From Nordella sp. HKS 07 (GTDB taxonomy: Bacteria; Pseudomonadota; Alphaproteobacteria; Rhizobiales; Aestuariivirgaceae): a stretch of DNA of 64,000 nt. The stretch is from assembly GCF_011046735.1 (NCBI RefSeq), contig NZ_CP049258.1, positions 3,118,001-3,182,000 of the forward strand. Direction: 5' to 3'. A program made the position numbers and the translations under genes. Below are positions 1 through 64,000 of the stretch, one piece after another; the stretch's first letter is position 1, and each line of letters begins with the position of its first letter. Under the pieces are notes generated by a model, which made no database searches, was not told where the DNA came from, and saw nothing but the letters and a program-made list of their open reading frames with translations.

Positions 1-963
1 GCCGAGATCGAGCGTCGAGGTGCAGACGACAGCACGCAATTTGCCGGCCGCCATGGCCGCTTCCACCTTGCGCCTCTGTCCGACATCGAGCGAGCCGTGA
101 TGGAGCGCGATCGGCAGATGGTCCTCATTGGCCGACCACAAGGCCTGGAAGGTCATCTCGGCTTGGGCACGCGTATTGACGAAGACGAGCGTCATGCGCG
201 CCCGGCCGATCGCTTCATAAATCTCCGGTATCGCATAGCGGGTCATGTGCCCCGACCAGGGTACCCGCTCGGCCGATTTGAGAATGCTGATCTGCGGCGC
301 CGCCCCGGCCTTGCCCATCACGAGCTCGGCGAGCCGGCTTCCCTCTTCTTGCGGTGTCAGCCATGCCCTGAGCGCATCGGGATCGGCGACGGTGGCGGAA
401 AGGCCGATGCGGTGGATCCGGGGCGCCAGACTTCTGACGCGGGAAAGCGCCAGCGACAGGAGAACACCGCGCTTCGAGGTGACGAGGGAATGCAGCTCGT
501 CCAGCACGATGGCGCGCAGGTCCTTCAGCATATGCGCGGCACCCGGATCGGCGATGAGCAGCGAGACCTGCTCGGGCGTCGTGATCAGGATGTCGGGCGG
601 CTTCTCGCGCTGGCGCTTGCGGCGCGAATGCGGCGTGTCGCCGGTGCGCGTCTCGACCCTGACCGGCAGGTTCATCTCTCTGACCGGTGTTTCGAGATTG
701 CGCGCTATATCCACGGCCAGCGCCTTGAGCGGTGAGATATAGAGGGTATGGATGCCGTTGCGCTCGGTTTGCCGGGTCAGTTCCACGAGGCTTGGCAGGA
801 AGCCCGCCAGCGTCTTGCCGCCGCCTGTCGGTGAGATCAGCAGCACGTCGAGCCCGGCCTGGGCCTTCTCCAGCACGGCCAGCTGATGCGGCCGCGGGCT
901 CCAGCCGCGCGCGCGGAACCAGTCGGTGAAGACTTCGGGCAGCCTGGTCGGGCGGTCGTCCAT
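1..963 (-). CDS. Lhr-type / ligase-associated DEXH-box helicase, N-terminal part (3' end beyond window)
   Basis: Superfamily 2 helicase, probably a DNA repair translocase of the Lhr or ligase-associated DEXH group. Reading from the ATG at 963, about 321 residues are visible before the window edge. Walker A is SPTGGGKT (around residues 45-52), motif Ia is in YISPLKALAVD, the DExH box is LDELHS, motif III is GLSATVAD, and the start of RecA domain 2 is seen as LVFVNTRAQAE. The C-terminal half (winged helix and Lhr-specific domains) lies outside the window, so the exact subfamily cannot be fixed; a ligase-associated gene usually sits beside a DNA ligase and a metallophosphatase, which would be to the left. 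It is divergent from the MATE gene with 107 bp between starts. Confidence 0.85.
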   Translation of the reverse strand, partial: MDDRPTRLPEVFTDWFRARGWSPRPHQLAVLEKAQAGLDVLLISPTGGGKTLAGFLPSLVELTRQTERNGIHTLYISPLKALAVDIARNLETPVREMNLPVRVETRTGDTPHSRRKRQREKPPDILITTPEQVSLLIADPGAAHMLKDLRAIVLDELHSLVTSKRGVLLSLALSRVRSLAPRIHRIGLSATVADPDALRAWLTPQEEGSRLAELVMGKAGAAPQISILKSAERVPWSGHMTRYAIPEIYEAIGRARMTLVFVNTRAQAEMTFQALWSANEDHLPIALHHGSLDVGQRRKVEAAMAAGKLRAVVCTSTLDLG

Positions 964-1070
964 GGCGCGACCATAGCCGCATTTGGCGGCTTGCTGGTGC
1001 CAGATTTTGTCAGCAGCGCTGCAAGACTCTGACTGCGCGGCAACCAGAATCGCTCTAATAATCCAGGCCC

Positions 1071-2396
1071 ATGCATTCCCCGCAATCGACGCCGGTCACG
1101 CATAGAGGCGTACTCGCCATTGCCGTGCCGATCATGCTGTCCAATGTGACGCAGCCGGTCATCGGCATCGTCAATACGGCGGTGGTTGGCCAGCTGCCCG
1201 GCGCCTATTACATCGGAGCCATCACCGTCGGCGCCCTGATCTTCAACTTCATCTACTGGGGATTCGGCTTCCTGAGGCTCGGCACCGGCGGCCTGACCGC
1301 CCAGGCGACCGGACGCGGCGACAGCGCCGAGCTGGTCGCGGTGCTGATGCGCTCCCTCATCATCGCCGGCATCGCCGGGGTGGCGATTATCCTGCTGGCG
1401 CCCTTCATCGGCAGGCTCACCTTCAGCCTCATCAACGGGTCGGAGGAAGTGGAAAGCCATGCCGCCACCTATTTCTACATCCGAGTCTTTTCCGCCCCCT
1501 TCGCGCTGACGAGTTTCTGTCTCATCGGCTGGTTCGTCGGGCAGGGCCGCGCCCGCGTCGCCTTCCTCCTCCAGGTCTTTCTCAATCTCACCAATGGCGC
1601 CCTGAGCCTCATCTTCGTGCTGGGGCTTGGCATGACGTCCGATGGCGTGGCGCTTGCCGCTCTCATTTCCGAGGTCTCGGCGGCCCTGCTCGGCCTCTTC
1701 ATCGCCTGGCGCCGGCTGCGGGAGATGGGGGCGCGCTTCGAAAGCGCCCGCGTCTTCGATCGCGCCAAGCTCATCCGCACCTTCGCCATCAACCGCGACA
1801 TCATGATCAGGACCATCTGTCTCGTCCTGGTCTTTTCCTGGTTCACCGCCAGGGGCGCGCAAGCGGGCGACGTAATCGTGTCGGCCAATGCCGTCCTCAT
1901 GCATTTCTTTGATTTCGCGGCTTTTCTGATTGACGGCTTCGCGCTCGCCACCGAGACGCTGGTCGGCCAGGCGGTCGGCGCCCGCGACCGTGCGCGCTTC
2001 AACCGAGCGATAAGTCTCACCTCGATCTGGCTGACGATCGCCGGGGTCTTGACCGCGGCGGTCATCTGGTTCTGCGGGCCGTTCCTGATCGATCTCATGG
2101 CGGCAGATGAGGAAGTGCGCGCGACCGCGCGGACCTATCTTTTCTGGGCCGCGTTGGCGCCCCTGACCGGCATCGCCTGCTTCCAGTTCGACGGCATCTT
2201 CACCGGCGCCACCCAGACCGCCGACATGCGCAACATGATGCTGCTCTCGATGCTCATCACCCTCGCGGCCTGGTGGCCGCTCGAGCAATATTACGGCAAT
2301 CACGGCCTGTGGGCGGCGATGATCGTCTTCTTCGTGTCGCGCGGCATATTGTTCGCGCTGCGCATGCCGGCGCTGCGGCGCACGGCATTTAGCTAG
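1071..2396 (+). CDS. MATE family efflux transporter (DinF-like)
   Basis: Multidrug and toxic compound extrusion antiporter of the inner membrane, exporting organic cations or other small molecules in exchange for H+ or Na+. The 441-residue protein has the usual MATE size and about 12 hydrophobic segments in two halves. It opens with the family-typical stretch LAIAVPIMLSNVTQPVIGIV and continues with GQLPGAYYIGAI and the conserved GFGFLRLGTGGLTAQA region. In the second half, ATETLVGQAVGARD repeats the GQ-x-x-GA motif of the family. The DinF/DNA-damage-inducible subgroup fits best, but substrate cannot be inferred. It is a single gene, tail to tail with the TerB-like gene with only 3 bp between the stop codons. 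Confidence 0.9.
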   Translation: MHSPQSTPVTHRGVLAIAVPIMLSNVTQPVIGIVNTAVVGQLPGAYYIGAITVGALIFNFIYWGFGFLRLGTGGLTAQATGRGDSAELVAVLMRSLIIAGIAGVAIILLAPFIGRLTFSLINGSEEVESHAATYFYIRVFSAPFALTSFCLIGWFVGQGRARVAFLLQVFLNLTNGALSLIFVLGLGMTSDGVALAALISEVSAALLGLFIAWRRLREMGARFESARVFDRAKLIRTFAINRDIMIRTICLVLVFSWFTARGAQAGDVIVSANAVLMHFFDFAAFLIDGFALATETLVGQAVGARDRARFNRAISLTSIWLTIAGVLTAAVIWFCGPFLIDLMAADEEVRATARTYLFWAALAPLTGIACFQFDGIFTGATQTADMRNMMLLSMLITLAAWWPLEQYYGNHGLWAAMIVFFVSRGILFALRMPALRRTAFS

Positions 2397-2399
2397 TTC

Positions 2400-2813
2400 T
2401 TATTCAGTCTGATAACGGGCGATGGCGCCGCGCTCGAGGGCCGCGGTGACAAGCTTGTCGAGGCCCAGATGATCGCGCAGCATGGCCAGAAAGCGCAGTT
2501 CCTCCTTGCCGACCGCGAGGTCGGAAGCCGCCACCTCGACCGCCAGAGCATAGGCGGTCTCACGCAGTTTCGGCGTCAGCGCCTCGGCGGCGAGGCCGAA
2601 GACCGCCTCGAGCCCTTCCTTGTCCTGCAGGATCTCGCCGCATTCCTGCGCCACATGGGTGAGCTTCTCAGCGTCGAAGGAGCGGAAGATCGGCAATTGC
2701 TTGACGATGCGGCCGATTGCCTTGAGCTCGCGGTCGCCGAGATGGCCTTCGACGGCGGCGATCGTGACCATGACATAGATCAAGGCGTGATGTGTGCTGA
2801 TGGTTTTGGTCAC
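2400..2813 (-). CDS. Tellurite resistance TerB-family protein
   Basis: Small all-helical TerB-like protein of 137 residues; the family is linked to metal and oxidative stress but its biochemistry is unresolved. The core reads as a TerB domain: ALIYVMVTIAAVEGHLGDREL (family position of the acidic metal-binding cluster), then GRIVKQLPIFRSF, and a second acidic helix ASDLAVGKEELRFLAMLRDHLGL. I chose the GTG at 2813 because GGAG lies six bases upstream. The longer reading to 2915 would overlap the end of the AraC gene and adds a non-TerB-like extension. There are no ter operon partners nearby, so a tellurite role is not implied. Confidence 0.8.
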   Translation of the reverse strand: MTKTISTHHALIYVMVTIAAVEGHLGDRELKAIGRIVKQLPIFRSFDAEKLTHVAQECGEILQDKEGLEAVFGLAAEALTPKLRETAYALAVEVAASDLAVGKEELRFLAMLRDHLGLDKLVTAALERGAIARYQTE

Positions 2814-2911
2814 CGGAAACTCCACGGAAGGGCGCGATGCCGACTGGCTAGCGAGCCACGCGGACTTTGTCCAGCGCGTGGTCCGCAGAGGGGGGCAACT
2901 GAACGCGAGCT

Positions 2912-3927
2912 TCACCGGGGCCGGGCGAATTTGGCGAAGTGGGCCTGCACGCTGACGATATGGCGGTCGGTGAAGACGAGAGCCGATCCTTGCTGCCGGG
3001 CTTCGCTGGGCGTCATGCCGAAACGGCTTTGAAATGCCCTGAGGAACTGGCTGCTGCCCGAAAAGCCGAGGTCATAGGCGATCTTGGTGATCGAATGCGC
3101 CTGGCTTCCGCGCTGCGTGAGTTGCCGATAGGCCGCCTCGAGTCTTTTTCGCGGATTACGGTGACGACGCCGCCGTCCATCAGGAACATTCGGTAAAGAT
3201 GCGCGCGCGAAACCCGGAAGCGGCGCATCAGGTGAGCCGGACCGAGGCCGGGTTCGGCGAGATTGTGATCGATGAATTCCAGGACGCGCCGGCGCAGGAT
3301 GGAAGCCAGTACCGGATCATCGTACACCCTGTCGGGGACCTGGCGAGCAAGGCCTGCGGCCAGCAGAGAAATCGTCGCGTCCTCGATGGCGAGCGCGTCG
3401 GCCTCTTCCATATCCGCCGAGGCCTCCGACAGGCTCGTGATGAAATCGGACAGAAGTTTCGTGAGGGGCAAGCCGGCCTTGAGCACTGTGCCATGGAGGC
3501 TGCGCCCCGAAGCCGCCTTGTCCAGGCGCTCGCGCGGCAGGAGGATCGACAGCGTCGAGCCGGTGCTGAGATGGATCGCCAGCGGCCGGGCGAGGTCGCA
3601 GGCGTAAATGTCGCCGGGACGGATCGAGGTTGCATGCCCGTCACAGTCGCCGTCGATCGCGCCGCTCATGAGCAGTTGGACGAGGTAGAGATCGAGGCCG
3701 CTCTGCAGGATGAGACGGCGGTCGCGTCTGAGTTGCTGGCGGTTGAAGCTGGTCGGGCCGATCAGGAGCGAGGCGAGCGGGCGCGAGCGCACCGTTCCCT
3801 CGAGCGTGGGCGCATCGGCGTCTTCACGTCGCGTAGTCTCGAAGAAGGGCTGCGAGAGACTGCGCCAGAGATCGTCCCGTAAATCCGGCTCGACGAAATC
3901 CGTCGACAGAAACAATTCATTCTGCAT
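2912..3927 (-). pseudogene. AraC-family transcriptional regulator, frameshifted in an A5 run
   Basis: Ligand-responsive AraC/XylS regulator. The N-terminal 200 residues resemble the AraC_binding_2 cupin-like sensor domain (PTSFNRQQLRR, then IRPGDIYACDLARPL). The first helix-turn-helix (HLMRRFRVSRAHLYRMF) is in frame. At about 3150 the frame breaks after VIREK: a run of five A should be six. In the -1 frame the expected second helix-turn-helix follows (SITKIAYDLGFSGSSQFLRAFQSRFG) and ends at a TGA at 2912-2914, giving a normal ~338 aa protein. As read, the in-frame protein stops at 3013 with a scrambled C-terminus. Sequencing error, a true mutation, or slippage at the A-run are all possible. 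The targets are unknown; the next gene downstream of its promoter region is the amide hydrolase. Confidence 0.8.
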
Positions 3928-4068
3928 TATCGGGGCGTCTGCCGTACCTCACCTCGTCCCGTAGCCTTAAGGTGATTTCCGCTCGACTTCAACGACCGGC
4001 AAGACTCTTTGGCGCCATGAAGCGAAATGTCGGGCAGTTCTTCGTCCGGATTTGAATCGAATGGTCGA

Positions 4069-4095
4069 GGGATCGGCAAGAGCCTTGCCGATCCC
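4069..4095 (-). terminator. Terminator-like hairpin after the linear-amide hydrolase gene
   Basis: A perfect 12-bp stem (GGGATCGGCAAG / CTTGCCGATCCC) with a 3-base loop lies 8 bp beyond the amide hydrolase stop codon. No clear U-run follows on the minus strand, so it may act with Rho or as an mRNA 3'-end stabiliser. Confidence 0.55.
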
Positions 4096-4103
4096 CGCTC
4101 AGG

Positions 4104-5228
4104 TTACGGCTTGGCGAAGCTCAGCGCCGGCGCAGTCATGCCGGCTTCGAGCGTCGCTTTCGCCACCGCCTTGGCGTCGAGATCGAAGCTCATGAGGTCG
4201 ATGCTGCGCAGCACCGGGTCTTCATAGGTCTTCACGTAGAATTTCTTGTTGCTGAGATCGGCGACCGTCGACCATTGCGTGTATTCGAGCGGCGTCTTGG
4301 GGGCATCCTGGGCCTGCTGGTCTCTGATCCAGCCTTTGGGAATGTCGAAGTTGTTCAGGATGTGCTCGGCGAGGCGGACGCTTTCGATTCCGCTGGGCTT
4401 GCGCTCGGCGGAAAGCGTGTAGCCGAGGGCGCGGATGAAGCGCGACGGCGGCGTCGGATCGCCCGGTATGCCGAGAAGGCCCGAGCCTTGTCCGAGCGGC
4501 GCAAATTCCTGGCCTTCGACGACCAGGGGCGGGGCGTTGTGACCGGAGAGCTTCACGTAGTTTCGCAGATTGGTCAGATGCCAGTCGAAGGACGGCGAGT
4601 TCGTCATGACACCCAACGGATTGTCATAGACCTTCAATACGCCGTCGACCGGCTCGATCACCAGGGATTTGCCGCTGGCATCGTGCAGCGTGTAGTGCAC
4701 CGGCGGCGCGAAGCCCATCTCGGGCTGGACGACATTGATGACGGAAATGTCGGCGAGCGCCGCCTTGACCTCATCGACGGTCGCGAAATTGGTGAGCGCC
4801 CAGGTGAGGAAATCCCACGGCGCCAGGGATTTTGCCCTATCCGCCTTGGCCGGATCGGCATAGCCCGCATAGTCCGGGAAATACAGGATGCCGCCGGCGA
4901 GGCCCTTTTCGTTCATGCCGTCCACCAGCGCCGAAACGCCGAGAGCGTTGAGGCCGACGGCGGCATATTTGCTCTGCCAGGTCATGGCCGGCTTGCCGTC
5001 GGCGCCGATCGAGTTCAGGGCATAGTGACGCGGCACCACGATGAAGGAGGATTTGAGCGGCATGGCGAATTCCATGGTGCGGCCATAGACCGCGCCATTA
5101 TCCGTGGTGCGCAGCAGGAAGCTGGTGCAGGCCAGTGCCGACTGCGTTGCGATCGCCGTTGCGGCGATCATCGCTAAACCGCCACGAACGAGCTTGCGCC
5201 AGGACTTTCCTTGCGTGAGTTGTGTCAT
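4104..5228 (-). CDS. Secreted linear amide C-N hydrolase (choloylglycine hydrolase family, Ntn)
   Basis: Ntn-hydrolase of the choloylglycine hydrolase/penicillin V acylase family, which cleaves linear amide bonds (bile salts, penicillin V, acyl-homoserine lactones). The 374-residue product starts at the ATG at 5228, with AAGG upstream. The N-terminus is a signal peptide (WRKLVRGGLAMIAATAIATQSALA) followed directly by CTSFLLRT, so export and cleavage would expose the catalytic N-terminal Cys. Other family landmarks are the GRTMEF stretch (Arg of the active site), VDGMNEKGLAGGILYF, and VMTNSPSFDWHLTNLRNY (Asn/Asp region). The substrate is not determinable. It is divergent from the YtcJ-type amidohydrolase gene, sharing a promoter region with five TGAGAC elements. 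Confidence 0.85.
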   Translation of the reverse strand: MTQLTQGKSWRKLVRGGLAMIAATAIATQSALACTSFLLRTTDNGAVYGRTMEFAMPLKSSFIVVPRHYALNSIGADGKPAMTWQSKYAAVGLNALGVSALVDGMNEKGLAGGILYFPDYAGYADPAKADRAKSLAPWDFLTWALTNFATVDEVKAALADISVINVVQPEMGFAPPVHYTLHDASGKSLVIEPVDGVLKVYDNPLGVMTNSPSFDWHLTNLRNYVKLSGHNAPPLVVEGQEFAPLGQGSGLLGIPGDPTPPSRFIRALGYTLSAERKPSGIESVRLAEHILNNFDIPKGWIRDQQAQDAPKTPLEYTQWSTVADLSNKKFYVKTYEDPVLRSIDLMSFDLDAKAVAKATLEAGMTAPALSFAKP

Positions 5229-5330
5229 CGTCAGATTACCTTGAGACAGAATTGAGAAACTGCGCGGCACAGATCGCCTCGCGCTGGGTGCCTGTTAGCA
5301 CCCGGGAGCTGCGTGGGCGATAGGCTGAGT

Positions 5331-5403
5331 GTCTCATTTATCCCGGCGCGCCGTCTCAATGCCCATCTGAGACCGTGAGACTCCTGGCATAGGGAAATGA
5401 GAC
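5331..5403. promoter_or_regulatory. Cluster of five TGAGAC/GTCTCA elements in a divergent promoter region
   Basis: GTCTCA occurs at 5331 and 5353, and TGAGAC at 5368, 5376 and 5398. The outer pair (5331/5398) and inner pair (5353/5376) are both symmetric about position 5367, and the outer arms extend to 9 bp (GTCTCATTT and its complement). The cluster lies between the starts of the secreted amide hydrolase (5228) and the amidohydrolase (5501), so it is probably a regulator-binding array controlling both. Which regulator binds is unknown. Confidence 0.5.
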
Positions 5404-5500
5404 GTGGCGTGAAGCGGCCTTCGCGCGATTCATGCAGCCTCGCGGCGGGTTTTCGCACGGTTTTCCAGGATCGCGCATCACACTGACAAGGAATGTAACC

Positions 5501-7240
5501 ATGTGTCTCGCATGCAATCCCGGAATGGTGGCGGTCCTCAGGAACGCGGCCTCGCGCCGTGACTTCCTCAAATATATGGGCGTTGCGACCACGTCAGCCA
5601 TTGCCGCTACGGCACTTGCGTCGCGCCGGGCATTTGCCCAGGCCGGCGATCCCGCGGATGTCATCTTCTCGGGCGGCCCTGTTCTGACCATGAACGACAA
5701 GGCGCCGCGTGCGGAAGCGCTCGCCATTCGCGGCGACCGCATTTTGCTCGTTGGAAGCAAGGCGGAGGCGCAAGCAGTGAGCGGACCCAAGACACGCGTC
5801 GTCGATCTTAAAGGCCGTACGCTGATGCCGGGCTTCGTCGAGCCGCATATGCATTCCACCTTTGTCGTGTTTGACGACTGGATCAATGTCAGTCCGATCA
5901 TCATCGCGAATTTCACCGACGTATGGGCCAAGTTGCGTGAGGGTGTCGCCAAGGCCAAGGAAGGCGAATGGGTCCGCGCCCAGCAGTTCGATCCGAGCAT
6001 CACGCAAGGCGCCAGGATCCCGTCGCTCGACGATCTCGACAAGTTGGCGCCGAACAATCCGTTCTTCATGCAGGAGAGCAACGGTCATATCGCCTATGCG
6101 AACAGTGTGGCGCTGAAGCTCGTCGGCATCAGCCGCGACACGCCTGATCCGTCGGGTGCGCGCTTCGTGCGCGATGCCAACGGCGATCTGACCGGAAGGC
6201 TCGAAGAAATGGCGGCGCAGGTGCCGTTCATCGACAAGATGCCGCAACCGCCGGCGACGGAAATCCAGGGGCGCATGCGCCGTCTGATCGGCCTCGCCTC
6301 TTCCGTCGGCTGCACGACGCTGCATGATTGCGGCGTCGGTCTCATGGCCGGCGTGAATGATCTGGCATTGCTCGATGCGGTCACGGCGGACAATTCGCCC
6401 GCCCGCTATCGCGGCTGATCTCCACGATCATGGACGACTGGGAGAAGATGGGGCTGAAACCCGGCCACGGCAATGACATCTTCCGTCGACGGTATCAAGG
6501 CCTGGGCCGATGGTTCGAACCAGGCGAAGACCGGCTATCAGCGCGAGAACTATATCGGCACCGACAGCCGTGGCGCCTTGAATTACAGCCTGGAGCAGCT
6601 GATCGAAACCATTGGACGCGCGCATAGGGGCGGCTGGCAGGTCGGCGTCCATGCCAATGGCGATGCCGCCATCGATACGACGATCGAGGCCTATGCGGCC
6701 GTGTTGAAGGACGCGCCGCCGACGGATCTGCGCCATCGCATCGAGCATTGCAGCATGCTGCATGCCGACCAGATGGAGAAAATGCGCGAGCTCGGTCTGT
6801 CGCCGTCCTTCCTGATCGGCCATGTGCGCTGGTGGGGCAAGGCCTTCCAGGACCGCATCTTCGGTCCCGAAAGGGCGCGTTTCTACGATCCCTGCGCGTC
6901 GGCGCTCGCCGCCGGCCTCAAGATCTCTCTCCACTCGGATTGGAACGTCACACCGATCGAGCCCTTGCGTTATGTCGAGGATGCCGTGACCCGCGTGATG
7001 AACGAGGGCGGTGACGTGTTTTATCCCGAGGAGCGCATCCAGGTGGAAGCGGCGTTGCGCGCCGTGACCATAGACTCGGCGTGGCATTGTCACATGGACG
7101 ACAAGGCCGGCAGTCTCGAAGCCGGCAAATTCGCCGACCTGGCGATACTCGAGCAGGATCCGACGGCGGACGCCGTGGCCATCAGCAAGATCAAAGTCAG
7201 CGAAACCTGGATGGCCGGCGAACAGCGGCATTCGGCCTAA
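5501..7240 (+). pseudogene. Tat-exported YtcJ-type amidohydrolase (amidohydrolase 3 family), two compensating frameshifts
   Basis: Metal-dependent amidohydrolase of the YtcJ/amidohydrolase-3 group, about 580 codons. The start is the ATG at 5501 with AAGGA upstream. A twin-arginine leader (ASRRDFLKYMGV ... AFAQA) follows a short Cys-rich N-terminus, so a periplasmic location is likely. Metal-site motifs include PGFVEPHMHS, the later VGVHANGD and HRIEHCS, and SLHSDWNVTP near the end. The frame breaks at about 6415, where one C appears missing after YRG so that translation hits TGA at 6416. The short middle segment (LISTIMDDWEKMG ... NDIF) is in the -1 frame, and at about 6483 the reading returns to the original frame at VDGIKAWADGS. 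All family motifs survive outside these two points, which suggests sequence errors or very recent decay. Confidence 0.8.
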
Positions 7241-7252
7241 TTGGAGAGAATA

Positions 7253-8068
7253 ATGGGGATCAGACCATCAAGACATGGATTGCGGCTGTGCGTCGGGACG
7301 GCGGCACTCTGGGCGGCCATGAGCCTGTCCGCCGCGGCGGCCGATATCACCGCCAAGCCCGCTTCCGACGAATGGGTCATCAGCGTGGCGCCCTATGCCT
7401 GGGCGGCGGGCCTCTCCGGCGATGTCGGCCTGTTCGGCCGCGAGTCTGTCGACCTGGATATGAGCTTCTCGGACATTCTGGACGATCTCAAATTCGCGGC
7501 GATGGGCGTCGTCGAGGCGCATAACGGCACCTACGGCATCTTCGGCGACATCATGTATGTCCATACCGAGACCGAGGAAGGCATTTCGCGCACCGTCGAG
7601 AACATCCCTGTCGCCCTGAAGGCGACGGTCGATACCGAGAATATCGCCGCCACGCTGATGGGCGAGTATCGCCTCGTCAATGACGAGGTCGTCAAGCTCG
7701 ACCTCATGGCGGGCGCGCGCCTCTGGCATGTCGCCAACGACATTTCCGCCAGGCTCAAGGCCGATGGTACCGAGGTGGCCGAGCATGGCGGTGACGACAG
7801 CGAGACCTGGGTCGATCCGATGGTCGGGTTCAAGACGCGCATCAACACGGAAACACCGCTCTATCTCGAAGGCTGGGGCATGATCGGCGGCGCCGGCATC
7901 GGCTCCGATCTCTCCTGGGACGTGATAGGCGGCCTCGGCTATCAGTGGACCAGCGGCTTCTCGACCGTGGTCGGCTATCGCGCCATGGGCGTCGACTACA
8001 GCCATGACGGCTTCGTCTTCGACGTGGTCGAACAGGGCGCCTTCGTCGGCGGCGTCTTTACTTTCTGA
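7253..8068 (+). CDS. Outer-membrane beta-barrel protein of unknown function
   Basis: The 271-residue protein has a signal peptide ending in SLSAAAAD and no long hydrophobic helix in the mature part. The mature part shows alternating polar/hydrophobic segments and ends FVGGVFTF with a terminal Phe, the usual signature of a BAM-inserted outer-membrane barrel. Motifs such as NGTYGIFGDIMYV, LDLMAGARLWH and TSGFSTVVGYRAMGVDY look like successive beta-hairpins. I chose the ATG at 7253, preceded by GGAGAGAATA, rather than the TTG at 7241. It starts 12 bp after the amidohydrolase stop, so both are probably co-transcribed. It may be a channel or a sensor-like barrel; no specific family is recognised. 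Confidence 0.65.
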   Translation: MGIRPSRHGLRLCVGTAALWAAMSLSAAAADITAKPASDEWVISVAPYAWAAGLSGDVGLFGRESVDLDMSFSDILDDLKFAAMGVVEAHNGTYGIFGDIMYVHTETEEGISRTVENIPVALKATVDTENIAATLMGEYRLVNDEVVKLDLMAGARLWHVANDISARLKADGTEVAEHGGDDSETWVDPMVGFKTRINTETPLYLEGWGMIGGAGIGSDLSWDVIGGLGYQWTSGFSTVVGYRAMGVDYSHDGFVFDVVEQGAFVGGVFTF

Positions 8069-8087
8069 CGAGGTGTCTGCAAGGGCT

Positions 8088-8109
8088 GAGCGGCCGAGGC
8101 CGGCCGCTC
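8088..8109. terminator. Hairpin between convergent genes
   Basis: GAGCGGCCG and CGGCCGCTC form a 9-bp GC stem with a 4-base loop between the convergent barrel-protein gene and metallohydrolase gene. It touches the stop codon of the latter. There is no U-run on either side, so an intrinsic terminator is not certain. Confidence 0.45.
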
Positions 8110-9241
8110 ACGCCCACCATTCTCCCTTGATGACGACGCCATGCGCCGAAATGCGCTTGGCGCCGAGGAGATGCTCGCCCGTCACATCGAGATAGTCGAA
8201 TTGGCCATCATCGATCCTGAGCAAACTGGCATCGCCGAGCGAGCCCGGCTTCAGCGTGCCAAGATCATGCCGCTTGATGGCGCGCGCCGGCGTCTCAGTG
8301 GCTGAACGGATGATGTCGTTGAGCCCCATGCCGAGGCAAAGGAATTTCGACATGGTGGTGACGAGGTCATGGGCCGGGCCGTTGATGCATAAAGCATGCA
8401 CGTCGGACGAAATCGTGTCGGGCTCGAAGCCATTGGCCAGCATCGCGCGCGCCGTCTTGAAGGCGAAGGAGCCCATGCCATGGCCGATATCGAACAGCAC
8501 GCCGCGCTTGCGCGCCTGGAGCACGCCCGGCTTGATCGTGCCCTGCGCTGTCACCGGCGCATTGGGGAAGGGGCGGAAGGCATGGGTCAGGACGTCGCCG
8601 GGCCGGAGCCTCGCCAGCACGTCTTCGTAGGTCGGCGGCGGCTCGTCGATATGCGCCATCAGCGGCAGGCCTGCTTCATTGGCGGCCTCAAGCGCGACGT
8701 CGAGCGGCGCGATGCCCTGATCTCCCGAGGCGTGCCGCCCGACCCTGACCTTGATGCCGATGATCTCGTCCGGGTACTTGGCCGCGACCTCGACCGCGCC
8801 TCTGGGGTCCATCAGCCGCATGTCCTCGCTCTCGCCCACATGCACATTGGTCGAGAAGCCGTAGATGCCGGCATGCGAGACATGCAGATAGGCATAGATG
8901 CGCTGGCGCGCCGGGGCGATCACATGCTTGGCGAAGCCGGGGAAATTGCCGGGGCCGGCCGAGCCCGTGTCGACCGAGGTGGTGACACCGCTCTTCAGCG
9001 CATAGAGATCGGGATCGACGCCCAGCGAGGTGCCGCCCCAATAGACATGAGTATGGAGGTCGATGAGGCCCGGCGTCACGATGAAGCCGCTCACATCCTT
9101 GACCTGCGTTTGGGTGTCGCGCTTGAGGCTGGGGCCGATGCCCGACACTTTGCCCTGAGCGAAGCCGACTTCGGTGACGGCGTCGAGCGACTGCGACGGG
9201 TCGACGACGCGCCCGCCGGTGAGGATGAGTTCGTGAGTCAT
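8108..9241 (-). CDS. Amidohydrolase/deacetylase-family metallohydrolase (dihydroorotase-like)
   Basis: Cytosolic zinc-type amidohydrolase of 377 residues from the cyclic-amidohydrolase/deacetylase branch. Visible metal ligands are the HxH of PGLIDLHTHVYWG (near residue 60), the probable carboxylated Lys in EIIGIKVRVGR, His residues in LMAHIDEPP and LTHAFRPFP, and the Asp in ISSDVHALC. The start ATG at 9241 follows AAGAGA and matches the family N-terminus (ELILTGGRVVDPSQSL). Related enzymes act on N-acyl amino acids or cyclic amides, but the substrate here is unknown. It lies downstream of ogt on the same strand, 16 bp away. Confidence 0.8.
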   Translation of the reverse strand: MTHELILTGGRVVDPSQSLDAVTEVGFAQGKVSGIGPSLKRDTQTQVKDVSGFIVTPGLIDLHTHVYWGGTSLGVDPDLYALKSGVTTSVDTGSAGPGNFPGFAKHVIAPARQRIYAYLHVSHAGIYGFSTNVHVGESEDMRLMDPRGAVEVAAKYPDEIIGIKVRVGRHASGDQGIAPLDVALEAANEAGLPLMAHIDEPPPTYEDVLARLRPGDVLTHAFRPFPNAPVTAQGTIKPGVLQARKRGVLFDIGHGMGSFAFKTARAMLANGFEPDTISSDVHALCINGPAHDLVTTMSKFLCLGMGLNDIIRSATETPARAIKRHDLGTLKPGSLGDASLLRIDDGQFDYLDVTGEHLLGAKRISAHGVVIKGEWWA

Positions 9242-9257
9242 AGTCTCTTGCTTTGTT

Positions 9258-9839
9258 TCAATGCGATCTTCTGGGCGGGACGGCGAGCGGAAGCTCGTCG
9301 AAGAGGGACGGCGTAGTGTCGGTCTTTGCGCGCTCGATGGCAAGCATGCGGAATTTGGTCTGGATGCCGCCCGTTGCCGAGAAGCCGCCGGTCTTGCCAC
9401 CCGCCGCCAGCACCCGGTGGCAGGGCACGATGATCGGATAGGGATTGCGGCCGAGCGCCTGGCCGACCTCACGGGCGAGATGCAGGCCGCCCATTTCCTT
9501 GGCGATCTCGCCATAGGTGCGCGTGGTCCCGGGCGGGATCCGCCTGGCCATCTCATAGACGCGCCGGCTGAAATCGGAGAGGCCGGTATCGTCGAGCGCG
9601 ATATCGCAGAGATCGTCGGCCTCGCCCCTAAGCAGCGCCTGGATGCGCCGGATCGCGTCCTGGACGTCAGGAGGTGGTGCGCCTTCCCGCGCGTCAGGAT
9701 GGCGTGAAGTGAAGCGCGCCTTGAGATCATCGCCGCTTTCTTCCGGCAGGCTTGCGCCGACGATGCCGTCGGGGCCCCAGGCGATGCCGCAGGTGCCGAT
9801 GGCGGTGTCGAAGAACGTATAGGCGACTCGGCTGCTCAT
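9258..9839 (-). CDS. ogt: Methylated-DNA--protein-cysteine S-methyltransferase
   Basis: Suicide DNA repair protein that transfers alkyl groups from O6-alkylguanine to its active-site Cys. The 193-residue protein has the N-terminal ribonuclease-like domain and a C-terminal DNA-binding domain with RIPPGTTRTYGEIA (helix-turn-helix and Arg finger region). It then has the invariant PCHRVL active site inside NPYPIIVPCHRVLAAGGKTGGFS. The length suits Ogt rather than the larger Ada. Its ATG overlaps the stop of the upstream helicase gene (ATGA), so the two are translationally coupled in what looks like a repair operon. Confidence 0.92.
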   Translation of the reverse strand: MSSRVAYTFFDTAIGTCGIAWGPDGIVGASLPEESGDDLKARFTSRHPDAREGAPPPDVQDAIRRIQALLRGEADDLCDIALDDTGLSDFSRRVYEMARRIPPGTTRTYGEIAKEMGGLHLAREVGQALGRNPYPIIVPCHRVLAAGGKTGGFSATGGIQTKFRMLAIERAKTDTTPSLFDELPLAVPPRRSH

Positions 9840-12664
9840 GCGGGGCTCTGGATGAAGTCGCGCACCATGTCGATCGCATCGACGAGGCCGACGCGCTCGA
9901 TCCGCATGCCGGGCGGAAAGGCGGTGCAGAAGCGCGAGGCGAGGCGCGGATCGAGCACCACGAAGGCGCCGCGGTCACCCTCGCGCCGGATGAGGCGGCC
10001 GAAAGCCTGGCGCAGCCTGAGACGAACCGTCATGTCGGTATAGGCCTGGCCGCCGAAGGCCTGACGCCGGGCGCGTTCGAGAATGGTGGGCGTGCCCCAG
10101 GGCACCCGGTCGAGCACGATGAGCCGCAGGGAATCGCCCGGCACGTCGACGCCGTCCCGCACCGCGTCGGTGCCGAGCAGGCAGGCATCGCGCTCGGCCC
10201 TGAACATGTCGACCAGGGTTCCGGTGTCGATCGGATCGACATGCTGGGCGTAGAGCGGCAAACCCTTCTGCGCCAGGGGCCGCACCAGCCTCTTATAGAC
10301 GGCGCGCAATCGCGAAATGGCGGTGAAGAGGCCGAGGCTGCCGCCTTGCGCCGCCAGGAACAATTCGCGATAGGCGGCGGCCAGCTGGTCCATGTCCTCG
10401 CGATTGACGTCGTTCACCACGATGATGCGGCTGGCGCTCTTGTAGTCGAAGGGCGACTCGTAGCTGATGCGCCGGACCGGATAGGGCAGGTGCACGGCAC
10501 CGGTGCGCGTTTCGGCATTGGTCCAGTCCTCCGGCGCCTCGGGCGGACGGTCCTTGAGCGTCGCCGAGGTGATGACGACACCGTCCGCCGGCTTCAGGAC
10601 GACGAGCGCCAGGGGCTCGGTCGGGTCGATCCAGTGGCTGTGCAGGCCGACATCGGCCTCGCGCCCGAACATCTGGTCGACCGAGAACCACTCGACGAAG
10701 AGAGGATTGGGCTTGTCGAGGAGGCGCTCGATCATGTCGACCCAGCTGCCGACCATGAGCTCGCCGCGCCTTCGGAGCGAGCGCGCCACCGCTTCGATGC
10801 GGCCGCGGTCATAGGTCGAGAGTTCGGCCGCCTCGTCGTCGAGCTTCTTGGCGAGAGCATTGGCCAGCGAAGCCATCGGCCGTTTCAGATCGATGAGGGC
10901 GGCGGCAAGCTCGCCCGCCGCGGCGCCGAGGCCGTCCACCAGCGGCATGCAATCGGTCTCGAGCGTCTGGCCGGAATTCTGCTCGGCCCGGGCCAGCACC
11001 TGCTGACGCACCAGACTGAGGAAGCTTTCGGCCGCCCCTTCCGGCGTGCCGGCCTGGATGCGCCGCGTCCAGCCGGGGCCCGGCAACGCGTTGGCGGCGG
11101 AGAGCACGGCATTCAGATGCCTCTCGGCCGTCTCGTCGTCGCCGACGAGATCGCCGACACGTTCCCTGAGGCCGCGCCCGCGCCGGCCGGCCGATTCCGG
11201 TCCCCTGAGCCAGCGCCGGAGCTCCGCCGTCTCGAGCGCGGTCAGATGGCCGGAAAAGGCCGAATCCGAGGCGTCGAAGAGATGATGACCCTCGTCGAAG
11301 ACGAGCCGGCGCAGATCCTGCGGTGCGGACTGCTCTTCTTTCGTCTGTGTATAGCCGATGGCCTGATCGACCGCCGCCTTGCGCAGGACGAGCGCATGAT
11401 TGGCGATGACGAGATCGGCCCGGCGGCCCTGCACCATGGCGCGCTCGATGAAGCATTTGCGGTAATGCGGGCAGGCGGCATAGATGCATTCGCCGCGCCG
11501 GTCGGTGAGGCCGAGGGAAGCGGGGGACAGTGCGCGGCCTTCGCCGTCGAGCGTCACGTCGTTGAACAACGGCAGAAGCCAGGATGGGAAGTCGCCGCCC
11601 ACCATGTCGCCGTCGCGGCTTGCCCTCACCCAGCGCGCGATGAGGGCGGCCAGGAGCGCCGAGCGCGCATTGGCCGAGCTCATCTTGGCGAAAGTCTCCT
11701 GCAGATTGAGCAGGCAGACATAATTCTCGCGGCCTTTGCGGATGACGATGCGATCGCGCCGCTCCGCCGGGTCGGCGACGATGCGCTGCGTTTCCTGGTC
11801 GATCTGGCGCTGCAGGTTCTTGGTATAGGTCGACACCCAGACCGGTGCATTGTTCTTGCGCGCCCACAGCCAGGAGGGCGAGAGATAGCCGAGCGTCTTG
11901 CCAAGGCCGGTTCCGGCTTCGGCGAGCAGGATGTTGTTGGCGGCCCCGTCATCGCGCGGCTGGAAGGCATGCGTCGTGGTGGCCGCATAGTCCTTCTGCT
12001 CGACGCGCATTTCCGCACCCGAACCCAGCACCTGCGCGAGGAAGTCTTTCGCTTCGTCAGGCGTCACACCGATATGCGAGCCCGGTGGGCGACCGCCGTC
12101 GTCCTCCCATTCGTCGATCCGGTCCCACACATTGAGGCCGGTAACGAAGGTGCCGATATCGAGGCGCGGATTGGCCTTGGTCAAGGCGGTCATCACGGCG
12201 CGCGCCCACGGCCAGTTGGCGCGGGCGAGGAAGGCCGCATTTTCGGCCGTCTCGCGGATGAGCGGATAGTTGGGGCTGGCGAGCCGGCCCAGGAGATCAT
12301 CGGCGATGGCCCTGAGGAGCTCGGTCTCGTCGACGGAAACATCCAGATTGAGCGCCCGGCCGAGACCCTTTGGCGTCGGCGTGGCGAAGCGGGCCGGACA
12401 GACGAAGGCGAAGAGTTCGGCGACGTCGACATGTTTCTGCTCGCGCGCCTGGCGGATCACCGCGCGCGGCGCTTCGGCGGCGAAGCCCAACCGCTCGATG
12501 ACGAAGGCCGAATGGCAGATGAGATGCGGCTCGCGGATGAGATGCGTGAGCGCTTCCGCCGCCTCCACCCGCCTGCCGGGGCCGAGCTTCAGCGCAATGC
12601 CGTCGAGGACGGCCACGGGCGCCGTCTGGTTCTGGGGAAAAAGCAGAGTGGAGGACAAGGACAT
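9836..12664 (-). CDS. DinG/XPD-like ATP-dependent DNA helicase
   Basis: Superfamily 2 iron-sulfur helicase related to DinG/XPD, here 942 residues and longer at the N-terminus than typical DinG. The helicase core has AEAGTGLGKTLGYL (Walker A), LVFDEGHHLFD (DEGH box), ITSATL (motif III), and LGTDAVRDGVDVPG with RLRQAFGRLIRREGDRG (motifs V and VI). Cysteines in NYVCLLNL and GECIYAACPHYRKCF are positioned as 4Fe-4S ligands. The ~180-residue N-terminal part contains FAFVCPARFATPTP and is unlike the core. The start is the ATG at 12664; a TTG at 12688 is an alternative. It is coupled to ogt by a 4-bp overlap, consistent with a DNA repair role. Confidence 0.85.
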   Translation of the reverse strand: MSLSSTLLFPQNQTAPVAVLDGIALKLGPGRRVEAAEALTHLIREPHLICHSAFVIERLGFAAEAPRAVIRQAREQKHVDVAELFAFVCPARFATPTPKGLGRALNLDVSVDETELLRAIADDLLGRLASPNYPLIRETAENAAFLARANWPWARAVMTALTKANPRLDIGTFVTGLNVWDRIDEWEDDGGRPPGSHIGVTPDEAKDFLAQVLGSGAEMRVEQKDYAATTTHAFQPRDDGAANNILLAEAGTGLGKTLGYLSPSWLWARKNNAPVWVSTYTKNLQRQIDQETQRIVADPAERRDRIVIRKGRENYVCLLNLQETFAKMSSANARSALLAALIARWVRASRDGDMVGGDFPSWLLPLFNDVTLDGEGRALSPASLGLTDRRGECIYAACPHYRKCFIERAMVQGRRADLVIANHALVLRKAAVDQAIGYTQTKEEQSAPQDLRRLVFDEGHHLFDASDSAFSGHLTALETAELRRWLRGPESAGRRGRGLRERVGDLVGDDETAERHLNAVLSAANALPGPGWTRRIQAGTPEGAAESFLSLVRQQVLARAEQNSGQTLETDCMPLVDGLGAAAGELAAALIDLKRPMASLANALAKKLDDEAAELSTYDRGRIEAVARSLRRRGELMVGSWVDMIERLLDKPNPLFVEWFSVDQMFGREADVGLHSHWIDPTEPLALVVLKPADGVVITSATLKDRPPEAPEDWTNAETRTGAVHLPYPVRRISYESPFDYKSASRIIVVNDVNREDMDQLAAAYRELFLAAQGGSLGLFTAISRLRAVYKRLVRPLAQKGLPLYAQHVDPIDTGTLVDMFRAERDACLLGTDAVRDGVDVPGDSLRLIVLDRVPWGTPTILERARRQAFGGQAYTDMTVRLRLRQAFGRLIRREGDRGAFVVLDPRLASRFCTAFPPGMRIERVGLVDAIDMVRDFIQSPA

Positions 12665-12895
12665 TGGCCGTGAACATACAGTGATCAAAGCGGCCGGTAC
12701 AGGGATAAAGCTCGATTGTTCCGGGGATGCAGTGTAGCTGGCACAAGCTGGAGACGCGGGAAATAGGACACCGCCGAGCGGTGCTGGGATCGGCCTCCGC
12801 GCATTGGAACAGGGGATGGCATGCCGCAGCGGTGACGGACCGCCCTTGCCGTCAGAGCAGGGTATTCGTGGGCGCCTTCACTTGGCGCTGGTGAT

Positions 12896-13672
12896 CTAGA
12901 TTGAAGCCTGCCCACCGTCGACGACAAGAGTTGTGCCGATGCAGTAGCTCGCTTCGTCGGAGGCGAGCCACAGTATGGCGGATGCGCATTCCTCCGCCGT
13001 GCCGGCGCGCCCGATCGGAATCTGGTTGCTCCAATAAGCGAGCTCCTTGGCGTCCTTCATCACCGGGGCATTCATGGGCGTGTCGATGAATCCCGGTATG
13101 ACCATGTTGACGCGAATGCCGAGCCTCGCATAGTCGATCGCCATCACCTTCATCATTGCCAGGATACCGCCTTTGCTGGCGCTGTAAGCGGGCTCATTCG
13201 TCGCCATGCCGAGATAGGCGCAATTGGAGCCGAGACAGACGATGGCGCCGCCGCCCGCCGCCAGCAAATGGCGCGCCCCATGCTTGCAAGCGAGGAATTG
13301 GCCGGTCAGGTTGGTCGTGATCAGCTTGTCCCAGATGGCGAGTTCGAGACGATCGACGCGGTCATCCTGACCGAGGAGCTCGATCCCGGCATTGGAAACG
13401 ATGATGTCGAGGCCGCCCCATTTTCCGGCCGCCATATCCATCGCCGCCGCAATCTCGCTTTCGACTGAACCGTCGGCGACAAGGACCAGGGCCTCGCCGC
13501 CATTCGCCCGGATTTCATCAGCCGTCGCTTCGAGTGCTTCGCGCCCTCGCGCCACCAGCCCGACACGGGCACCCTCGGCCGCGAGACGCAATGCCGTGGC
13601 GCGACCGATCCCGGCGCTGGCGCCGGTAACGACGGCACGACGGCCGGCGAAACGCTTGTTCATGGTCGTCAT
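12896..13672 (-). CDS. SDR family oxidoreductase
   Basis: Classical short-chain dehydrogenase/reductase of 258 residues using NAD(P). It shows the cofactor motif TGASAGIG (residues ~17-24), the VSNAGIE segment (NAG), catalytic Ser in CLGSNCAY, and the Tyr/Lys pair in PAYSASKGG, followed by VIPGFIDTPM and the C-terminal VVDGGQASI. Arg residues after the second beta-strand (ARGREA) would favour NADPH, but this is weak. It is the last gene of the dipeptide-transporter operon, 11 bp after the cupin gene, so it may oxidise a product of the imported compound. Confidence 0.88.
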   Translation of the reverse strand: MTTMNKRFAGRRAVVTGASAGIGRATALRLAAEGARVGLVARGREALEATADEIRANGGEALVLVADGSVESEIAAAMDMAAGKWGGLDIIVSNAGIELLGQDDRVDRLELAIWDKLITTNLTGQFLACKHGARHLLAAGGGAIVCLGSNCAYLGMATNEPAYSASKGGILAMMKVMAIDYARLGIRVNMVIPGFIDTPMNAPVMKDAKELAYWSNQIPIGRAGTAEECASAILWLASDEASYCIGTTLVVDGGQASI

Positions 13673-13683
13673 GGTGAGTTTCC

Positions 13684-14127
13684 TTACTTTGCGGCGGCGC
13701 GTTTTGCTTTCACACTCTTGGCGAGGTCGGAAGGAAATTGCGGATGCGGCACGTCGAAGGAGAAATGCCGGAAGACCTCATCGCCGATTACCTTCCAGAC
13801 CAGGGGCGTACCGCGCGGGATGAGGTAGATGCACGGCGCTTCGACCAGGACGGTCCGCTTCTCTTCGAGTGACGGCGGCTGGTAAAAGGTAATCTCGGCC
13901 TTGCCCGAAGTCACAAAATCGAGCTGGTCGACCCAGGTTGTCCATTTATATTCGTGCCCGGGGAAGAAATCTTCGAACACGACCTGGCAGCACGGCTCCT
14001 CGATGCCGACGCCCACCATGCGATGCAGCCCGCCGCCCAGAAAATCGATCGGCTTGGGCTCGACGGAATCGAGATCGTCATTGTCGATCTTGTAATAAGC
14101 GAATTTCGAATAGTTGATCGGATACAT
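13684..14127 (-). CDS. Small cupin-fold protein
   Basis: The 147-residue protein is a single-domain cupin by pattern: FEDFFPGHEYKWTTWVDQLDFVTSGKAEITFY is cupin motif 1-like and CIYLIPRGTPLVWKVIGDEVFRHFSFDVP is motif 2-like. Several His residues that would bind metal in motif 1 are only partly conserved (H of PGHEY), so catalysis is uncertain; the EutQ/ectoine-synthase-like cupins are the nearest comparison. It sits between the ABC transporter genes and the SDR gene with 9-11 bp gaps, so it belongs to that operon. Confidence 0.7.
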   Translation of the reverse strand: MYPINYSKFAYYKIDNDDLDSVEPKPIDFLGGGLHRMVGVGIEEPCCQVVFEDFFPGHEYKWTTWVDQLDFVTSGKAEITFYQPPSLEEKRTVLVEAPCIYLIPRGTPLVWKVIGDEVFRHFSFDVPHPQFPSDLAKSVKAKRAAAK

Positions 14128-14136
14128 GGCTTCCTC

Positions 14137-15162
14137 CTATGTGGCGGTGATTCCTGCGAGTGTGGGCAGGACATGGCACCAGGTGCGATGTCCGGCTTCG
14201 AATTCAGTGGCCGGCGGCTCGCTGGCGAAGCATCGAGCCTCGGCATACCGGCAGCGCGTGTTGAACCGGCAGCCGGACGGAATGGCGAATGAAGAGGGGA
14301 TCTCGCCGGTGAGCGCTGCTTCACGCGACGCCTTGGCGGCAAGATCGGGATGGGCCTTGAGAAGCGCCGCCGTATAGGGATGCCGTGGGCGGGTGAAGAC
14401 ATCGGCGGTGCCTCCGGTTTCCACGATGCGGCCGAGATACATGACAGCGACGCGATCGGCGAGATGAGCGATGACCGAGAGCTGATGCGAAATAAAGATC
14501 ATGCTGAGGCCCAGATCGCGCACAAGCTCGCTGAACAGATTGAGGATCTGCGCCTGGATCGAAACATCGAGCGCGCTGACGGCCTCATCGGCGATGATCA
14601 CGCGCGGCTTGAGCGCCAGGGCACGCGCGATCGCGACACGCTGGCGCTGCCCGCCCGAAAGCGCATGCGGCGAAAGCTCGGCCGAGGATTGCGGCAAGCC
14701 GACACGCTCAAGCAGGTCGCGGACCAGCGACCGGACGCCGGCGCGGTCGATCAGCCCATGCACCAGGGCCGGCTCGCTGATGGCGCGTCCGATGCTCATG
14801 CGCGGATTGAGGGAGCCATAAGGGTCCTGGTAGATCATCTGCATATCCTTGCGGATCTGCCGAAGGCCGGCGCCTTTTGCCTGCCACACATCCTGGCCGT
14901 CGAAGCTGACAGTGCCACGATCCGGCCGTTCGAGCCTGATAATGGAACGGGCGATCGTCGATTTGCCGCTGCCCGATTCGCCGACGATCCCCAGAACCTC
15001 ATTGCGGCCGACCGACAGCGAGACGTCATCAAGGGCGACAAGCCTGGGCACCGGTATTCCGCAGGCAGCCTTGAGCGCTGAGTGACGGCCGGCAAAGCTC
15101 TTGCTCAGACCGTTCACCGCCAGAATCGGGTTTTCCTGGGAGGTGGCCATGGGGCTGCTCAT
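14137..15162 (-). CDS. Dipeptide/oligopeptide ABC transporter ATP-binding protein (DppF/OppF-type)
   Basis: ATPase subunit of a peptide-class ABC importer. Walker A is GESGSGKST, the Q-loop IYQDPYGSLNP is diagnostic for the Dpp/Opp group, the signature is LSGGQRQRVAIARAL, Walker B is RVIIADEAVSALD, and the H-loop is ISHQLSV. The C-terminus has the oligopeptide-transporter Cys-rich tail (CRFNTRCRYAEARC ... HRTWCHV) thought to bind iron-sulfur. I take the ATG at 15162, which gives the ATGA overlap with the DppD stop; an ATG at 15177 is possible. It shares the operon with DppD-C-B-A. Confidence 0.9.
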   Translation of the reverse strand: MSSPMATSQENPILAVNGLSKSFAGRHSALKAACGIPVPRLVALDDVSLSVGRNEVLGIVGESGSGKSTIARSIIRLERPDRGTVSFDGQDVWQAKGAGLRQIRKDMQMIYQDPYGSLNPRMSIGRAISEPALVHGLIDRAGVRSLVRDLLERVGLPQSSAELSPHALSGGQRQRVAIARALALKPRVIIADEAVSALDVSIQAQILNLFSELVRDLGLSMIFISHQLSVIAHLADRVAVMYLGRIVETGGTADVFTRPRHPYTAALLKAHPDLAAKASREAALTGEIPSSFAIPSGCRFNTRCRYAEARCFASEPPATEFEAGHRTWCHVLPTLAGITAT

Positions 15163-16139
15163 GTCACGACCGGGCATGCCGAGCCGTGGCCAGGCAGAGC
15201 GCGGTCAAGCGTCACGGCAATCGTCCGGCATTCCGGGCGGGCAAAGGAGCACCTTTGCTGGAACGGGCAGCCCTCAGGGAGGTTGGCCGGGTTGGGTGGC
15301 TGCCCTGCGATCGTCCGCAAGGGATGGCGCGCGGCGCCAACACGCAGATGCGGGATCGCCGCCAGGAGGCCTCTTGTATAGGGATGGCGGGGCGCCCGGA
15401 GGACCTCCAGCGCAGGGCCCGACTCCATGATGCGACCGGCATACATCACGAGGATCACGTCGCAATTCTGGGCTACGACGCCCACATCATGCGACACCAG
15501 GATCATCGACATGGAGGTCTTGTCCTTGAGCCCGGCCAGCAATGTCAGGATCTGATCCTGGATGGTCACGTCGAGCGCCGTTGTCGGCTCATCGGCAAGC
15601 AGCAGGTCGGGCTCGGCGCCGACCGCCATGGAGATCATCACGCGCTGGCGCATGCCGCCGGAGAGTTCGTGCGGATAGAGTCTAAGCCGCTCCCTCGGCG
15701 CCGGGATGCCGACGCGGCTCAGCAGATCGGCTGCCAGCTCCCGGGCTGCCTTGGACTTGATCGCAAGCTTGATGCGCAGTGTTTCGCTGATCTGGTCGCC
15801 AATGGTGAATACCGGATTGAGGCAAGCGGCCGGATCCTGGAAGATCATCGCGATCTCCTTGCCGCGGATCCGTCTGACCTCCTGCCTGGTGAGGCTTCGC
15901 CAATCGCGTCCTTTCCAGTGAACGCTTCCGCCGACGATCTCGCCTGGATGCGGGACGAGTCCCAGGAGTGCTCGCAACGTGATGCTCTTGCCGCATCCCG
16001 ACTCGCCCAGAAGGCCGATGCTCTGGCCGGGTGCGACGGCGAAACCGACCCGATGTGCGGCGAGAAAGGCGCCGTGGCGGTTGGTAAGGCCGACCGAGAG
16101 GTCGCGCACATCGAGGAGTGGCGTCGATCGCTGCATCAT
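15159..16139 (-). CDS. Dipeptide/oligopeptide ABC transporter ATP-binding protein (DppD/OppD-type)
   Basis: Second ATPase of the peptide importer, 326 residues. Key motifs are GESGCGKS (Walker A), [14 protein letters not shown] (Q-loop), [16 protein letters not shown] (signature), [16 protein letters not shown] (Walker B/D-loop) and LVSHDVGV (H-loop). The oligopeptide C-terminal Cys cluster ([14 protein letters not shown] ... GSACPVV) is present. The start at 16139 forms ATGA with the stop of the permease gene upstream; the longer open frame to 16286 runs antiparallel through unrelated codons and is not supported. Confidence 0.92.
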
Positions 16140-17017
16140 CGGCTCCTTCCATCGAGCCTGTCGGCCAGCCCGTCGCCAATCAGGCTGAAGCCGATGCCGG
16201 TAATGACGATGACAAGGCCCGGCAGGGTGGATATCCACCAGGCATTGAGCAGGTTCTTCTGTCCTTGCGCGATCATTTCGCCCCATTCGGCGGTCGGCGG
16301 CGCGGCTCCGAGGCCCAGATAGGAGAGTGCCGCCAGCGTCAGGATGTTGAGCACGATGTCCGACATCGAGAAGACGAGATTGGCGCGGAGCAGATTGGGT
16401 ACGGCATGCACGAACACGATGCGGGGCGTGCTGTAGCCGAGCGTCTCGGCATTGCGGATATATTCCCGGCGCCGGATCGCCAGCATTTCACCGCGCGAAA
16501 GCCTGGCATAGAGGGCCCAGCTCACCGCGATCACGCCGATATATGCGCCGGCGAGGCCCGGCCCGACGATCGCGGCGATGGTGAGGATGAGAATGATGAA
16601 GGGGAACGAGATCACCAGATCCACGACGCGCATGATGATCGTGTCGATGATGCCGCCGAAATAGCCGGCGAATGAGCCGACGAGGAGGCCGATGACGAGC
16701 GAAACATAGGTCGTGACGATGCCAAAGGTGAGGTCGACCCGCCCGGCATGCAGGACACGGCTGAAGATGTCGCGGCCGAGATCGTCGGTGCCGAAAAGAA
16801 AGTGCGCCGAAGGAGGCTTCAGGACGTTCATGAGGTCCGTGGCATTGGGGTCTCTCAGTCCGAGAAAGGGGGCGGCGAGACTCAATGCCGATATGGCGGT
16901 GACAATCGCGATGCCGGCAACGAGCGAGATCGTGGCCCATCGGCGGTCGAGGAGGGCGCGCCGCTGCAGACGCGACCAGACGCCGTCCGCTATGCCGTGA
17001 GGGGGCTGAGATTTCAT
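16136..17017 (-). CDS. Peptide ABC transporter permease (DppC-type)
   Basis: Inner-membrane permease of 293 residues with about six membrane segments. The N-terminal region has the OppC_N-like helix (RRWATISLVAGIAIVTAISAL) and the FGTDDLGRDIFSRVLHAGRVDL motif that marks DppC/OppC proteins. The cytoplasmic EAA loop is EYIRNAETLGYSTPRIVFVHAVPN, which contacts the ATPases. Start and stop overlap the neighbouring genes by 4 bp on both sides (ATGA), showing tight translational coupling. Confidence 0.92.
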   Translation of the reverse strand: MKSQPPHGIADGVWSRLQRRALLDRRWATISLVAGIAIVTAISALSLAAPFLGLRDPNATDLMNVLKPPSAHFLFGTDDLGRDIFSRVLHAGRVDLTFGIVTTYVSLVIGLLVGSFAGYFGGIIDTIIMRVVDLVISFPFIILILTIAAIVGPGLAGAYIGVIAVSWALYARLSRGEMLAIRRREYIRNAETLGYSTPRIVFVHAVPNLLRANLVFSMSDIVLNILTLAALSYLGLGAAPPTAEWGEMIAQGQKNLLNAWWISTLPGLVIVITGIGFSLIGDGLADRLDGRSR

Positions 17018-17952
17018 TGACGGATCCTCGGGTCGAGGATCGCGTAGCAGACATCGACCAGGAAGTTGGCGGCCACGACCACGACGCCGAAGACCAGGGT
17101 CAGTGCCACGATAACCGGATAGTCGCGCTGCACGATCGCTGCGACCATGAGGGACCCGAGGCCCGGTATGGAGAACACGTTCTCGATGACGACGGCGCCC
17201 GAAATCAGATACCCGACATTGACGCCGAGGATGGTCAGCATCGCGATGAGCGAGTTGCGCAGCACGTGCTTGAAGAGGACGCGGCCTTCGCTGAAACCGC
17301 GCGCCCGCGCCGCTTCGACGAATTCCGCGGTCAAGGTCTGGATGATGCTCGCCCGCAAGCTGCGCAGCAGGATGGGGGTGAGATAGAGAGCGATGCTCAC
17401 CGCCGGTAGGGTGAGGCTCGCCATGTAGCCGGTCAATCCTTCACCCAGTCCGGATGTCGGGAAGAATTTGAGACGTATGCTGAACAAGAGAACAAGCAGG
17501 AGCGCGGTCCAGAATGATGGCATGCAGAACGCAAGCGTGCTGAGCGCCCTTACGACATGATCGGCCATGAGGTTTCGCCGGACGGCGGAGAGAAGCGCCA
17601 GGGGGACGGCGATGACGAGCGAAATCAGTATGGCATAGGTGACGAGCGCCAGGCTGTGCACCGCACGCGCCGCCACGATGGGGCCGATGGCGGCACGCTG
17701 GAAGAGCGACTCGCCGAAATCGAGCCGTAGGGCGTTGCGCAGGAAATCGAGATACTGCGTCACCAGTGGCTTGTCGAGTCCGAGCTGCGTGCGCAGGACG
17801 GCGATCGCCTCATCGGTAGCGCGCGAGCCCAGCATCACCCGGGCCGGATCGCCGGGCACGAGATGGATCACGGAGAATGCGGCCAGGGTAATGACGATCA
17901 GCACTGGAATGGATTGTGCCAATCGTCGGCCGGTGAAAACTATGAGCGACAA
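17014..17952 (-). CDS. Peptide ABC transporter permease (DppB-type)
   Basis: First permease of the peptide importer, 312 residues. It carries the DppB N-terminal pattern FTGRRLAQSIPVLIVITLAAFSVIHLVPGDPA and LGLDKPLVTQYLDFL, and the EAA loop EFVEAARARGFSEGRVLFKHVLRNS. GAVVIENVFSIPGLGSLMV follows, as in all members. It lies 33 bp downstream of the substrate-binding protein gene, the usual dppA-B-C-D-F order. Confidence 0.92.
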   Translation of the reverse strand: MSLIVFTGRRLAQSIPVLIVITLAAFSVIHLVPGDPARVMLGSRATDEAIAVLRTQLGLDKPLVTQYLDFLRNALRLDFGESLFQRAAIGPIVAARAVHSLALVTYAILISLVIAVPLALLSAVRRNLMADHVVRALSTLAFCMPSFWTALLLVLLFSIRLKFFPTSGLGEGLTGYMASLTLPAVSIALYLTPILLRSLRASIIQTLTAEFVEAARARGFSEGRVLFKHVLRNSLIAMLTILGVNVGYLISGAVVIENVFSIPGLGSLMVAAIVQRDYPVIVALTLVFGVVVVAANFLVDVCYAILDPRIRQ

Positions 17953-17985
17953 AAGTGGGTCTCCGTGATCCGGCCCGTTCCGGGC

Positions 17986-19533
17986 TCAGGGGGCAAGCCA
18001 GACATTCTCGAGATTCCACCATTTGACCGGCAAGGTCTTGAAGCCTTTCACGTCGGCGGACACGGCTGTGCGCGCCTTGATGAAGAACAGCGGCACGGCA
18101 GGAAACTCGGCCATCACCAGCCGCTGCAGCTGATGGAAGGCCGCCTGGCGCTTGTTTTCATCGATGGTACTGCCAGCCTGCTTGACGAGTTCGGTCGCCT
18201 GCTTGTTGTTCCAGCCGGTCCAGAAGGATTCGATGCCGCCGGTGAAGTCGAAGAAGACGACCGCGAGATTGTCGTCGGACAAGGCGTCGCTCGAGAGGCC
18301 GGATCCGGTGAAGGTAAAACAGCTCTCATCGCCGCTGCCCCAGCGCGTCCAGATCGTGCCCGTATCGACCGCCTGGACCTCCATCTTCACGCCGATCTTG
18401 GCCCATTCCGATTGCAGGATCTGGGCCTGCTGGAGCTCGAATTGGTCGCCCGCGACAATGAGGCAGGAGAAGGTGAAGCCTTGCGGACTCTTTGATTTGG
18501 CCAGCGCCTCTTTCGCTTTATCGAGATCATAGGGATAGGCGGGGACCGTCGGATCCCAGTATTTGACCTTGGCGATAACATGGTTGGCGACTTCGCCCGC
18601 CCCATGCATGAGGCTCGCGAGCATTGCTTCCTTGGGCGTTGCGTAATTCAAGGCCCGGATGACCTCCGGATCGTCGAACGGGGCTTTGCGGCTGTTGAAC
18701 CAGACGGCATCCCACGCCATGACGTCTTCGATCTGGACATCGACATGGGCCAATGCCGCGATGCGTTCGATCTGCGAATAGGGGACTTCGGTCGCGATCT
18801 GCGCTTCGCCGGATTCGACCTTGAGCATGCGGCTGTTCTCGTCCGGCACGTAATCGATGACTATGCGGTCGAGATAAGGCTGTCCGCTCTTCCAGTAATA
18901 AGGATTGCGTTCGAGCACCAGGCGTTGGCCGCGCACCCATTCCTTGACCACGAAGGGGCCGGATCCGATCGGCTGCTCGCTGAAGGCTTTGTCGCCCATT
19001 TTTTCGTAGGCCGCCTTTGGCACGATCGAGGGAATGAAGGTCGAGAGATAGTCCAGGAAGGCGCCTTGCGGCTCCTTGAGCTTCACGATGAAGGACGAAG
19101 CGTTGGCGCATTCGGTCGCGGCGATCGCGGCACCGAAGCCGCCATAGTTGGTATTCACCTTCGGATCGGCAAAGCGGTCGATGGAGAATTTGACATCATT
19201 GCAGGTCAAAGGGTCGCCATTGGAGAATTTCACGCCCTCGCGCAGCGTGAATGTCCAGGTCTTTGAATCATCCGACACGGTCCAGCTCGTGGCGATGGCG
19301 GGCTGCGGCACCGGCGCGTCCTGCGTTTCCACCAGCGTCTCGAAGATCTGAACGATCATGAAGATCGACCCGTTGTCATTGGCGCCGATCGGATTGAGCG
19401 TCAAAGGCTCGCTGTCCCGCGCCATGGTGAGGGTGCCGCCTTTCTGTGGCGTGGCATCCTGTCCGTGAGCGTTGATTGGAAGGATGAGAGCGCTCGCCAT
19501 GAGCGCCAGTAGTCCGCCGAGCCGTGCAGTCAT
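17986..19533 (-). CDS. Peptide ABC transporter substrate-binding protein (SBP_bac_5, DppA-type)
   Basis: Periplasmic solute-binding protein of family 5, 515 residues, for dipeptides, oligopeptides or similar amphiphilic compounds. A Sec signal peptide (LLALMASALILPINAHGQ) precedes GGTLTMARDSEPLTLNPIGANDN, the family opening. The middle has WTFTLREGVKFSNGDPLTCNDV and PIGSGPFVVKEWVRGQRLVLERNPYY, both typical. The start ATG at 19533 follows GAGGAGGCCGCA. It is the promoter-proximal gene of an operon running through DppF to the cupin and SDR genes. The upstream region has a GTAC-N9-GTAC site at the expected transcription start, so local MocR control is inferred. Confidence 0.92.
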   Translation of the reverse strand: MTARLGGLLALMASALILPINAHGQDATPQKGGTLTMARDSEPLTLNPIGANDNGSIFMIVQIFETLVETQDAPVPQPAIATSWTVSDDSKTWTFTLREGVKFSNGDPLTCNDVKFSIDRFADPKVNTNYGGFGAAIAATECANASSFIVKLKEPQGAFLDYLSTFIPSIVPKAAYEKMGDKAFSEQPIGSGPFVVKEWVRGQRLVLERNPYYWKSGQPYLDRIVIDYVPDENSRMLKVESGEAQIATEVPYSQIERIAALAHVDVQIEDVMAWDAVWFNSRKAPFDDPEVIRALNYATPKEAMLASLMHGAGEVANHVIAKVKYWDPTVPAYPYDLDKAKEALAKSKSPQGFTFSCLIVAGDQFELQQAQILQSEWAKIGVKMEVQAVDTGTIWTRWGSGDESCFTFTGSGLSSDALSDDNLAVVFFDFTGGIESFWTGWNNKQATELVKQAGSTIDENKRQAAFHQLQRLVMAEFPAVPLFFIKARTAVSADVKGFKTLPVKWWNLENVWLAP

Positions 19534-19584
19534 TGCGGCCTCCTCGTTGTTTCCGAACCCTATTGCGTATTATTCTTGGTTTGA

Positions 19585-19603
19585 TGTACCGATAATAGGT
19601 ACA
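19585..19603. promoter_or_regulatory. GTAC-N9-GTAC operator between dppA-type and phzF-type genes
   Basis: GTAC at 19586 and 19599 (9-bp spacer) lie within a TGTACC-N7-GGTACA inverted repeat. On the minus strand a TTGACA (19638-19633) and a weak TAACTT-like -10 place the predicted dppA transcript start on this site, so a repressor bound here could block it. The same spaced motif recurs near 23.6 and 25.7 kb. Confidence 0.55.
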
Positions 19604-19676
19604 AAGTTAAGTTAGAGGATGTAATATTTATCTGTCAATGGATTAAAAGCTGGAATACGAGAGAAATTGGGAATTT

Positions 19677-19706
19677 TTGACAAGTGCCCTGAGAACATGA
19701 CAATAA
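19677..19706 (+). promoter_or_regulatory. Candidate sigma70 promoter for the PhzF-family gene
   Basis: TTGACA at 19677-19682 and CAATAA at 19701-19706 with an 18-bp spacer lie 23 bp before the start codon at 19729. The -35 is a perfect match but the -10 is weak. Confidence 0.35.
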
Positions 19707-19728
19707 CCCCTCACAGGAACAGCAGCCC

Positions 19729-20514
19729 ATGAAGCTTGATGTCTTCCAGATCGACGCCTTTGCGAACCGCGTGTTCGCGGGAAACCCGGCCTTGGTTTGC
19801 TGTCTCGCTGACTGGCCTGACGATGGGCTGCTGCAGGCCATCACGACGGAGCACAATGCCCCGGTTGTTGCCTTCCTGGTGGACCGCGGTCAGCGCTTCG
19901 AGATTCGCTACTTCACGCCGCTTGGGGAATTGGGGTTGGTCGGACATGCCTCGCTTGCGGCGGCCCATGTCGTCCTGCGCATCCTGAGGCCCGATCTGCT
20001 GGAAGCAACCCTCGATCGCCGCAGCGGAACGCTCAAAGTCTCACGCTTGAGCGACGCATTGCTCGCCATCACGCTGCCCGTGCTTCCGGCGCGCGGTTGC
20101 GAGGCGCCGGCCGGGCTCGACGACGCCCTGGGCGTTGCTGTCACCGAAGTCCACGTCAATCAGAATCAGTATTTCGCTGTCCTGGCGCGCGAGTCCGATG
20201 TGTCATCGCTGGCGCCCGATATGGATATGCTGATGAAGCTCGACCGCGATGGCGTCATCGTCACCGCTCCTGGCGAACACAGCCAGTTCGTGTCACGGGC
20301 TTTCGCGCCGAAGGAAGGCCTGCCGGAAGATCCGGTCTGCGGTTCGGCGCATCTGGCGCTCGTGCCATACTGGTCGGCCCGCCTGGGTCGGACGGAGCAT
20401 CTGGCATTGCAGTTGTCGCCGCGCGGCGGCGAGTTGCATTGTTCGTTGCGCGGCGACGAGGTGCGGCTCGCCGGAAGATGCGTCCTCTATATGCAGGGCA
20501 CGATTCACATTTAG
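19729..20514 (+). CDS. PhzF family isomerase/epimerase-like protein
   Basis: PhzF-fold protein of 261 residues; known members isomerise phenazine precursors or act on diaminopimelate-like and other amino-acid-derived substrates. Conserved elements are VFQIDAFANRVFAGNPALVC at the N-terminus, the candidate catalytic Glu in ITTEHNAPVVAF (Glu45 of PhzF equivalent), GLVGHASLAAAHVVL, and near the end the pseudo-repeat SRAFAPKEGLPEDPVCGSAHLALVPYW. The start at 19729 has AGGA upstream. It is divergent from the peptide-transporter operon across the GTAC site and convergent with the TRAP genes. No phenazine genes are nearby, so it more likely belongs to amino-acid catabolism. Confidence 0.85.
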   Translation: MKLDVFQIDAFANRVFAGNPALVCCLADWPDDGLLQAITTEHNAPVVAFLVDRGQRFEIRYFTPLGELGLVGHASLAAAHVVLRILRPDLLEATLDRRSGTLKVSRLSDALLAITLPVLPARGCEAPAGLDDALGVAVTEVHVNQNQYFAVLARESDVSSLAPDMDMLMKLDRDGVIVTAPGEHSQFVSRAFAPKEGLPEDPVCGSAHLALVPYWSARLGRTEHLALQLSPRGGELHCSLRGDEVRLAGRCVLYMQGTIHI

Positions 20515-20527
20515 CTCGCTGCGCCGT

Positions 20528-21835
20528 TCATTTCGCCAGGCTGACCGGCTCATAGCCCATTTGCATGGGAAGCCAGAGCGTGATCTCGGGCACATAGACG
20601 AGGACGAAGAGGAGCGCGATCAGCACCACGAGGAAGATCCACAGCTCCTTGGTGATGGCCGCGAGCGGGATGCCCGAGACGCCAGCGATGAGGAAGACGA
20701 GCTCACCCATGGGTGGCGTAACGAGGCCGATCATCATGTTGATGATCGCAGTCACGCCGAAATGCACGGGATCGATGCCGAGATGAGCGACCGTCGGCAA
20801 GAGCATCGGCACGATAATGAGCAGCATGAGGAGCGAATCGAGAAAGGCGCCCAGGATCAGGAACAGGATATTGACCATGAGCAGGAACATGGCGGGCGAC
20901 ATGTCGAGCGAGCTCATCCATGCGCCCATGGCCTGAGGGATCTGCTCGGCAGCAACGATCCAGTTCATCACCAGGGCGCCGGCGATGGTGATGGCGACGG
21001 TAGCCGTCGCCCGCGATGACACGACGAGCACGTTGATGAGCGCGCGAAAATTGAGTGAGCGATACCAGAAGAGCGCGAGGATGAGTGCATAGCAGCTGGC
21101 GACGGCGGCTGCTTCGGTGGGTGTGACCGAGCCCGAATAGATGCCGCCCAGCATGATGGCGGGCAGCATGAGTGTTGGGAAGGCGTCCAGTGTCGTGGCG
21201 ATGGCCTGTCTCCGCGTCGGCCGCGCTTCGATCGGGAAGTTGCGCCGTTTCGCGATCGCCGCGACGACTGCCATCTGGGCGAGGCCGAGCAGAAGTCCCG
21301 GTATGACGCCAGCCATGAAGAGATAGCCGATCGAGGTGTTGGAAATGACGCCATAGATCACCATCGGGATGGATGGAGGAATGATCGGGCCGATGATGGC
21401 CGATGTTGTGCTGAGGGCGGCGGCGAAGCCGGGCGAGTAGCCCGCCTTCACCATCATGTCGACTTCGAGTTTGCCGGGTCCCGCGGCATCGGCAAGGGCG
21501 CTGCCGCTCATGCCGGAGAAGATGATGCTGGAAACGATATTCACGTGAGCAAGGCCGCCGCGTAGCCGGCCGACGAGCAGATTGGCGAAGCCGAACAGCC
21601 GGTCGGTGATCTTGCTTTCATTCATGATCTCGGCGGCGAAGATAAAGAGGGGCACCGCCATCAGGACGAAGTTGCTGTAAAGCCCGTTGAGGCTCTGCGA
21701 GGCGACAAGACCGATGTCCTGGCCGGTCATGAAGAGATAGATTATTCCCGCCGCGATCATGGCGTGGCCGATCGGCATGCCGAGGAACGACCAAGCGAAA
21801 AACAGCGCGAACATGACGAAGGCGGCAAGGCTCAT
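20528..21835 (-). CDS. TRAP transporter large permease (DctM-type)
   Basis: Large membrane subunit of a tripartite ATP-independent periplasmic transporter, 435 residues with about 12 membrane segments. Recognisable features are the N-terminal FALFFAWSFLGMPIGHAMIAAG, then VALPLFIFAAEIMNESKIT-like text (AVPLFIFAAEIMN), GMSGSALADAAGPGKLEVDMM (the conserved GxSGSA..DA motif), AALSTTSAIIGPIIPPSIPMVIYG, and the second-half repeat TPPMGELVFLIAGVSGIPL. It uses a sodium gradient to import small acids or polyols delivered by the binding protein. It is last in the dctP-Q-M operon. Confidence 0.93.
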   Translation of the reverse strand: MSLAAFVMFALFFAWSFLGMPIGHAMIAAGIIYLFMTGQDIGLVASQSLNGLYSNFVLMAVPLFIFAAEIMNESKITDRLFGFANLLVGRLRGGLAHVNIVSSIIFSGMSGSALADAAGPGKLEVDMMVKAGYSPGFAAALSTTSAIIGPIIPPSIPMVIYGVISNTSIGYLFMAGVIPGLLLGLAQMAVVAAIAKRRNFPIEARPTRRQAIATTLDAFPTLMLPAIMLGGIYSGSVTPTEAAAVASCYALILALFWYRSLNFRALINVLVVSSRATATVAITIAGALVMNWIVAAEQIPQAMGAWMSSLDMSPAMFLLMVNILFLILGAFLDSLLMLLIIVPMLLPTVAHLGIDPVHFGVTAIINMMIGLVTPPMGELVFLIAGVSGIPLAAITKELWIFLVVLIALLFVLVYVPEITLWLPMQMGYEPVSLAK

Positions 21836-21847
21836 CGGATCTATCCG

Positions 21848-22327
21848 TCAGAGATGTGTTTTCCAAGAGGAACTCAGGAGCCGGCGCAGTCTGATAGCGG
21901 CGCCGACGATGGCGGCGATCATGAAGATGCCGAAGCAGGAATAGACGATGTCGAAGGGGAGGTGCAGAACCATCGTGTGGCGCCGGCCGAGGAAGGCTAT
22001 GTAATCGAGAGTGCCGGGAAGGGCGGCGAGGAAAATGAAACCGACCGCGGCGGTGTTGGCGATGGCCACGGCACGCCGCGGCGCCGGCGGAAACTTCTGA
22101 TAGAGCACGTCGAAGATGATGTGCTGACGCTCGCTCACCAGAATGTCGCAAGACCAGAAGATCACCCAGATATAGGCAATCGAGCATATTTCGAGCGTCC
22201 AGGAGAGGGGAGCATTGAATACATAGCGGCTGAGGATCTGCGCCATGAACGACGCAAACATCACTATGAACATGGCGGCCGCCGCCATCTCAACAAATCT
22301 CTTCCACCGCGGGATCCAACGCTCCAC
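21848..22327 (-). CDS. TRAP transporter small permease (DctQ-type)
   Basis: Small membrane subunit of the TRAP importer, 159 residues and four hydrophobic segments. SRYVFNAPLSWTLEICSIAYIWVIFWS matches the DctQ family core (R.....P..W..E......W..F.G). It begins at a GTG at 22327 and ends 12 bp before the DctM start. It pairs with DctM to form the membrane complex. Confidence 0.9.
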   Translation of the reverse strand: MERWIPRWKRFVEMAAAAMFIVMFASFMAQILSRYVFNAPLSWTLEICSIAYIWVIFWSCDILVSERQHIIFDVLYQKFPPAPRRAVAIANTAAVGFIFLAALPGTLDYIAFLGRRHTMVLHLPFDIVYSCFGIFMIAAIVGAAIRLRRLLSSSWKTHL

Positions 22328-22383
22328 GTCACCGAGCCCTTATGTTTTGCCCACTTTGCGTGACGCCCCCGCCACCGAGGCGA

Positions 22384-23409
22384 TCAAGCGCCGGCTTTAT
22401 TGATGCGCTCGAGCATGCCCGTCGGCCAGGCCTTGGCGAAATCCGATTCGACGAATTTCTTCTGCACCTGATCGCGGAAGACGGCGACATCGGGTGTGGT
22501 GACCTTGACACCCTTGCTCTCGAAGAAAGCCTTGGCGTCCTTCTCAGTCGCGGCGACGCCTTCGTCGCTGAGCTTCTTGCCGGCCGCTTCCGCCTTCTCG
22601 ACGGCGGTCCTGAGCTCGGGCGAAAGGCCGTCCCAGAATTTGCCGGCGACGGTGACGAAGTTGCTGGCGATCAGATGGCCGGTGAGCACCACTTGCTCCG
22701 TCACTTCGTAGAACTTCGATGCCATCGCGTCGGGCAGGGGATTTTCGAGGCCGTCGATCGTGCCCGTTTGCAAGGCGAGGTAGATTTCCTCGAAAGCCAG
22801 CGGCGTCGCATTGCCGCCGAGCGCATTGCCGAGGAACAGCCAGGATTCCGCCGCCGGCATACGTAGCTTGAGACCGGCAAGATCGGCCGGCGTTTTTACA
22901 TCTCGCGCCTGTCGCAATATGACGTGTCGGGCTCCGAAATACTGGCTGCGCAGGATCTGCACGCCGATGTCCTTCGCGATCCGTGCTTTGTACTCGGTAC
23001 CGATATCGCCGTCGAAGACCGCATCGAGATGCGCCGCGTCGCGGTAGATGTAGCCAGTGGTGAAGATGGAATATTCCGGAATGAGGGCGGCATAGTCCTG
23101 CGGTGTAATCACGCCGCATTCGAGATTGCCACGCTGCATGGCCTCGATTTCGGTGCCCTGCGCAAACAAGGTTCCGTTGTAGTGGATCTGCACGTCGAAG
23201 GCGCCGGGGGCTTCCTGCTCCAGTACTTCCTTGAATTTGACGAGGCCTTTGGATTGCCAGTCGTCCGCGGGGCCAGGGGTCGACATGCGTAGCTGCGTAG
23301 CGGCGCGCCCGGCCTTTATGACGAAAGGCATGGCGAGCGCGGCTGTGGCTGCGGTCAATATGGTCCGACGCGAGAAATGATGCCGAGATGATGTGTGCTT
23401 GTCGGTCAT
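22384..23409 (-). CDS. TRAP transporter substrate-binding protein (DctP-type)
   Basis: Periplasmic DctP-family binding protein, 341 residues. A twin-arginine-like leader (HFSRRTILTAATAALAMPFVIKAGRAA) replaces a plain Sec signal. The mature protein has QLRMSTPGPADDWQSKGLVKFKEVLE, the DctP ligand Arg region LAGLKLRMPAAESWLFLGNALGGNATPLAFEEIYLALQTGTIDGLENPL (conserved Arg and Asn that grip a carboxylate), and EQVVLTGHLIASNFV. The start at 23409 was chosen over 23481 because the extension is not family-like. It is the first gene of the TRAP operon and divergent from ridA, sharing a regulatory region with GTAC half-sites. A carboxylate ligand is likely. Confidence 0.92.
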   Translation of the reverse strand: MTDKHTSSRHHFSRRTILTAATAALAMPFVIKAGRAATQLRMSTPGPADDWQSKGLVKFKEVLEQEAPGAFDVQIHYNGTLFAQGTEIEAMQRGNLECGVITPQDYAALIPEYSIFTTGYIYRDAAHLDAVFDGDIGTEYKARIAKDIGVQILRSQYFGARHVILRQARDVKTPADLAGLKLRMPAAESWLFLGNALGGNATPLAFEEIYLALQTGTIDGLENPLPDAMASKFYEVTEQVVLTGHLIASNFVTVAGKFWDGLSPELRTAVEKAEAAGKKLSDEGVAATEKDAKAFFESKGVKVTTPDVAVFRDQVQKKFVESDFAKAWPTGMLERINKAGA

Positions 23410-23592
23410 GGGTCTCTCCCTATTTGGTCTTTTGTACGCCCCTGACGATGGAGCCCCGGACGCAGTCAGGATTGTCCTCATAAAAGTACATTACTCGGGG
23501 TCAAACACAAGAAAAAAGTAGGCTGACATTCTTGATTAGAAGAAAGCTTTTAAAATAAGGTATTTGAGTATGATGAATATGAGAGTTAAGTA

Positions 23593-23613
23593 TTGTACTT
23601 GACGGAAGTACAA
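23593..23613. promoter_or_regulatory. GTAC-N9-GTAC operator upstream of ridA / dctP-type genes
   Basis: Perfect inverted repeat with arms TTGTACTT and AAGTACAA around a 5-bp centre, giving GTAC at 23595 and 23608 (9-bp spacer). A TTGACG hexamer at 23599-23604 lies inside it and could be the -35 of the ridA promoter, 52 bp before the ridA start. Isolated GTAC half-sites also lie at 23434 and 23486, nearer the divergent dctP-type gene. Confidence 0.6.
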
Positions 23614-23664
23614 AATCACGTTTTGCTGAAACACGGGGAGACTAACGACAACAGGGAGATTCAC

Positions 23665-24072
23665 ATGACAGCGCAGCGCGGTGCCACCAAGCGAGCGATC
23701 AGCACCAGCAAGGCGCCGGCACCCACGGCGAGTTATTCGCAAGCGATTGTCGCCAATGGCCTCGTCTGGGTATGCGGGCAGGTCGGCAACACCGCCGCCG
23801 TCACGGGCAAGGCGATCAGCGATGACATCGGCGAGCAGACCCGGCAGGCCATCCGCAACATCGAGATCATCCTCGCCGAAGTGGGCTCAGGCCTGGCGGA
23901 TATCGTGATGGTCCACGTCTTCGTCGACACGCTGATCGACTTCCCGGCATTCGATGCCGCGTTTCAAGAGGTGATGCCGAAGCCTTTCCCGGCGCGCGTT
24001 ACGGTGTCGGGCGGCGTCGATCCGTTCCGTGTCGAGATTGCTGTGACGGCCGTTGTCCCGCAGGGCTCTTGA
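23665..24072 (+). CDS. RidA family (YjgF/YER057c/UK114) protein
   Basis: Reactive intermediate deaminase A family, 135 residues. RidA hydrolyses enamine/imine intermediates released by PLP enzymes or amino-acid oxidases. The fold is seen in ASYSQAIVANGLVWVCGQVGN, the helix ISDDIGEQTRQAIRNIEIILAEVG, then IVMVHVFVDTLIDFPAFDAAF, and the active Arg in FPARVTVSGG, with the acidic end VEIAVTAVVP. The start ATG follows AGGGAG. It sits beside a MocR regulator and divergent TRAP genes. Together with the second RidA gene at 35.8 kb it hints that amino-acid imines are formed in this pathway. Confidence 0.9.
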   Translation: MTAQRGATKRAISTSKAPAPTASYSQAIVANGLVWVCGQVGNTAAVTGKAISDDIGEQTRQAIRNIEIILAEVGSGLADIVMVHVFVDTLIDFPAFDAAFQEVMPKPFPARVTVSGGVDPFRVEIAVTAVVPQGS

Positions 24073-24093
24073 GTGAGCCGGAGCCGGGTTCGC

Positions 24094-25512
24094 CTAAACG
24101 ATAGGAAGTGCGGCGGCGTGATCGGAGTGCACCAGCTCCGCCAGGGTCGCCAGCGCCTGCTTGACACGCGCCTCGCTCGTTTCGCTGCACAGGCACAGAC
24201 GCACCCCGCCCGGATCTTTACCGGGCACGACTGTGAAGGCATCGCCGGGCGTGACCGCGACGCCGCGTGCCAAGGCGTCGGCGACGAAAACTGCGCTGCG
24301 CATGTCGGAGGGCAGCCTCAGCCAATAATGCATCGAGGTGGGCGCCGGTCCGGCTTCACCAAGGATCGATGCCGCGAGCAGTTGGCGGCGGCGGGCGGCG
24401 GCGGTCTGAAATTTGATCGCCTCGCGGCCCGCACCGCTATTGATCAGATGGGTGGTGAGTTCGAGGAGCAGAGGCGACACCATCGCCGTCGTCGCCCGCG
24501 TCGAGGCGCGCATGGATTTATGGAGTCGCGGCGGCACGGCCATGAAGCCTATCCGCAAGGTCGGCGCGATCGATTTCGACAGGCTGGTCAGATAGATGGT
24601 GATGTCGCGCGCCAGCTGGCAATAGGGCGTGGCGCGCGGCTCGACCAGAAATCCATAAGCGTCGTCCTCGACGATCAGCACATTGTGGGCGCGCGCGATG
24701 CGCACGATGTCCTGGCGGCGCGCGAGGCTCGCTGTCGCCGTCGTCGGATTGTGCAGCGTCGGCATCGTATAGACGAAGCGCGGCCGATGCGACAGGCAGG
24801 CTGCTTCGAATGCTTCCGGCACCAGGCCTTCACTATCGATCGCCACGGGCATCAGCCGGATGCCGGTCAGGCGGCCGACCGACAAGGCGCCGGGCCAGGT
24901 CAATTCCTCGGTGAGCACCGTATCGCCGGGCCGTGCCAGCGCCAGGAAGATGGTCATCAGCGCCGTCTGGCCGCCGGACACGGCATAGATGTCGTCGGCC
25001 GGCGCGTCGACCCCGAGCTCGCGCAGCCAGGCGGCGCCGGCTGTCCGATGCTCCAATTGTCCTTGCGGCGGCTGGTAATGGGCGAGGTCGTCGAGATCCG
25101 GCTTCTTCGCGATGGCTTTGAGCGCTTCGCGCAAGCGTTCGCCCGTGCCGTCCGACAGAGGTTCGTTGAGGCTGAGATTGATCGCGTCTTCGCGCTGCAT
25201 CAAGGGCAGATAGAGCCGCTCGAGGGGGCGCAGCACCTCGCGGTTCGAGATGAGGTCGTTGTCCTTGTCGCTCGCCAGCACGAAAGTGCCGCGCCCGACA
25301 GTGCCGCCGATGAGGCCGCGTCGGCCGGCTTCCGCATAAGCGCGCGACACTGTGCTGACCGCGACGCCGAGGCGTTTGGACAATTCCCGATGTGTCGGCA
25401 ATTGCGCACCGGGCGCCAGACGGCCGCTGCGGATTGCCTCTTCCAGTGTATCGGCAAGCGAAGTGGCGACATCGTCACGCCGGACGGGCCAGCCGGAATA
25501 CCACTCGCTCAT
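24094..25512 (-). CDS. MocR-type (GntR/aminotransferase) transcriptional regulator
   Basis: PLP-dependent regulator, 472 residues: an N-terminal GntR winged helix (residues ~14-80; QLPTHRELSKRLGVAVSTVSRAYAEAGRRGLIGGTVGRGTFV) joined to a class I aminotransferase-fold domain. The latter shows SGGQTALMTIFLALARPGDTVLTEELTWPG, YTMPTLHNPTT (PLP-site Asn), VEDDAYG (Asp that binds the pyridine N) and LTSLSKSIAPTLRIGF with the Schiff-base Lys. Such proteins sense PLP or amino-compound adducts. Here the gene sits centrally among transporters and PLP/RidA enzymes, convergent with ridA and divergent from the carbohydrate ABC operon. I infer that it binds the GTAC-N9-GTAC sites; this is unproven. GTAC half-sites at 25539 and 25582 lie before its own start. 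Confidence 0.9.
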   Translation of the reverse strand: MSEWYSGWPVRRDDVATSLADTLEEAIRSGRLAPGAQLPTHRELSKRLGVAVSTVSRAYAEAGRRGLIGGTVGRGTFVLASDKDNDLISNREVLRPLERLYLPLMQREDAINLSLNEPLSDGTGERLREALKAIAKKPDLDDLAHYQPPQGQLEHRTAGAAWLRELGVDAPADDIYAVSGGQTALMTIFLALARPGDTVLTEELTWPGALSVGRLTGIRLMPVAIDSEGLVPEAFEAACLSHRPRFVYTMPTLHNPTTATASLARRQDIVRIARAHNVLIVEDDAYGFLVEPRATPYCQLARDITIYLTSLSKSIAPTLRIGFMAVPPRLHKSMRASTRATTAMVSPLLLELTTHLINSGAGREAIKFQTAAARRRQLLAASILGEAGPAPTSMHYWLRLPSDMRSAVFVADALARGVAVTPGDAFTVVPGKDPGGVRLCLCSETSEARVKQALATLAELVHSDHAAALPIV

Positions 25513-25633
25513 TCAAACCCCATATTGTTTCTATGCAGGTACATTTTCCGGACGCGGCCCATTGGCAATGATCGAATCTTAGTACAATCAGCGCTAGAAA
25601 CAAGAAATCCCGCATAAATGTCAACTCATTCGA

Positions 25634-25686
25634 TTGACAGCCCCGCCTGCACAGGCGTACAACAAGATTGTACTCAGGATCAGTAC
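25634..25686 (+). promoter_or_regulatory. Promoter with triple GTAC operator for the carbohydrate ABC operon
   Basis: TTGACA at 25634-25639 is followed after 18 bp by TACAAC, a candidate -10 at 25658. Three GTAC sequences at 25657, 25670 and 25683 are each separated by exactly 9 bp, and the first overlaps that -10. The start codon of the binding-protein gene is at 25749. The array matches the sites at 19.6 and 23.6 kb, with an added third half-site. Confidence 0.55.
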
Positions 25687-25748
25687 ATAAGTCATCCAGA
25701 GACCTTTCTGGTCATCCGGAGGCAACAAAGAGGGGTGGAAACAGCATC

Positions 25749-27089
25749 ATGAATCAGCGAATTCATCGGCAAATCCATGCGCTTTCCGATTCCCATCTGG
25801 CTGGAAAGCTGTCACGCCGCGCCTTTGTCACGCGGCTCCTTCAAATGGGCCTGACGACCGCGGCGGTCGCTTCCATTGCTGCCGAGTTCCGCCCGGCCTA
25901 TGCGGCGAGCAAGGGCCTCAAGGGTCATGTGCGCTTCCTGGTCGGTCCATGGTCGGAACGCGAGGTCGACAATCACAAGCATATCGCCGCGGCATTCAAC
26001 GCGCTTCACCCCGACGTGACCTTCGATTTCCGCCTGTATCAGTGGGCGACAGCGGCCCAAGAGATCAGTGCCTCCGTGGCTGGGGGCGGCCATGATATCT
26101 ATATGACGACTGAAAGCTCGTATCCCGATTATGAGGCCGGTACGGGCTTCGAGGACTGGACCGGGCGGATCAATGATCCGGCGTTCGCCACCGAAAAGGC
26201 CAAGTACCTCTATTGGGATCGTACCGAAAGCTATGGACCAAAACTTCTCGGCCTGCCCATCAGCTGGCATGTCGAGGATGCCTTGTTCGTCAATATGGAT
26301 AAGGTCCGCGCCGCGGGGCACGACGAGAACTTCGTCAACAGCTGGGACAAATTCGTCGATTGCATCGGCAAGATGACAAAGGAAGGTGAGACCTATGGTT
26401 TGGGGATCGGCATTCAGCTCGGCGGCTATGGCGAATGGTATCAGCGCTTGCGCTCCGCCGGCGGCTCCTATCTGACACCGGATCTCAAGGCCCCCAATGT
26501 TAATCGCCCGGAAGTGGTGCAGGTCACCGAGCAGATGGCAGATCTCTTCAAGAAGGGCATAGCGCCGCCGCTCGGCACCTACAGCTATGACGCGGCGCCT
26601 GCCGCTTTCGCCGCCGGCAAGCTCGCCATCTTGTCTTCGGATCTTGCCGGCACGACCGTGTTGCCGAAGAAGGTCCCCTTCGACTGGAAACTTCTGCCTT
26701 ATCCGCCCGGGCCGGTCGCCCAAGTCAATTTCAACGACCTGACCTATTACATGACCAATGCCAAGTCGCCGGACAAGGACCTGTTGTGGGAAGTCATGAC
26801 ATTCTGGACGAACGGTACCAATGATGCGTTTTGGGCGGACAATTCTGGCACCTATCCGGCGCGCTCCGATGCCGCCCAGAATGGCTACGGCACCAATGCC
26901 GCGCCGCAGCTTGCCGAGGCCTTGCCGCTATTCGTAAAATACGCGGTCGGCATCGAGAACTTCCCGCAATGGGCGACTGTCGAAGGTCTGGCGGAGGCCG
27001 AGATCCAGAACTGCTATGCCGGCAAGGTGACGGCGGCCGAGGCCGTCGCCAATGTCGAGAAGATCGTGAAAAGCGAAGTCGGACTCTAA
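25749..27089 (+). CDS. Carbohydrate ABC transporter substrate-binding protein (family 1)
   Basis: Extracellular sugar-type solute-binding protein, 446 residues. A leader with an Arg pair (LSRRAFVTRLLQMGLTTAAVASIAAEFRPAYAA) suggests Tat-like export. The mature part has VRFLVGPWSEREVDNHKHIAAAFNALHPDVTF, GGGHDIYMTTESSYPDYEAG, LGLPISWHVEDALFVNMDKV and GTYSYDAAPAAFAAGKLAI, a family-1 layout. The start ATG at 25749 was chosen because a longer reading would place the operator inside the coding region. First of a nine-gene operon that includes an apiosidase-like and a lactonase-like protein, so the ligand may be a branched-chain pentose or its glycoside; that is an inference. Confidence 0.88.
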   Translation: MNQRIHRQIHALSDSHLAGKLSRRAFVTRLLQMGLTTAAVASIAAEFRPAYAASKGLKGHVRFLVGPWSEREVDNHKHIAAAFNALHPDVTFDFRLYQWATAAQEISASVAGGGHDIYMTTESSYPDYEAGTGFEDWTGRINDPAFATEKAKYLYWDRTESYGPKLLGLPISWHVEDALFVNMDKVRAAGHDENFVNSWDKFVDCIGKMTKEGETYGLGIGIQLGGYGEWYQRLRSAGGSYLTPDLKAPNVNRPEVVQVTEQMADLFKKGIAPPLGTYSYDAAPAAFAAGKLAILSSDLAGTTVLPKKVPFDWKLLPYPPGPVAQVNFNDLTYYMTNAKSPDKDLLWEVMTFWTNGTNDAFWADNSGTYPARSDAAQNGYGTNAAPQLAEALPLFVKYAVGIENFPQWATVEGLAEAEIQNCYAGKVTAAEAVANVEKIVKSEVGL

Positions 27090-27106
27090 GCACAGGGAAT
27101 GCCGGC

Positions 27107-28063
27107 ATGAGTCTTGATGCCGCGACTATGCCAAGCGCGCATCCCGGCCGGCTGCGCCTGTCGGCCGAAGACCATCGCCGCTTGCGGCGCAAAGCGAGGC
27201 TCGGTCGCGAGATCCTCGGCTGGGCGTTTCTCGGACCGATGTTTGCGTGCTTCGTGATTTTTCTCGTGCTGCCGGTCATCGGCACCCTATGGTGGAGTTT
27301 GCGCTCGGGCGGCCTCGGCGGCGATACGAAATTCGTCGGCCTCAAGAACTTCACTGACCTTCCCGATATTGTGGGCGCCTCGACGGCAATCGGGAACACG
27401 CTGCTCTTCGCGCTGATCTCGGTGCCGCTGATCCTCATCGGCGCGCTCGCCATTGCGCTCATCCTGGCGCGCATCGAACGCGGCGGCTCGGTCTACCGCT
27501 TTCTCATCTATTTCCCGGTCCTCGTGCCGGGCGTCGTCGCCGCGCTCATCTGGCTGTTCATGACCAATGTCGACTTCGGGCTGTTCAATCAGGTGGCGCG
27601 ATGGTTCGGCGGCAGGCCGGTCGTTTGGCTCGGCGCCGACAACGCCTTGATCGTCCTCGCCATCCTCGATGTCTGGCGCAATGTCGGCTATTGGGCGCTA
27701 TTCTTCGTCGCGGCGATCATTGGCCTGCCCAAGGAGCTTTATCAGGCAGCCGAGCTCGACGGGGCTCCCGCCTGGGCGCGCTTTCGTTATCTCACCTTGC
27801 CATTGTTGCGCCGGATCATCTTTTTCGCGGTCGTCGTGGCGACGATCTGGGGCTTGCAGGTCTTTGACACAGCCCTCGTTCTCACCAGCGGCGGCCCCGG
27901 TACGGCGACGACGACGGTTATCTACCGCATCTGGCTCTATATGTTCGGCGCCACCAATAAGATCGGCATTGCCTCGGCGATCTCTCTGGTTCTCATCGTG
28001 GCCATTCTCCTCCTCACACTGGTCCAGATGCGGCTTCTGCGCGGCAGGAGAGGGGGAGACTGA
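27107..28063 (+). CDS. Carbohydrate ABC transporter permease (MalF/UgpA-type)
   Basis: Inner-membrane permease of 318 residues with six membrane segments. Features are LGPMFACFVIFLVLPVIGTLWWS at the N-terminus and the EAA loop ELYQAAELDGAPAWARFRYLTLPLL, which docks on the ATPase. The start ATG at 27107 has AGGGAA upstream; the open frame that extends to 26831 runs back into the binding-protein gene and is rejected. It ends with TGA overlapping the next ATG by 1 bp. Confidence 0.92.
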   Translation: MSLDAATMPSAHPGRLRLSAEDHRRLRRKARLGREILGWAFLGPMFACFVIFLVLPVIGTLWWSLRSGGLGGDTKFVGLKNFTDLPDIVGASTAIGNTLLFALISVPLILIGALAIALILARIERGGSVYRFLIYFPVLVPGVVAALIWLFMTNVDFGLFNQVARWFGGRPVVWLGADNALIVLAILDVWRNVGYWALFFVAAIIGLPKELYQAAELDGAPAWARFRYLTLPLLRRIIFFAVVVATIWGLQVFDTALVLTSGGPGTATTTVIYRIWLYMFGATNKIGIASAISLVLIVAILLLTLVQMRLLRGRRGGD

Positions 28064-28935
28064 TGGTAGCGGCGGCTCATCATAGTGCTGAAGAACATGC
28101 GCGCATCAGGCTGAGGCGCCGACGCTGGAAGGAATTCGCGCGGCATTGTGTTCTGGCGCTCGTCGCCTTCATCCTGGTGGCGCCTTTTTATTATGTTCTC
28201 CTTGCCTCGCTGAAGGACAGCACCGAGATATTCAGCTATCCGCCGAAATTGCTGCCGATCCCGCTCTATTTCGGCAATTACAGCGATCTCTTGTGGAACA
28301 CCGGCTTCCTGCGCTGGATGTTCAACACCTTGTTCGTCGCGACGAGCGTGACCGTGCTCAAGGTCTTCCTCGATTCGCTGGCGGGCTATGCCTTGGCCAA
28401 GATCGAGTTCACCGGCAAGCGCATCGTCTTCATGCTGATGCTGGTCCTGCTGATGGTGCCGATCGGGGCCTTGATCGTGCCGCTCTGGTCGCTCGTCTCG
28501 TCGCTTGGCCTCATCAACACCTATCTCGCTTTGATCCTGCCGCCCTTGGCCAATCCCTTGGGTGCCATACTGATGCGGCAATTCATCTTAAGTCTGCCGC
28601 GCGATCTCGAAAATGCCGCGCGCCTCGACGGATTGAGCGAATTCGCGATCTATTGGCGCATTGTTCTGCCGCTCATCAAGCCGGGCCTCGTGGTTCTTGC
28701 GGTCATCATCTTCACCGATCAGTTCATGAGCTTCACCTGGCCGCTGATCGCCACGACCAGCGACGAGTTGCAGGTACTGACCGTCGGCATTGCGGCGCTG
28801 CGCGCCCATGGCGGTGCCAATTATGGCTTGTGGTCGGCCTCCGCCGTCATGTCGCTGGTCCCGATCGGCATATTCTTCTTCGTGCTGCAGCGCCAGTTCC
28901 TGGCGCGTTCATTGGCCGGTGCCTTGAAACAATGA
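28063..28935 (+). CDS. Carbohydrate ABC transporter permease (MalG/UgpE-type)
   Basis: Second permease, 290 residues with six membrane segments. LALVAFILVAPFYYVLLASLKDSTEIFSYPP is the typical first segment and periplasmic loop, MFNTLFVATSVTVLKVFLDSLAGYALAKIEFTGK the next, and DLENAARLDGLSEFAIYWRIVLPLIKPG is the EAA loop. It overlaps the first permease gene by one base (TGATG). Confidence 0.92.
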   Translation: MVAAAHHSAEEHARIRLRRRRWKEFARHCVLALVAFILVAPFYYVLLASLKDSTEIFSYPPKLLPIPLYFGNYSDLLWNTGFLRWMFNTLFVATSVTVLKVFLDSLAGYALAKIEFTGKRIVFMLMLVLLMVPIGALIVPLWSLVSSLGLINTYLALILPPLANPLGAILMRQFILSLPRDLENAARLDGLSEFAIYWRIVLPLIKPGLVVLAVIIFTDQFMSFTWPLIATTSDELQVLTVGIAALRAHGGANYGLWSASAVMSLVPIGIFFFVLQRQFLARSLAGALKQ

Positions 28936-28945
28936 GGATCGTCCA

Positions 28946-30043
28946 TTGACCGCCATCGACACTCAAAACGAACCCGCCATAGAGCTGATCGAGGTCGCTA
29001 AACACTATGGCAATGTCACCGTGCTTGAGGGCGTCACTCTTACCGTAGCGCCGGGCGAGTTCATCGCTCTCCTCGGCCCCTCGGGCTGCGGCAAGAGCAC
29101 GCTCCTCAAGCTCATCGCCGGGCTCGACGAATTGAGCGGCGGCGAAATCTACATCGGTGGCCGCCTGGCCAATTACCTGAAGCCGGCCCACCGCGATGTA
29201 GCCATGGTGTTCCAGAATTATGCGCTCTACCCTCATATGACGGTGCGCGAGAATCTCGGCTTCCCGTTGAAGATGGGCGGTGTCGAGCGTGAGGTGGTGC
29301 GCTCCAAAGTGGAGGCCGCCGCCGGCCTGCTTCAGCTCTCAGGCCAGCTCGACAGGTTTCCTGATGAATTGTCGGGCGGCCAGCGCCAGCGCGTGGCGCT
29401 CGGCCGCGCCATCGTGCGCGAGCCCTATGTCTTCCTGATGGACGAGCCCTTGTCCAATCTGGATGCGCTGCTGCGTGTCGAGATGCGCGCCGAGCTTGTC
29501 AGGCTGCACAAGCGCGTCGGGCGCACGACAATCTATGTGACCCATGATCAGGTCGAGGCTATGACCATGGCGAGTCGCATCGTGCTGATGAATCGCGGTA
29601 TCATCCAGCAGGTCGGGACACCCGCCGAGATCTATTCGACACCCGCCAATACTTTCGTGGCGACCTTCGTCGGCAGTCCGCCGATGAATCTGTTCAAGGG
29701 CAACCTCGAGCGCAGCGGACAGCAGATGATGTTCCGAGGTCCATTCGAGGTCGTGATCGACACAATAGCGCCGGCCGGGCCGGTGACGATCGGCATCCGG
29801 CCGGAGCATGTCGAGGTCGGCGACAGCGAGGTCAAAGCAGGCCTTGCCGCCGTGATCGATGCTGTGGAACGCGTTGGCCCCGATGCCTATTTGCGGGCGA
29901 CGAGCCCTCAGGGTGTTGCGTTGACCGCCCGTGTTGATGGCGCGACGACACCGCGCGAAGGCGATCGCATCTGGCTCCGTTTTTCGACGCAGCATCTTCG
30001 CCTGTTCGATGCGGCGGGCAATCTCGTGATGGGGAAAGCGTGA
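28946..30043 (+). CDS. Carbohydrate ABC transporter ATP-binding protein (MalK/UgpC-type)
   Basis: ATPase of the sugar importer, 365 residues. Walker A is GPSGCGKST, Q-loop VFQNYALYPHMTVREN, signature DELSGGQRQRVALGRAI, Walker B FLMDEPLSNLDALLR, and H-loop YVTHDQVEAMTMA. The C-terminal ~120 residues are the TOBE/OB regulatory domain (TIGIRPEHVEVGD). The start is a TTG at 28946 with AGGA seven bases upstream; no ATG fits. It lies between the permeases and the glycosidase gene, co-directional. Confidence 0.93.
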   Translation: MTAIDTQNEPAIELIEVAKHYGNVTVLEGVTLTVAPGEFIALLGPSGCGKSTLLKLIAGLDELSGGEIYIGGRLANYLKPAHRDVAMVFQNYALYPHMTVRENLGFPLKMGGVEREVVRSKVEAAAGLLQLSGQLDRFPDELSGGQRQRVALGRAIVREPYVFLMDEPLSNLDALLRVEMRAELVRLHKRVGRTTIYVTHDQVEAMTMASRIVLMNRGIIQQVGTPAEIYSTPANTFVATFVGSPPMNLFKGNLERSGQQMMFRGPFEVVIDTIAPAGPVTIGIRPEHVEVGDSEVKAGLAAVIDAVERVGPDAYLRATSPQGVALTARVDGATTPREGDRIWLRFSTQHLRLFDAAGNLVMGKA

Positions 30044-30066
30044 TGATCGGGAGAGAGGGCCAGGCG

Positions 30067-31398
30067 ATGCATCGTTACCATCAGGTTCATCCAACTGAGC
30101 CGACAATGGGTAAAACGGTTCTTCCCGATCCGGTGCCGACGGCCCGCTATCCGCTGTCGATTTCTGCCGACCACCGGCGCCTGCTCGATGCCGATGGCCG
30201 GCAATTCCTGATCCAGGGCGATGCCGCCTGGTCGCTCATCGCCAATCTCGATTACACCGATGCCGTGCGGTATCTCGACGACCGCAAGGCAAAAGGCTTC
30301 AACACCATCATCGTCAGCCTTGTCGAGCATTGCTATTCGCAGGACCCGCCGCGCGATCTGGCGGGGCGCGAACCTTTCACCACACCTGGCGACATGAGCA
30401 CGCCCAACGACTCCTATTTCGATGCGGCCGAGCGCGTCCTCGCTGCTTCAGCCGAGCGCGGCATTGCCGTCATCCTCGCGCCGGCCTATATCGGCTACCG
30501 GCGCGACCGCGGCAAAGGCATCTCGCCGCATCTCGACGGTTGGTACGACGAGATCGTTGCGACGGGTCCCGAAGGCTGCCGCAAATATGGGAATTATCTC
30601 GGCCGCCGCTTCGGACGTTTCGCCAATATCATCTGGTGCATCGGCGGCGATTGGCATCCGGAGAAGACGCGGCCGGGGCTCGATGCCGTGGCCCAGGGTC
30701 TGCGTGAAGCGGGCGTGCGTACGCTCTTCACCGGCCATACGCATCCCGAATTCTCGGCCGCGGATACTTTCGAAGGCTCCGACTGGCTCGACCTCAACAT
30801 CACTTACACGTACGGCATCGTCCATCGCCTGCTGATCGAGGACTGGCAGCGCCGGCCGGTCATGCCGTTCTTCCTCATCGAGTCGACCTATGAAAGCGAG
30901 CACAATGCCAGCCATCAGCAGATCCGCCGCCAAGCCTATTGGTCGGTTCTGTGTGGCGGCAACGGCCATTGCATGGGCAATCATCCGATCTGGCTTTTCG
31001 GCGAGGGCTGGCAAGATGCGCTCGACCTGCCGGGCTCGCTGGCCATGGAGCGGTGGGGAGATTTTTTCCGCAAGCTGCCCTGGAGCGAACTCGTGCCCGA
31101 CCTCGAGCGCGAGCTGGTTTCAGCCGGTTTGGGCGAAGCGCGCGGCCTCGACCGTGTGACGGTAGCACGCACCGCCGATGAGCGTCTCGGTGCTGCATAT
31201 CTGCCCGTCTGCCGACCCGTCGAAGTGCAGCTTGGCAGCCTGAAAGGCCCCAGGCTTTCCGTCGAATGGTTCGATCCGGCGAGCGGCCGGCAGGTTTCCG
31301 GCGGCATCTTGCTGGCAAAAGGGTCGGCGGTGCTGGCGCCGCCTTTCACGGAAGATTCAATGCTCGTTCTGAGATCGATCGGGGACGATGATGATTGA
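30067..31398 (+). CDS. DUF4038 apiosidase-like glycoside hydrolase (GH140-related)
   Basis: Predicted (beta/alpha)8 glycosidase, 443 residues, of the DUF4038 group that includes the GH140 D-apiosidase. Recognition rests on the N-terminal substrate-loop text LDADGRQFLIQGDAAWSLIANLDYTDAVRYLDDRKAKGFNTIIVSLVEHCYS, then the IIWCIGGDWHP strand and FFLIESTYESEHN, where the Asp and Glu are candidate catalytic residues. The C-terminal ~100 residues look like a small beta-domain (VEWFDPASGRQVSGG). There is no signal peptide, so it would act on imported glycosides in the cytoplasm. I chose ATG 30067 (AGAGAGG upstream); GTG 30040 or ATG 30043 are alternatives overlapping the ATPase gene. Apiose specificity is inferred from the family and the next gene. 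Confidence 0.72.
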   Translation: MHRYHQVHPTEPTMGKTVLPDPVPTARYPLSISADHRRLLDADGRQFLIQGDAAWSLIANLDYTDAVRYLDDRKAKGFNTIIVSLVEHCYSQDPPRDLAGREPFTTPGDMSTPNDSYFDAAERVLAASAERGIAVILAPAYIGYRRDRGKGISPHLDGWYDEIVATGPEGCRKYGNYLGRRFGRFANIIWCIGGDWHPEKTRPGLDAVAQGLREAGVRTLFTGHTHPEFSAADTFEGSDWLDLNITYTYGIVHRLLIEDWQRRPVMPFFLIESTYESEHNASHQQIRRQAYWSVLCGGNGHCMGNHPIWLFGEGWQDALDLPGSLAMERWGDFFRKLPWSELVPDLERELVSAGLGEARGLDRVTVARTADERLGAAYLPVCRPVEVQLGSLKGPRLSVEWFDPASGRQVSGGILLAKGSAVLAPPFTEDSMLVLRSIGDDDD

Positions 31399-33355
31399 AC
31401 GCTCGATCGCGCTCTTCGGCACAACGCAGCCCATCCCCGACAGGATCGAGCTGAAGGCAGGACCGCTTTCGGTGACATTGGAAAACGGGGCGCTGCGCTG
31501 GATCCACTTGGGCGACATCGAGGTGCTCCGCGCCATCGCCTTCCTTGTGCGCGACCGCAATTGGGATACGCCTGAGCCGCATCTTTCGAATGTCATGGTC
31601 GATCAGGACAAGAACGGGTTTCGCGTCAGCTTTGACGCGTTCTGTCGCACCAGTGACGGTGAGTTGCCCTGGTCGGCCGAGATCGTGGGTGAGGCGGACG
31701 GAACGCTACGCTTCACCGGCACCGCCAGCCCGCGTCAGGATTTCATCACCAACCGCACCGGCTTCGTCGTTCTGCATCCACTTGAGGGCGTTGCCGGCTG
31801 TCCGGTCGAGGTCACGCATACAAGCGGCGTAAAGCGAAAAGCGCGCTTTCCCGACTTCATCGACCCCGAACAATGCTTCTTCGATATTCGCAGCCTGTCG
31901 CACGAGACGGCACCTGGTGTGTGGGCGACCTGCACCATGGAAGGCGATATGTGGGAGATGGAAGACCATCGCAATTGGCTCGATGCGTCCTTCAAGACCT
32001 ATGTCCGGCCGCTCGCTTTGCCGTTTCCCTATACGATCGCCGGCGGCAGCCGCGTGACCCAGAGCGTCACGCTAAACTTTTCCGGAAAGGGGTCGAGATC
32101 GCCGAAGGCGGCGGGCGATAGACCGGTCGAGATCACACTCTCCACGGGAACCACGCGGATGCCCTTGATCGGTCTGCGTGCACCGGTCCAGTGGCTCGAT
32201 GAGGTCAATGCGGTCGAGGGGCTTGGGCGCGAGGCGGGCGCGCAATTGCTCAATGCGCGGTTCGACCCGCGCCAGGGCCACGGTGTCCGCGAGCTGCAAA
32301 AATTTGCCAATCTGGCGCAACGGATGGATGCGGGCCTGGCGCTGGAACTGGTCGTGCCTTGCCGGCGCGATGCCGCGGTAGAGCTGGCGGAGTTTGCCGA
32401 CCAGCTCGGCCAGTCCGGCGCGCAACTGGAATCAATCGCGGTCGCCGTGGCGGAAGACCGCATTCGCCTGGAGCCGGGTCCGCCGCCGCCATCGCTGGCG
32501 CTGCTGGGTGAGGTACATCGTGCGGCGCGCGCCGCCTTGCCGGGCATGACGATCGGCGGCGGGACTTTCGGCTTCTTCGCCGAGCTCAACCGCAATTGGC
32601 CACCCATTGGCTTGATCGACTACGTCACCCACATCACCTGTAGCGTCGTTCACGCGGCCGATGACCGGACGATGATGGAGAATCTGGATTCTTTCCGCGC
32701 CATGACGCGGACGATCCGGGCCTTTGCAGGAGCCAAGCCTTATCGCCTGATTGCCGTGGGCTTGGGCTTAGAGAGCGGGCCCTATAGTGAGCCGTCACCC
32801 AACCCCGATAACTCGCGCCGCACCATGGTGCGCATGGATCCGCGCCAGCGCGGTCTCTTCGCGGCGGCCTGGACGCTGGCGGCGCTCGCGGAGGCAGCGC
32901 AAGCCGGCATAGCTGCTGTCAGTCCTGCCGCTTTGGCGGGCGAGCTCGGGATCATTCATCGCCGGATGTCTCACGGTCAGCCGTGGTTCGATGCCAGTGC
33001 GCATCCCTCTGTCTATCCGCTCTATCACGTGGTGCGAGGCATGGCGCGGGCAGCCGGACAGCCTTGCTTCGACGCGCTGTCGTCACATTCGGCCCGGATA
33101 CGGGCGACCGCCTATCGCGACGCGAAAGGCCACAAGATTCTGTGGATCACCAATCTCAGCGACCAATCGCAACGCGTGGTCTTGCCGGACCATACGGGCG
33201 ATTTCGCCATGAGCCGCCTTGATGAGGAGACTTTCGAGGAAGCGGCCGTCGATCCGGCTTTCCTCGACAACACAAGCACGAACCTTGCGAGCCGTGAGAT
33301 CGAAATCAGGGCGTATGGCGTCGCCCGTATAGAGATGAGGGACAGGAATGGTTGA
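31388..33355 (+). CDS. Probable D-apionate lactonase-like protein (ApnL family)
   Basis: The 655-residue protein resembles by memory the ApnL family, which opens D-apionolactone to D-apionate in apiose catabolism. The N-terminal ~230 residues are a beta-rich domain starting LFGTTQPIPDRIELKAGPLSVTLENGALRWIHLGDIEVLRAIAFLVRDRNW. The middle (residues ~250-520) looks like a TIM-barrel with VTHITCSVVHAADDRTMMENL and YRLIAVGLGLESGPYSEPSPNPDN. The end is a beta-domain. It overlaps the glycosidase gene by 11 bp and the next gene by 8 bp, so it is firmly in the operon. No apiose dehydrogenase is seen here. Family assignment was not checked by search, so moderate confidence. Confidence 0.6.
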   Translation: MMIERSIALFGTTQPIPDRIELKAGPLSVTLENGALRWIHLGDIEVLRAIAFLVRDRNWDTPEPHLSNVMVDQDKNGFRVSFDAFCRTSDGELPWSAEIVGEADGTLRFTGTASPRQDFITNRTGFVVLHPLEGVAGCPVEVTHTSGVKRKARFPDFIDPEQCFFDIRSLSHETAPGVWATCTMEGDMWEMEDHRNWLDASFKTYVRPLALPFPYTIAGGSRVTQSVTLNFSGKGSRSPKAAGDRPVEITLSTGTTRMPLIGLRAPVQWLDEVNAVEGLGREAGAQLLNARFDPRQGHGVRELQKFANLAQRMDAGLALELVVPCRRDAAVELAEFADQLGQSGAQLESIAVAVAEDRIRLEPGPPPPSLALLGEVHRAARAALPGMTIGGGTFGFFAELNRNWPPIGLIDYVTHITCSVVHAADDRTMMENLDSFRAMTRTIRAFAGAKPYRLIAVGLGLESGPYSEPSPNPDNSRRTMVRMDPRQRGLFAAAWTLAALAEAAQAGIAAVSPAALAGELGIIHRRMSHGQPWFDASAHPSVYPLYHVVRGMARAAGQPCFDALSSHSARIRATAYRDAKGHKILWITNLSDQSQRVVLPDHTGDFAMSRLDEETFEEAAVDPAFLDNTSTNLASREIEIRAYGVARIEMRDRNG

Positions 33356-34499
33356 GCATCACAAAGCGACTCTCGGGCCGAACGCAACATTCATCGGCGT
33401 CAAAGGCGGACGCAAGCGGCTCAATACGCCCGCTTTGCTGCTCGATCTTGATGCGCTCGAGCGCAATATCGCGACGATGGCCGCGCATGCGAAGAAGGTC
33501 GGCATCCATGTGCGTCCGCACAGCAAGGGTGCGAAATCGGTCGAGATCGCCCGCCGGCAAGTCGCGGCAGGCGCCATAGGTATATGTTGCGCGACTTTGG
33601 GCGAGGCGGAGGCGTTGGCATCGGGCGGCATTGCCAATCTCCTGATCACCTCACCGGTCGTGACGCCGGTAATGATCGATCGGCTGATTGCGCTCAATCT
33701 CAAAAGCCAGGGGCTGATGCTCGTGGCCGACAACCCCGCCAATGTCGATGCGCTGGCTGCCGCCAGCGCCAATGCCGGCCGGCGCCTGTCGCTGGTCGTT
33801 GAATTCGATGTGGGCCAGGGCCGCACCGGCACGACCAGCGTCGAGATGGCGGCGGCGCTGGCGCGGCAGATCAAGGCTTCATTGCATCTCCATTATGCCG
33901 GCGTGCAGGCCTACTACGGACATCTTCAGCACATTCCCGCTCATGCCGAGCGCAAGGCGGCGGCCGCCGCGCAGATGGACCGCGTCCGGGCGCTTCTCGA
34001 TCACCTGAAGGCGGCGGATCTTGCACCGGCCCTGGTCACTGGCGGCGGGACCGGCACATTCGACATCGATCCCGATGGCGGCGTCTATACGGAAGTCCAG
34101 GCGGGATCCTATCCCTTCATGGATCGCGAATATCTAGAAATCGCCATGACGGCGGGCGGCGCCTCGCCCTTTGCCGCCGCCCTTTTCGTGCAGACCTCGG
34201 TGGTGAGCGCCAATCGCGAGGGTTTCGCCATCGTCAATGCCGGATATAAGTCCTTCGCGACCGAAGGCGGCCCACCGGTTGTCGCCTCCCCGGAGCTTCC
34301 CGGCGCCAGCTACCGTCTGATGGGCGATGAGCATGGCGGTGTCCAATATGATGCGCAAAAGGCTGAACTGAGAATCGGCGATGTCGTCGAGTTCCTGACC
34401 CCGCATTGCGATCCGACGATCAATCTCTATGACCGCTATCACTGCGTGCGCGGCGATACACTCGTCGACATATGGCCGGTGGATGCGAGAGGCAGGTAG
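33348..34499 (+). CDS. D-threonine aldolase / D-serine dehydratase-like PLP enzyme (DSD1 family)
   Basis: Fold-III PLP enzyme of 383 residues. The N-terminal alanine-racemase-like barrel has LNTPALLLDLDALERNIATM and the PLP-lysine region VRPHSKGAKSVEIARRQ (family form RPHxKxHK, here partly altered to KGAK). GGGTGTFDIDP is the phosphate-binding loop. Near the end, VEFLTPHCDPTINLYDRYH supplies the His/Cys-Asp metal site of D-threonine aldolases and D-serine dehydratases. The reaction is cleavage or dehydration of a D-beta-hydroxy-amino acid. The changed Lys-motif neighbour makes the exact activity uncertain. It precedes DadA- and RidA-like genes, which suits D-amino-acid breakdown. Confidence 0.82.
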   Translation: MVEHHKATLGPNATFIGVKGGRKRLNTPALLLDLDALERNIATMAAHAKKVGIHVRPHSKGAKSVEIARRQVAAGAIGICCATLGEAEALASGGIANLLITSPVVTPVMIDRLIALNLKSQGLMLVADNPANVDALAAASANAGRRLSLVVEFDVGQGRTGTTSVEMAAALARQIKASLHLHYAGVQAYYGHLQHIPAHAERKAAAAAQMDRVRALLDHLKAADLAPALVTGGGTGTFDIDPDGGVYTEVQAGSYPFMDREYLEIAMTAGGASPFAAALFVQTSVVSANREGFAIVNAGYKSFATEGGPPVVASPELPGASYRLMGDEHGGVQYDAQKAELRIGDVVEFLTPHCDPTINLYDRYHCVRGDTLVDIWPVDARGR

Positions 34500-34526
34500 A
34501 ATGACAGACCGGGAAGGGGAGGCGTC

Positions 34527-35786
34527 ATGAAGGTCATCGTACTGGGAGCCGGCGTCGTGGGTACGGCCACGGCCTATTTCCTTGCCCGCCGCGGCTTCGA
34601 GGTCGAAGTGATCGAACGCCAGCCAGGAGCGGCGCTCGAAACCAGTTTCGGCAATGGCGGCGTCATCCATGCGAGCGAGGTGGAGCCCTGGTCGCAACCC
34701 GGCATGCCGATCAAGATCCTGAAATGGCTGGGCAAGGAAAATGCGCCGCTCCTCGTGCGCTATGGCGCTCTCCCCAAGATGTGGCGCTGGGGATTGAAGT
34801 TCATCGCCAATTGCACGGCGGAGAATTTCCGCCGCAACACCTTGGCCAATTTGCGGCTCGCCCTGCACAGTCTTGACGTACTTCAGCAGATCCGTGCGCA
34901 AACCGGCATAGAATATGACCTGCGCACGCAAGGTGTGTTGAAGATTTATACCGATCCGCAGTCGCTGAAAGCCGGCATCGCCACCGCGAAATTCCTGTCG
35001 GGCTCCGGCCTGACCTTCGCCGAGGCCGATGTGGCGGAATGCGTGCGGCGCGTGCCGGCACTCAAGGCCACGGAATCGACATTGGCTGGCGGCATCTATT
35101 TTCCGCGCGATGAAGTCGGTGACTGTCACAAATTCACGACCGGCCTGGCACAGCGATGCGCTGAGCTGGGCGTTACATTCCATTATGGGACGACGGTCCA
35201 GGGGCTCGAGCGCGGCGGCGGCGGGGTCACGTCCGTTGTCACCAGCCGCGGCGCGTTGCGCGCGGACAAGTTCGTCGTGGCGCTCGGCAGCTTCACGCCA
35301 CTCGTCCTGCGCCGCCTCGGCATCAGTGTTCCGATCTATCCGGTGAAGGGGGTCACGATCACCGTGCCAGCTCAGGCCTGGCCCGAGCGTCCGCCGATCC
35401 CGGTCATCGATGACGGGCGTATCTTCGGTCTCGTGCCCCTAGGCGAGCGGATGCGGGTATCGGGTTCAGCCGAGGTGGCGGGATATGACACGACGCCGAG
35501 CCCGGCCCGATGCCAGGCCATCGTCAACAATGTCATCAGCGTGTTTCCCGATTTCGCCAGATGCGTCGATCCCGCGACCGCGAAATACTGGGCCGGCGTT
35601 CGGCCCGTCACGCCGAGCGGCACGCCCATTCTCGGCCGTTCGCCGCTGGCAAATCTTTTCATCGCCGCGGGACATGGCCATCTCGGCTGGACCATGGGAT
35701 GCGGCTCAGGCGAGGTCGTGGCGGCGATGGTGGCCGGCGATCCGCCGGCGATCGATGTCGCGGGCTTTGCACTCGATGATCATTGA
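34527..35786 (+). CDS. DadA-like FAD-dependent D-amino-acid dehydrogenase
   Basis: FAD enzyme of the DAO family, 419 residues. The Rossmann motif is IVLGAGVVGTATAYFLARRGFEVEVIERQPGAALETSFGNGGVI, typical for DadA, and the C-terminal FAD-contact segment is RPVTPSGTPILGRSPLANLFIAAGHGHLGWTMGCGSG. DadA oxidises D-amino acids to 2-oxo acids and ammonia through an imine. The start at 34527 has GGGGAGG upstream. It lies 27 bp after the PLP-enzyme gene and 18 bp before a RidA gene, and RidA clears imines from such reactions. Confidence 0.9.
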   Translation: MKVIVLGAGVVGTATAYFLARRGFEVEVIERQPGAALETSFGNGGVIHASEVEPWSQPGMPIKILKWLGKENAPLLVRYGALPKMWRWGLKFIANCTAENFRRNTLANLRLALHSLDVLQQIRAQTGIEYDLRTQGVLKIYTDPQSLKAGIATAKFLSGSGLTFAEADVAECVRRVPALKATESTLAGGIYFPRDEVGDCHKFTTGLAQRCAELGVTFHYGTTVQGLERGGGGVTSVVTSRGALRADKFVVALGSFTPLVLRRLGISVPIYPVKGVTITVPAQAWPERPPIPVIDDGRIFGLVPLGERMRVSGSAEVAGYDTTPSPARCQAIVNNVISVFPDFARCVDPATAKYWAGVRPVTPSGTPILGRSPLANLFIAAGHGHLGWTMGCGSGEVVAAMVAGDPPAIDVAGFALDDH

Positions 35787-35804
35787 TAGAACGGAAGGGA
35801 AGCG

Positions 35805-36326
35805 ATGGCAAAAGCGACAAAGAAAACCCCGCGCGGCAGGAAACCGACACTCCGGAAACCACGCGCCACAAGCAAACGGCTTCTGGTGCAAGGCTTCGGC
35901 AGTGAGCCCGGCTTCCCCATCTCCCTGGCGATGCGGGCGGGCGACTTCGTCTTCACCTCGGCGCAAGGCGACCACGGCTTCAACCCGGCCGATGTGGTAT
36001 ATGACGAGAAAGGACTTGTCGTCAGCGACGGCAATACCTTGCCGCCGCGCAGCATGGCCGAGGAGACACGCGCGACCTTGCGCAATATCGAAGCGAGCTT
36101 GAAGGAGGCGGGCTGCACCCTGGCCGACGTCGTAGACACCTCGGTCTGGCTGCGCGATCCGCGTGACTTCGCCGAGATGAACCGCGCCTATGGAGAGTTC
36201 TTCACGAAGAACCAGCCGACCCGGTCCATCTTTCGCATCGATTTCATGTTCGATTGCCGTGTCGAGATAAAGGTAACGGCTTACAAACCGCTCGTCGTGA
36301 GGAAGCCCAGGTCTGCTCGTCCTTAG
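35805..36326 (+). CDS. RidA family protein with basic N-terminal extension
   Basis: Second RidA-family protein, 173 residues. After a Lys/Arg-rich extension of about 25 residues (KKTPRGRKPTLRKPRATSKR) comes the RidA fold: LAMRAGDFVFTSAQGD, EETRATLRNIEASLKEAGCTLADVVDTSVWLRDP, and the catalytic Arg context QPTRSIFRIDF, followed by VEIKVTAYKP. It is longer than usual for the family (about 130 residues). Probably hydrolyses imine/enamine products from the DadA- and PLP-type enzymes upstream. Last gene of the operon. The extension may be a mis-read start, but no better ATG/GTG with a ribosome binding site is seen. Confidence 0.85.
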   Translation: MAKATKKTPRGRKPTLRKPRATSKRLLVQGFGSEPGFPISLAMRAGDFVFTSAQGDHGFNPADVVYDEKGLVVSDGNTLPPRSMAEETRATLRNIEASLKEAGCTLADVVDTSVWLRDPRDFAEMNRAYGEFFTKNQPTRSIFRIDFMFDCRVEIKVTAYKPLVVRKPRSARP

Positions 36327-36560
36327 CCTTCCTCAGACCTTGTCGAGCGATTGGCATTGTGAGTGCGGCTGTGCCATCCTTGCGGAAAGTCGCGCTGGCT
36401 CGTTGGGATGTGTTGGTCGATCCCGTTGCAGCCTCGTGCGTCGCTCTTCTTGATTGTATTGGGAGCGGTTAACCCGTCTGATCAGCACAAAGTGATCCGG
36501 TCGCTCTGGAACACGACATAAACGCGGGGCATTGTCCCTTCTCCAGCAGGAGGTGACCCG

Positions 36561-37424
36561 ATGGACCAGAAATATATCGACCTCTTCGACCGCTATACGC
36601 ATGGCCAGATGAAGCGCCGCGACTTCCTCGAAAGGCTGGCGGTGCTGGCGGGCGGTTCCGCCGCCGCGACCGCTTTGCTGCCAGTGCTCGAGAACAATTA
36701 TGCCCGGGCCGAAATGGTCGCCGAGAACGATACGCGCATCCTGCCCGAAACGATCACCTATGAGTCGACCGCGGGCAATGTGTCGGGCTATCTCGTCAAG
36801 CCGAAGGAATTTCCCAAGGCCGGCGGTGTGGTTGTCATTTCCGAGAATCGCGGACTTAATCCGCATATCAAGGATGTGGCGAGGAGGCTCGCCACCGAGG
36901 GCTTCCTGGCGCTGGCCCCCGACTATCTGAGCATCAGGGGCGGCACGCCCGAGGACGCCGACAAAGCGCGTGACATGATCGGCACATTGAAGCCCGAGGA
37001 GACCGTCGCCATATCGCGGGCCAGCCTCGCGGCGCTGGCGGCGCGTCCCGATTGCACCGGCAAGGTCGCGGCGGTCGGCTTCTGCTGGGGTGGCGGCAAG
37101 GTGAATGAGCTGGCGGTGGCCGAGCCCTCTCTCGCCGCGGGTGTTGCTTATTATGGGGCGCAGCCCAAGGCCGACCAGGTCGCCAAGATCAAGGCGCCGC
37201 TGCTTCTCCACTATGCCGGGCTCGACGAGCGCATCAATGCCGGCATCCCCGACTTCGAAAAGGCGCTGAAGGACAACGGCAAATCCTACGAGCTCTTCAT
37301 ATATGAGGGGGCCAATCATGCCTTTAACAACGACACCAACGAAGCGCGCTACAATAAGGATGCGGCTGAACTGGCCTGGAGCCGTACGGTCGAGTTTCTT
37401 AAGAAGAATCTTGCCGTTGCCTGA
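36561..37424 (+). CDS. Dienelactone hydrolase family protein with Tat-type leader
   Basis: Alpha/beta-hydrolase of 287 residues. After MDQKYIDLFDRYTHGQ comes a twin-arginine-like signal (MKRRDFLERLAVLAGGSAAATALL), so it is probably exported. The dienelactone hydrolase triad is visible: Cys in VGFCWGGG, Asp in YAGLDERINAG, and His in GANHAFNND. VISENRGLNPHIKDVARRLA precedes them. These enzymes open enol-lactones or act on carbonyl esters; the substrate is unknown. The start ATG at 36561 follows AGGAGG. It is a single gene. Confidence 0.88.
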   Translation: MDQKYIDLFDRYTHGQMKRRDFLERLAVLAGGSAAATALLPVLENNYARAEMVAENDTRILPETITYESTAGNVSGYLVKPKEFPKAGGVVVISENRGLNPHIKDVARRLATEGFLALAPDYLSIRGGTPEDADKARDMIGTLKPEETVAISRASLAALAARPDCTGKVAAVGFCWGGGKVNELAVAEPSLAAGVAYYGAQPKADQVAKIKAPLLLHYAGLDERINAGIPDFEKALKDNGKSYELFIYEGANHAFNNDTNEARYNKDAAELAWSRTVEFLKKNLAVA

Positions 37425-37507
37425 ACTTTAGGCACTTATTCGGAATAGCTCCTCTCCGCATTTCGTGCTTGCCTCGCGCGGGGGCGCCTTCATCATGGCG
37501 CCCCCTA

Positions 37508-37605
37508 GAGCAAATCCCGCCAAAGTTGAAGACTTTGGCGACAAGGATTTGCTCCAGAATATTAATTGGCGCGAATCCTTTTCGGCGAAGTGAGTCCACT
37601 TCGCC
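37508..37605. repeat. Composite intergenic palindromic element
   Basis: Nested inverted repeat: GAGCAAATCC (37508) pairs with GGATTTGCTC (37545-37554), and inside it CGCCAAAGT pairs with ACTTTGGCG around a 5-base loop. A second hairpin follows, GGCGAAGTG (37584) with CACTTCGCC (37597-37605). Such mosaic elements are common in rhizobial intergenic DNA. It lies between the dienelactone hydrolase and aldo/keto reductase genes and could also end the first transcript. Confidence 0.6.
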
Positions 37606-37635
37606 GGGATGCGCGCTTAGTTTCACAGGAGAGCG

Positions 37636-38673
37636 ATGATGGAGTTCAGGCAGCTTGGCGGCTCAGGATTGACGGTCCCGGTGCTCAGCTTGGGGACGGG
37701 GACATTCGGCGGCGGCAACGAGTTCTTTAAAGCCTGGGGCGAGAGCGGCGTGGATGAGGCGACGAAGCTCGTCAGCATCTGTCTCGAGGCCGGCGTCAAC
37801 ATGTTCGACAGTGCCGACGTCTATTCCAAAGGCCTCGCCGAAGAGATCCTCGGCAAGGCCATCAAGGGCCGCCGCGACAAGGTCCTCATTTCCACCAAGG
37901 CCACCTTCCGTTTCTCCGACGAGCCGAATGACGTCGGTTCCTCACGCCGGCACCTCATCAAGCAAGTCGAAGGCAGCCTGAAGCGGCTCGGCACCGATGT
38001 GATCGATCTCTTCCAGCTGCATGGCTTCGATGCCAAGACCCCCATCGAGGAAACAGTTTCGACGCTCGATGACCTCGTGCGCGCCGGCAAGATCCGCTAT
38101 GTCGGCTGCTCGAATTTCTCCGGCTGGCAGCTGATGAAGTCGCTCGCCGTGTCGGATCGCTACGGCTATGCGCGCTATGTCGCGCATCAGGCCTATTATT
38201 CGCTGATCGGGCGCGATTACGAGCTCGAGCTCATGCCGCTGGCGCTCGACCAGAAGGTCGGCTGCGTGGTGTGGAGCCCGCTCGGCTGGGGCCGCCTCAC
38301 CGGCAAGCTCAGGCGCGGCGCGGCCCTGCCAAAGCAGAGCCGGCTGCATAAGACCGCCGATAACGGCCCGCCGGTGCCGGACGAGTATCTCTACAAGGTC
38401 GTCGATGCCTTGGACGAGGTCGCCAAGGAGACCGGCAAGACCATTCCGCAGATCGCCCTCAACTGGCTCTTGCAGCGCCCGAGCGTGTCGACAGTGATCA
38501 TTGGCGCCCGCAATGAAGAGCAACTGCGCCAGAATCTCGGCGCCGTCGGCTGGAACCTGACCAGGGATCAGGTGGCGAAACTCGATGCCGCGAGCCTCAC
38601 CACCGCCCCCTATCCCTATTGGCATCAGTTCGAATTCGTCGAGCGCAACCCCTTCCCGGTCGACCGAGGTTGA
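37636..38673 (+). CDS. Aldo/keto reductase
   Basis: NADPH-dependent oxidoreductase of 345 residues, TIM-barrel. Tetrad residues are in [12 protein letters not shown] (Asp, Tyr), LISTKATF (Lys) and DLFQLHGFD (His). [10 protein letters not shown] and the C-terminal cofactor segment [18 protein letters not shown] (with Arg, selecting NADPH) are typical. Either of two adjacent ATGs (37636 or 37639) follows AGGAG. A strong terminator hairpin follows 30 bp downstream. Confidence 0.92.
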
Positions 38674-38702
38674 CGGGGACGGATACGAATTCTACAGCAG
38701 GG

Positions 38703-38733
38703 GCCCGGCAAACATTGGATTGCCGGGCTTTTT
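38703..38733 (+). terminator. Intrinsic terminator after aldo/keto reductase
   Basis: GCCCGGCA and TGCCGGGC form an 8-bp stem with a 10-base loop, followed by five T residues (38729-38733). It ends the aldo/keto reductase transcript before lysK. Confidence 0.8.
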
Positions 38734-38758
38734 AACCTTATCCAGCAAAGTCAGGACA

Positions 38759-40402
38759 ATGACAGACCAGCTCCTTCGCGCCGCCGCTCTCGACAGCAAG
38801 GCGTGGCCTTTTGAAGAGGCCCGCAAGCTTTTGGAGCGCGTGAAGGGCAAAAAACAGCCGGTCAAGGAGGTCCTGTTCGAGACCGGCTACGGTCCGTCGG
38901 GATTGCCGCATATCGGCACCTTCGGCGAGGTGGCCCGCACATCCATGGTGCGCCATGCCTTCGAGACCATGTCGGATATCCCGACGCGGCTCCTGTGCTT
39001 CTCCGACGACATGGACGGCCTGCGCAAGGTGCCGGACAATATCCCCAACAAGGAACTGGTCGCCCAGCATCTTGGCCGCAAGCTCACCACCATTCCCGAT
39101 CCCTTCGGGAAATATGAGAGCTTCGGCCATCACAATAACGCCATGCTGCGCCGCTTCCTCGACGCCTATGGCTTCGACTACGAGTTCGCCAGCTCGACCG
39201 AATATTACACCGCCGGCCGCTTCGACAAGGCGCTGCTCAGGGCGCTCGAATGCTATGACGAGATCATGGCGATCATGCTGCCGTCGCTGCGCGAGGAGCG
39301 CTCGCAGACCTATTCGCCCTTCCTGCCGGTTCATCCGGATTCGGGCGTCGTCATGCAGGTGCCGATCGAAAGCCGCGATGTGAAGGCGGGCACCATCGTC
39401 TGGCGCGATCCGGCTTCCGGCAAGGCCTATGAGACTCCGGTCACCGGCGGGCACTGCAAATTGCAGTGGAAGCCCGACTGGGCCATGCGCTGGTATGCGC
39501 TCGACGTCGACTATGAGATGGCGGGCAAGGACCTGATCGACTCGGTCAAGCTTGCGAGCCGCATCTGCAAGGTACTGGGCGCTCCGCCGCCCGACGGCTT
39601 CAATTACGAGCTCTTCCTCGACGAGAAGGGTCAGAAGATCTCGAAGTCGAAGGGCAACGGCCTGACCATCGATGAATGGCTGACCTATGCCGATCCGCAG
39701 AGCCTGCAGCTCTTCATGTATTCGAAGCCGCGCGAGGCGAAGAAGCTCTATTTCGACGTGATCCCGCGCGCCGTCGACGACTACCAGGCCTTCCTCGACG
39801 CCTATCCGCGCCAGGATTTGGCGCAGAAGCTCATGAACCCGGTGTGGCACATCCATACGGGCTCGCCGCCTCAGCCGGAAGTGCTGGTCTCCGAACAGGG
39901 CGGGCGCACCCAGGCCGTCTCCTTCGCGCTCCTTCTCAATCTCGTGGCGGTCGCCAATGCCGAGAGCAAGGATGTGCTCTGGGCGTTCCTCAAGCGTTAT
40001 GCGCCGTCGGTGTCGCCCGAGACACATCCGCGCCTCGACGCGCTGGTTGGCTATGCCATCCGCTACTTCCAGGACTTTGTGAAGCCGCAGAAGAAATACC
40101 GCCAGGCCACCGCGGAGGAGCGCCAGGCCCTGGAGGAATTGTCTTCGGCACTCGAGCGTCTGCCCAAGGAGGCGACACCGGAAGCGATCCAGCAGACCGT
40201 GTATGATGTCGGCCGCCGCGATCCCTACAAGACGGTGCAGAAGGACGGCTCGACCGGCGTGTCGCTGGCCTGGTTCAACACGCTCTATCAGGTGTTGCTG
40301 GGCGAAGAGAAAGGCCCGCGCTTCGGGTCCTTCGCCGCGCTGTACGGCCTCGACAATACGCGGGCCCTGATCGGCAAGGCGCTGAAGGGCGAGCTCGGCT
40401 GA
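38759..40402 (+). CDS. lysK: Lysine--tRNA ligase, class I
   Basis: Class I lysyl-tRNA synthetase (archaeal-type, also standard in many alphaproteobacteria), 547 residues; charges tRNA-Lys. HIGH-type motif is in [18 protein letters not shown], and the KMSKS-type loop is [18 protein letters not shown]. The lysine-pocket region [11 protein letters not shown] and [18 protein letters not shown] are as in LysK. I chose ATG 38759 (AGGA upstream) since the longer frame starts within the upstream gene and would run through the terminator. It is monocistronic by its surroundings. Confidence 0.95.
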
Positions 40403-40512
40403 GATCTGTTCGCTGGTTGCAACGGACGCAATCGCGCAAGCGATCACGTCCGAGCCAGAACTCATGGCTTGCGATAATCCTCGCCGGCCATCTTCGCTCC
40501 TGTTCGCTCTCT

Positions 40513-41149
40513 TTACTGGCTAGCCCAGATAATGCGCGCGATCCAGTCGATGTCCTTCATATCGATGCTCTTGAGCTCTTCGGCCGGATTGAAGGAGGAG
40601 AGCTCGACCGTTTTTGCCGACTGGCGGTGCAGGATGCGCGCCACCACCTCGCCATTCGTCATGCGTACGATCACCCGATCGCCCTTGCGGATCGACGTGC
40701 TCGGCGAGACGATGACGATGTCGCCTTCGCGATAGTTAGGGAGAAGGCTCTCGCCCTGGATTTCGACCGCGTAAGCATTCTGGTCGATGACGCCCGGCGA
40801 CTCGATCTCGTCCCAGGAGGTGCCGGTAGGAAATCCTGAATCGTCGAAGAAGCCCGGCTTGCCCGCTTGCGAATAGGCAATGAGGGGGAATCTGCCGGCG
40901 CTTCGGCGGCTGACCCTTGCGTCCGCTCAGGAGATCGCTGAATTCCTCGATCGAGGCGCCCGAGGCCTCGAGGACGCGCGCGATGCTTTCAGTGGTGGGC
41001 CAGCGCGGACGCCCATCCGGTCCATGCCGCTTCGACGGATTGAAGGACGTCGGATCGAGACCGGCCTTCTTGGCGAGGCCGGATGCCGAGAACCCATAGC
41101 GCTCGGCGATGACGTCGATCGCAGTCCAGACTTGCTTATGCGTGAACAT
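40513..41149 (-). pseudogene. LexA-like helix-turn-helix regulator with S24 peptidase domain, frameshifted
   Basis: CI/LexA-type repressor: N-terminal helix-turn-helix (GFSASGLAKKAGLDPTSFN, then ESIARVLEASGASIEEF) and a C-terminal S24 domain. The frame breaks at about 40890, where a run of five C on the coding strand should be four: RRQIP then shifts. In the corrected frame the catalytic Ser is in EIQGESLLPNYREGD and the Lys in SIRKGDRVIV, and the protein ends at a TAA at 40513. Total length is about 211 residues, normal for the family. AAGGAG precedes the ATG at 41149. Such proteins repress their own promoter and are cleaved on DNA damage. A sequencing error in the C5 run is the simplest reading. 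Confidence 0.78.
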
Positions 41150-41208
41150 GGCCGCGCTCCTTGAAAAAGCTTAGGGCGTGCGATGCAGTTCTGTGTTTTC
41201 GTGTTTAT

Positions 41209-41221
41209 AGGAATAATACCT
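41209..41221. promoter_or_regulatory. Imperfect palindrome upstream of the LexA-like regulator
   Basis: AGGAATAATACCT matches its own complement at 10 of 13 positions and lies in an AT-rich patch about 60 bp before the regulator start. It may be an autoregulatory operator; the support is weak. Confidence 0.25.
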
Positions 41222-41317
41222 TAAGTAGAGGGCTTTGTCGAGTCTCGCCAAATGTCGCTCCGGTAAGGGTTTCCGGCTTGGCCGACATGGTCTAAGGCAC
41301 GCGGCGAAGGAGTGAAT

Positions 41318-41662
41318 ATGACGACGATCTACAAGGTCCTGGGCCGTGACGAATGGGAAAAGGCGCTGGCGCGAGGCGTTTTCGAAGGGTCCGAAGTCGA
41401 TCGGCGGGATGGCTTCATTCATTTCTCGGCGGCACAGCAACTGCGCGAAACGGTGCGCCGGCATTTTACCGCGCGTCCCGACCTGATCCTCGCCGCTGTC
41501 GATTCTTCGGTGCTGGGGCCTGATCTCAAATGGGAAGAATCTCGCGGTGGCGATCTCTTTCCTCATCTCTATTCGGTGCTTTCCCTCGATAAAATCACTC
41601 AGGCGGCACCCTTGCCTTGGCTCGGAGAGACTCATGATTTCCCGGTGGACATTCCCGCATGA
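41318..41662 (+). CDS. DUF952 domain-containing protein
   Basis: Small cytosolic protein of 114 residues of unknown function, in the DUF952 family. Typical text is MTTIYKVLGRDEWEKAL near the N-terminus, VDRRDGFIHFSAAQQLRETVRRHF, and GGDLFPHLYSVLSLDKI at the end. The His/Arg residues in these segments are conserved in the family and give an ADP-ribosyltransferase-like impression, but activity is not established. GAAGGAG precedes the ATG. Its stop overlaps pyrD by 4 bp (ATGA), as in many related genomes, so it is co-expressed with pyrimidine synthesis. Confidence 0.88.
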   Translation: MTTIYKVLGRDEWEKALARGVFEGSEVDRRDGFIHFSAAQQLRETVRRHFTARPDLILAAVDSSVLGPDLKWEESRGGDLFPHLYSVLSLDKITQAAPLPWLGETHDFPVDIPA

Positions 41663-42738
41663 GCCTCGCCCGCAATACCTTCCCCTTTATCCGCCCGCTG
41701 CTGCACGCTTTCGATGCCGAGACGGCGCACCGTCTGACTATCGCCGCGATGAAGCTGGCTCCCGCCTTTCGGCCCGCTGCTCCGGCACCCGAGCTCGCGA
41801 TGCAGCTTTTCGGTCTCTCCTTCGCGCACCCGTTGGGGCTTGCCGCCGGCTTCGACAAGAATGGCGAGGTGCCTGACGCCATGCTGGCGGAGGGCATGAG
41901 CTTCGTCGAAGTGGGCACGGTGACGCCTCGGCCGCAGCAGGGCAATCCGCGGCCGCGCCTCTTCCGTCTGAGCGAGGATGAGGCGGTGATCAACCGCATG
42001 GGCTTCAACAATGAAGGCCATGACGCTTTGCGTCGCAGACTCGCGGCACGCCGCGCGAAGGGCGGCATTGTCGGCGTCAATATCGGCGCCAACAAGGATA
42101 CCGACGATCGCATCGGCGATTATGTGAAGGGCCTCGAAGCCTTCCGCGATCTCGCCAGCTATGTGACGGTGAATATCTCCTCGCCCAACACGCCGGGCCT
42201 GCGCAATCTCCAGTCCAAAGCCGAGCTCGAGGCCTTGCTTGGCCGCCTGAATGAGGTCCGCGCGCGCAAACCGTCGCCGCCGCTACTGGTCAAGATCGCA
42301 CCCGATCTCGCCGAAGCGGATCTCGACGACATGGCGGCTGTCCTGCTCGACCAGAGGGTCGACGGGGTCATCGTTTCCAACACCACGATCAGCCGGCCGC
42401 GCTTGCGCTCGGCCCTTGCCAGCGAGACCGGCGGCCTTTCGGGACGGCCGCTGTTCGACCTGTCGACGCGCATGCTGGCCCTCATGTATCTGAGGCTCGA
42501 TGGCCGCATCCCGCTGGTCGGCGCCGGCGGCATCGACAGCGCCGAGGCCGCCTTTGCCAAGATCGAGGCGGGCGCCAGCCTTTTGCAGATTTATTCGGCG
42601 CTCGTCTTCAAGGGGCCTTCGCTCATCGCCGAGATCATCGCGGGGCTGGCGGTGAAAAGCCGGTCTTCGGGGCTCGCAAGCATCGCCGCGGCCGTCGGGC
42701 GGCAGGCCCGGGCCTACCAGAAGCGGCCCGGAATGTAG
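41659..42738 (+). CDS. pyrD: Dihydroorotate dehydrogenase (quinone), class 2
   Basis: Membrane-associated FMN enzyme oxidising dihydroorotate to orotate with quinone, step 4 of pyrimidine synthesis. The 359-residue protein has the class 2 N-terminal membrane helix region (FIRPLLHAFDAETAHRLTI). Motifs are GLAAGFDKNGEVPDAM, FVEVGTVTPRPQQGNPRPRLFRL, the catalytic Ser region NISSPNTPGLRNLQ, and the FMN-phosphate loop LVGAGGIDSAEAAFAKIEAGAS. It is translationally coupled to the DUF952 gene. It overlaps the convergent solute-binding protein gene by 25 bp at the 3' end. Confidence 0.96.
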   Translation: MSLARNTFPFIRPLLHAFDAETAHRLTIAAMKLAPAFRPAAPAPELAMQLFGLSFAHPLGLAAGFDKNGEVPDAMLAEGMSFVEVGTVTPRPQQGNPRPRLFRLSEDEAVINRMGFNNEGHDALRRRLAARRAKGGIVGVNIGANKDTDDRIGDYVKGLEAFRDLASYVTVNISSPNTPGLRNLQSKAELEALLGRLNEVRARKPSPPLLVKIAPDLAEADLDDMAAVLLDQRVDGVIVSNTTISRPRLRSALASETGGLSGRPLFDLSTRMLALMYLRLDGRIPLVGAGGIDSAEAAFAKIEAGASLLQIYSALVFKGPSLIAEIIAGLAVKSRSSGLASIAAAVGRQARAYQKRPGM

Positions 42739-43601
42739 CGTCCGAAAATTTTGGCATAGGCGCCCGATTCCTGCAGTTGGTCGAGGGCGTAGTCGAAGGC
42801 CTGCTTCAACTCCTCGTCGCCGCGGCTGACCAGAAAGGCATAGGGCCGGCTGAACAGCGCGTCGTCGTAATAGGCGCCTTCGACATATTTACAGCAGCCC
42901 TGCGAGGCATCGCCGCGCAGCCAATAGACCATCTGCAGCCCGTCGCCGAACAGAAGCTCGACCTTGGAAGTGCGCAGCGCGTCCTGGGCATCGCTCAGCG
43001 TCGGATAGGGAACGATCTCCGCATCGGCGAAATTGCGCTTGAGCCAGGTCTCGTAGCCGCTGCCGGCGACGACGCCGATGCGCTTGCCGTCCACTTCCTC
43101 TGGCGTCACCGCCTTCATTTCGCTTTCCTTGCGCGCCGCGAAGCGTCCTATGGCGCGATAGATCGGCCGCGTTGCCTGGAACCTGGCGAGCGTCTTCTCG
43201 TCGAGGCGCAGCCCCGCCACGACACCGTCGGTATTGTCCGGTCCGCCGGCCAGCTTTTCCCAAGGCAGAAGCACGATATTGCACTTGGTGCGCAGCTCCG
43301 CGCAGACCGCCTCGGCCGTCTCGACCGCGATGCCCTTGGCCTCCCCCGCCGGGCCCGTGTAGCTGAAGGGGGCAAAATCGTCGTCCACCCTGACAATGAT
43401 GGATTCGCGCGTGAATGCGGCGGGCTTGCCGCCGAGATCGATATGCCTGAAGCGAGGCAGCGCCGGCGCCTCTTCGGCCGCGGTCCCGATGCTCGCGGTG
43501 GTGTTCTGATCCTGCGCCCAGGCGGAAGGGGACCCCGCCAGGCTCATGGCGAGGAGGGCTAGGATGAGGGCGGCTTTTTGCTGACGCGGATCCCGGAACA
43601 T
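42714..43601 (-). CDS. Amino-acid-type periplasmic solute-binding protein (SBP_bac_3)
   Basis: Family 3 binding protein of 295 residues. A Sec signal peptide (ALILALLAMSLAGSPSAWAQ) is followed by a ~35-residue linker, then SIIVRVDDDFAPFSYTGPAGEAKGIAVETAEAVCAEL, LLPWEKLAGGPDNTDGVVAGLRLDEKTLARF and GKRIGVVAGSGYETWLKRNF. It differs from transporter SBPs in containing a Cys pair (QGCCKY). No permease or ATPase genes are adjacent, so it could be an orphan receptor or act with a system elsewhere. Its 3' end overlaps pyrD by 25 bp in the opposite direction. Confidence 0.85.
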   Translation of the reverse strand: MFRDPRQQKAALILALLAMSLAGSPSAWAQDQNTTASIGTAAEEAPALPRFRHIDLGGKPAAFTRESIIVRVDDDFAPFSYTGPAGEAKGIAVETAEAVCAELRTKCNIVLLPWEKLAGGPDNTDGVVAGLRLDEKTLARFQATRPIYRAIGRFAARKESEMKAVTPEEVDGKRIGVVAGSGYETWLKRNFADAEIVPYPTLSDAQDALRTSKVELLFGDGLQMVYWLRGDASQGCCKYVEGAYYDDALFSRPYAFLVSRGDEELKQAFDYALDQLQESGAYAKIFGRYIPGRFW

Positions 43602-43643
43602 TGCCGCCAGACCTACAACCTCCCAGCGGCAAAAAAAAGTCCG

Positions 43644-44600
43644 TCACATCCGCAGCAACTGGCCGACAAAAGCACCGAGCTCATGGCGATAGCGGGCCGG
43701 ATTCTCATGCCAGGATTGCAGGTGGGTCGCCCTGGTCCTGACATAGGTCGTGGCGCCGTACCGGGTCGTTACGACCTCATCGCTGATGCTCGCCGGCACC
43801 AGACGGTCGCCCGTGCCATGGGCAATGAACAGGGGGCCGGGAAAGTTGGCAATGGCGTCGATGCTCCTCGCCTCCGTCAGGTCCACGGGCAGCTGCAGGG
43901 CCAGTATGCTATGCACCACCGGCTCGATTACCGCCGGCAGCGGGAATCCGAGCTGGCTGATCAGATTGCGTATGATGGCCCGGCTGTCGAGGGCGGGAGA
44001 ATCGAGGATCAGCGCGGTGACGGTGTCTGCCTGAGAGGAGCGCATGAGGAACTGTCCCACGATGGCGCCGCCCATCGATTCGCCCACCAGGATAATCCGC
44101 TTGGCGCCGCGCTGGCGCAGGAAGGCGACGGCGGCATCGAGATCCTTCCATTCGGTGAGTCCGAAGGAATATTGCCGCTCGGCCGACAGCGGCGAGCCGG
44201 TATCGTTACGGTAGCTGACGAGCAGGACGGGGACGCCGGCGTCATGCAGCACCGAGAGGTGACGATAGCCGTTCTCCCGGATGCCCGCTATGCCATGGAC
44301 ATAGACGGCCGCCAGGTCGGTGGCGCCCGGCGCCGGCACCAGCCAGGCGGGCGCCAGGCCGAGTTCGGTCGCGATCATCACCTCTTCGAACGGATAGCCG
44401 AAGGCCGTCTGGGGGTCGCCGCGGAAACCGACGGCATAAGGATTGAGCACCGGATGCGTCGGGCGGCTCGATTGCGAGACGGTGAGCAGATCGCTGGCAC
44501 TGCGCGCGATGATCCAGCCGCTGCCTACGATATAGAGAAGGAAGGCCGCGGTGAGGAGGGATATAGCGATGACGAGTTTTCTCACGGCCGGCTTCATCAC
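43644..44600 (-). CDS. Membrane-anchored alpha/beta hydrolase
   Basis: 318 residues with one N-terminal membrane anchor (KLVIAISLLTAAFLLYIVGSGWII) and an alpha/beta-hydrolase domain facing the periplasm. The nucleophile elbow is ILVGESMGGAIVG (Ser), with an oxyanion-type VYVHGIAGIREN and acid region FIAHGTGDRLVP; the likely His is in THLQSWHENPARYRHE. Resembles BEM46/YqiA-like hydrolases, substrate unknown. The start is GTG at 44600 (GTGA overlap with the META gene) or ATG at 44597. Confidence 0.82.
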   Translation of the reverse strand: MMKPAVRKLVIAISLLTAAFLLYIVGSGWIIARSASDLLTVSQSSRPTHPVLNPYAVGFRGDPQTAFGYPFEEVMIATELGLAPAWLVPAPGATDLAAVYVHGIAGIRENGYRHLSVLHDAGVPVLLVSYRNDTGSPLSAERQYSFGLTEWKDLDAAVAFLRQRGAKRIILVGESMGGAIVGQFLMRSSQADTVTALILDSPALDSRAIIRNLISQLGFPLPAVIEPVVHSILALQLPVDLTEARSIDAIANFPGPLFIAHGTGDRLVPASISDEVVTTRYGATTYVRTRATHLQSWHENPARYRHELGAFVGQLLRM

Positions 44601-45361
44601 ATGCGGGCGAGGAGCAGCACTTCGTTGCCCTGCGCGTCAAGCAGGAAGAGTTTGCCGCGCGGGTTGTCGACCCGCCACTTCCGGACATCGTTGAGGGCGC
44701 CGAGGAACTTGGACTCCTGGTCCATGACGGCCGGCGCGCAGGCCATCCGGGTCGAGGCCAGCGGGCTGAAGGTGATCCGCTCGCCGGAAATATCAGCCTT
44801 GCCGCTGATCCGGTTGCAGCCGCCGCTGCCCGACACCCTGCCATCGGCGGCGATGTCGAGCACTGTCTGCAGACTGTCGATCACGCCACGCCGGCGGATC
44901 GATTCCGCCAGCCACTTGCCGCTGGGATTGGAGGTCTCGCTCGCGACGCGCTCGACCTGGATGTCCGTCACATTCGGCTTGCCGGTGAATACGGAATGAC
45001 GGGTCGTCGAGATGAACCATAATTTGCCGTTGACGGTAATGCGCGCCTGCAGCGCGTAAGACCGATTGCGGCGGATGCGGTCTTGGTCATAGCGCAGCCG
45101 GTAAGGAATGGGCATACGGTGGCGCGTCTTGACACGGGTGACCGCGATCGTCTTCGCCGGAGCGTCGGCGAGCGAGATATCGAGCAGGCGTACTTCCAAT
45201 ATGGCATGCGGCGGCAAGGCGATGCGCTCGCGGTAAGAGACGCTGCCTCTAAGACTCTGGGTTGCCGCAAGCGCCGGCGATACCGGTAGAAGCGCCAGCA
45301 TTGCGGCAAGGCCCATGAGCTTACGCCGCGATATAGGGTTAACGCATCTACGATGGCTCAT
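44597..45361 (-). CDS. Secreted YbaY/META-domain protein
   Basis: 254-residue exported protein with a twin-arginine-like leader (ISRRKLMGLAAMLALLPVSPALAA). The first half (SLRGSVSYRERIALPPHAILEVRLLDISLAD) is a YbaY-type beta-domain. The second half is a META domain (KWLAESIRRRGVIDSLQTVLDIAADGRVSGSGGCNRISG ... ACAPAVMDQESKFLGALN) as in HslJ, associated with heat-shock and antibiotic tolerance. The start at 45361 was chosen as the signal peptide begins there. It is coupled to the hydrolase gene by a 4-bp overlap, so both may serve envelope stress. Confidence 0.82.
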   Translation of the reverse strand: MSHRRCVNPISRRKLMGLAAMLALLPVSPALAATQSLRGSVSYRERIALPPHAILEVRLLDISLADAPAKTIAVTRVKTRHRMPIPYRLRYDQDRIRRNRSYALQARITVNGKLWFISTTRHSVFTGKPNVTDIQVERVASETSNPSGKWLAESIRRRGVIDSLQTVLDIAADGRVSGSGGCNRISGKADISGERITFSPLASTRMACAPAVMDQESKFLGALNDVRKWRVDNPRGKLFLLDAQGNEVLLLARM

Positions 45362-45476
45362 GCACGCCTCCTGCCCGATCTTTCTATACAACAAAATAAG
45401 GTTGCAAGGGGGCTTAGTTGCATTGGCGCGCGGTGAAACTTGTTGCAATTGGCGCGAAATTCTTCAAGCTTCGGCA

Positions 45477-45593
45477 TAGCGCGGGATGCGAAAAAGTGGA
45501 TGCCGGTTTTTCGCAAGAATCCCGCGTTAAAATACTAGAATCGATCACGTTTATGAGTTTTGATTGCCTCAATCAAAACTCATCGTGATCTAG
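45477..45593 (+). repeat. Rhizobial-type palindromic repeat, copy A
   Basis: About 117 bp made of two inverted repeats: a GCGCGGGAT...ATCCCGCG hairpin with GTGG and CCGG motifs inside, then GATCACG ... CGTGATC flanking a long ATGAGTTTTGATTG / CAATCAAAACTCAT stem. The same sequence recurs at 47399 and 49508 in the same orientation. It ends 24 bp before the glycosyltransferase start codon. Confidence 0.85.
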
Positions 45594-45616
45594 GGGAAAA
45601 GCCTGGGGCGGCAAAA

Positions 45617-47401
45617 GTGGCGACGGGGCCGAAGGAAACTGCGCGCGGAGAGGGCGGGGGCGAGAAGTCTGCGCCACGCTATGTGCTGCCCGCCATTCCC
45701 ACCGCCGCCGAATTGCAGGAAGCGATCGCGCGCATGACGCCTTCGGAATCCCAGCAAGCCTTCCGCCATCGCGTGCTGCCGATCGCCTGGGAACCGGGCC
45801 GCGTCGCTTATGTGGCGGCGGGCGAACGCGCCAAGACCTATGCCGCGGGGCAAGGGCTCACTGTCTCGGCAGTGACCAACGAGCGCACCTTGCTGCGCGA
45901 ACTGCAGCGAGGGCGTGAAAGCGAGCTAATTTATCAGGCGGCTTCCGGGCTCAAGGAGCGATTTCCTCAGCATTCGGCCGCGCAGGGATTCACGGCCGAT
46001 CAGGCGCTGTGGCTTGTCTTCGGTATCGGGCTTATCGCCTTCGCCGCGATGTGGGACCGTCCGACCGCTGAGGTCGCGGGCTTTTCCGTGATGCTGGCGG
46101 TGCTTGCGCTGGTGGCCGCTCTCGACATCTGGTGCCTACTGCCGGCGCGGCTGCCGAAGGCGCCGCCGCTCAACGCCATTCCTGACGACGGGCTGCCGGT
46201 CTACACGGTTCTCGTACCGCTGCTGCGCGAGGCCAGGCTCGCCGAACGAGTGGTGAGCGTCCTCGGTACTCTCGATTATCCCAAGGCCAAGCTCGACATC
46301 AAGCTTGTCCTCGAAGAGGGCGACCGCGCCACCCTCAAGGCCTTCGAGGACATGCGCCTGCCCTCTCATGTGGAAATCATCATGGTGCCGCGGCGGGCGC
46401 CGGAGACGCGGCACAAGGCCCTGAACTATGCCTTGACCTTTGCGCGCGGCGACCTGCTCGCCGTCTATCATGCCGACGACATGCCGCCCGCGGACCAGTT
46501 GCGCCGTGTCGCCGGTGCCTTTGCGCTGGCACCGAAGACGGCGGTCTGCCTGCAGTCGCAGGTGGTCTTCTACAACCGTCATGAGAACTGGCTGACGCGT
46601 CAGAGCGCCATCGAGCAGGCCGTCCGCTTCAAGCTCCTGTTTCCACGCCTGGCCCGCTTCGGCGCGCCGCTGATCTCCGGGGGCGCCGCGTGTCACTATC
46701 GCGTCGCGGTGCTGCGCCAGCTCGGCGGCTTCGATTCACATAATCTGGCGCCCGATTCGGGGCTGACGGTGCGGCTGGCGCGTTTCGGATATCGTACCGC
46801 GCTCTTCCCCATGCTGACACGCAGCGAGGCGCCGTGCCGCCACAAGGAATGGATGGCCCGGCGCGTGCGTGCCATCAAGGGTGCCTTGCAGACGGCGCTG
46901 GTCAATACGCGCACGCCGTTCCGGATGTGGCGCGAATTGGGCTCGCGCAACTTCCTTCTGACCCAGGCGCTGACCGGCGGCGCCATTATCGTGGCGCTGT
47001 TGCATCCCGTCTTCCTAGTCTGGTTTGCACTTGCCTTCACGCTGGGGGCAATCGGCCAGCCGGTGACAGGACGGCTCTGGCTATTCCTGCTCGCGCTCTA
47101 TGGGCTGGTCGCGGTCCTTGCCGGCCTTGCTGCATTGGCAATCTCCGTGCGTGCCGCGCTGGCCCTCGGCCGCGGCTTTGGCTGGGCGATGGCGCTCGCC
47201 ACTTTGCCGGTCTATTGGCTGATGATCTCCCTCGCCACCTGGATCGCGGTGCTGCAATTCTTCACCAAGAGCCGGCGCTGGTCCAAGACGGCGCATGGCG
47301 TGAGCCGCGTCAAGCCGCAGTCCGCTCAGGCGGGGAAGGCGGCGCCGTCGCCCTCGCCATCACCGCCGACGTCCAAGCCGGAAATGAAGCCGGCGGGCTA
47401 G
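45617..47401 (+). CDS. Glycosyltransferase family 2 with N-terminal MshEN/GspE_N-like domain (XagB-like)
   Basis: Membrane glycosyltransferase, 594 residues. Residues ~30-130 (RHRVLPIAWEPGRVAYVAAGERAKTYAAGQGLTVSAVTNERTLLRELQ) resemble the MshEN/GspE N-terminal c-di-GMP-related domain. The GT-A catalytic part has VYTVLVPLLREARLAERVVSVLGTLDYPK, KLVLEEGDRATL, HKALNYALTFARGDLLAVYHADDMPP (DxD equivalent), and RHKEWMARRVRAIKG. Several membrane helices follow (LLTQALTGGAIIVALLHPVFLVW onward). XagB-type proteins make exopolysaccharide in response to cyclic dinucleotide; the role here is inferred. The GTG at 45617 is the first start beyond repeat A; a TTG at 45560 lies inside the repeat. The stop codon is supplied by repeat B. 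Confidence 0.8.
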   Translation: MATGPKETARGEGGGEKSAPRYVLPAIPTAAELQEAIARMTPSESQQAFRHRVLPIAWEPGRVAYVAAGERAKTYAAGQGLTVSAVTNERTLLRELQRGRESELIYQAASGLKERFPQHSAAQGFTADQALWLVFGIGLIAFAAMWDRPTAEVAGFSVMLAVLALVAALDIWCLLPARLPKAPPLNAIPDDGLPVYTVLVPLLREARLAERVVSVLGTLDYPKAKLDIKLVLEEGDRATLKAFEDMRLPSHVEIIMVPRRAPETRHKALNYALTFARGDLLAVYHADDMPPADQLRRVAGAFALAPKTAVCLQSQVVFYNRHENWLTRQSAIEQAVRFKLLFPRLARFGAPLISGGAACHYRVAVLRQLGGFDSHNLAPDSGLTVRLARFGYRTALFPMLTRSEAPCRHKEWMARRVRAIKGALQTALVNTRTPFRMWRELGSRNFLLTQALTGGAIIVALLHPVFLVWFALAFTLGAIGQPVTGRLWLFLLALYGLVAVLAGLAALAISVRAALALGRGFGWAMALATLPVYWLMISLATWIAVLQFFTKSRRWSKTAHGVSRVKPQSAQAGKAAPSPSPSPPTSKPEMKPAG

Positions 47402-47514
47402 CGCGGGATGCGATAGAGTGGGCACCGGTTCTTCGCGCAAAATCCGCGCTAACATATAAGAATCGATCACGTTAATGAGTTTGGATTGACTTAATCCAAG
47501 CTCATCGTGATCTG
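47399..47514 (+). repeat. Rhizobial-type palindromic repeat, copy B
   Basis: Same element as copy A, somewhat diverged (CGATAGAGTGGGCACCGG in the first hairpin). Its first bases, TAG, form the stop codon of the glycosyltransferase gene. Between this copy and the next gene (47515-47760) there is no supported coding sequence, only regulatory sites. Confidence 0.85.
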
Positions 47515-47618
47515 GGCGATTACGTCGCCGACCGGATGCGGGAGCGGCGTTTATGTCGGCCCTGCGGAGGGCCTCTCCGAGGTTGGTCGCGCCGGCCTTT
47601 CGTTCTAAAGTCATTATG

Positions 47619-47629
47619 TTGCACTGCAA
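47619..47629. promoter_or_regulatory. TTGCACTGCAA palindrome, PhaR-like site
   Basis: An 11-bp perfect palindrome, TTGCA-C-TGCAA, of the kind found before phasin and other PHB genes in alphaproteobacteria (PhaR-type). No phasin gene is present; reading from it on the minus strand gives only a short open frame into repeat B. Possibly the remnant promoter of a lost gene. Weak evidence. Confidence 0.3.
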
Positions 47630-47684
47630 ATTGGAACTTCGCCGGCGAACCTGACGCGGAGGGAGCGATCTTGCGTGGCGCCCT

Positions 47685-47698
47685 TTGACTTAGGTCAA
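47685..47698 (+). promoter_or_regulatory. FNR/FixK box upstream of uspA-cytochrome c
   Basis: TTGACTTAGGTCAA fits TTGA-N6-TCAA. Its centre lies 69.5 bp before the uspA start, and a GATAGT hexamer about 30 bp downstream could be the -10, so it occupies the class II activator position. It is one of five such boxes between 47.6 and 53.4 kb. Confidence 0.65.
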
Positions 47699-47760
47699 GG
47701 TCGAGGACCGGCGAAACCGATAGTTGTAAAATACGGTCAACGGAACTCACGGAGCGAAAC

Positions 47761-48174
47761 ATGGACAAGCGCATATTGGTGGCGACGGATGGTACGGAGC
47801 ACTCGAGGATCGCCGTCGCCTATGCCGTTCACTTGGCCGGCCGGACCGGCGCGGAACTGGTGATCGCCTTGGTGAATGTAGCGCTGGGAGGCGCCCGTGG
47901 TCCGCTGCTCTATATGTTCGAAGATGAGGAGGCGGGAAAGATCGTGCGTCAGGCGGCCGAGGAGGCGCGCCGCGACGGAGTAAAGGCAGTCTCGGAGGTG
48001 GTCATCGCCAGCCGTGAGGCCGATATTGGAATTATCCAATATGCGGATGAGAAGAAGATCGATCATATTGTCGTTGGTACCGGCGAGAAGCGAGGAGTCT
48101 CGCGCCTTGTACTTGGTTCCGTTGCGGCCGACATTGCGCGCCGGGCGCGCTGCACCGTCACCGTGGCGCGCTGA
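47761..48174 (+). CDS. Universal stress protein, single-domain
   Basis: UspA-fold protein of 137 residues; members bind ATP and act in stress and low-oxygen survival. Features are RILVATDGTEHSRIAVAYAVHLAG (N-terminal beta-alpha unit), then IDHIVVGTGEKRGVSRLVLGSVAADIARRARCTVTVAR, where G-x2-G-x9-G-S/T is the ATP-binding signature (GTGEKRGVSRLVLGSVA). It precedes a cytochrome c gene by 7 bp and is probably its operon partner. The FNR-type box upstream suggests induction under oxygen limitation. Confidence 0.9.
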   Translation: MDKRILVATDGTEHSRIAVAYAVHLAGRTGAELVIALVNVALGGARGPLLYMFEDEEAGKIVRQAAEEARRDGVKAVSEVVIASREADIGIIQYADEKKIDHIVVGTGEKRGVSRLVLGSVAADIARRARCTVTVAR

Positions 48175-48181
48175 GCTTCCG

Positions 48182-48523
48182 ATGAAACGCACAAGATCCA
48201 TGAACATTGCCGGTGCCGCCTTGGCACTTTCGTCGGCTTTCGTCCTGGCCGGTTCGGCACGGAGCGCAGAGGCGTCCCTGCAACAGGGGCGCGCCATCGC
48301 CGAGGCCAATTGCGCGCGATGCCACAATTTAGAGAAGAGTGGTGACAGTCCGTTCCCACCGGCTCCTCCCTTTCGGGTGATAGCGAAAATGTATGCGGCG
48401 TCCGATCTCGAGGAAGCCCTTGTAGAAGGCATCGTGGTGGGGCATCCGGCGATGCCCGAATTCACGATGTCGGGCGAAGAAGCCGCGGCGCTTTCGATGT
48501 TCATCGACAGCCTCGGCCGCTAG
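48182..48523 (+). CDS. Periplasmic cytochrome c, single haem
   Basis: 113-residue class I c-type cytochrome. Signal peptide (MNIAGAALALSSAFVLAGSARSAEA), then the haem motif CARCH in IAEANCARCHNLEKSGDS, and a candidate distal Met in GHPAMPEFTMSGEEAAALSMFIDSL. The small size and one CXXCH fit an electron carrier in respiration. The start at 48182 gives the signal peptide; the open frame that begins earlier (48014) overlaps uspA and is rejected. Co-directional with uspA and under the same FNR-type box. Confidence 0.88.
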   Translation: MKRTRSMNIAGAALALSSAFVLAGSARSAEASLQQGRAIAEANCARCHNLEKSGDSPFPPAPPFRVIAKMYAASDLEEALVEGIVVGHPAMPEFTMSGEEAAALSMFIDSLGR

Positions 48524-48536
48524 CATCGGACCGTTT

Positions 48537-48573
48537 GAGCGCCGGACCGATTCTACGAGAATGTCCGGCGCTC
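48537..48573. terminator. Hairpin between convergent cytochrome c and uspA genes
   Basis: GAGCGCCGGAC (48537-48547) and GTCCGGCGCTC (48563-48573) make an 11-bp stem. It ends on the stop codon of the minus-strand uspA gene. There is no U-run on the plus strand. Confidence 0.55.
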
Positions 48574-49415
48574 TAATGCGAGAAGAGCACCGGGCAGCTC
48601 ATGCCGGCGAGCACCGTTCGCGTCGCCCCACCCAGGATCATTTCGCTGATGCGCGAATGCCCATAGGCGCCCATCACGAGCAATTCGGCGCCGCTATCTG
48701 AGACCACGTCCAGCAGAACCTCACCCGCCTCCCGGCCTCCCGTGGAGATCGGGTCGAAAACCGCATTGACGCCGTGCCGGGCGAGCGTGGTGGCGAGCTC
48801 GGTATCGGGTACGCCGCGCGTATAGGAGTGCGTCTTCTCAGGATCCACCGCGAACAGCTGAACTTTCCTGGCCCGTTTCAAGAGCGGCAGGCTGTCGAAG
48901 GTGGCCCGTGCGGCCTCGCGTGTCCCGCTCCAGCCGACGACGATGAAGTCCGCGCTAAGGCTCGTCCTTTTGCCTGTTCTCGGCACCACGATCGTCGGCC
49001 GGCCGGAGGAAAGCATGACCCGCTCGACGAAACCGCGGTCGGTAACCGACAGTGCGCTTTCCTTCGCGGGCTGGCTGACGATGGTGATATCGCAATGGCG
49101 GGCGCGGTCGATCGCATGGTTGGTGATGTCGGGACCGCTCGCCTCGACGGCGTCGAATGTGCCGCGAATACCGTTTTCCTCGAGAACGGCTTCGAAGCTG
49201 GTGCGGACGGATCTCTCTGCGTTTCTGAACAGATCGCGTTTCTCTTCGAGAACAACCGGCTCGAAGCCGATCCCCGCAAGGATTTCGACGGCGGGGACGA
49301 CATAGAGACCTTGCAGATGGGCGTCGAGATCGTGGGCGAGCTTTGCCGCGCATTCCAGAAGGACAGAGTTGCGATCGAGGTCATTGAGGCTCAACAGGAT
49401 CGTCCTGTAGGACAT
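48573..49415 (-). CDS. Universal stress protein, tandem-domain
   Basis: Two UspA domains in 280 residues. The first (SYRTILLSLNDLDRNSVLLECAAKLAHDLDAHLQGLYVV) is poorly conserved in its ATP-binding loop. The second (SADFIVVGWSGTREAARATFDSLPLLKRARKVQLF ... ELLVMGAYGHSRISEMILGGATRTVLAGMSCPVLFSH) has the canonical GAYGHSR-xx-E-xxxGGATR signature for ATP. Such tandem forms are common in oxygen-limited regulons. An FNR-type box lies 69.5 bp upstream of the start, as for the other uspA gene. The start is ATG at 49415; GGAG upstream (CGAAGGAGAACGCA). Confidence 0.9.
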   Translation of the reverse strand: MSYRTILLSLNDLDRNSVLLECAAKLAHDLDAHLQGLYVVPAVEILAGIGFEPVVLEEKRDLFRNAERSVRTSFEAVLEENGIRGTFDAVEASGPDITNHAIDRARHCDITIVSQPAKESALSVTDRGFVERVMLSSGRPTIVVPRTGKRTSLSADFIVVGWSGTREAARATFDSLPLLKRARKVQLFAVDPEKTHSYTRGVPDTELATTLARHGVNAVFDPISTGGREAGEVLLDVVSDSGAELLVMGAYGHSRISEMILGGATRTVLAGMSCPVLFSH

Positions 49416-49449
49416 TGCGTTCTCCTTCGGAGTGACACGGGGTACCGGA

Positions 49450-49491
49450 CGAATACGGGGCGGGACCAGGAAAGTCTTTGATCGAGGTCAA
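49450..49491 (-). promoter_or_regulatory. FNR/FixK-type promoter of the tandem uspA gene
   Basis: TTGATCGAGGTCAA at 49478-49491 has its centre 69.5 bp before the start at 49415. TATTCG (minus strand, 49455-49450) lies about 32 bp from that centre and may be the -10. Confidence 0.6.
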
Positions 49492-49507
49492 GCCGTCAGT
49501 CGGCAGA

Positions 49508-49624
49508 TAGCGCGGGATACGAAAAAGTGGGCGCCGGTTTTTCGCGAGAATCCCGCGCTAACATATAAGAATCGATCACGTTTATGAGTTTGGATTGACT
49601 CAATCCAAACTCATCGTGATCTAG
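49508..49624 (+). repeat. Rhizobial-type palindromic repeat, copy C
   Basis: Third copy of the element at 45477 and 47399, same orientation. Its final CTAG contains, on the other strand, the stop codon of the phosphotransferase/kinase gene (49623-49621). Confidence 0.85.
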
Positions 49625-51186
49625 CCGGAGCGGCCGGGTCGCGATCCGAGACTCTGCAAGGCCAAGTCACGAAGCTCCGCCGTCACCTTGGCGGCATCCA
49701 GAAAGGTCCAACCGGGCGGGGTTTCCGTGACCGGCTGCCGGCGCGCTATTTCTGGCGTCGCGTCCGAAGCGTCATTGATGCGTGTGATAAGGCGGTCGAT
49801 CAGCAGTCCGGTCGGCGCTTCGAGCCAGAAGCCGCGGAAATCCGCTCCCGCCTGTTTGGCGAGCTGCGTCACGGCGTTCCGCTCGAATCCGTTGAGGAAG
49901 GTCGCGTCGACAATGACGCTTTGTCCCGCCTGCAAGGCGGAGCAGGCCTGTTTGTCGAGGGCCTCATATATGCGATGCGAGACTTCCGGCTTGTAGGCGG
50001 AGGCGGGAAGCCGTTCGGTTTCGGGGACATGAAACTGGCGTTTGCGCTCGATGTCGCTTCTGAGATGTATGGCACCGGGCGCGCGGCCGACGCGCGGCGC
50101 AAGCGCCCGGGCGAGCGTGCTCTTGCCGGTGCCGGAACGCCCGCCGATGGCGATCAGGAATGGCCGCTCCGGCCTCAGGAACTCCTGTGCCGTCTCGAAG
50201 TAGAGGCGAGCTTCGTTTGCCGCCCCCGGCGCGGCCGGGGACTTGGCCGCGTTGAGCGCCGCAACCTTGGCCCTGATCGCCGCTCTGAGGCTCAGGAACA
50301 GAGGCAGTGCCGCGAGTCCGTTCAGTTCATCGATAAGATCCTTCGTGAGCCAGAGGTAGCGGTTGAGTACCTCGTTCGCCTCGCCGGTGAGGTGTTTGCC
50401 CCACAGATCCATAATAAGAAAGGCGAGGTCGTAAAGCGTGTCGGTCGTGGCAATCCTGTCGTCGAATTCGATCGCGTCGAAAAGCGTCGGTTTGCCGTCG
50501 AGCAGCACGATGTTGCGCAGATGCATGTCACCATGACAGTGCCGGACATGTCCCGTCGCCTCCCGGGTCATGAGGAGGCCTCGGATTTCATGGAATGACG
50601 CCCGCATCGCCCGGCTGAATTCTTCCACTTTCTCGCACGGGAAGAGTGGCGTGGCCTGGAGGAGCGCGTTCAGCGTCTCATCGATGACGCCAGCCAGCGC
50701 CTCGGTCGCCTGACCGTCGCGAACTGGTTTCGCCGCCGCATGCGCCGTGGCGATGACGGCGGCAAGGTCGCGGATGACCTGGGCGTCGAGTCCTCCCTGT
50801 TCGGCGACGCGGTCCAAGGTCCGGCTTTCGTCGAACCGACGCAGATGGACGGCCCATTCGACGACCTCGCCGGAGCCGCCGAGCTCAAAGCCCGCCGGCG
50901 TTCTGCTGATCGCGACGACGCCTTTGTATATGCCGGGTGCGAGCTTGCGGTTGATCGTGTATTCACGTTCGCAGAAATGCCGACGTTTCTCGAGAGAAGA
51001 GTAGTCGAGAAAGGCAAGCTTGATGGCGCGCTTGACCTTGTACACCTCGTCGCCGGCCAGGAAGACGACCGAGGCATGGGTATCGATCCGCGCCGGCGGT
51101 GACGTCAGATTATGCGTCTCGGCGCGGCCAAGAAAGTCGAGCACCTCTTCCTGAAGGGATACTCCCGGGCTTGTTTCAATGGACAT
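49621..51186 (-). CDS. Bifunctional aminoglycoside-phosphotransferase-like / AAA kinase protein
   Basis: 521-residue fusion. Residues 1-330 form an APH-like kinase fold (THASVVFLAGDEVYKVKRAIKLAFLDY as the nucleotide lid, then HVRHCHGDMHLRNIVLLDG with the Brenner-type HGD and LFDAIEFDDRIATTDTLYDLAFLIMDL). Residues ~345-520 are a P-loop kinase (IAIGGRSGTGKSTLARALA, later GQSVIVDATFLNGFERNAVTQLA). These fusions are often seen in oxygen-responsive or DevR/FNR-type clusters. The natural substrate is unknown and aminoglycoside resistance is not implied. It overlaps the upstream unknown gene by 1 bp (TAATG) and ends inside repeat C. Confidence 0.85.
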   Translation of the reverse strand: MSIETSPGVSLQEEVLDFLGRAETHNLTSPPARIDTHASVVFLAGDEVYKVKRAIKLAFLDYSSLEKRRHFCEREYTINRKLAPGIYKGVVAISRTPAGFELGGSGEVVEWAVHLRRFDESRTLDRVAEQGGLDAQVIRDLAAVIATAHAAAKPVRDGQATEALAGVIDETLNALLQATPLFPCEKVEEFSRAMRASFHEIRGLLMTREATGHVRHCHGDMHLRNIVLLDGKPTLFDAIEFDDRIATTDTLYDLAFLIMDLWGKHLTGEANEVLNRYLWLTKDLIDELNGLAALPLFLSLRAAIRAKVAALNAAKSPAAPGAANEARLYFETAQEFLRPERPFLIAIGGRSGTGKSTLARALAPRVGRAPGAIHLRSDIERKRQFHVPETERLPASAYKPEVSHRIYEALDKQACSALQAGQSVIVDATFLNGFERNAVTQLAKQAGADFRGFWLEAPTGLLIDRLITRINDASDATPEIARRQPVTETPPGWTFLDAAKVTAELRDLALQSLGSRPGRSG

Positions 51187-51596
51187 TACAGGGTTTCGAC
51201 GGTGACGACGCGATAGGTGTGCGTGCCGTCGTCCTCTATCAGTGAAACATACTCGCCGACCGTGAAGCGTTCGTCGGCGAAATGATATCCTGCGGCTTCC
51301 TCTTCGTCGCCCTGGATGTCATAGCGAAATTTCCATTGGCCGCCCGGCTGGCGAACCAGATGCCCGATGTCATGCTCTTCATCGGACCGGTAGTGAACCA
51401 CGCGACAGAGATCGCGGTGTGACTTCCATTGCGCCGCGTCGATCCGGCCATTCCTATCGAGCGGCACGACGAGATCATAGCCATGCTGCTGGCTTCCCTG
51501 CGGGTAGTCGGGTTCGCGCGCCAGGCGCAGGCGGATTTTCGAGAAGCCGTCGGGAAATTTGTGGTTCGGACTCTTGTTTGTTTTCTCAGGCGACAT
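51186..51596 (-). CDS. Uncharacterised 136-residue protein
   Basis: Acidic, apparently soluble protein with no signal peptide and no family I recognise. Visible features: KSPNHKFPDGFSKIRLRLAREPDYPQGS, an N-terminal basic stretch, and later YRSDEEHDIGHLVRQPGGQWKFRYDIQGDEEEAAGYHFADERFTVGEYVSLIEDDGTHTYRVVTVETL, which looks like a small beta-sheet domain. It lies within the host-attachment/APH-kinase operon, overlapping the former by 11 bp and the latter by 1 bp, so it is probably regulated by the FNR-type box at 52073. Its conservation in this gene order would be a useful clue. Confidence 0.7.
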   Translation of the reverse strand: MSPEKTNKSPNHKFPDGFSKIRLRLAREPDYPQGSQQHGYDLVVPLDRNGRIDAAQWKSHRDLCRVVHYRSDEEHDIGHLVRQPGGQWKFRYDIQGDEEEAAGYHFADERFTVGEYVSLIEDDGTHTYRVVTVETL

Positions 51597-52023
51597 GGGG
51601 GGCTCCAGGATTAGGTGTTCGGTTAGGCGCCAGGAATACCGGCAGATGCGAGTAGAGGTCGCTGTCGGGAACCTTGGTGAGGTTCTTGTTGATGCAGCTG
51701 GCCAACTTGTCGGTCAGCGCCGGTGTCAGGGCGTCGAGGAGGATATTCTGAAGCCTGGCCGGAGCGGCGAGGACAAGATTGTCGAAGTCGCCGATTCTCT
51801 TATGCGCCACCAAGTCCTCGGCGATCGAGCGGAGGAACGCCGTCGCGTTCGTTGCGCTCTCGCGGACACGCCCGGGCCTGCCGCGCGTTAGCTCCGGCGA
51901 CGTGTCATGCCTATGTGCGCAAGCAAGATCCCGGAACGTACTGAACCGCCCCGGCCCGATGCGTTCGATATAGCGGGCGCGGCCGCCATCGGCGAGTATG
52001 TAAAGCGTCCTTGGCACAGGCAT
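51586..52023 (-). CDS. Host attachment family protein
   Basis: 145-residue protein of the family named for an Agrobacterium attachment protein, though the biochemical role is unclear. Recognition: VPRTLYILADGGRARYIERIGPGRFSTFRDLACAHRHDTSPELTRGRPGRVRESATNATAFLRSIAEDLVAHKRIGDFDNLVLAAPARLQNILLDALTPAL, the usual family text. It is cytosolic by lack of a leader. Start ATG at 52023 with GGAGATGCGCC upstream; it follows a class II-type FNR/FixK promoter. It heads an operon with the unknown 136-residue gene and the APH/kinase fusion. Confidence 0.88.
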   Translation of the reverse strand: MPVPRTLYILADGGRARYIERIGPGRFSTFRDLACAHRHDTSPELTRGRPGRVRESATNATAFLRSIAEDLVAHKRIGDFDNLVLAAPARLQNILLDALTPALTDKLASCINKNLTKVPDSDLYSHLPVFLAPNRTPNPGAPHVA

Positions 52024-52045
52024 GGCGCATCTCCTCTGCCCGGCC

Positions 52046-52086
52046 ATTCTATTGGCTTCGGCGGGCGGAGCCTTGATTTACGTCAA
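52046..52086 (-). promoter_or_regulatory. FNR/FixK-type promoter of the host-attachment operon
   Basis: TTGATTTACGTCAA (52073-52086) sits 31 bp from TAGAAT (minus strand, 52051-52046), a 5/6 match to the -10. This is the class II activator spacing. The ORF start is 23 bp beyond the -10. Confidence 0.72.
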
Positions 52087-52147
52087 ACGGGGAAGGCGGC
52101 ACCGCCATCGGCGCAGGCAATATGTTATCAGGGCGGAGCGCGCCGCG

Positions 52148-52673
52148 CTATGCGCTGTGATCCAGCATCTTGCGACCGAGTTCCTTCAGGTCGTCGCTTG
52201 TGAGACGTGCCCGCGCCAAGGGCAGCACGATCGCATTTTCCCACAGAAGATGGCGGCGGTAGCATTCGAAGAAGCTGCGCAACATGTAGCCGACCATCTC
52301 CGGGTTGTTGAGCTTGCCGCCATCACGCAGGAGTTCCAGGCTCTCCAGCAGCTCGTCCGCGAAGCTCTCGTCGGTTGCGTGCTCGAGCGCGAGGCGGGCG
52401 AGAATGTCGATAATATTGTCGCCAGCCTGCTCCCGCTTCTCGATCAGCGGAAACAGGCCGAGTTCCTCATCGCGGTGATGTCGGGGCATGTCGAATCTGA
52501 GCGATTCTATCACCGTCGCACAAAGCCGGCGATCGACATTGTCGGGGGAGGCCGTCAGCGATCCTCTCCAGGCAGTCGCAGAGCTGCGCCTGCGCCAGAT
52601 GGTCCTCTTCGATGACGTGCAGCGGACCGCGCCTCGTGGCGTCATCGGATGATCCGTTCCCGCTTGTCTTCAT
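52148..52673 (-). pseudogene. Hemerythrin-domain protein, frameshifted
   Basis: Di-iron hemerythrin-like protein of about 174 residues; members bind O2 or sense redox and NO. Ligand residues: His/Glu in GPLHVIEEDHLAQAQLC, MPRHHRDEELGLFPLIE and FECYRRHLLWENAIVLPLA, the classic HxxxE pattern. The reading shifts frame at about 52545, where a run of five C in the coding strand should be four (DGLP then NVDRRLC). The N-terminal part is in one frame and the HHRDEE part in another. The start ATG at 52673 follows GGAG. It is preceded by an FNR-type box. All ligands survive the shift, so a base-calling error is the likely cause. Confidence 0.8.
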
Positions 52674-52697
52674 GGCGCATGTAACTCCATCCTTGCG

Positions 52698-52739
52698 ATG
52701 ATGATCGATCGAGGTGCCCGGCGCATTGACACAGATCAA
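52698..52739 (-). promoter_or_regulatory. FNR/FixK-type promoter of the hemerythrin gene
   Basis: TTGACACAGATCAA (52726-52739) lies 32 bp from CATCAT (minus strand, 52703-52698), the proposed -10. The box centre is 59.5 bp before the hemerythrin start. Confidence 0.62.
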
Positions 52740-52831
52740 AGTCGAGCGCTCGCGGCGTCCGGCCTTTGCAGCTGGCCGGATGGAGGCCGGAGTGCTAGTT
52801 TCGCAAGCCAGAGCAAATGGGAGCCATGCTC

Positions 52832-53035
52832 ATGCGAGCTATCCGCCTTTTCTTGTCCATACTCGGCGTTTTGATGGTGCTGCTCGGGCTCGTATGGATC
52901 GGCCAGGGAAGCGGCTATTTCCCCTATCCGGCCTCGAGCTTCATGATCAATCAGACGCCCTGGATTTATTGGGGCTCGCTTGTCGCGGTGGCGGGAGTGA
53001 TCATCGGCTTCATCTCGCGCCGGCTTGGCGATTGA
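52832..53035 (+). CDS. Small membrane protein, 67 residues
   Basis: Two hydrophobic segments: RLFLSILGVLMVLLGLVWIGQG and WGSLVAVAGVIIGFISRRL, with a loop containing YFPYPASSFMINQTPWIYW. The pattern suggests a helical hairpin in the inner membrane. No enzymatic motif. Three nearby ATGs (52817, 52826, 52832) are possible; the last has GGGAG eight bases upstream. It is divergent from the hemerythrin gene, so the FNR-type box at 52726 may also serve it, though the distance (about 93 bp) is longer than for the other genes. Confidence 0.65.
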   Translation: MRAIRLFLSILGVLMVLLGLVWIGQGSGYFPYPASSFMINQTPWIYWGSLVAVAGVIIGFISRRLGD

Positions 53036-53064
53036 ATCCATCGCATCGCGCCGTATGCGAGGAA

Positions 53065-53102
53065 ACTGGAGCGCATCCCAAGGGGATGAGACGCGCTCCA
53101 GT
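53065..53102. terminator. Hairpin between two small convergent genes
   Basis: ACTGGAGCGC (53065-53074) pairs with GCGCTCCAGT (53093-53102), with an inner ATCCC/GGGAT pairing. It follows the 67-residue membrane protein and faces the 32-residue gene. Confidence 0.55.
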
Positions 53103-53142
53103 CCCGGCACGGCACCTGTCGCCGCCGATCACGTGATAGGGT

Positions 53143-53241
53143 TCAGCGCCGGCTCCGCCGGCTGGTGATGAACAAGGTCGCGCCAAAGGCCAGGAAGGCG
53201 GCGATCACCAGAACCAGATAGAATCCTTCGCTCGTTGTCAT
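53143..53241 (-). CDS. 32-residue single-pass membrane protein
   Basis: A short ORF, too small for usual callers: starts MTTSEGFYLVLVIAAFLAFG and ends with TSRRSRR, giving one hydrophobic helix and a basic tail that would place the C-terminus in the cytoplasm. The FNR-type box TTGATCTGGATCAA sits 66.5 bp before its start with TATAGC as a -10. Similar tiny proteins are seen beside respiratory or hypoxia genes in rhizobia, from memory. It may assist assembly of an oxidase or sensor; that is an inference. Confidence 0.65.
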   Translation of the reverse strand: MTTSEGFYLVLVIAAFLAFGATLFITSRRSRR

Positions 53242-53273
53242 GAGTGGTCTCTTCGGAATTAAATGACACGATA

Positions 53274-53314
53274 GCTATAGGAGTGCTGTCTAAGACGGCA
53301 TTGATCTGGATCAA
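53274..53314 (-). promoter_or_regulatory. FNR/FixK-type promoter of the 32-residue protein
   Basis: TTGATCTGGATCAA (53301-53314) with TATAGC (minus strand, 53279-53274) exactly 31 bp between centres, the same as the host-attachment promoter. This supports both the small gene and the box. Confidence 0.7.
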
Positions 53315-53410
53315 CACCGTCGAACCCTATTGGCCCATGGCCCAATAGACCCGGCGCCGGCGCGTGCTCTAGCTTCGGGCATCGATTCCTACAGACGGGA
53401 GACGGCATAA

Positions 53411-54445
53411 ATGGAAGCCCATATGAAATTCGGCACAGTCCTGACGTGTCTGATCGCTCTTTGCGGCCTTGCCACGCCAGCCTTTGCTGCTGACGCCGTC
53501 CCGGTGACGGTCGACAATTTCGTCCGTGCCGAATCCGATCTCTATCTCGGCAACTCCGTCAAGGAGGGCGGCCTCGGCAAGCTCTTCCATCGGCGTGAAC
53601 CTGCCTCGGTCGACAATCAGATCGTCATCCGGCTCAACCGCGACACGCTCTATTCTTCCGGCGTTTTCGATCTCGATGCCGGGCCGGTTTCGATCACCTT
53701 GCCCGATGCCGGCAAGCGCTTCATGTCGATGCAGGTGATCAGCGAGGACCATTATGTGCCCGAGGTCGTCTATGGCGCTGGCACCTATGAGCTGGACAAG
53801 GAAAAGGTCGGCACACGCTATGTGATCGTGGGGATTCGAACCTTGGCCGATCCCAATGATCCGGAAGACGTAAAGAAGGTCCATGCGCTCCAGGATGCGA
53901 TCACGGTCGAGCAGGCCGGTGGTCCCGGCAACTTCGAGATACCGGCCTGGGATCAAGACAGCCAGAAGAAGGTGCGCGACGCGCTTTTGGTGCTCGGTTC
54001 CACCCTGCCCGATTTCAGGAAGGCTTTCGGCACCAAGGCGGAGGTCGATCCCGTCCGTCATCTCATCGGCACGGCGCTGGGCTGGGGCGGTAATCCCGAC
54101 AAGGACGCCATCTATCTCAATATCGTGCCGGCCGGAAACGACGGCACGACCGTCTATAATCTACGCGTGAAGGATGTGCCGGTCGACGCCTTCTGGTCGG
54201 TCAGCCTCTACGATGCGAAGGGCTACTACGAGAAGAACGACTACAATGCATATTCCGTCAACAGCGTAACGGCGAAGCGCAGCGACGACGGTTCGGTCGC
54301 CATACAGTTCGGCGGCTGCGACGGCAAGATCCCCAATTGCCTGCCGATCATGAAGGGCTGGAACTACACCGTGCGTCTCTACCGGCCGAAATCCCCGATC
54401 ATCGACGGAAGCTGGAAATTCCCCGAGCCTGAGCCGAAGCGATAA
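53411..54445 (+). CDS. Secreted DUF1254/DUF1214 domain protein
   Basis: 344-residue exported protein with a signal peptide (MKFGTVLTCLIALCGLATPAFAA). The DUF1254 region covers roughly residues 40-150 (DNFVRAESDLYLGNSVKEGGLGKLFHRREPASVDNQIVIRLNRDTLYSSGVFDLDAGPVSITLP). The DUF1214 region near the end has DVPVDAFWSVSLYDAKGYYEKNDYNAYSVNSVTA. Function is unknown; the family is periplasmic. ATG 53411 has GGGAGA upstream; an internal ATG at 53423 is possible. It is not clearly under the FNR-type box, which points away from it. Confidence 0.85.
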   Translation: MEAHMKFGTVLTCLIALCGLATPAFAADAVPVTVDNFVRAESDLYLGNSVKEGGLGKLFHRREPASVDNQIVIRLNRDTLYSSGVFDLDAGPVSITLPDAGKRFMSMQVISEDHYVPEVVYGAGTYELDKEKVGTRYVIVGIRTLADPNDPEDVKKVHALQDAITVEQAGGPGNFEIPAWDQDSQKKVRDALLVLGSTLPDFRKAFGTKAEVDPVRHLIGTALGWGGNPDKDAIYLNIVPAGNDGTTVYNLRVKDVPVDAFWSVSLYDAKGYYEKNDYNAYSVNSVTAKRSDDGSVAIQFGGCDGKIPNCLPIMKGWNYTVRLYRPKSPIIDGSWKFPEPEPKR

Positions 54446-54472
54446 CTCTCTCGTTATGGCCGTCAGGCAAAG

Positions 54473-54501
54473 AAAAAGCGCCCGGTCCTGAGACCGGGCG
54501 C
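54473..54501 (-). terminator. Intrinsic terminator after mmsA
   Basis: GCGCCCGGTC and GACCGGGCGC form a 10-bp stem with a 4-base loop; on the minus strand it is followed by five T. It lies 27 bp past the mmsA stop. Confidence 0.85.
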
Positions 54502-54527
54502 CGATGATCTCGCAAGCGTCGCGTGAT

Positions 54528-56027
<1,500 letters not shown>

Positions 56028-56076
56028 TTCTGCTCTCCCGAGAGTTGCCATTGCCGCTTATCGGCTTTAGGCTTGC

Positions 56077-56111
56077 GCACAACAATGAAGGAAACTGCAC
56101 TGTCGTTGTGC
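56077..56111. promoter_or_regulatory. Inverted repeat between mmsA and its LysR regulator
   Basis: GCACAAC (56077-56083) and GTTGTGC (56105-56111) form 7-bp arms separated by 21 bp, in the divergent region. LysR proteins bind such dyads, but the spacing is longer than the usual T-N11-A core, so confidence is modest. Confidence 0.4.
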
Positions 56112-56128
56112 AAAAATAGATATCAGCC

Positions 56129-57022
56129 ATGGATTGGGATCATATAAGAGTGTTTCTGGCCGTGGCGCGGTCGGGTCAGATCCTGGAAGCGGCCCGCCAG
56201 CTCAAGGTGAACCACACGACGGTCGGCCGCCAGCTGAGCGCGCTCGAGGCGAGCCTGAATGCCCGGCTGCTCGAGCGCCGAACCAATGGCTGCCTGATCA
56301 CGCCGGCAGGCGAAGTCCTGCTGCGCGCCGCCGAGCGGGTCGAATCCGAGCTCCTCCAGGCGGGTGCGCAGATCTCAGGCGCGGGCGAAGGCCTCACCGG
56401 CACTGTGCGGGTGGGCGCCCCGGACGGCCTCGGCAATTACTTTCTGTCGCGCGCTCTAGGCGCGCTCGCCATGCAGCATCCGGGACTGACGATCCAGCTC
56501 GTGCCGCTGCCGCGCACCTTCTCACTGCCGCGCCGCGAGGCCGATATCGCTGTCACCCTCGACCGCCCCAAGCAAGGGCGGCTCATCGTCAAGAAGCTGA
56601 CCGACTACACGCTCAGCGTCTACGCGTCCGAAGAGTATCTCGCGCATTCGGCGCCGATCTCGGCGCCGGAGGATCTGGCGGGTCACCTCTTCGTCACCCA
56701 TGTCGAGGATTTCGTCTATAGCCGCGCGCTCGATTATGCGGCCGAACTCGGGCGCCTGATGAACCGGCACTATGAGTGCGGCAGCGTGGTCGCTCAGATG
56801 GAAGCGGTGCGTTCAGGCCACGGCATCGGCATCCTGCATGATTATGCGGCGAGCCAGTTTCCCGAGCTGAAGCAATTGCTGCCGGCCATTCGCTTCACCC
56901 GGACCTACTGGCTGATGTCGCATCCCGACACGCATCACATGCGCCGGGTCTCGGAGGTCTATGGCTTCATCGCCAAGGCGGTGACGAGTGCCAAGGCGAC
57001 CTTCATCAAGTCGTCTGCGTGA
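56129..57022 (+). CDS. LysR-family transcriptional regulator (of mmsA)
   Basis: 297-residue LysR regulator. The winged helix-turn-helix is [48 protein letters not shown] (residues 2-50). The co-inducer domain has [55 protein letters not shown], the usual effector-binding fold. It is divergently placed from mmsA, so control of valine/inositol-type degradation is inferred. Confidence 0.9.
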
Positions 57023-57040
57023 GGGGGCGCGGCGCGCGCG

Positions 57041-57649
57041 TCACATGGCGAACAAGGATCTGAGCGTTCCCTCGAGGTCGGGATCGGGGCTCGAGCAGAC
57101 GGCGAGGACTGTCGCGTCTTGCGGGCCTACCGCGACATAACCATGACCCATGGTGCTGTCGATATAGATGCTGCCGCCCTTTTCGAGCCGGACCGGCGCA
57201 TAGTGGTCGGTATGGACGTCGATGGCGCCGTCGAGGACGTAGATGAATTCCTCTCCCGAATGGCGCACCAGCGGGCCGAATTCGCCGATGTCCCGGCTTT
57301 TGACCCGGGCGATCACCGGGACCATGCGCTTGCGCTGAATCTCGGTGCAGAGATAGAGATAGTCGTAGTTGGGCGTGGTCTGAAGTAGTCCCTCGTCGGG
57401 CTTGCTCACCGACCGTCGGGCCAGCGCCAGGCCCGTATCCACAGGCAGCGCCAGAAGCTCGGCCAGATTGATGCCCAGCCCCTCGCTGATTTGCAGCAGC
57501 TTGTCATAGGTCAGCGACATCTGATCATTCTCGACCTTTGACAGGGTCGAGACCGCCACGCCGGTGCGCTTGTTAACGTCCTGAAGAGTCCACCCATTCC
57601 GCCGGCGCAGCGCCTTCAGGCATTCTCCGAGCTTGGGCTGTTTGGACAT
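57041..57649 (-). CDS. XRE-family regulator with C-terminal cupin domain
   Basis: 202-residue regulator. The helix-turn-helix is WTLQDVNKRTGVAVSTLSKVENDQMSLTYDKLLQISEGLGINLAELL. The C-terminal cupin holds a small-molecule pocket (VKSRDIGEFGPLVRHSGEEFIYVLDGAIDVHTDHYAPVRLEKGGSIYIDSTMGHGYVAVG). This is the PuuR/SutR-type class of metabolite-sensing repressors. It is divergent from the FAD oxidoreductase operon, with an 18-bp perfect palindrome at 57719 between them. Confidence 0.92.
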   Translation of the reverse strand: MSKQPKLGECLKALRRRNGWTLQDVNKRTGVAVSTLSKVENDQMSLTYDKLLQISEGLGINLAELLALPVDTGLALARRSVSKPDEGLLQTTPNYDYLYLCTEIQRKRMVPVIARVKSRDIGEFGPLVRHSGEEFIYVLDGAIDVHTDHYAPVRLEKGGSIYIDSTMGHGYVAVGPQDATVLAVCSSPDPDLEGTLRSLFAM

Positions 57650-57718
57650 GAGGCTTTCCGGACCGGTTGACGACGGGCCACCCTATGGCGCAGCCGGAGC
57701 TTAACGCAAGAACTATTA

Positions 57719-57736
57719 ATTTTCCTATAGGAAAAT
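57719..57736. promoter_or_regulatory. Perfect 18-bp palindrome, probable XRE-cupin operator
   Basis: ATTTTCCTATAGGAAAAT is fully self-complementary. It lies 70 bp before the regulator start and 53 bp before the oxidoreductase start, and a TTGACA at 57741 follows it by 4 bp, which suggests that binding blocks the operon promoter. Confidence 0.6.
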
Positions 57737-57788
57737 CAATTTGACATAAGCACTATATCCATTCAAGTTTCCGCTAAAGGGAGTTGGG

Positions 57789-58929
57789 ATGGATATTGTC
57801 GATATCGTCGTGATTGGGGGAGGCATTGCCGGCGCATCGCTGGCGCGGATGCTCGCTCAAGGACGCCGGGTGCTGCTCCTGGAACGCGAAAGCCAGCCCG
57901 GCTATCACGCGAGCGGCCGCTCCGCCGCGCTCTTTTCCGAAACCTATGGCAACAACATTGTGCGGGCTCTGTCGACCGGCAGCCGCGATTTTTTCACGAG
58001 CCCGCCCGAGGATTACGCCGGTTTCGTTCTGACCCGGCCCAGGGGTGCGATGCATGTCGGGCGGACCGGCCAGGAAGCGCTGCTCGCCAGCCGGTCCGAG
58101 ACGCTTTCTGCCCTGGTCCAGAGTGTGCGCCGGCTCACTGCCGTCCAAACCGCGGCACTCATACCCGTGTTTCAGTCTCAGAATATCTCCGGTGCCGTAT
58201 TCGAGCCGGACGCGCTCGATCTCGACACCAACGGTCTTCTGCAGGGCGCGCTGCGCGGCCTGCGTCGGCAGGGCGGGGAGATCCGCACAGATGCCGAGGT
58301 TCTGAAGCTCTCGCCGCTTTCGGGCGGCGGCTGGCGGATCGAGACGCGGACCGGGGTGGTCGAGGCCGGCATAGTGGTCAATGCCGCGGGCGCCTGGGCC
58401 GACGAGATCGCTGCCCGCGCGGGCGTGGCGCCGGTCGGTCTCGCGCCGAAACGGCGTACCGCCTTCCTGTTCGACGTGCCGGGCCGCTCGGTCGACGAAT
58501 GGCCGATGGTGGTCGATCTCGACGAGACCTTCTATTTCAAGCCCGATGCCGGCAAGCTCCTGGGTTCACCTGCCGATGAAACGCCCTCACCGCCTTGCGA
58601 TGCGCAAGCCGAGGAACTCGATGTCGCCATCGCGGTAGACAGGATCGAGACGGCGACGACGTTGAAGGTCACGCATCTGTCGCATCGCTGGGCGGGGGCT
58701 GCGCAGCTTCGTTGCCGACAAGACGCCGGTCGTGGGATTCGATCCCGACATGCCCGGCTTCTTCTGGTGCGCCGGCCAGGGCGGATACGGTTTCCAGACC
58801 TCACCGGCAATGTCCAGGCTCGGCGCAGCCCTCATCGCGAGCGCCCAGATGCCTGAGGATCTCGCCCGGCTCGGTATAACCGCCGCGGCTTTGTCGCCCG
58901 ACCGCTTCCGCATGAACGCCCGCATTTGA
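57789..58929 (+). pseudogene. FAD-dependent oxidoreductase (DAO family), frameshifted
   Basis: Glycine/D-amino-acid oxidase-type flavoenzyme of about 379 residues. N-terminal Rossmann loop: VVIGGGIAGASLARMLAQGRRVLLLERESQPGYHASGRSAALFSETYG. The middle has VVNAAGAWADEIAARAGVAPVGLAPKRRTAFLFD, and the end (after the break) is GFDPDMPGFFWCAGQGGYGFQTSPAMSRLGAALIAS. At about 58698 a run of five G should be four: WAG then continues in another frame as LRSFVADKTPVV. The two halves together give a normal protein ending at TGA 58927. Likely a base-call error. It opens the operon controlled by the XRE-cupin regulator. Confidence 0.82.
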
Positions 58930-58948
58930 TGAGCAGGACGCCTCGCCA

Positions 58949-60412
58949 ATGAAGATCTTCATCGCCGCCCTCATCACCGAGACCAACACCTTCTCGCCCT
59001 TGCCCACCGGGGCGGCGAGCTTCTACGCCGCCGACACCTATCGCCGCCGGGATGCAAGTCTCGACGACACGGCGGCCGAGACGATCTGCCAGAAGACCTG
59101 GCGCCGGCTCGCCGAGCGCGACGGGCATGAAATCGTCGAAAGCGTCACCGCCATCGCCCAGCCGGCCGGCACCACCATACGGCCGCTCTATGAAGAACTG
59201 CGCGACACCATCCTCGATGATCTGCGCAAGGCGGGGCCCGTCGACATCGTTCTCCTGCTGATGCATGGCGCGATGGTAGCCGACGGCTATGACGATTGTG
59301 AGGGCGACACGGCCGAGAAGGTCCGCGCCATTGTCGGCCCCGACGTGCCCGTCGGCATGGAGCTCGACCTTCACTGCCATCTGACCGACCGCATGATCGA
59401 CAATTGTTCGGTGATCATCGCTTTCAAGGAGTATCCGCATACCGACATGGAGCCGCGCGCGGCCGAGCTCTATGATCTGTGCCTGAAGGCGCGGCGCGGT
59501 GAGATCCGGCCGGTGATGGCGCTCCATGACTGTCGCATGATCAATATGTGGCGCACGCCGGTCGAGCCGATGCGCGGCTTCGTCCAGCGCATGCGGGCGC
59601 TCGAGGGCCGCGACGGCATTCTCTCCGTCACCTTCGGCCATGGTTTCCCCTGGGGCGATGTCGAGGATGTCGGCGCCCGGATGCTGGTGGTGGCCGACGG
59701 CGACCGCGACAAGGCGCGCCATGTGGCCGAGGAGCTCTCGCGCGAGGTATGGGACATGCGCCACGCCACGGGGACGCGCCATGACACGGTGGACGAGGCT
59801 CTCGACCATGCGCTCAAGGCGCGCAACGGTCCCGTGGTGCTCGCCGATGTCGCCGACAATGCCGGCGGCGGCGCGCCCGGCGACAGCACCTTTATCCTGC
59901 GCCGCATCATCGATCGCCGGATCGGCAATGTGGTAAGCGGCTGCTACTGGGACCCGCAGGCCGTGGCCCTGTGCGAGGAAGCGGGCGAGGGGGCGAGCTT
60001 CGATCTGCGCATCGGCGGCAAATGCGGCAAGGCTTCGGGCGATCCGGTGGATCTGCGCATCACTGTCAAGCGCCTGCTGCCGGAAGTGCTGCAGAGCGGA
60101 TTGAGCGAGGACTGGGCGCCTTTGGGTCGTGGGGTGTGGGTGCAGGCGGCCGACGATGTCGACCTGGTCCTGGTGACTTTGCGCAGCCAGACCTTCGCCC
60201 CCGATGCTTACAGTGCCTTCGGCATAGACGTGTCGCGCAAGGCGATCGTGGTGGTGAAGTCGACCCAGCATTTCTATGCCGGTTTCGCGCCGATCGCCTC
60301 CGAGATCCGCTATGTCACCACGCCGGGCGCCATTCCGCCCGATTATGCCGCCATCGCCTACACCAAGCGCCGCCTGCCTTTCTGGCCACGCGTCGAAAAT
60401 CCCTTCACCTGA
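58949..60412 (+). CDS. M81-family metallopeptidase (MlrC-like)
   Basis: 487-residue protein of the MlrC/microcystinase C family, zinc enzymes that hydrolyse peptide bonds next to unusual (D- or beta-) amino acids. N-terminus: KIFIAALITETNTFSPLPTG, then HGAMVADGYDDCEGD, VPVGMELDLHCHLTDRMIDNCSVIIAFKEYPHTDMEPRAAEL and TFGHGFPWGDVEDVGARMLVVADGD, which carry the metal ligands. The C-terminal DUF1485-type domain follows (RIGGKCGKASGDPVDLRITV). It starts 20 bp after the oxidoreductase and 21 bp before the serine hydrolase gene, same operon. Confidence 0.9.
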   Translation: MKIFIAALITETNTFSPLPTGAASFYAADTYRRRDASLDDTAAETICQKTWRRLAERDGHEIVESVTAIAQPAGTTIRPLYEELRDTILDDLRKAGPVDIVLLLMHGAMVADGYDDCEGDTAEKVRAIVGPDVPVGMELDLHCHLTDRMIDNCSVIIAFKEYPHTDMEPRAAELYDLCLKARRGEIRPVMALHDCRMINMWRTPVEPMRGFVQRMRALEGRDGILSVTFGHGFPWGDVEDVGARMLVVADGDRDKARHVAEELSREVWDMRHATGTRHDTVDEALDHALKARNGPVVLADVADNAGGGAPGDSTFILRRIIDRRIGNVVSGCYWDPQAVALCEEAGEGASFDLRIGGKCGKASGDPVDLRITVKRLLPEVLQSGLSEDWAPLGRGVWVQAADDVDLVLVTLRSQTFAPDAYSAFGIDVSRKAIVVVKSTQHFYAGFAPIASEIRYVTTPGAIPPDYAAIAYTKRRLPFWPRVENPFT

Positions 60413-60433
60413 CCTTCACCGCGAAAGGACGCC

Positions 60434-62047
60434 ATGACAAAGCAAAGCCGCCTGCCGTCCAATATCACTGCACGGATCGATGCGCTCTTCGCGCCCTGGG
60501 CGAAGCCGGAGTCGCCCGGCGCCGCGGTCGGCGTAACGTTGAACGGGCGCGAGATCCATCGCGGTTTCTATGGCATGGCCGATATCGCGCATGGCGTCGC
60601 GATCGACGAAAACACCGTCATCCGCATCGGCTCGCAGACCAAGCAGTTCACCGTGCTCCTGGCGCTGATGCTCGAAGCCGAGGGCAAGCTCTCGATGGCG
60701 GACGATGTCCGCCGCTATTTGCCCTGGTTGCCGGAATATCCCGAGACGGTCACCTTGCACCATCTCGCCGCCAATGTCGGGGGCCTGCGCGATTTCCTCG
60801 AGATCATGATCCTCGGCGGGCTGCCGATCGGCGCGCCCTCGACCCGTGCCCTCGCGCGCCGCATCATCGCCGGCCATCGCGGCGTGAATTTCCGGCCGGG
60901 CCGCGATCTCATCTATTGCAACACCGGCTTCTTTCTTCTGTCCGAGATCGTCGAGCAGGTTTCGGGGCGGAGCTTCAACGAGCTTCTGGAGGAGCGAATC
61001 ACTGGCCCGTTGGGAATGCGCGACACGCGGTTGATGCGCTGGGATTCGGAAATCCAGCGGCGGCTCGCCGACCATCATACGCGAGGTCCCGACGGTCGCT
61101 GGCACAAGGCGCAATGGGGCCTCGTGCTCGGCGGCGAAGGCGGCATGGTTTCGACGCTGGAGGACATGAAGCTCTGGCTCGCCAATCTCGATGCACCGAA
61201 GGTCGGGACGCCTGAGATCTATGCGCGCATGTCCGCCCCGGGCGCCGTGATCAACGGCATCCCGACGACTTATGGCATGGGGCTCGTCGCGTGCCGCTAT
61301 CGCGGCCTGACGAGCATTGGTCATGGCGGGGGCGTGGCCGGCGGCCGCTCCGAATCGGTGCGCTTTCCCGAAGCCGGCATCGGCATCGTCATTCTTGGCA
61401 ACACCGACGACATGGGCCCGTTCTCGCTCGCCCGCCGGATCGTCGATATCCTGCTCGGCCATGAGCAGGGACCTCCGCGTGCCCAAGGTGCCGCGGAGCG
61501 GCTCAGGAAGGCGCAAGGACTCTACCGCGCCGAAGAGAGTGATGATGTGTTCGGCATCGCCTTCGACAAGGGCGAGCCGGTCTTCGTCACCAATATGGGC
61601 GCGATGCCGATCGGGCAGACGGAGGAGGGCGCCTTCATGCCGGAACGCGGCATCCTGCCACTCGAATTCATCCCGCGTGACGATGGCGATATCGATACGC
61701 GCTGGTTCGGTAGCGAGCGGCGTTTCAGGCGTTTGTCCGATACAGCACTGCCAACATCGCCGTCGCTCTGCGGGCGATACGCCGACCCGGCCACCGGCTT
61801 CGCGGCGGAGATCGGCAGCGACACCGAAAGGACCGTGATCCGTCTCAGCACACCCTACGGAATCTGGGAAGCGGAGCTCGAGGCCCGCGCACCGGACCTT
61901 TATCTGGCGTTACCGCGCCGTATCATCGCCGACACGGAGCCGCCGCCCGTCTCCGCCGGCGGCTGGCTGTTCACCATCCGCAGCGTCGCGGGCGGCATCG
62001 TGCTTAACGACGACCGCACCAAGCAGCTGATGATGTTGCGCGCTTGA
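60434..62047 (+). CDS. Serine hydrolase, beta-lactamase/D-aminopeptidase (S12) family
   Basis: 537-residue serine enzyme. The SxxK motif is IRIGSQTKQFTVLLALML, the YxN motif YCNTGFFLLSEIVEQVSGRSFNELLEERITGPLGMRDTRL, and a KTG-type HGG motif is in SIGHGGGVAGGRS. About 170 C-terminal residues form extra beta-rich domains (LCGRYADPATGFAAEIG), as in the D-aminopeptidase DAP of Ochrobactrum. I judge it D-aminopeptidase-like rather than a beta-lactamase. It would release N-terminal D-residues from imported peptides. Lack of a signal peptide implies a cytosolic role after uptake. Confidence 0.82.
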   Translation: MTKQSRLPSNITARIDALFAPWAKPESPGAAVGVTLNGREIHRGFYGMADIAHGVAIDENTVIRIGSQTKQFTVLLALMLEAEGKLSMADDVRRYLPWLPEYPETVTLHHLAANVGGLRDFLEIMILGGLPIGAPSTRALARRIIAGHRGVNFRPGRDLIYCNTGFFLLSEIVEQVSGRSFNELLEERITGPLGMRDTRLMRWDSEIQRRLADHHTRGPDGRWHKAQWGLVLGGEGGMVSTLEDMKLWLANLDAPKVGTPEIYARMSAPGAVINGIPTTYGMGLVACRYRGLTSIGHGGGVAGGRSESVRFPEAGIGIVILGNTDDMGPFSLARRIVDILLGHEQGPPRAQGAAERLRKAQGLYRAEESDDVFGIAFDKGEPVFVTNMGAMPIGQTEEGAFMPERGILPLEFIPRDDGDIDTRWFGSERRFRRLSDTALPTSPSLCGRYADPATGFAAEIGSDTERTVIRLSTPYGIWEAELEARAPDLYLALPRRIIADTEPPPVSAGGWLFTIRSVAGGIVLNDDRTKQLMMLRA

Positions 62048-62174
62048 CGGGCAGATGTCTTAGTGTTTAGTCTCAAGAAATTAGCGGTTAAGAAAAAAAT
62101 TAAACGATCGGCAAACCCGACAATCCTGCGCCGAGCAGAAACAGGTTGTGAAACGTGCTCCAGAGAGGACGAAA

Positions 62175-63731
62175 ATGATCAAGCTACAGATGAAGGCCTT
62201 TGGATTGGCCGTCGTCATGGCGGGCGCCATGATGCCGGTGCTTTTCGGATCTCCCGCTGAGGCGGCGAAAAATGTGCTGGTGGTAGCCAAGGCGGAGGAT
62301 CCGCCGACCGCCGATCCCGGCGTCGAGATCTCCAATAACGGCTACACGCTCACCTATGCCGCCTATCAGCGGCTGGTGAAATACAAGGGTGGTACAACCG
62401 ATGTCGTGTCCGAGCTCGCCAAGAGCTGGACGAGCGATCCCAGCGGCCTCGTCTGGACCTTCACCTTGAACGAAGGCAATAAATTCGATGACGGCTCGCC
62501 GGTCGATGCGGCCGCCGTCAAGTTCAGCTTCGATCGCCTCAAGGCGCTGGGTGAAGGCCCGGGCGACGCCTTCCCGACCCTCGACAAGGTCGATGTGGTC
62601 GATCCCATGACGGTGCGCATGACGCTGTCGAAGCCCTTTGCGCCGTTCCTCTCGGCTCTCGCCACCACCGGCGCCGCCATCGTCAATCCGAAAGTGATGG
62701 AGCACGCGAAGGACGGCGACAATGCCAAAGGCTGGCTCGCCGTGAACAGCGCCGGCAGCGGCGCCTATCGCATTTCGAGCTGGGAGCGCAACCAGACCAT
62801 CATCCTCGACCGCAACCCGCATTATGCGGGGCCCGAGCCGGCGCTGAAGCGGATCGTGTTCAAGATCGTACGCGAGACCTCGGCCCGCCGCCTGCAGCTC
62901 GAGAATGGCGATGTCGATCTCATCGAGCAGGTGCCGGTCGACCAGGCCGAGGCGATGAAGAGCAATAAGGACCTCGTGGTCGAGAGCAATCCGAGCCTCT
63001 ATGTCGATTACGTCTATATGAACAACAAGCGGGCGCCGCTCGACAATGTGAAGGTGCGCCAGGCGATCTCCTATGCCGTCGATTACAAGGGACTGGTCGA
63101 TGGCGTCATGCAGGGCCAGGCCGTGCAGATGCGCGGACCCGTACCGCAGGGCCTGTGGGGCCATGACCCCAATGCCTTCCAATACAGCTACGATCTCGAC
63201 AAGGCGAAGGCGCTGCTCGCCGAAGCCGGCGTCAAGGACCTCAAGCTGACCTACACATTTTCGCAGGCCGATCCCATCTGGGAACCGGTGGGCATCGCCT
63301 TGCAGGCGGGGCTCGCGCAGATCGGGGTGAAGCTCGAGCTGCAGAATCTCGCCGACACCGCCAAGCGTGAGCAGGCCGCCAAAGGCAATTACGACCTGAC
63401 CGCCGGCGCCTGGACGCCCGACTACGCCGACCCCTACATGTTCATGAACTACTGGTTCGATCCCGACCGTATGGGCGGCCCCGGCAACCGCGCCTTCTAC
63501 AAGAACGACAAGGTCACCGAGCTGGTGCGCAAGGCGGCCGATCTCACCGACCAGGCGGAGCGCGAGAAGCTCTATATCGAGGCCCAGAAGATCGCAATCG
63601 AGGATGCGCCCTATCTGCTGCTCCTGCAGAAGAACGACATCTTCGTGCGCCGTGCTTCGGTCCAGGGCTTCGTCTACAATCCGATGCTCCTGCAGGTCTA
63701 TAACCTGGCCGAGATGTCGAAGAGCGAGTAG
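62175..63731 (+). CDS. Peptide ABC transporter substrate-binding protein (family 5)
   Basis: 518-residue periplasmic binding protein for the operon's transporter. Signal peptide: LAVVMAGAMMPVLFGSPAEAA, then KNVLVVAKAEDPPTADPGVEISNNGYTLTYAAYQRLVKYKGG, LNEGNKFDDGSPVDAAAVKFSFDRLKALG and AGSGAYRISSWERNQTIILDRNPHY. Unlike usual DppA proteins the early region is short. The start ATG at 62175 follows GAGGACGAAA. It is 127 bp after the serine-hydrolase gene, and the gap contains an AT-rich stretch that could be a separate promoter. The next gene is a DppB-like permease. Confidence 0.9.
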   Translation: MIKLQMKAFGLAVVMAGAMMPVLFGSPAEAAKNVLVVAKAEDPPTADPGVEISNNGYTLTYAAYQRLVKYKGGTTDVVSELAKSWTSDPSGLVWTFTLNEGNKFDDGSPVDAAAVKFSFDRLKALGEGPGDAFPTLDKVDVVDPMTVRMTLSKPFAPFLSALATTGAAIVNPKVMEHAKDGDNAKGWLAVNSAGSGAYRISSWERNQTIILDRNPHYAGPEPALKRIVFKIVRETSARRLQLENGDVDLIEQVPVDQAEAMKSNKDLVVESNPSLYVDYVYMNNKRAPLDNVKVRQAISYAVDYKGLVDGVMQGQAVQMRGPVPQGLWGHDPNAFQYSYDLDKAKALLAEAGVKDLKLTYTFSQADPIWEPVGIALQAGLAQIGVKLELQNLADTAKREQAAKGNYDLTAGAWTPDYADPYMFMNYWFDPDRMGGPGNRAFYKNDKVTELVRKAADLTDQAEREKLYIEAQKIAIEDAPYLLLLQKNDIFVRRASVQGFVYNPMLLQVYNLAEMSKSE

Positions 63732-63758
63732 GCACGAAGGCCTGGGAGGGATAGGCCG

Positions 63759-64000
63759 ATGCCGTTCATCCAGATCGTGGTGAGACGCCTGGCGCTGCTG
63801 CTGTTCGTGGTGCTGGGCGTCGTCATCATCACTTTCACCATCTCGCATCTGATTCCGGGCGACCCGGCGCGGATGATCGCGGGGGATCGGGCGAGCGACG
63901 AGACGATCGCGAATATCCGCAAGGAATACGGCCTCGACCGGCCGGTGCCGGAGCAATTCGTGACCTATGTCAAAGGCCTCCTCAACGGCGATCTCGGCAT
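63759..64000 (+). CDS. Peptide ABC transporter permease (DppB-type), 5' part only
   Basis: The first ~80 residues of a DppB-like permease: MPFIQIVVRRLALLLFVVLGVVIITFTISHLIPGDPARMIAGDRASDETIANIRKEYGLDRPVPEQFVTYV. The PGDPA motif and first membrane helix are typical. GGGAGG lies 9 bases upstream of the ATG at 63759. It runs off the right edge. The remaining genes (DppC, DppD, DppF) are expected beyond the window. Confidence 0.9.
   Translation, partial: MPFIQIVVRRLALLLFVVLGVVIITFTISHLIPGDPARMIAGDRASDETIANIRKEYGLDRPVPEQFVTYVKGLLNGDLG

Follow-up and report, generated by a model that had tools for sequence, protein, structure and literature searches.

In the portion of the EnuR/EhuR literature drawn on here (PMC8739950), this protein is described as a MocR repressor of ectoine catabolism, acting at a palindromic operator that overlaps a sigma-70 promoter and that conforms to the consensus ATTGT-N6-ACAAT. 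More generally, the main text of PMC5320631 reports that MocR regulators bind both direct and inverted repeats, gives inverted two-box motifs for 150 MocR regulons (Table 2), and places PhzF, RidA, Opp/Dpp and TRAP genes among the targets of such regulators.

The window analyzed here (the whole stretch of 64,000 nucleotides from Nordella sp. HKS 07) contains a gene for a regulator of this kind, together with neighboring genes of these same types. Comparison of DNA sequences within the window and across related genomes indicates that a rare palindrome shared by several of the intervening regions, TGTACYG-N5-CRGTACA, is very probably the operator of the MocR protein encoded at 24094-25512, and that this protein most likely represses the genes that it controls.

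The regulator and the surrounding gene clusters

The genes of interest are arranged as follows.

14137-19533, minus strand: Opp/Dpp-type ABC transporter operon (opp), with its solute-binding protein at 17986-19533 (PF00496)
19729-20514, plus strand: phzF (PF02567; TIGR00654 at 90.6 bits, cut-off 76.2)
20528-23409, minus strand: TRAP transporter operon dctPQM (dctP by PF03480, dctM by TIGR00786, dctQ by place and tblastn)
23665-24072, plus strand: ridA (PF01042)
24094-25512, minus strand: mocR, GntR-aminotransferase regulator (PF00392 and PF00155, both over cut-off)
25749-36326, plus strand: sugar-type ABC transporter operon, encoding a presumed solute-binding protein, two permeases (by place and tblastn), a UgpC-like ATPase and enzymes

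The mocR product joins an N-terminal GntR winged helix (PF00392, residues 18-78; 48.5 bits, cut-off 27) to a C-terminal class I aminotransferase domain (PF00155, residues 109-456; 114.2 bits, cut-off 19.7), the two domains by which the MocR/GabR subfamily of GntR regulators is recognized. A lysine in an SK motif, the putative PLP-binding residue, is present in all nine aligned regulator rows (a tenth row, L058, was mis-framed and left out), and this conserved residue and the aminotransferase domain together suggest that the regulator senses PLP. The best NCBIfam match is to EnuR/EhuR (EutR), at 417.9 bits and thus below the cut-off of 480; the score against PdxR (206.9, cut-off 320) is likewise below the family threshold.

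The four remaining opp genes were named from their translations and by tblastn in loci L051-L053 rather than by HMM scan. The start of dctP was placed at 23409 from its ribosome-binding site (read by eye), which leaves a gap between ridA and dctP of 23410-23664. The enzymes of the sugar-type ABC operon comprise apiosidase-like and apionate-lactonase-like proteins (the latter at 553.9, below its cut-off of 750), a BhcC-like aldolase (321.6, below a cut-off of 690), a D-amino-acid dehydrogenase (440.6, cut-off 383) and a second RidA-family protein; the UgpC-like ATPase scores 446 bits against a cut-off of 432. At thresholds of E 0.001 and 1e-5, no Pfam or NCBIfam model matched the presumed solute-binding protein (25749-27089); its positional counterparts in loci L054 and L055 match SBP_bac_1. 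Taken as a set, these genes suggest that amino compounds, D-amino acids perhaps among them, are taken up and degraded.

A rare palindrome in the intergenic regions

Five matches to GTAC-N9-GTAC occur in the window, compared to a mean of 0.04 in shuffled sequence: at 19586, 23595, 25657 and 25670, where an earlier sequence-only reading had correctly placed GTAC pairs with 9 bp between them, and at 3309, within a gene that has an AraC-binding-like domain. The window contains 61 copies of GTAC, which form five pairs 13 bp apart against an expectation of 0.06, all five being the matches just described; among the 16 self-complementary tetramers, GTAC is the only one to lie far above expectation at that spacing in the window. 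Simulation of the three intergenic regions with a first-order model produced the motif in 30, 65 and 10 of 20000 trials, odds from which the choice of a 9-bp spacing after the fact subtracts perhaps a factor of tens, not thousands.

Across the genome (7.18 Mb, one contig), GTAC-N9-GTAC is found at 13 places, four of them within the 6-kb interval that spans the regions above; of the nine others, eight lie inside called open reading frames (one being a weak frame of 70 residues) and one between frames. The full form, TGTAC-N9-GTACA, accounts for three of the 13 places, all three being in the interval and between genes, which answers in the negative the question of whether this full form is equally common inside genes; the assignment of the ridA and ABC sites to reading frames by the gene-calling procedure was due to over-long TTG starts that lie in the site itself. 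The consensus with up to two mismatches occurs at 20 places in this genome versus 124 for the reversed pattern, and GTAC-N9-GTAC at 13 versus 140, in comparisons that are not matched for composition in that the reversed pattern contains the commoner CATG. No wider regulon is claimed, because 14 of the 17 near-consensus places outside the interval are inside called reading frames and only three (L202, L204 and L207) are between them.

GTAC is its own reverse complement, and a pair of such boxes could therefore represent either a direct or an inverted repeat. In the ten sites that were aligned (three from the window and seven from relatives), the flanks are mirrored, each site having 7 or 8 symmetric pairs out of 9. 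This identifies the repeat as inverted, and the ten sites conform to the 19-bp consensus TGTACYG-N5-CRGTACA. The three predicted operators of the window, and a single half-site, are the following.

19585-19603, no strand assigned: predicted operator O1, TGTACCGATAATAGGTACA, between opp on the minus strand and phzF on the plus strand; 8 symmetric pairs out of 9; kept in L051 and L052
23594-23612, no strand assigned: predicted operator O2, the weakest, TGTACTTGACGGAAGTACA, between dctP on the minus strand and ridA on the plus strand; 7 symmetric pairs out of 9
25538-25545, minus strand: single half-site, reading GGTACATT on the plus strand, 26 bp before the mocR start codon
25669-25687, no strand assigned: predicted operator O3, TGTACTCAGGATCAGTACA, between mocR on the minus strand and the sugar-type ABC operon on the plus strand; 7 symmetric pairs out of 9; kept in L051 and L052

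O2 has the lowest score (16.3, versus 23.6-30.3 for the other sites, using a matrix built from these same sites). The GTAC at 25657, which had been read as a third box of the operator upstream of the ABC operon, was dropped from it because it consists of a G followed by the first three bases of a -10 box (TACAAC), at which L051 and L052 read TATAAC. The half-site is identical in all four aligned sequences (window, L051, L052 and L053), with differing flanks, and is a possible third box that may have a role in autoregulation; its distance from O3, measured from 25539, varies, being 131 bp in the window, 110 bp in L051 and 125 bp in L053.

Conservation of the palindrome in related loci

A scan with the regulator across the genomes of 84,980 species returned 200 relatives; the analysis covered the loci of the best 80 of them (1.60 Mb). 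GTAC-N9-GTAC was found in four of these 80 loci, each with a close orthologue, in which the regulator is 93% (L051), 92% (L052), 69% (L053) and 56% (L055) identical to that of the window, and all seven of their sites display the full form TGTAC-N9-GTACA. L051 and L052 have one site in the gap separating mocR from the sugar-type ABC operon and another in that separating phzF from opp; in L053, which has another gene order, one is located between opp and mocR (a site with which O3 aligns) and one before phzF. In L055, where mocR alone was found of 17 window genes (besides a generic SDR match of 33%), the site separates a solute-binding-protein gene from an SDR-mocR unit. The presence of sites at mocR in differing gene orders indicates that the palindrome follows the regulator and not one fixed neighbor. 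L051 and L052 are close kin, and the evidence amounts to about three lineages. With the exception of O2, the sites are thus conserved at orthologous promoters and also at differently arranged promoters of orthologous loci, such that the regulator and its neighbors share a conserved inverted repeat at their promoters, as is characteristic of an inverted-repeat MocR regulon.

The three remaining close loci (L054, L056 and L057) have no exact site. L054 (54% identity) has a degenerate copy at the aligned place; L057 (43%) has no site, despite its BhcC and DadA neighbors; and the other 73 of the 80 loci (33-38%) contain no GTAC-N9-GTAC. BhcC-like and DadA-like genes lie beside the regulator in L051, L052, L054 and L057 (the DadA-like gene of the last being cut by the contig end). 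In L056, a Mesorhizobium metagenome contig, positions 9983-10873 match residues 183-472 only of the regulator (75%), with no operator, and look like a remnant that lacks the DNA-binding domain. An order-level search for orthologues at E 1e-95 or better returned one of 297 genomes, the window's own, and a class-level search at E 1e-92 returned seven of 385, six being homologues of 40-43% identity; matches on plasmids came from six Aminobacter records at about 40%. The 35 loci L160-L194 contain no GTAC-N9-GTAC.

At the level of whole genomes, G054 (7.2 Mb) and G056 (7.1 Mb) each contain three GTAC-N9-GTAC places, two of which are at the mocR locus, and G055 (5.8 Mb), which has no close orthologue (best regulator match E 2e-67), contains none. 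G057, a member of the genus (87% complete; best regulator match E 2e-18), contains five, one of which has the full form and lies between genes (L219, 5224-5242); genomes with a close orthologue are therefore not the only ones to carry the motif. The neighbors of this last site are a partial proline-racemase-like reading frame and one with a molybdopterin-dehydrogenase FAD domain, and the same small contig also holds a BhcC-like gene (37%).

The full-form site of G057, whose genome has no close orthologue of MocR, would also fit binding of the palindrome by a different regulator (an IclR-family protein, for instance) whose gene is located elsewhere, MocR being only a neighbor. Some operators of IclR-family proteins are alike in form (CatR, GTAC-N7-GTAC; PcaR, with a CGATWATCG core), as given in the part of PMC8222616 drawn on here, and L055 holds both a GntR-FCD gene and a Crp-type gene. 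Against this stand the movement of the sites with mocR through differing gene orders and the eight scanned reading frames of L053, in which no regulator domain was found. None of the eight IclR genes of the window's genome is in the window, the nearest being about 160 kb beyond its end, and IclR control was rejected on that ground; we regard binding by another regulator in place of MocR as quite unlikely.

Promoter architecture and a proposed mechanism of repression

Two of the palindromes occupy a fixed position relative to predicted promoters.

19609-19638, minus strand: predicted opp promoter, TTGACA (19638-19633), 18 bp, TAACTT
25634-25663, plus strand: predicted ABC operon promoter, TTGACA (25634-25639), 18 bp, TACAAC, the -10 box taking in the GTAC at 25657-25660

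In both, the operator starts 5 nt after the -10 box and covers the predicted transcription start, and the arrangement TTGACA-N18-TAnnnY-N5-operator is found in six of six promoters (those of opp and the ABC operon in the window, L051 and L052). The -10 box of opp is weak, with 3 of 6 bases matching. A promoter scan in which each hexamer must match at 4 of 6 bases and the -10 box must end in T reported neither promoter, since TAACTT and TACAAC fail its criteria. The scan did propose TTGACA-16-GACAAT toward phzF (19677-19704; 0.3 expected) and, on the minus strand, ATGACT-17-TACAAT (25695-25667; 0.3 expected), the latter overlapping O3; it found none in the ridA/dctP region. The suggestion that TTGACA-like promoters accompany all three sites holds at O1 and O3, and fails at 23595, where the sole such hexamer is a TTGACG lying within the site.

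A site placed behind the -10 box and over the predicted start favors a repressor, and this is the main reason for which the regulator is called one. Some MocR proteins, such as TauR, are activators according to the main text of PMC5320631, and the MocR encoded here might similarly bind the palindrome and activate; the positions of the sites in all six promoters suit repression instead, and make such a role improbable. That the repeats arose by chance is very improbable given the simulations and the conservation of sites in relatives, which already contradicts chance for O1 and O3, even though GTAC-N9-GTAC also occurs in eight other genes and one other gap of the genome and O2 has no orthologue.

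Under control by a MocR repressor, the protein would cover the point at which transcription starts from the opp and sugar-type ABC promoters, and would block RNA polymerase there; an amino compound reacting with the PLP cofactor would then release it, and the ridA/TRAP cassette would carry a weaker copy of the operator. From gene content, one might guess at a D-amino acid or a related amino compound as the effector. Several observations weigh against assignment of the palindrome to MocR: (i) O2 is without orthologous support and scores lowest; (ii) L057 is without a site, and L054 has a degenerate one; (iii) G057 has its full-form copy; (iv) the kinship of L051 and L052 brings the lineages down to about three; and (v) the -10 box of opp is weak, and the promoter scan passed over both promoters and proposed others.

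The ridA/TRAP cassette itself is absent from L051 and L052, the sisters that possess the regulator, and in G054 and G056 no dctP reaches E 1e-30; the cassette may have been gained in the line of the window or lost from the sisters. The comparison turned up no orthologous cassette that has a site, and the three best TRAP relatives, L195-L197 (dctP 62, 55 and 55% identical; 13-15 kb each), contain no palindrome and no match to mocR or ridA. Thus, where the sequence-only reading had envisaged one regulator for three transporters, the opp/phzF and mocR/sugar-type ABC portions are well supported; for the ridA/TRAP portion, the evidence is the rarity of the palindrome, which suggests O2 as a further target.

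A broader proposal, made tentatively and somewhat unlikely to hold in full, is that the regulator senses a D-amino acid (or a beta-hydroxy-D-amino acid), that through one compact palindrome it governs three unrelated transporter classes together with PhzF, both RidA-family proteins, the BhcC-like aldolase and the D-amino-acid dehydrogenase, and that the regulon grew as the TRAP-ridA cassette settled alongside and acquired an operator.

Comparison with known systems

Footprinting provides an uncharacterized group of MocR proteins with a predicted operator and a small regulon, and it connects one set of transporters with a D-amino-acid dehydrogenase, RidA proteins and a PhzF-family isomerase, from which a few candidate substrates can be listed; between the window and its sisters, the local regulon changes by a single transporter cassette. 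The likeness to EnuR/EhuR, the best NCBIfam match, extends to a palindromic operator that overlaps a promoter and to a repressor (here predicted). The two systems differ in the operator itself, which is ATTGT-N6-ACAAT there and TGTAC-N9-GTACA in the ten sites here, and in a score that falls short of that family's cut-off; no ectoine genes were named among the genes scanned in this study.

As in the present locus, regulons with PhzF, RidA, Opp/Dpp or TRAP targets are described for PdxQ, TauR, TauR2, GabR and unnamed MocR groups in the main text of PMC5320631, in which (its supplement aside) this gene set and operator were not found; nor did any paper among the literature matches listed name this operator or group. 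More distant relatives at about 40% identity (L163 and L164) resemble the window in that mocR is divergent from phzF and in having half-sites (such as TTGTATCGA and TCGATACA, identified by eye) near the mocR start, and differ in that their boxes are spread over about 50 bp, with no compact palindrome and no GTAC-N9-GTAC. The site and gene set of the window seem to be undescribed; its regulator is of a known kind, and would govern a MocR regulon with a palindromic operator.
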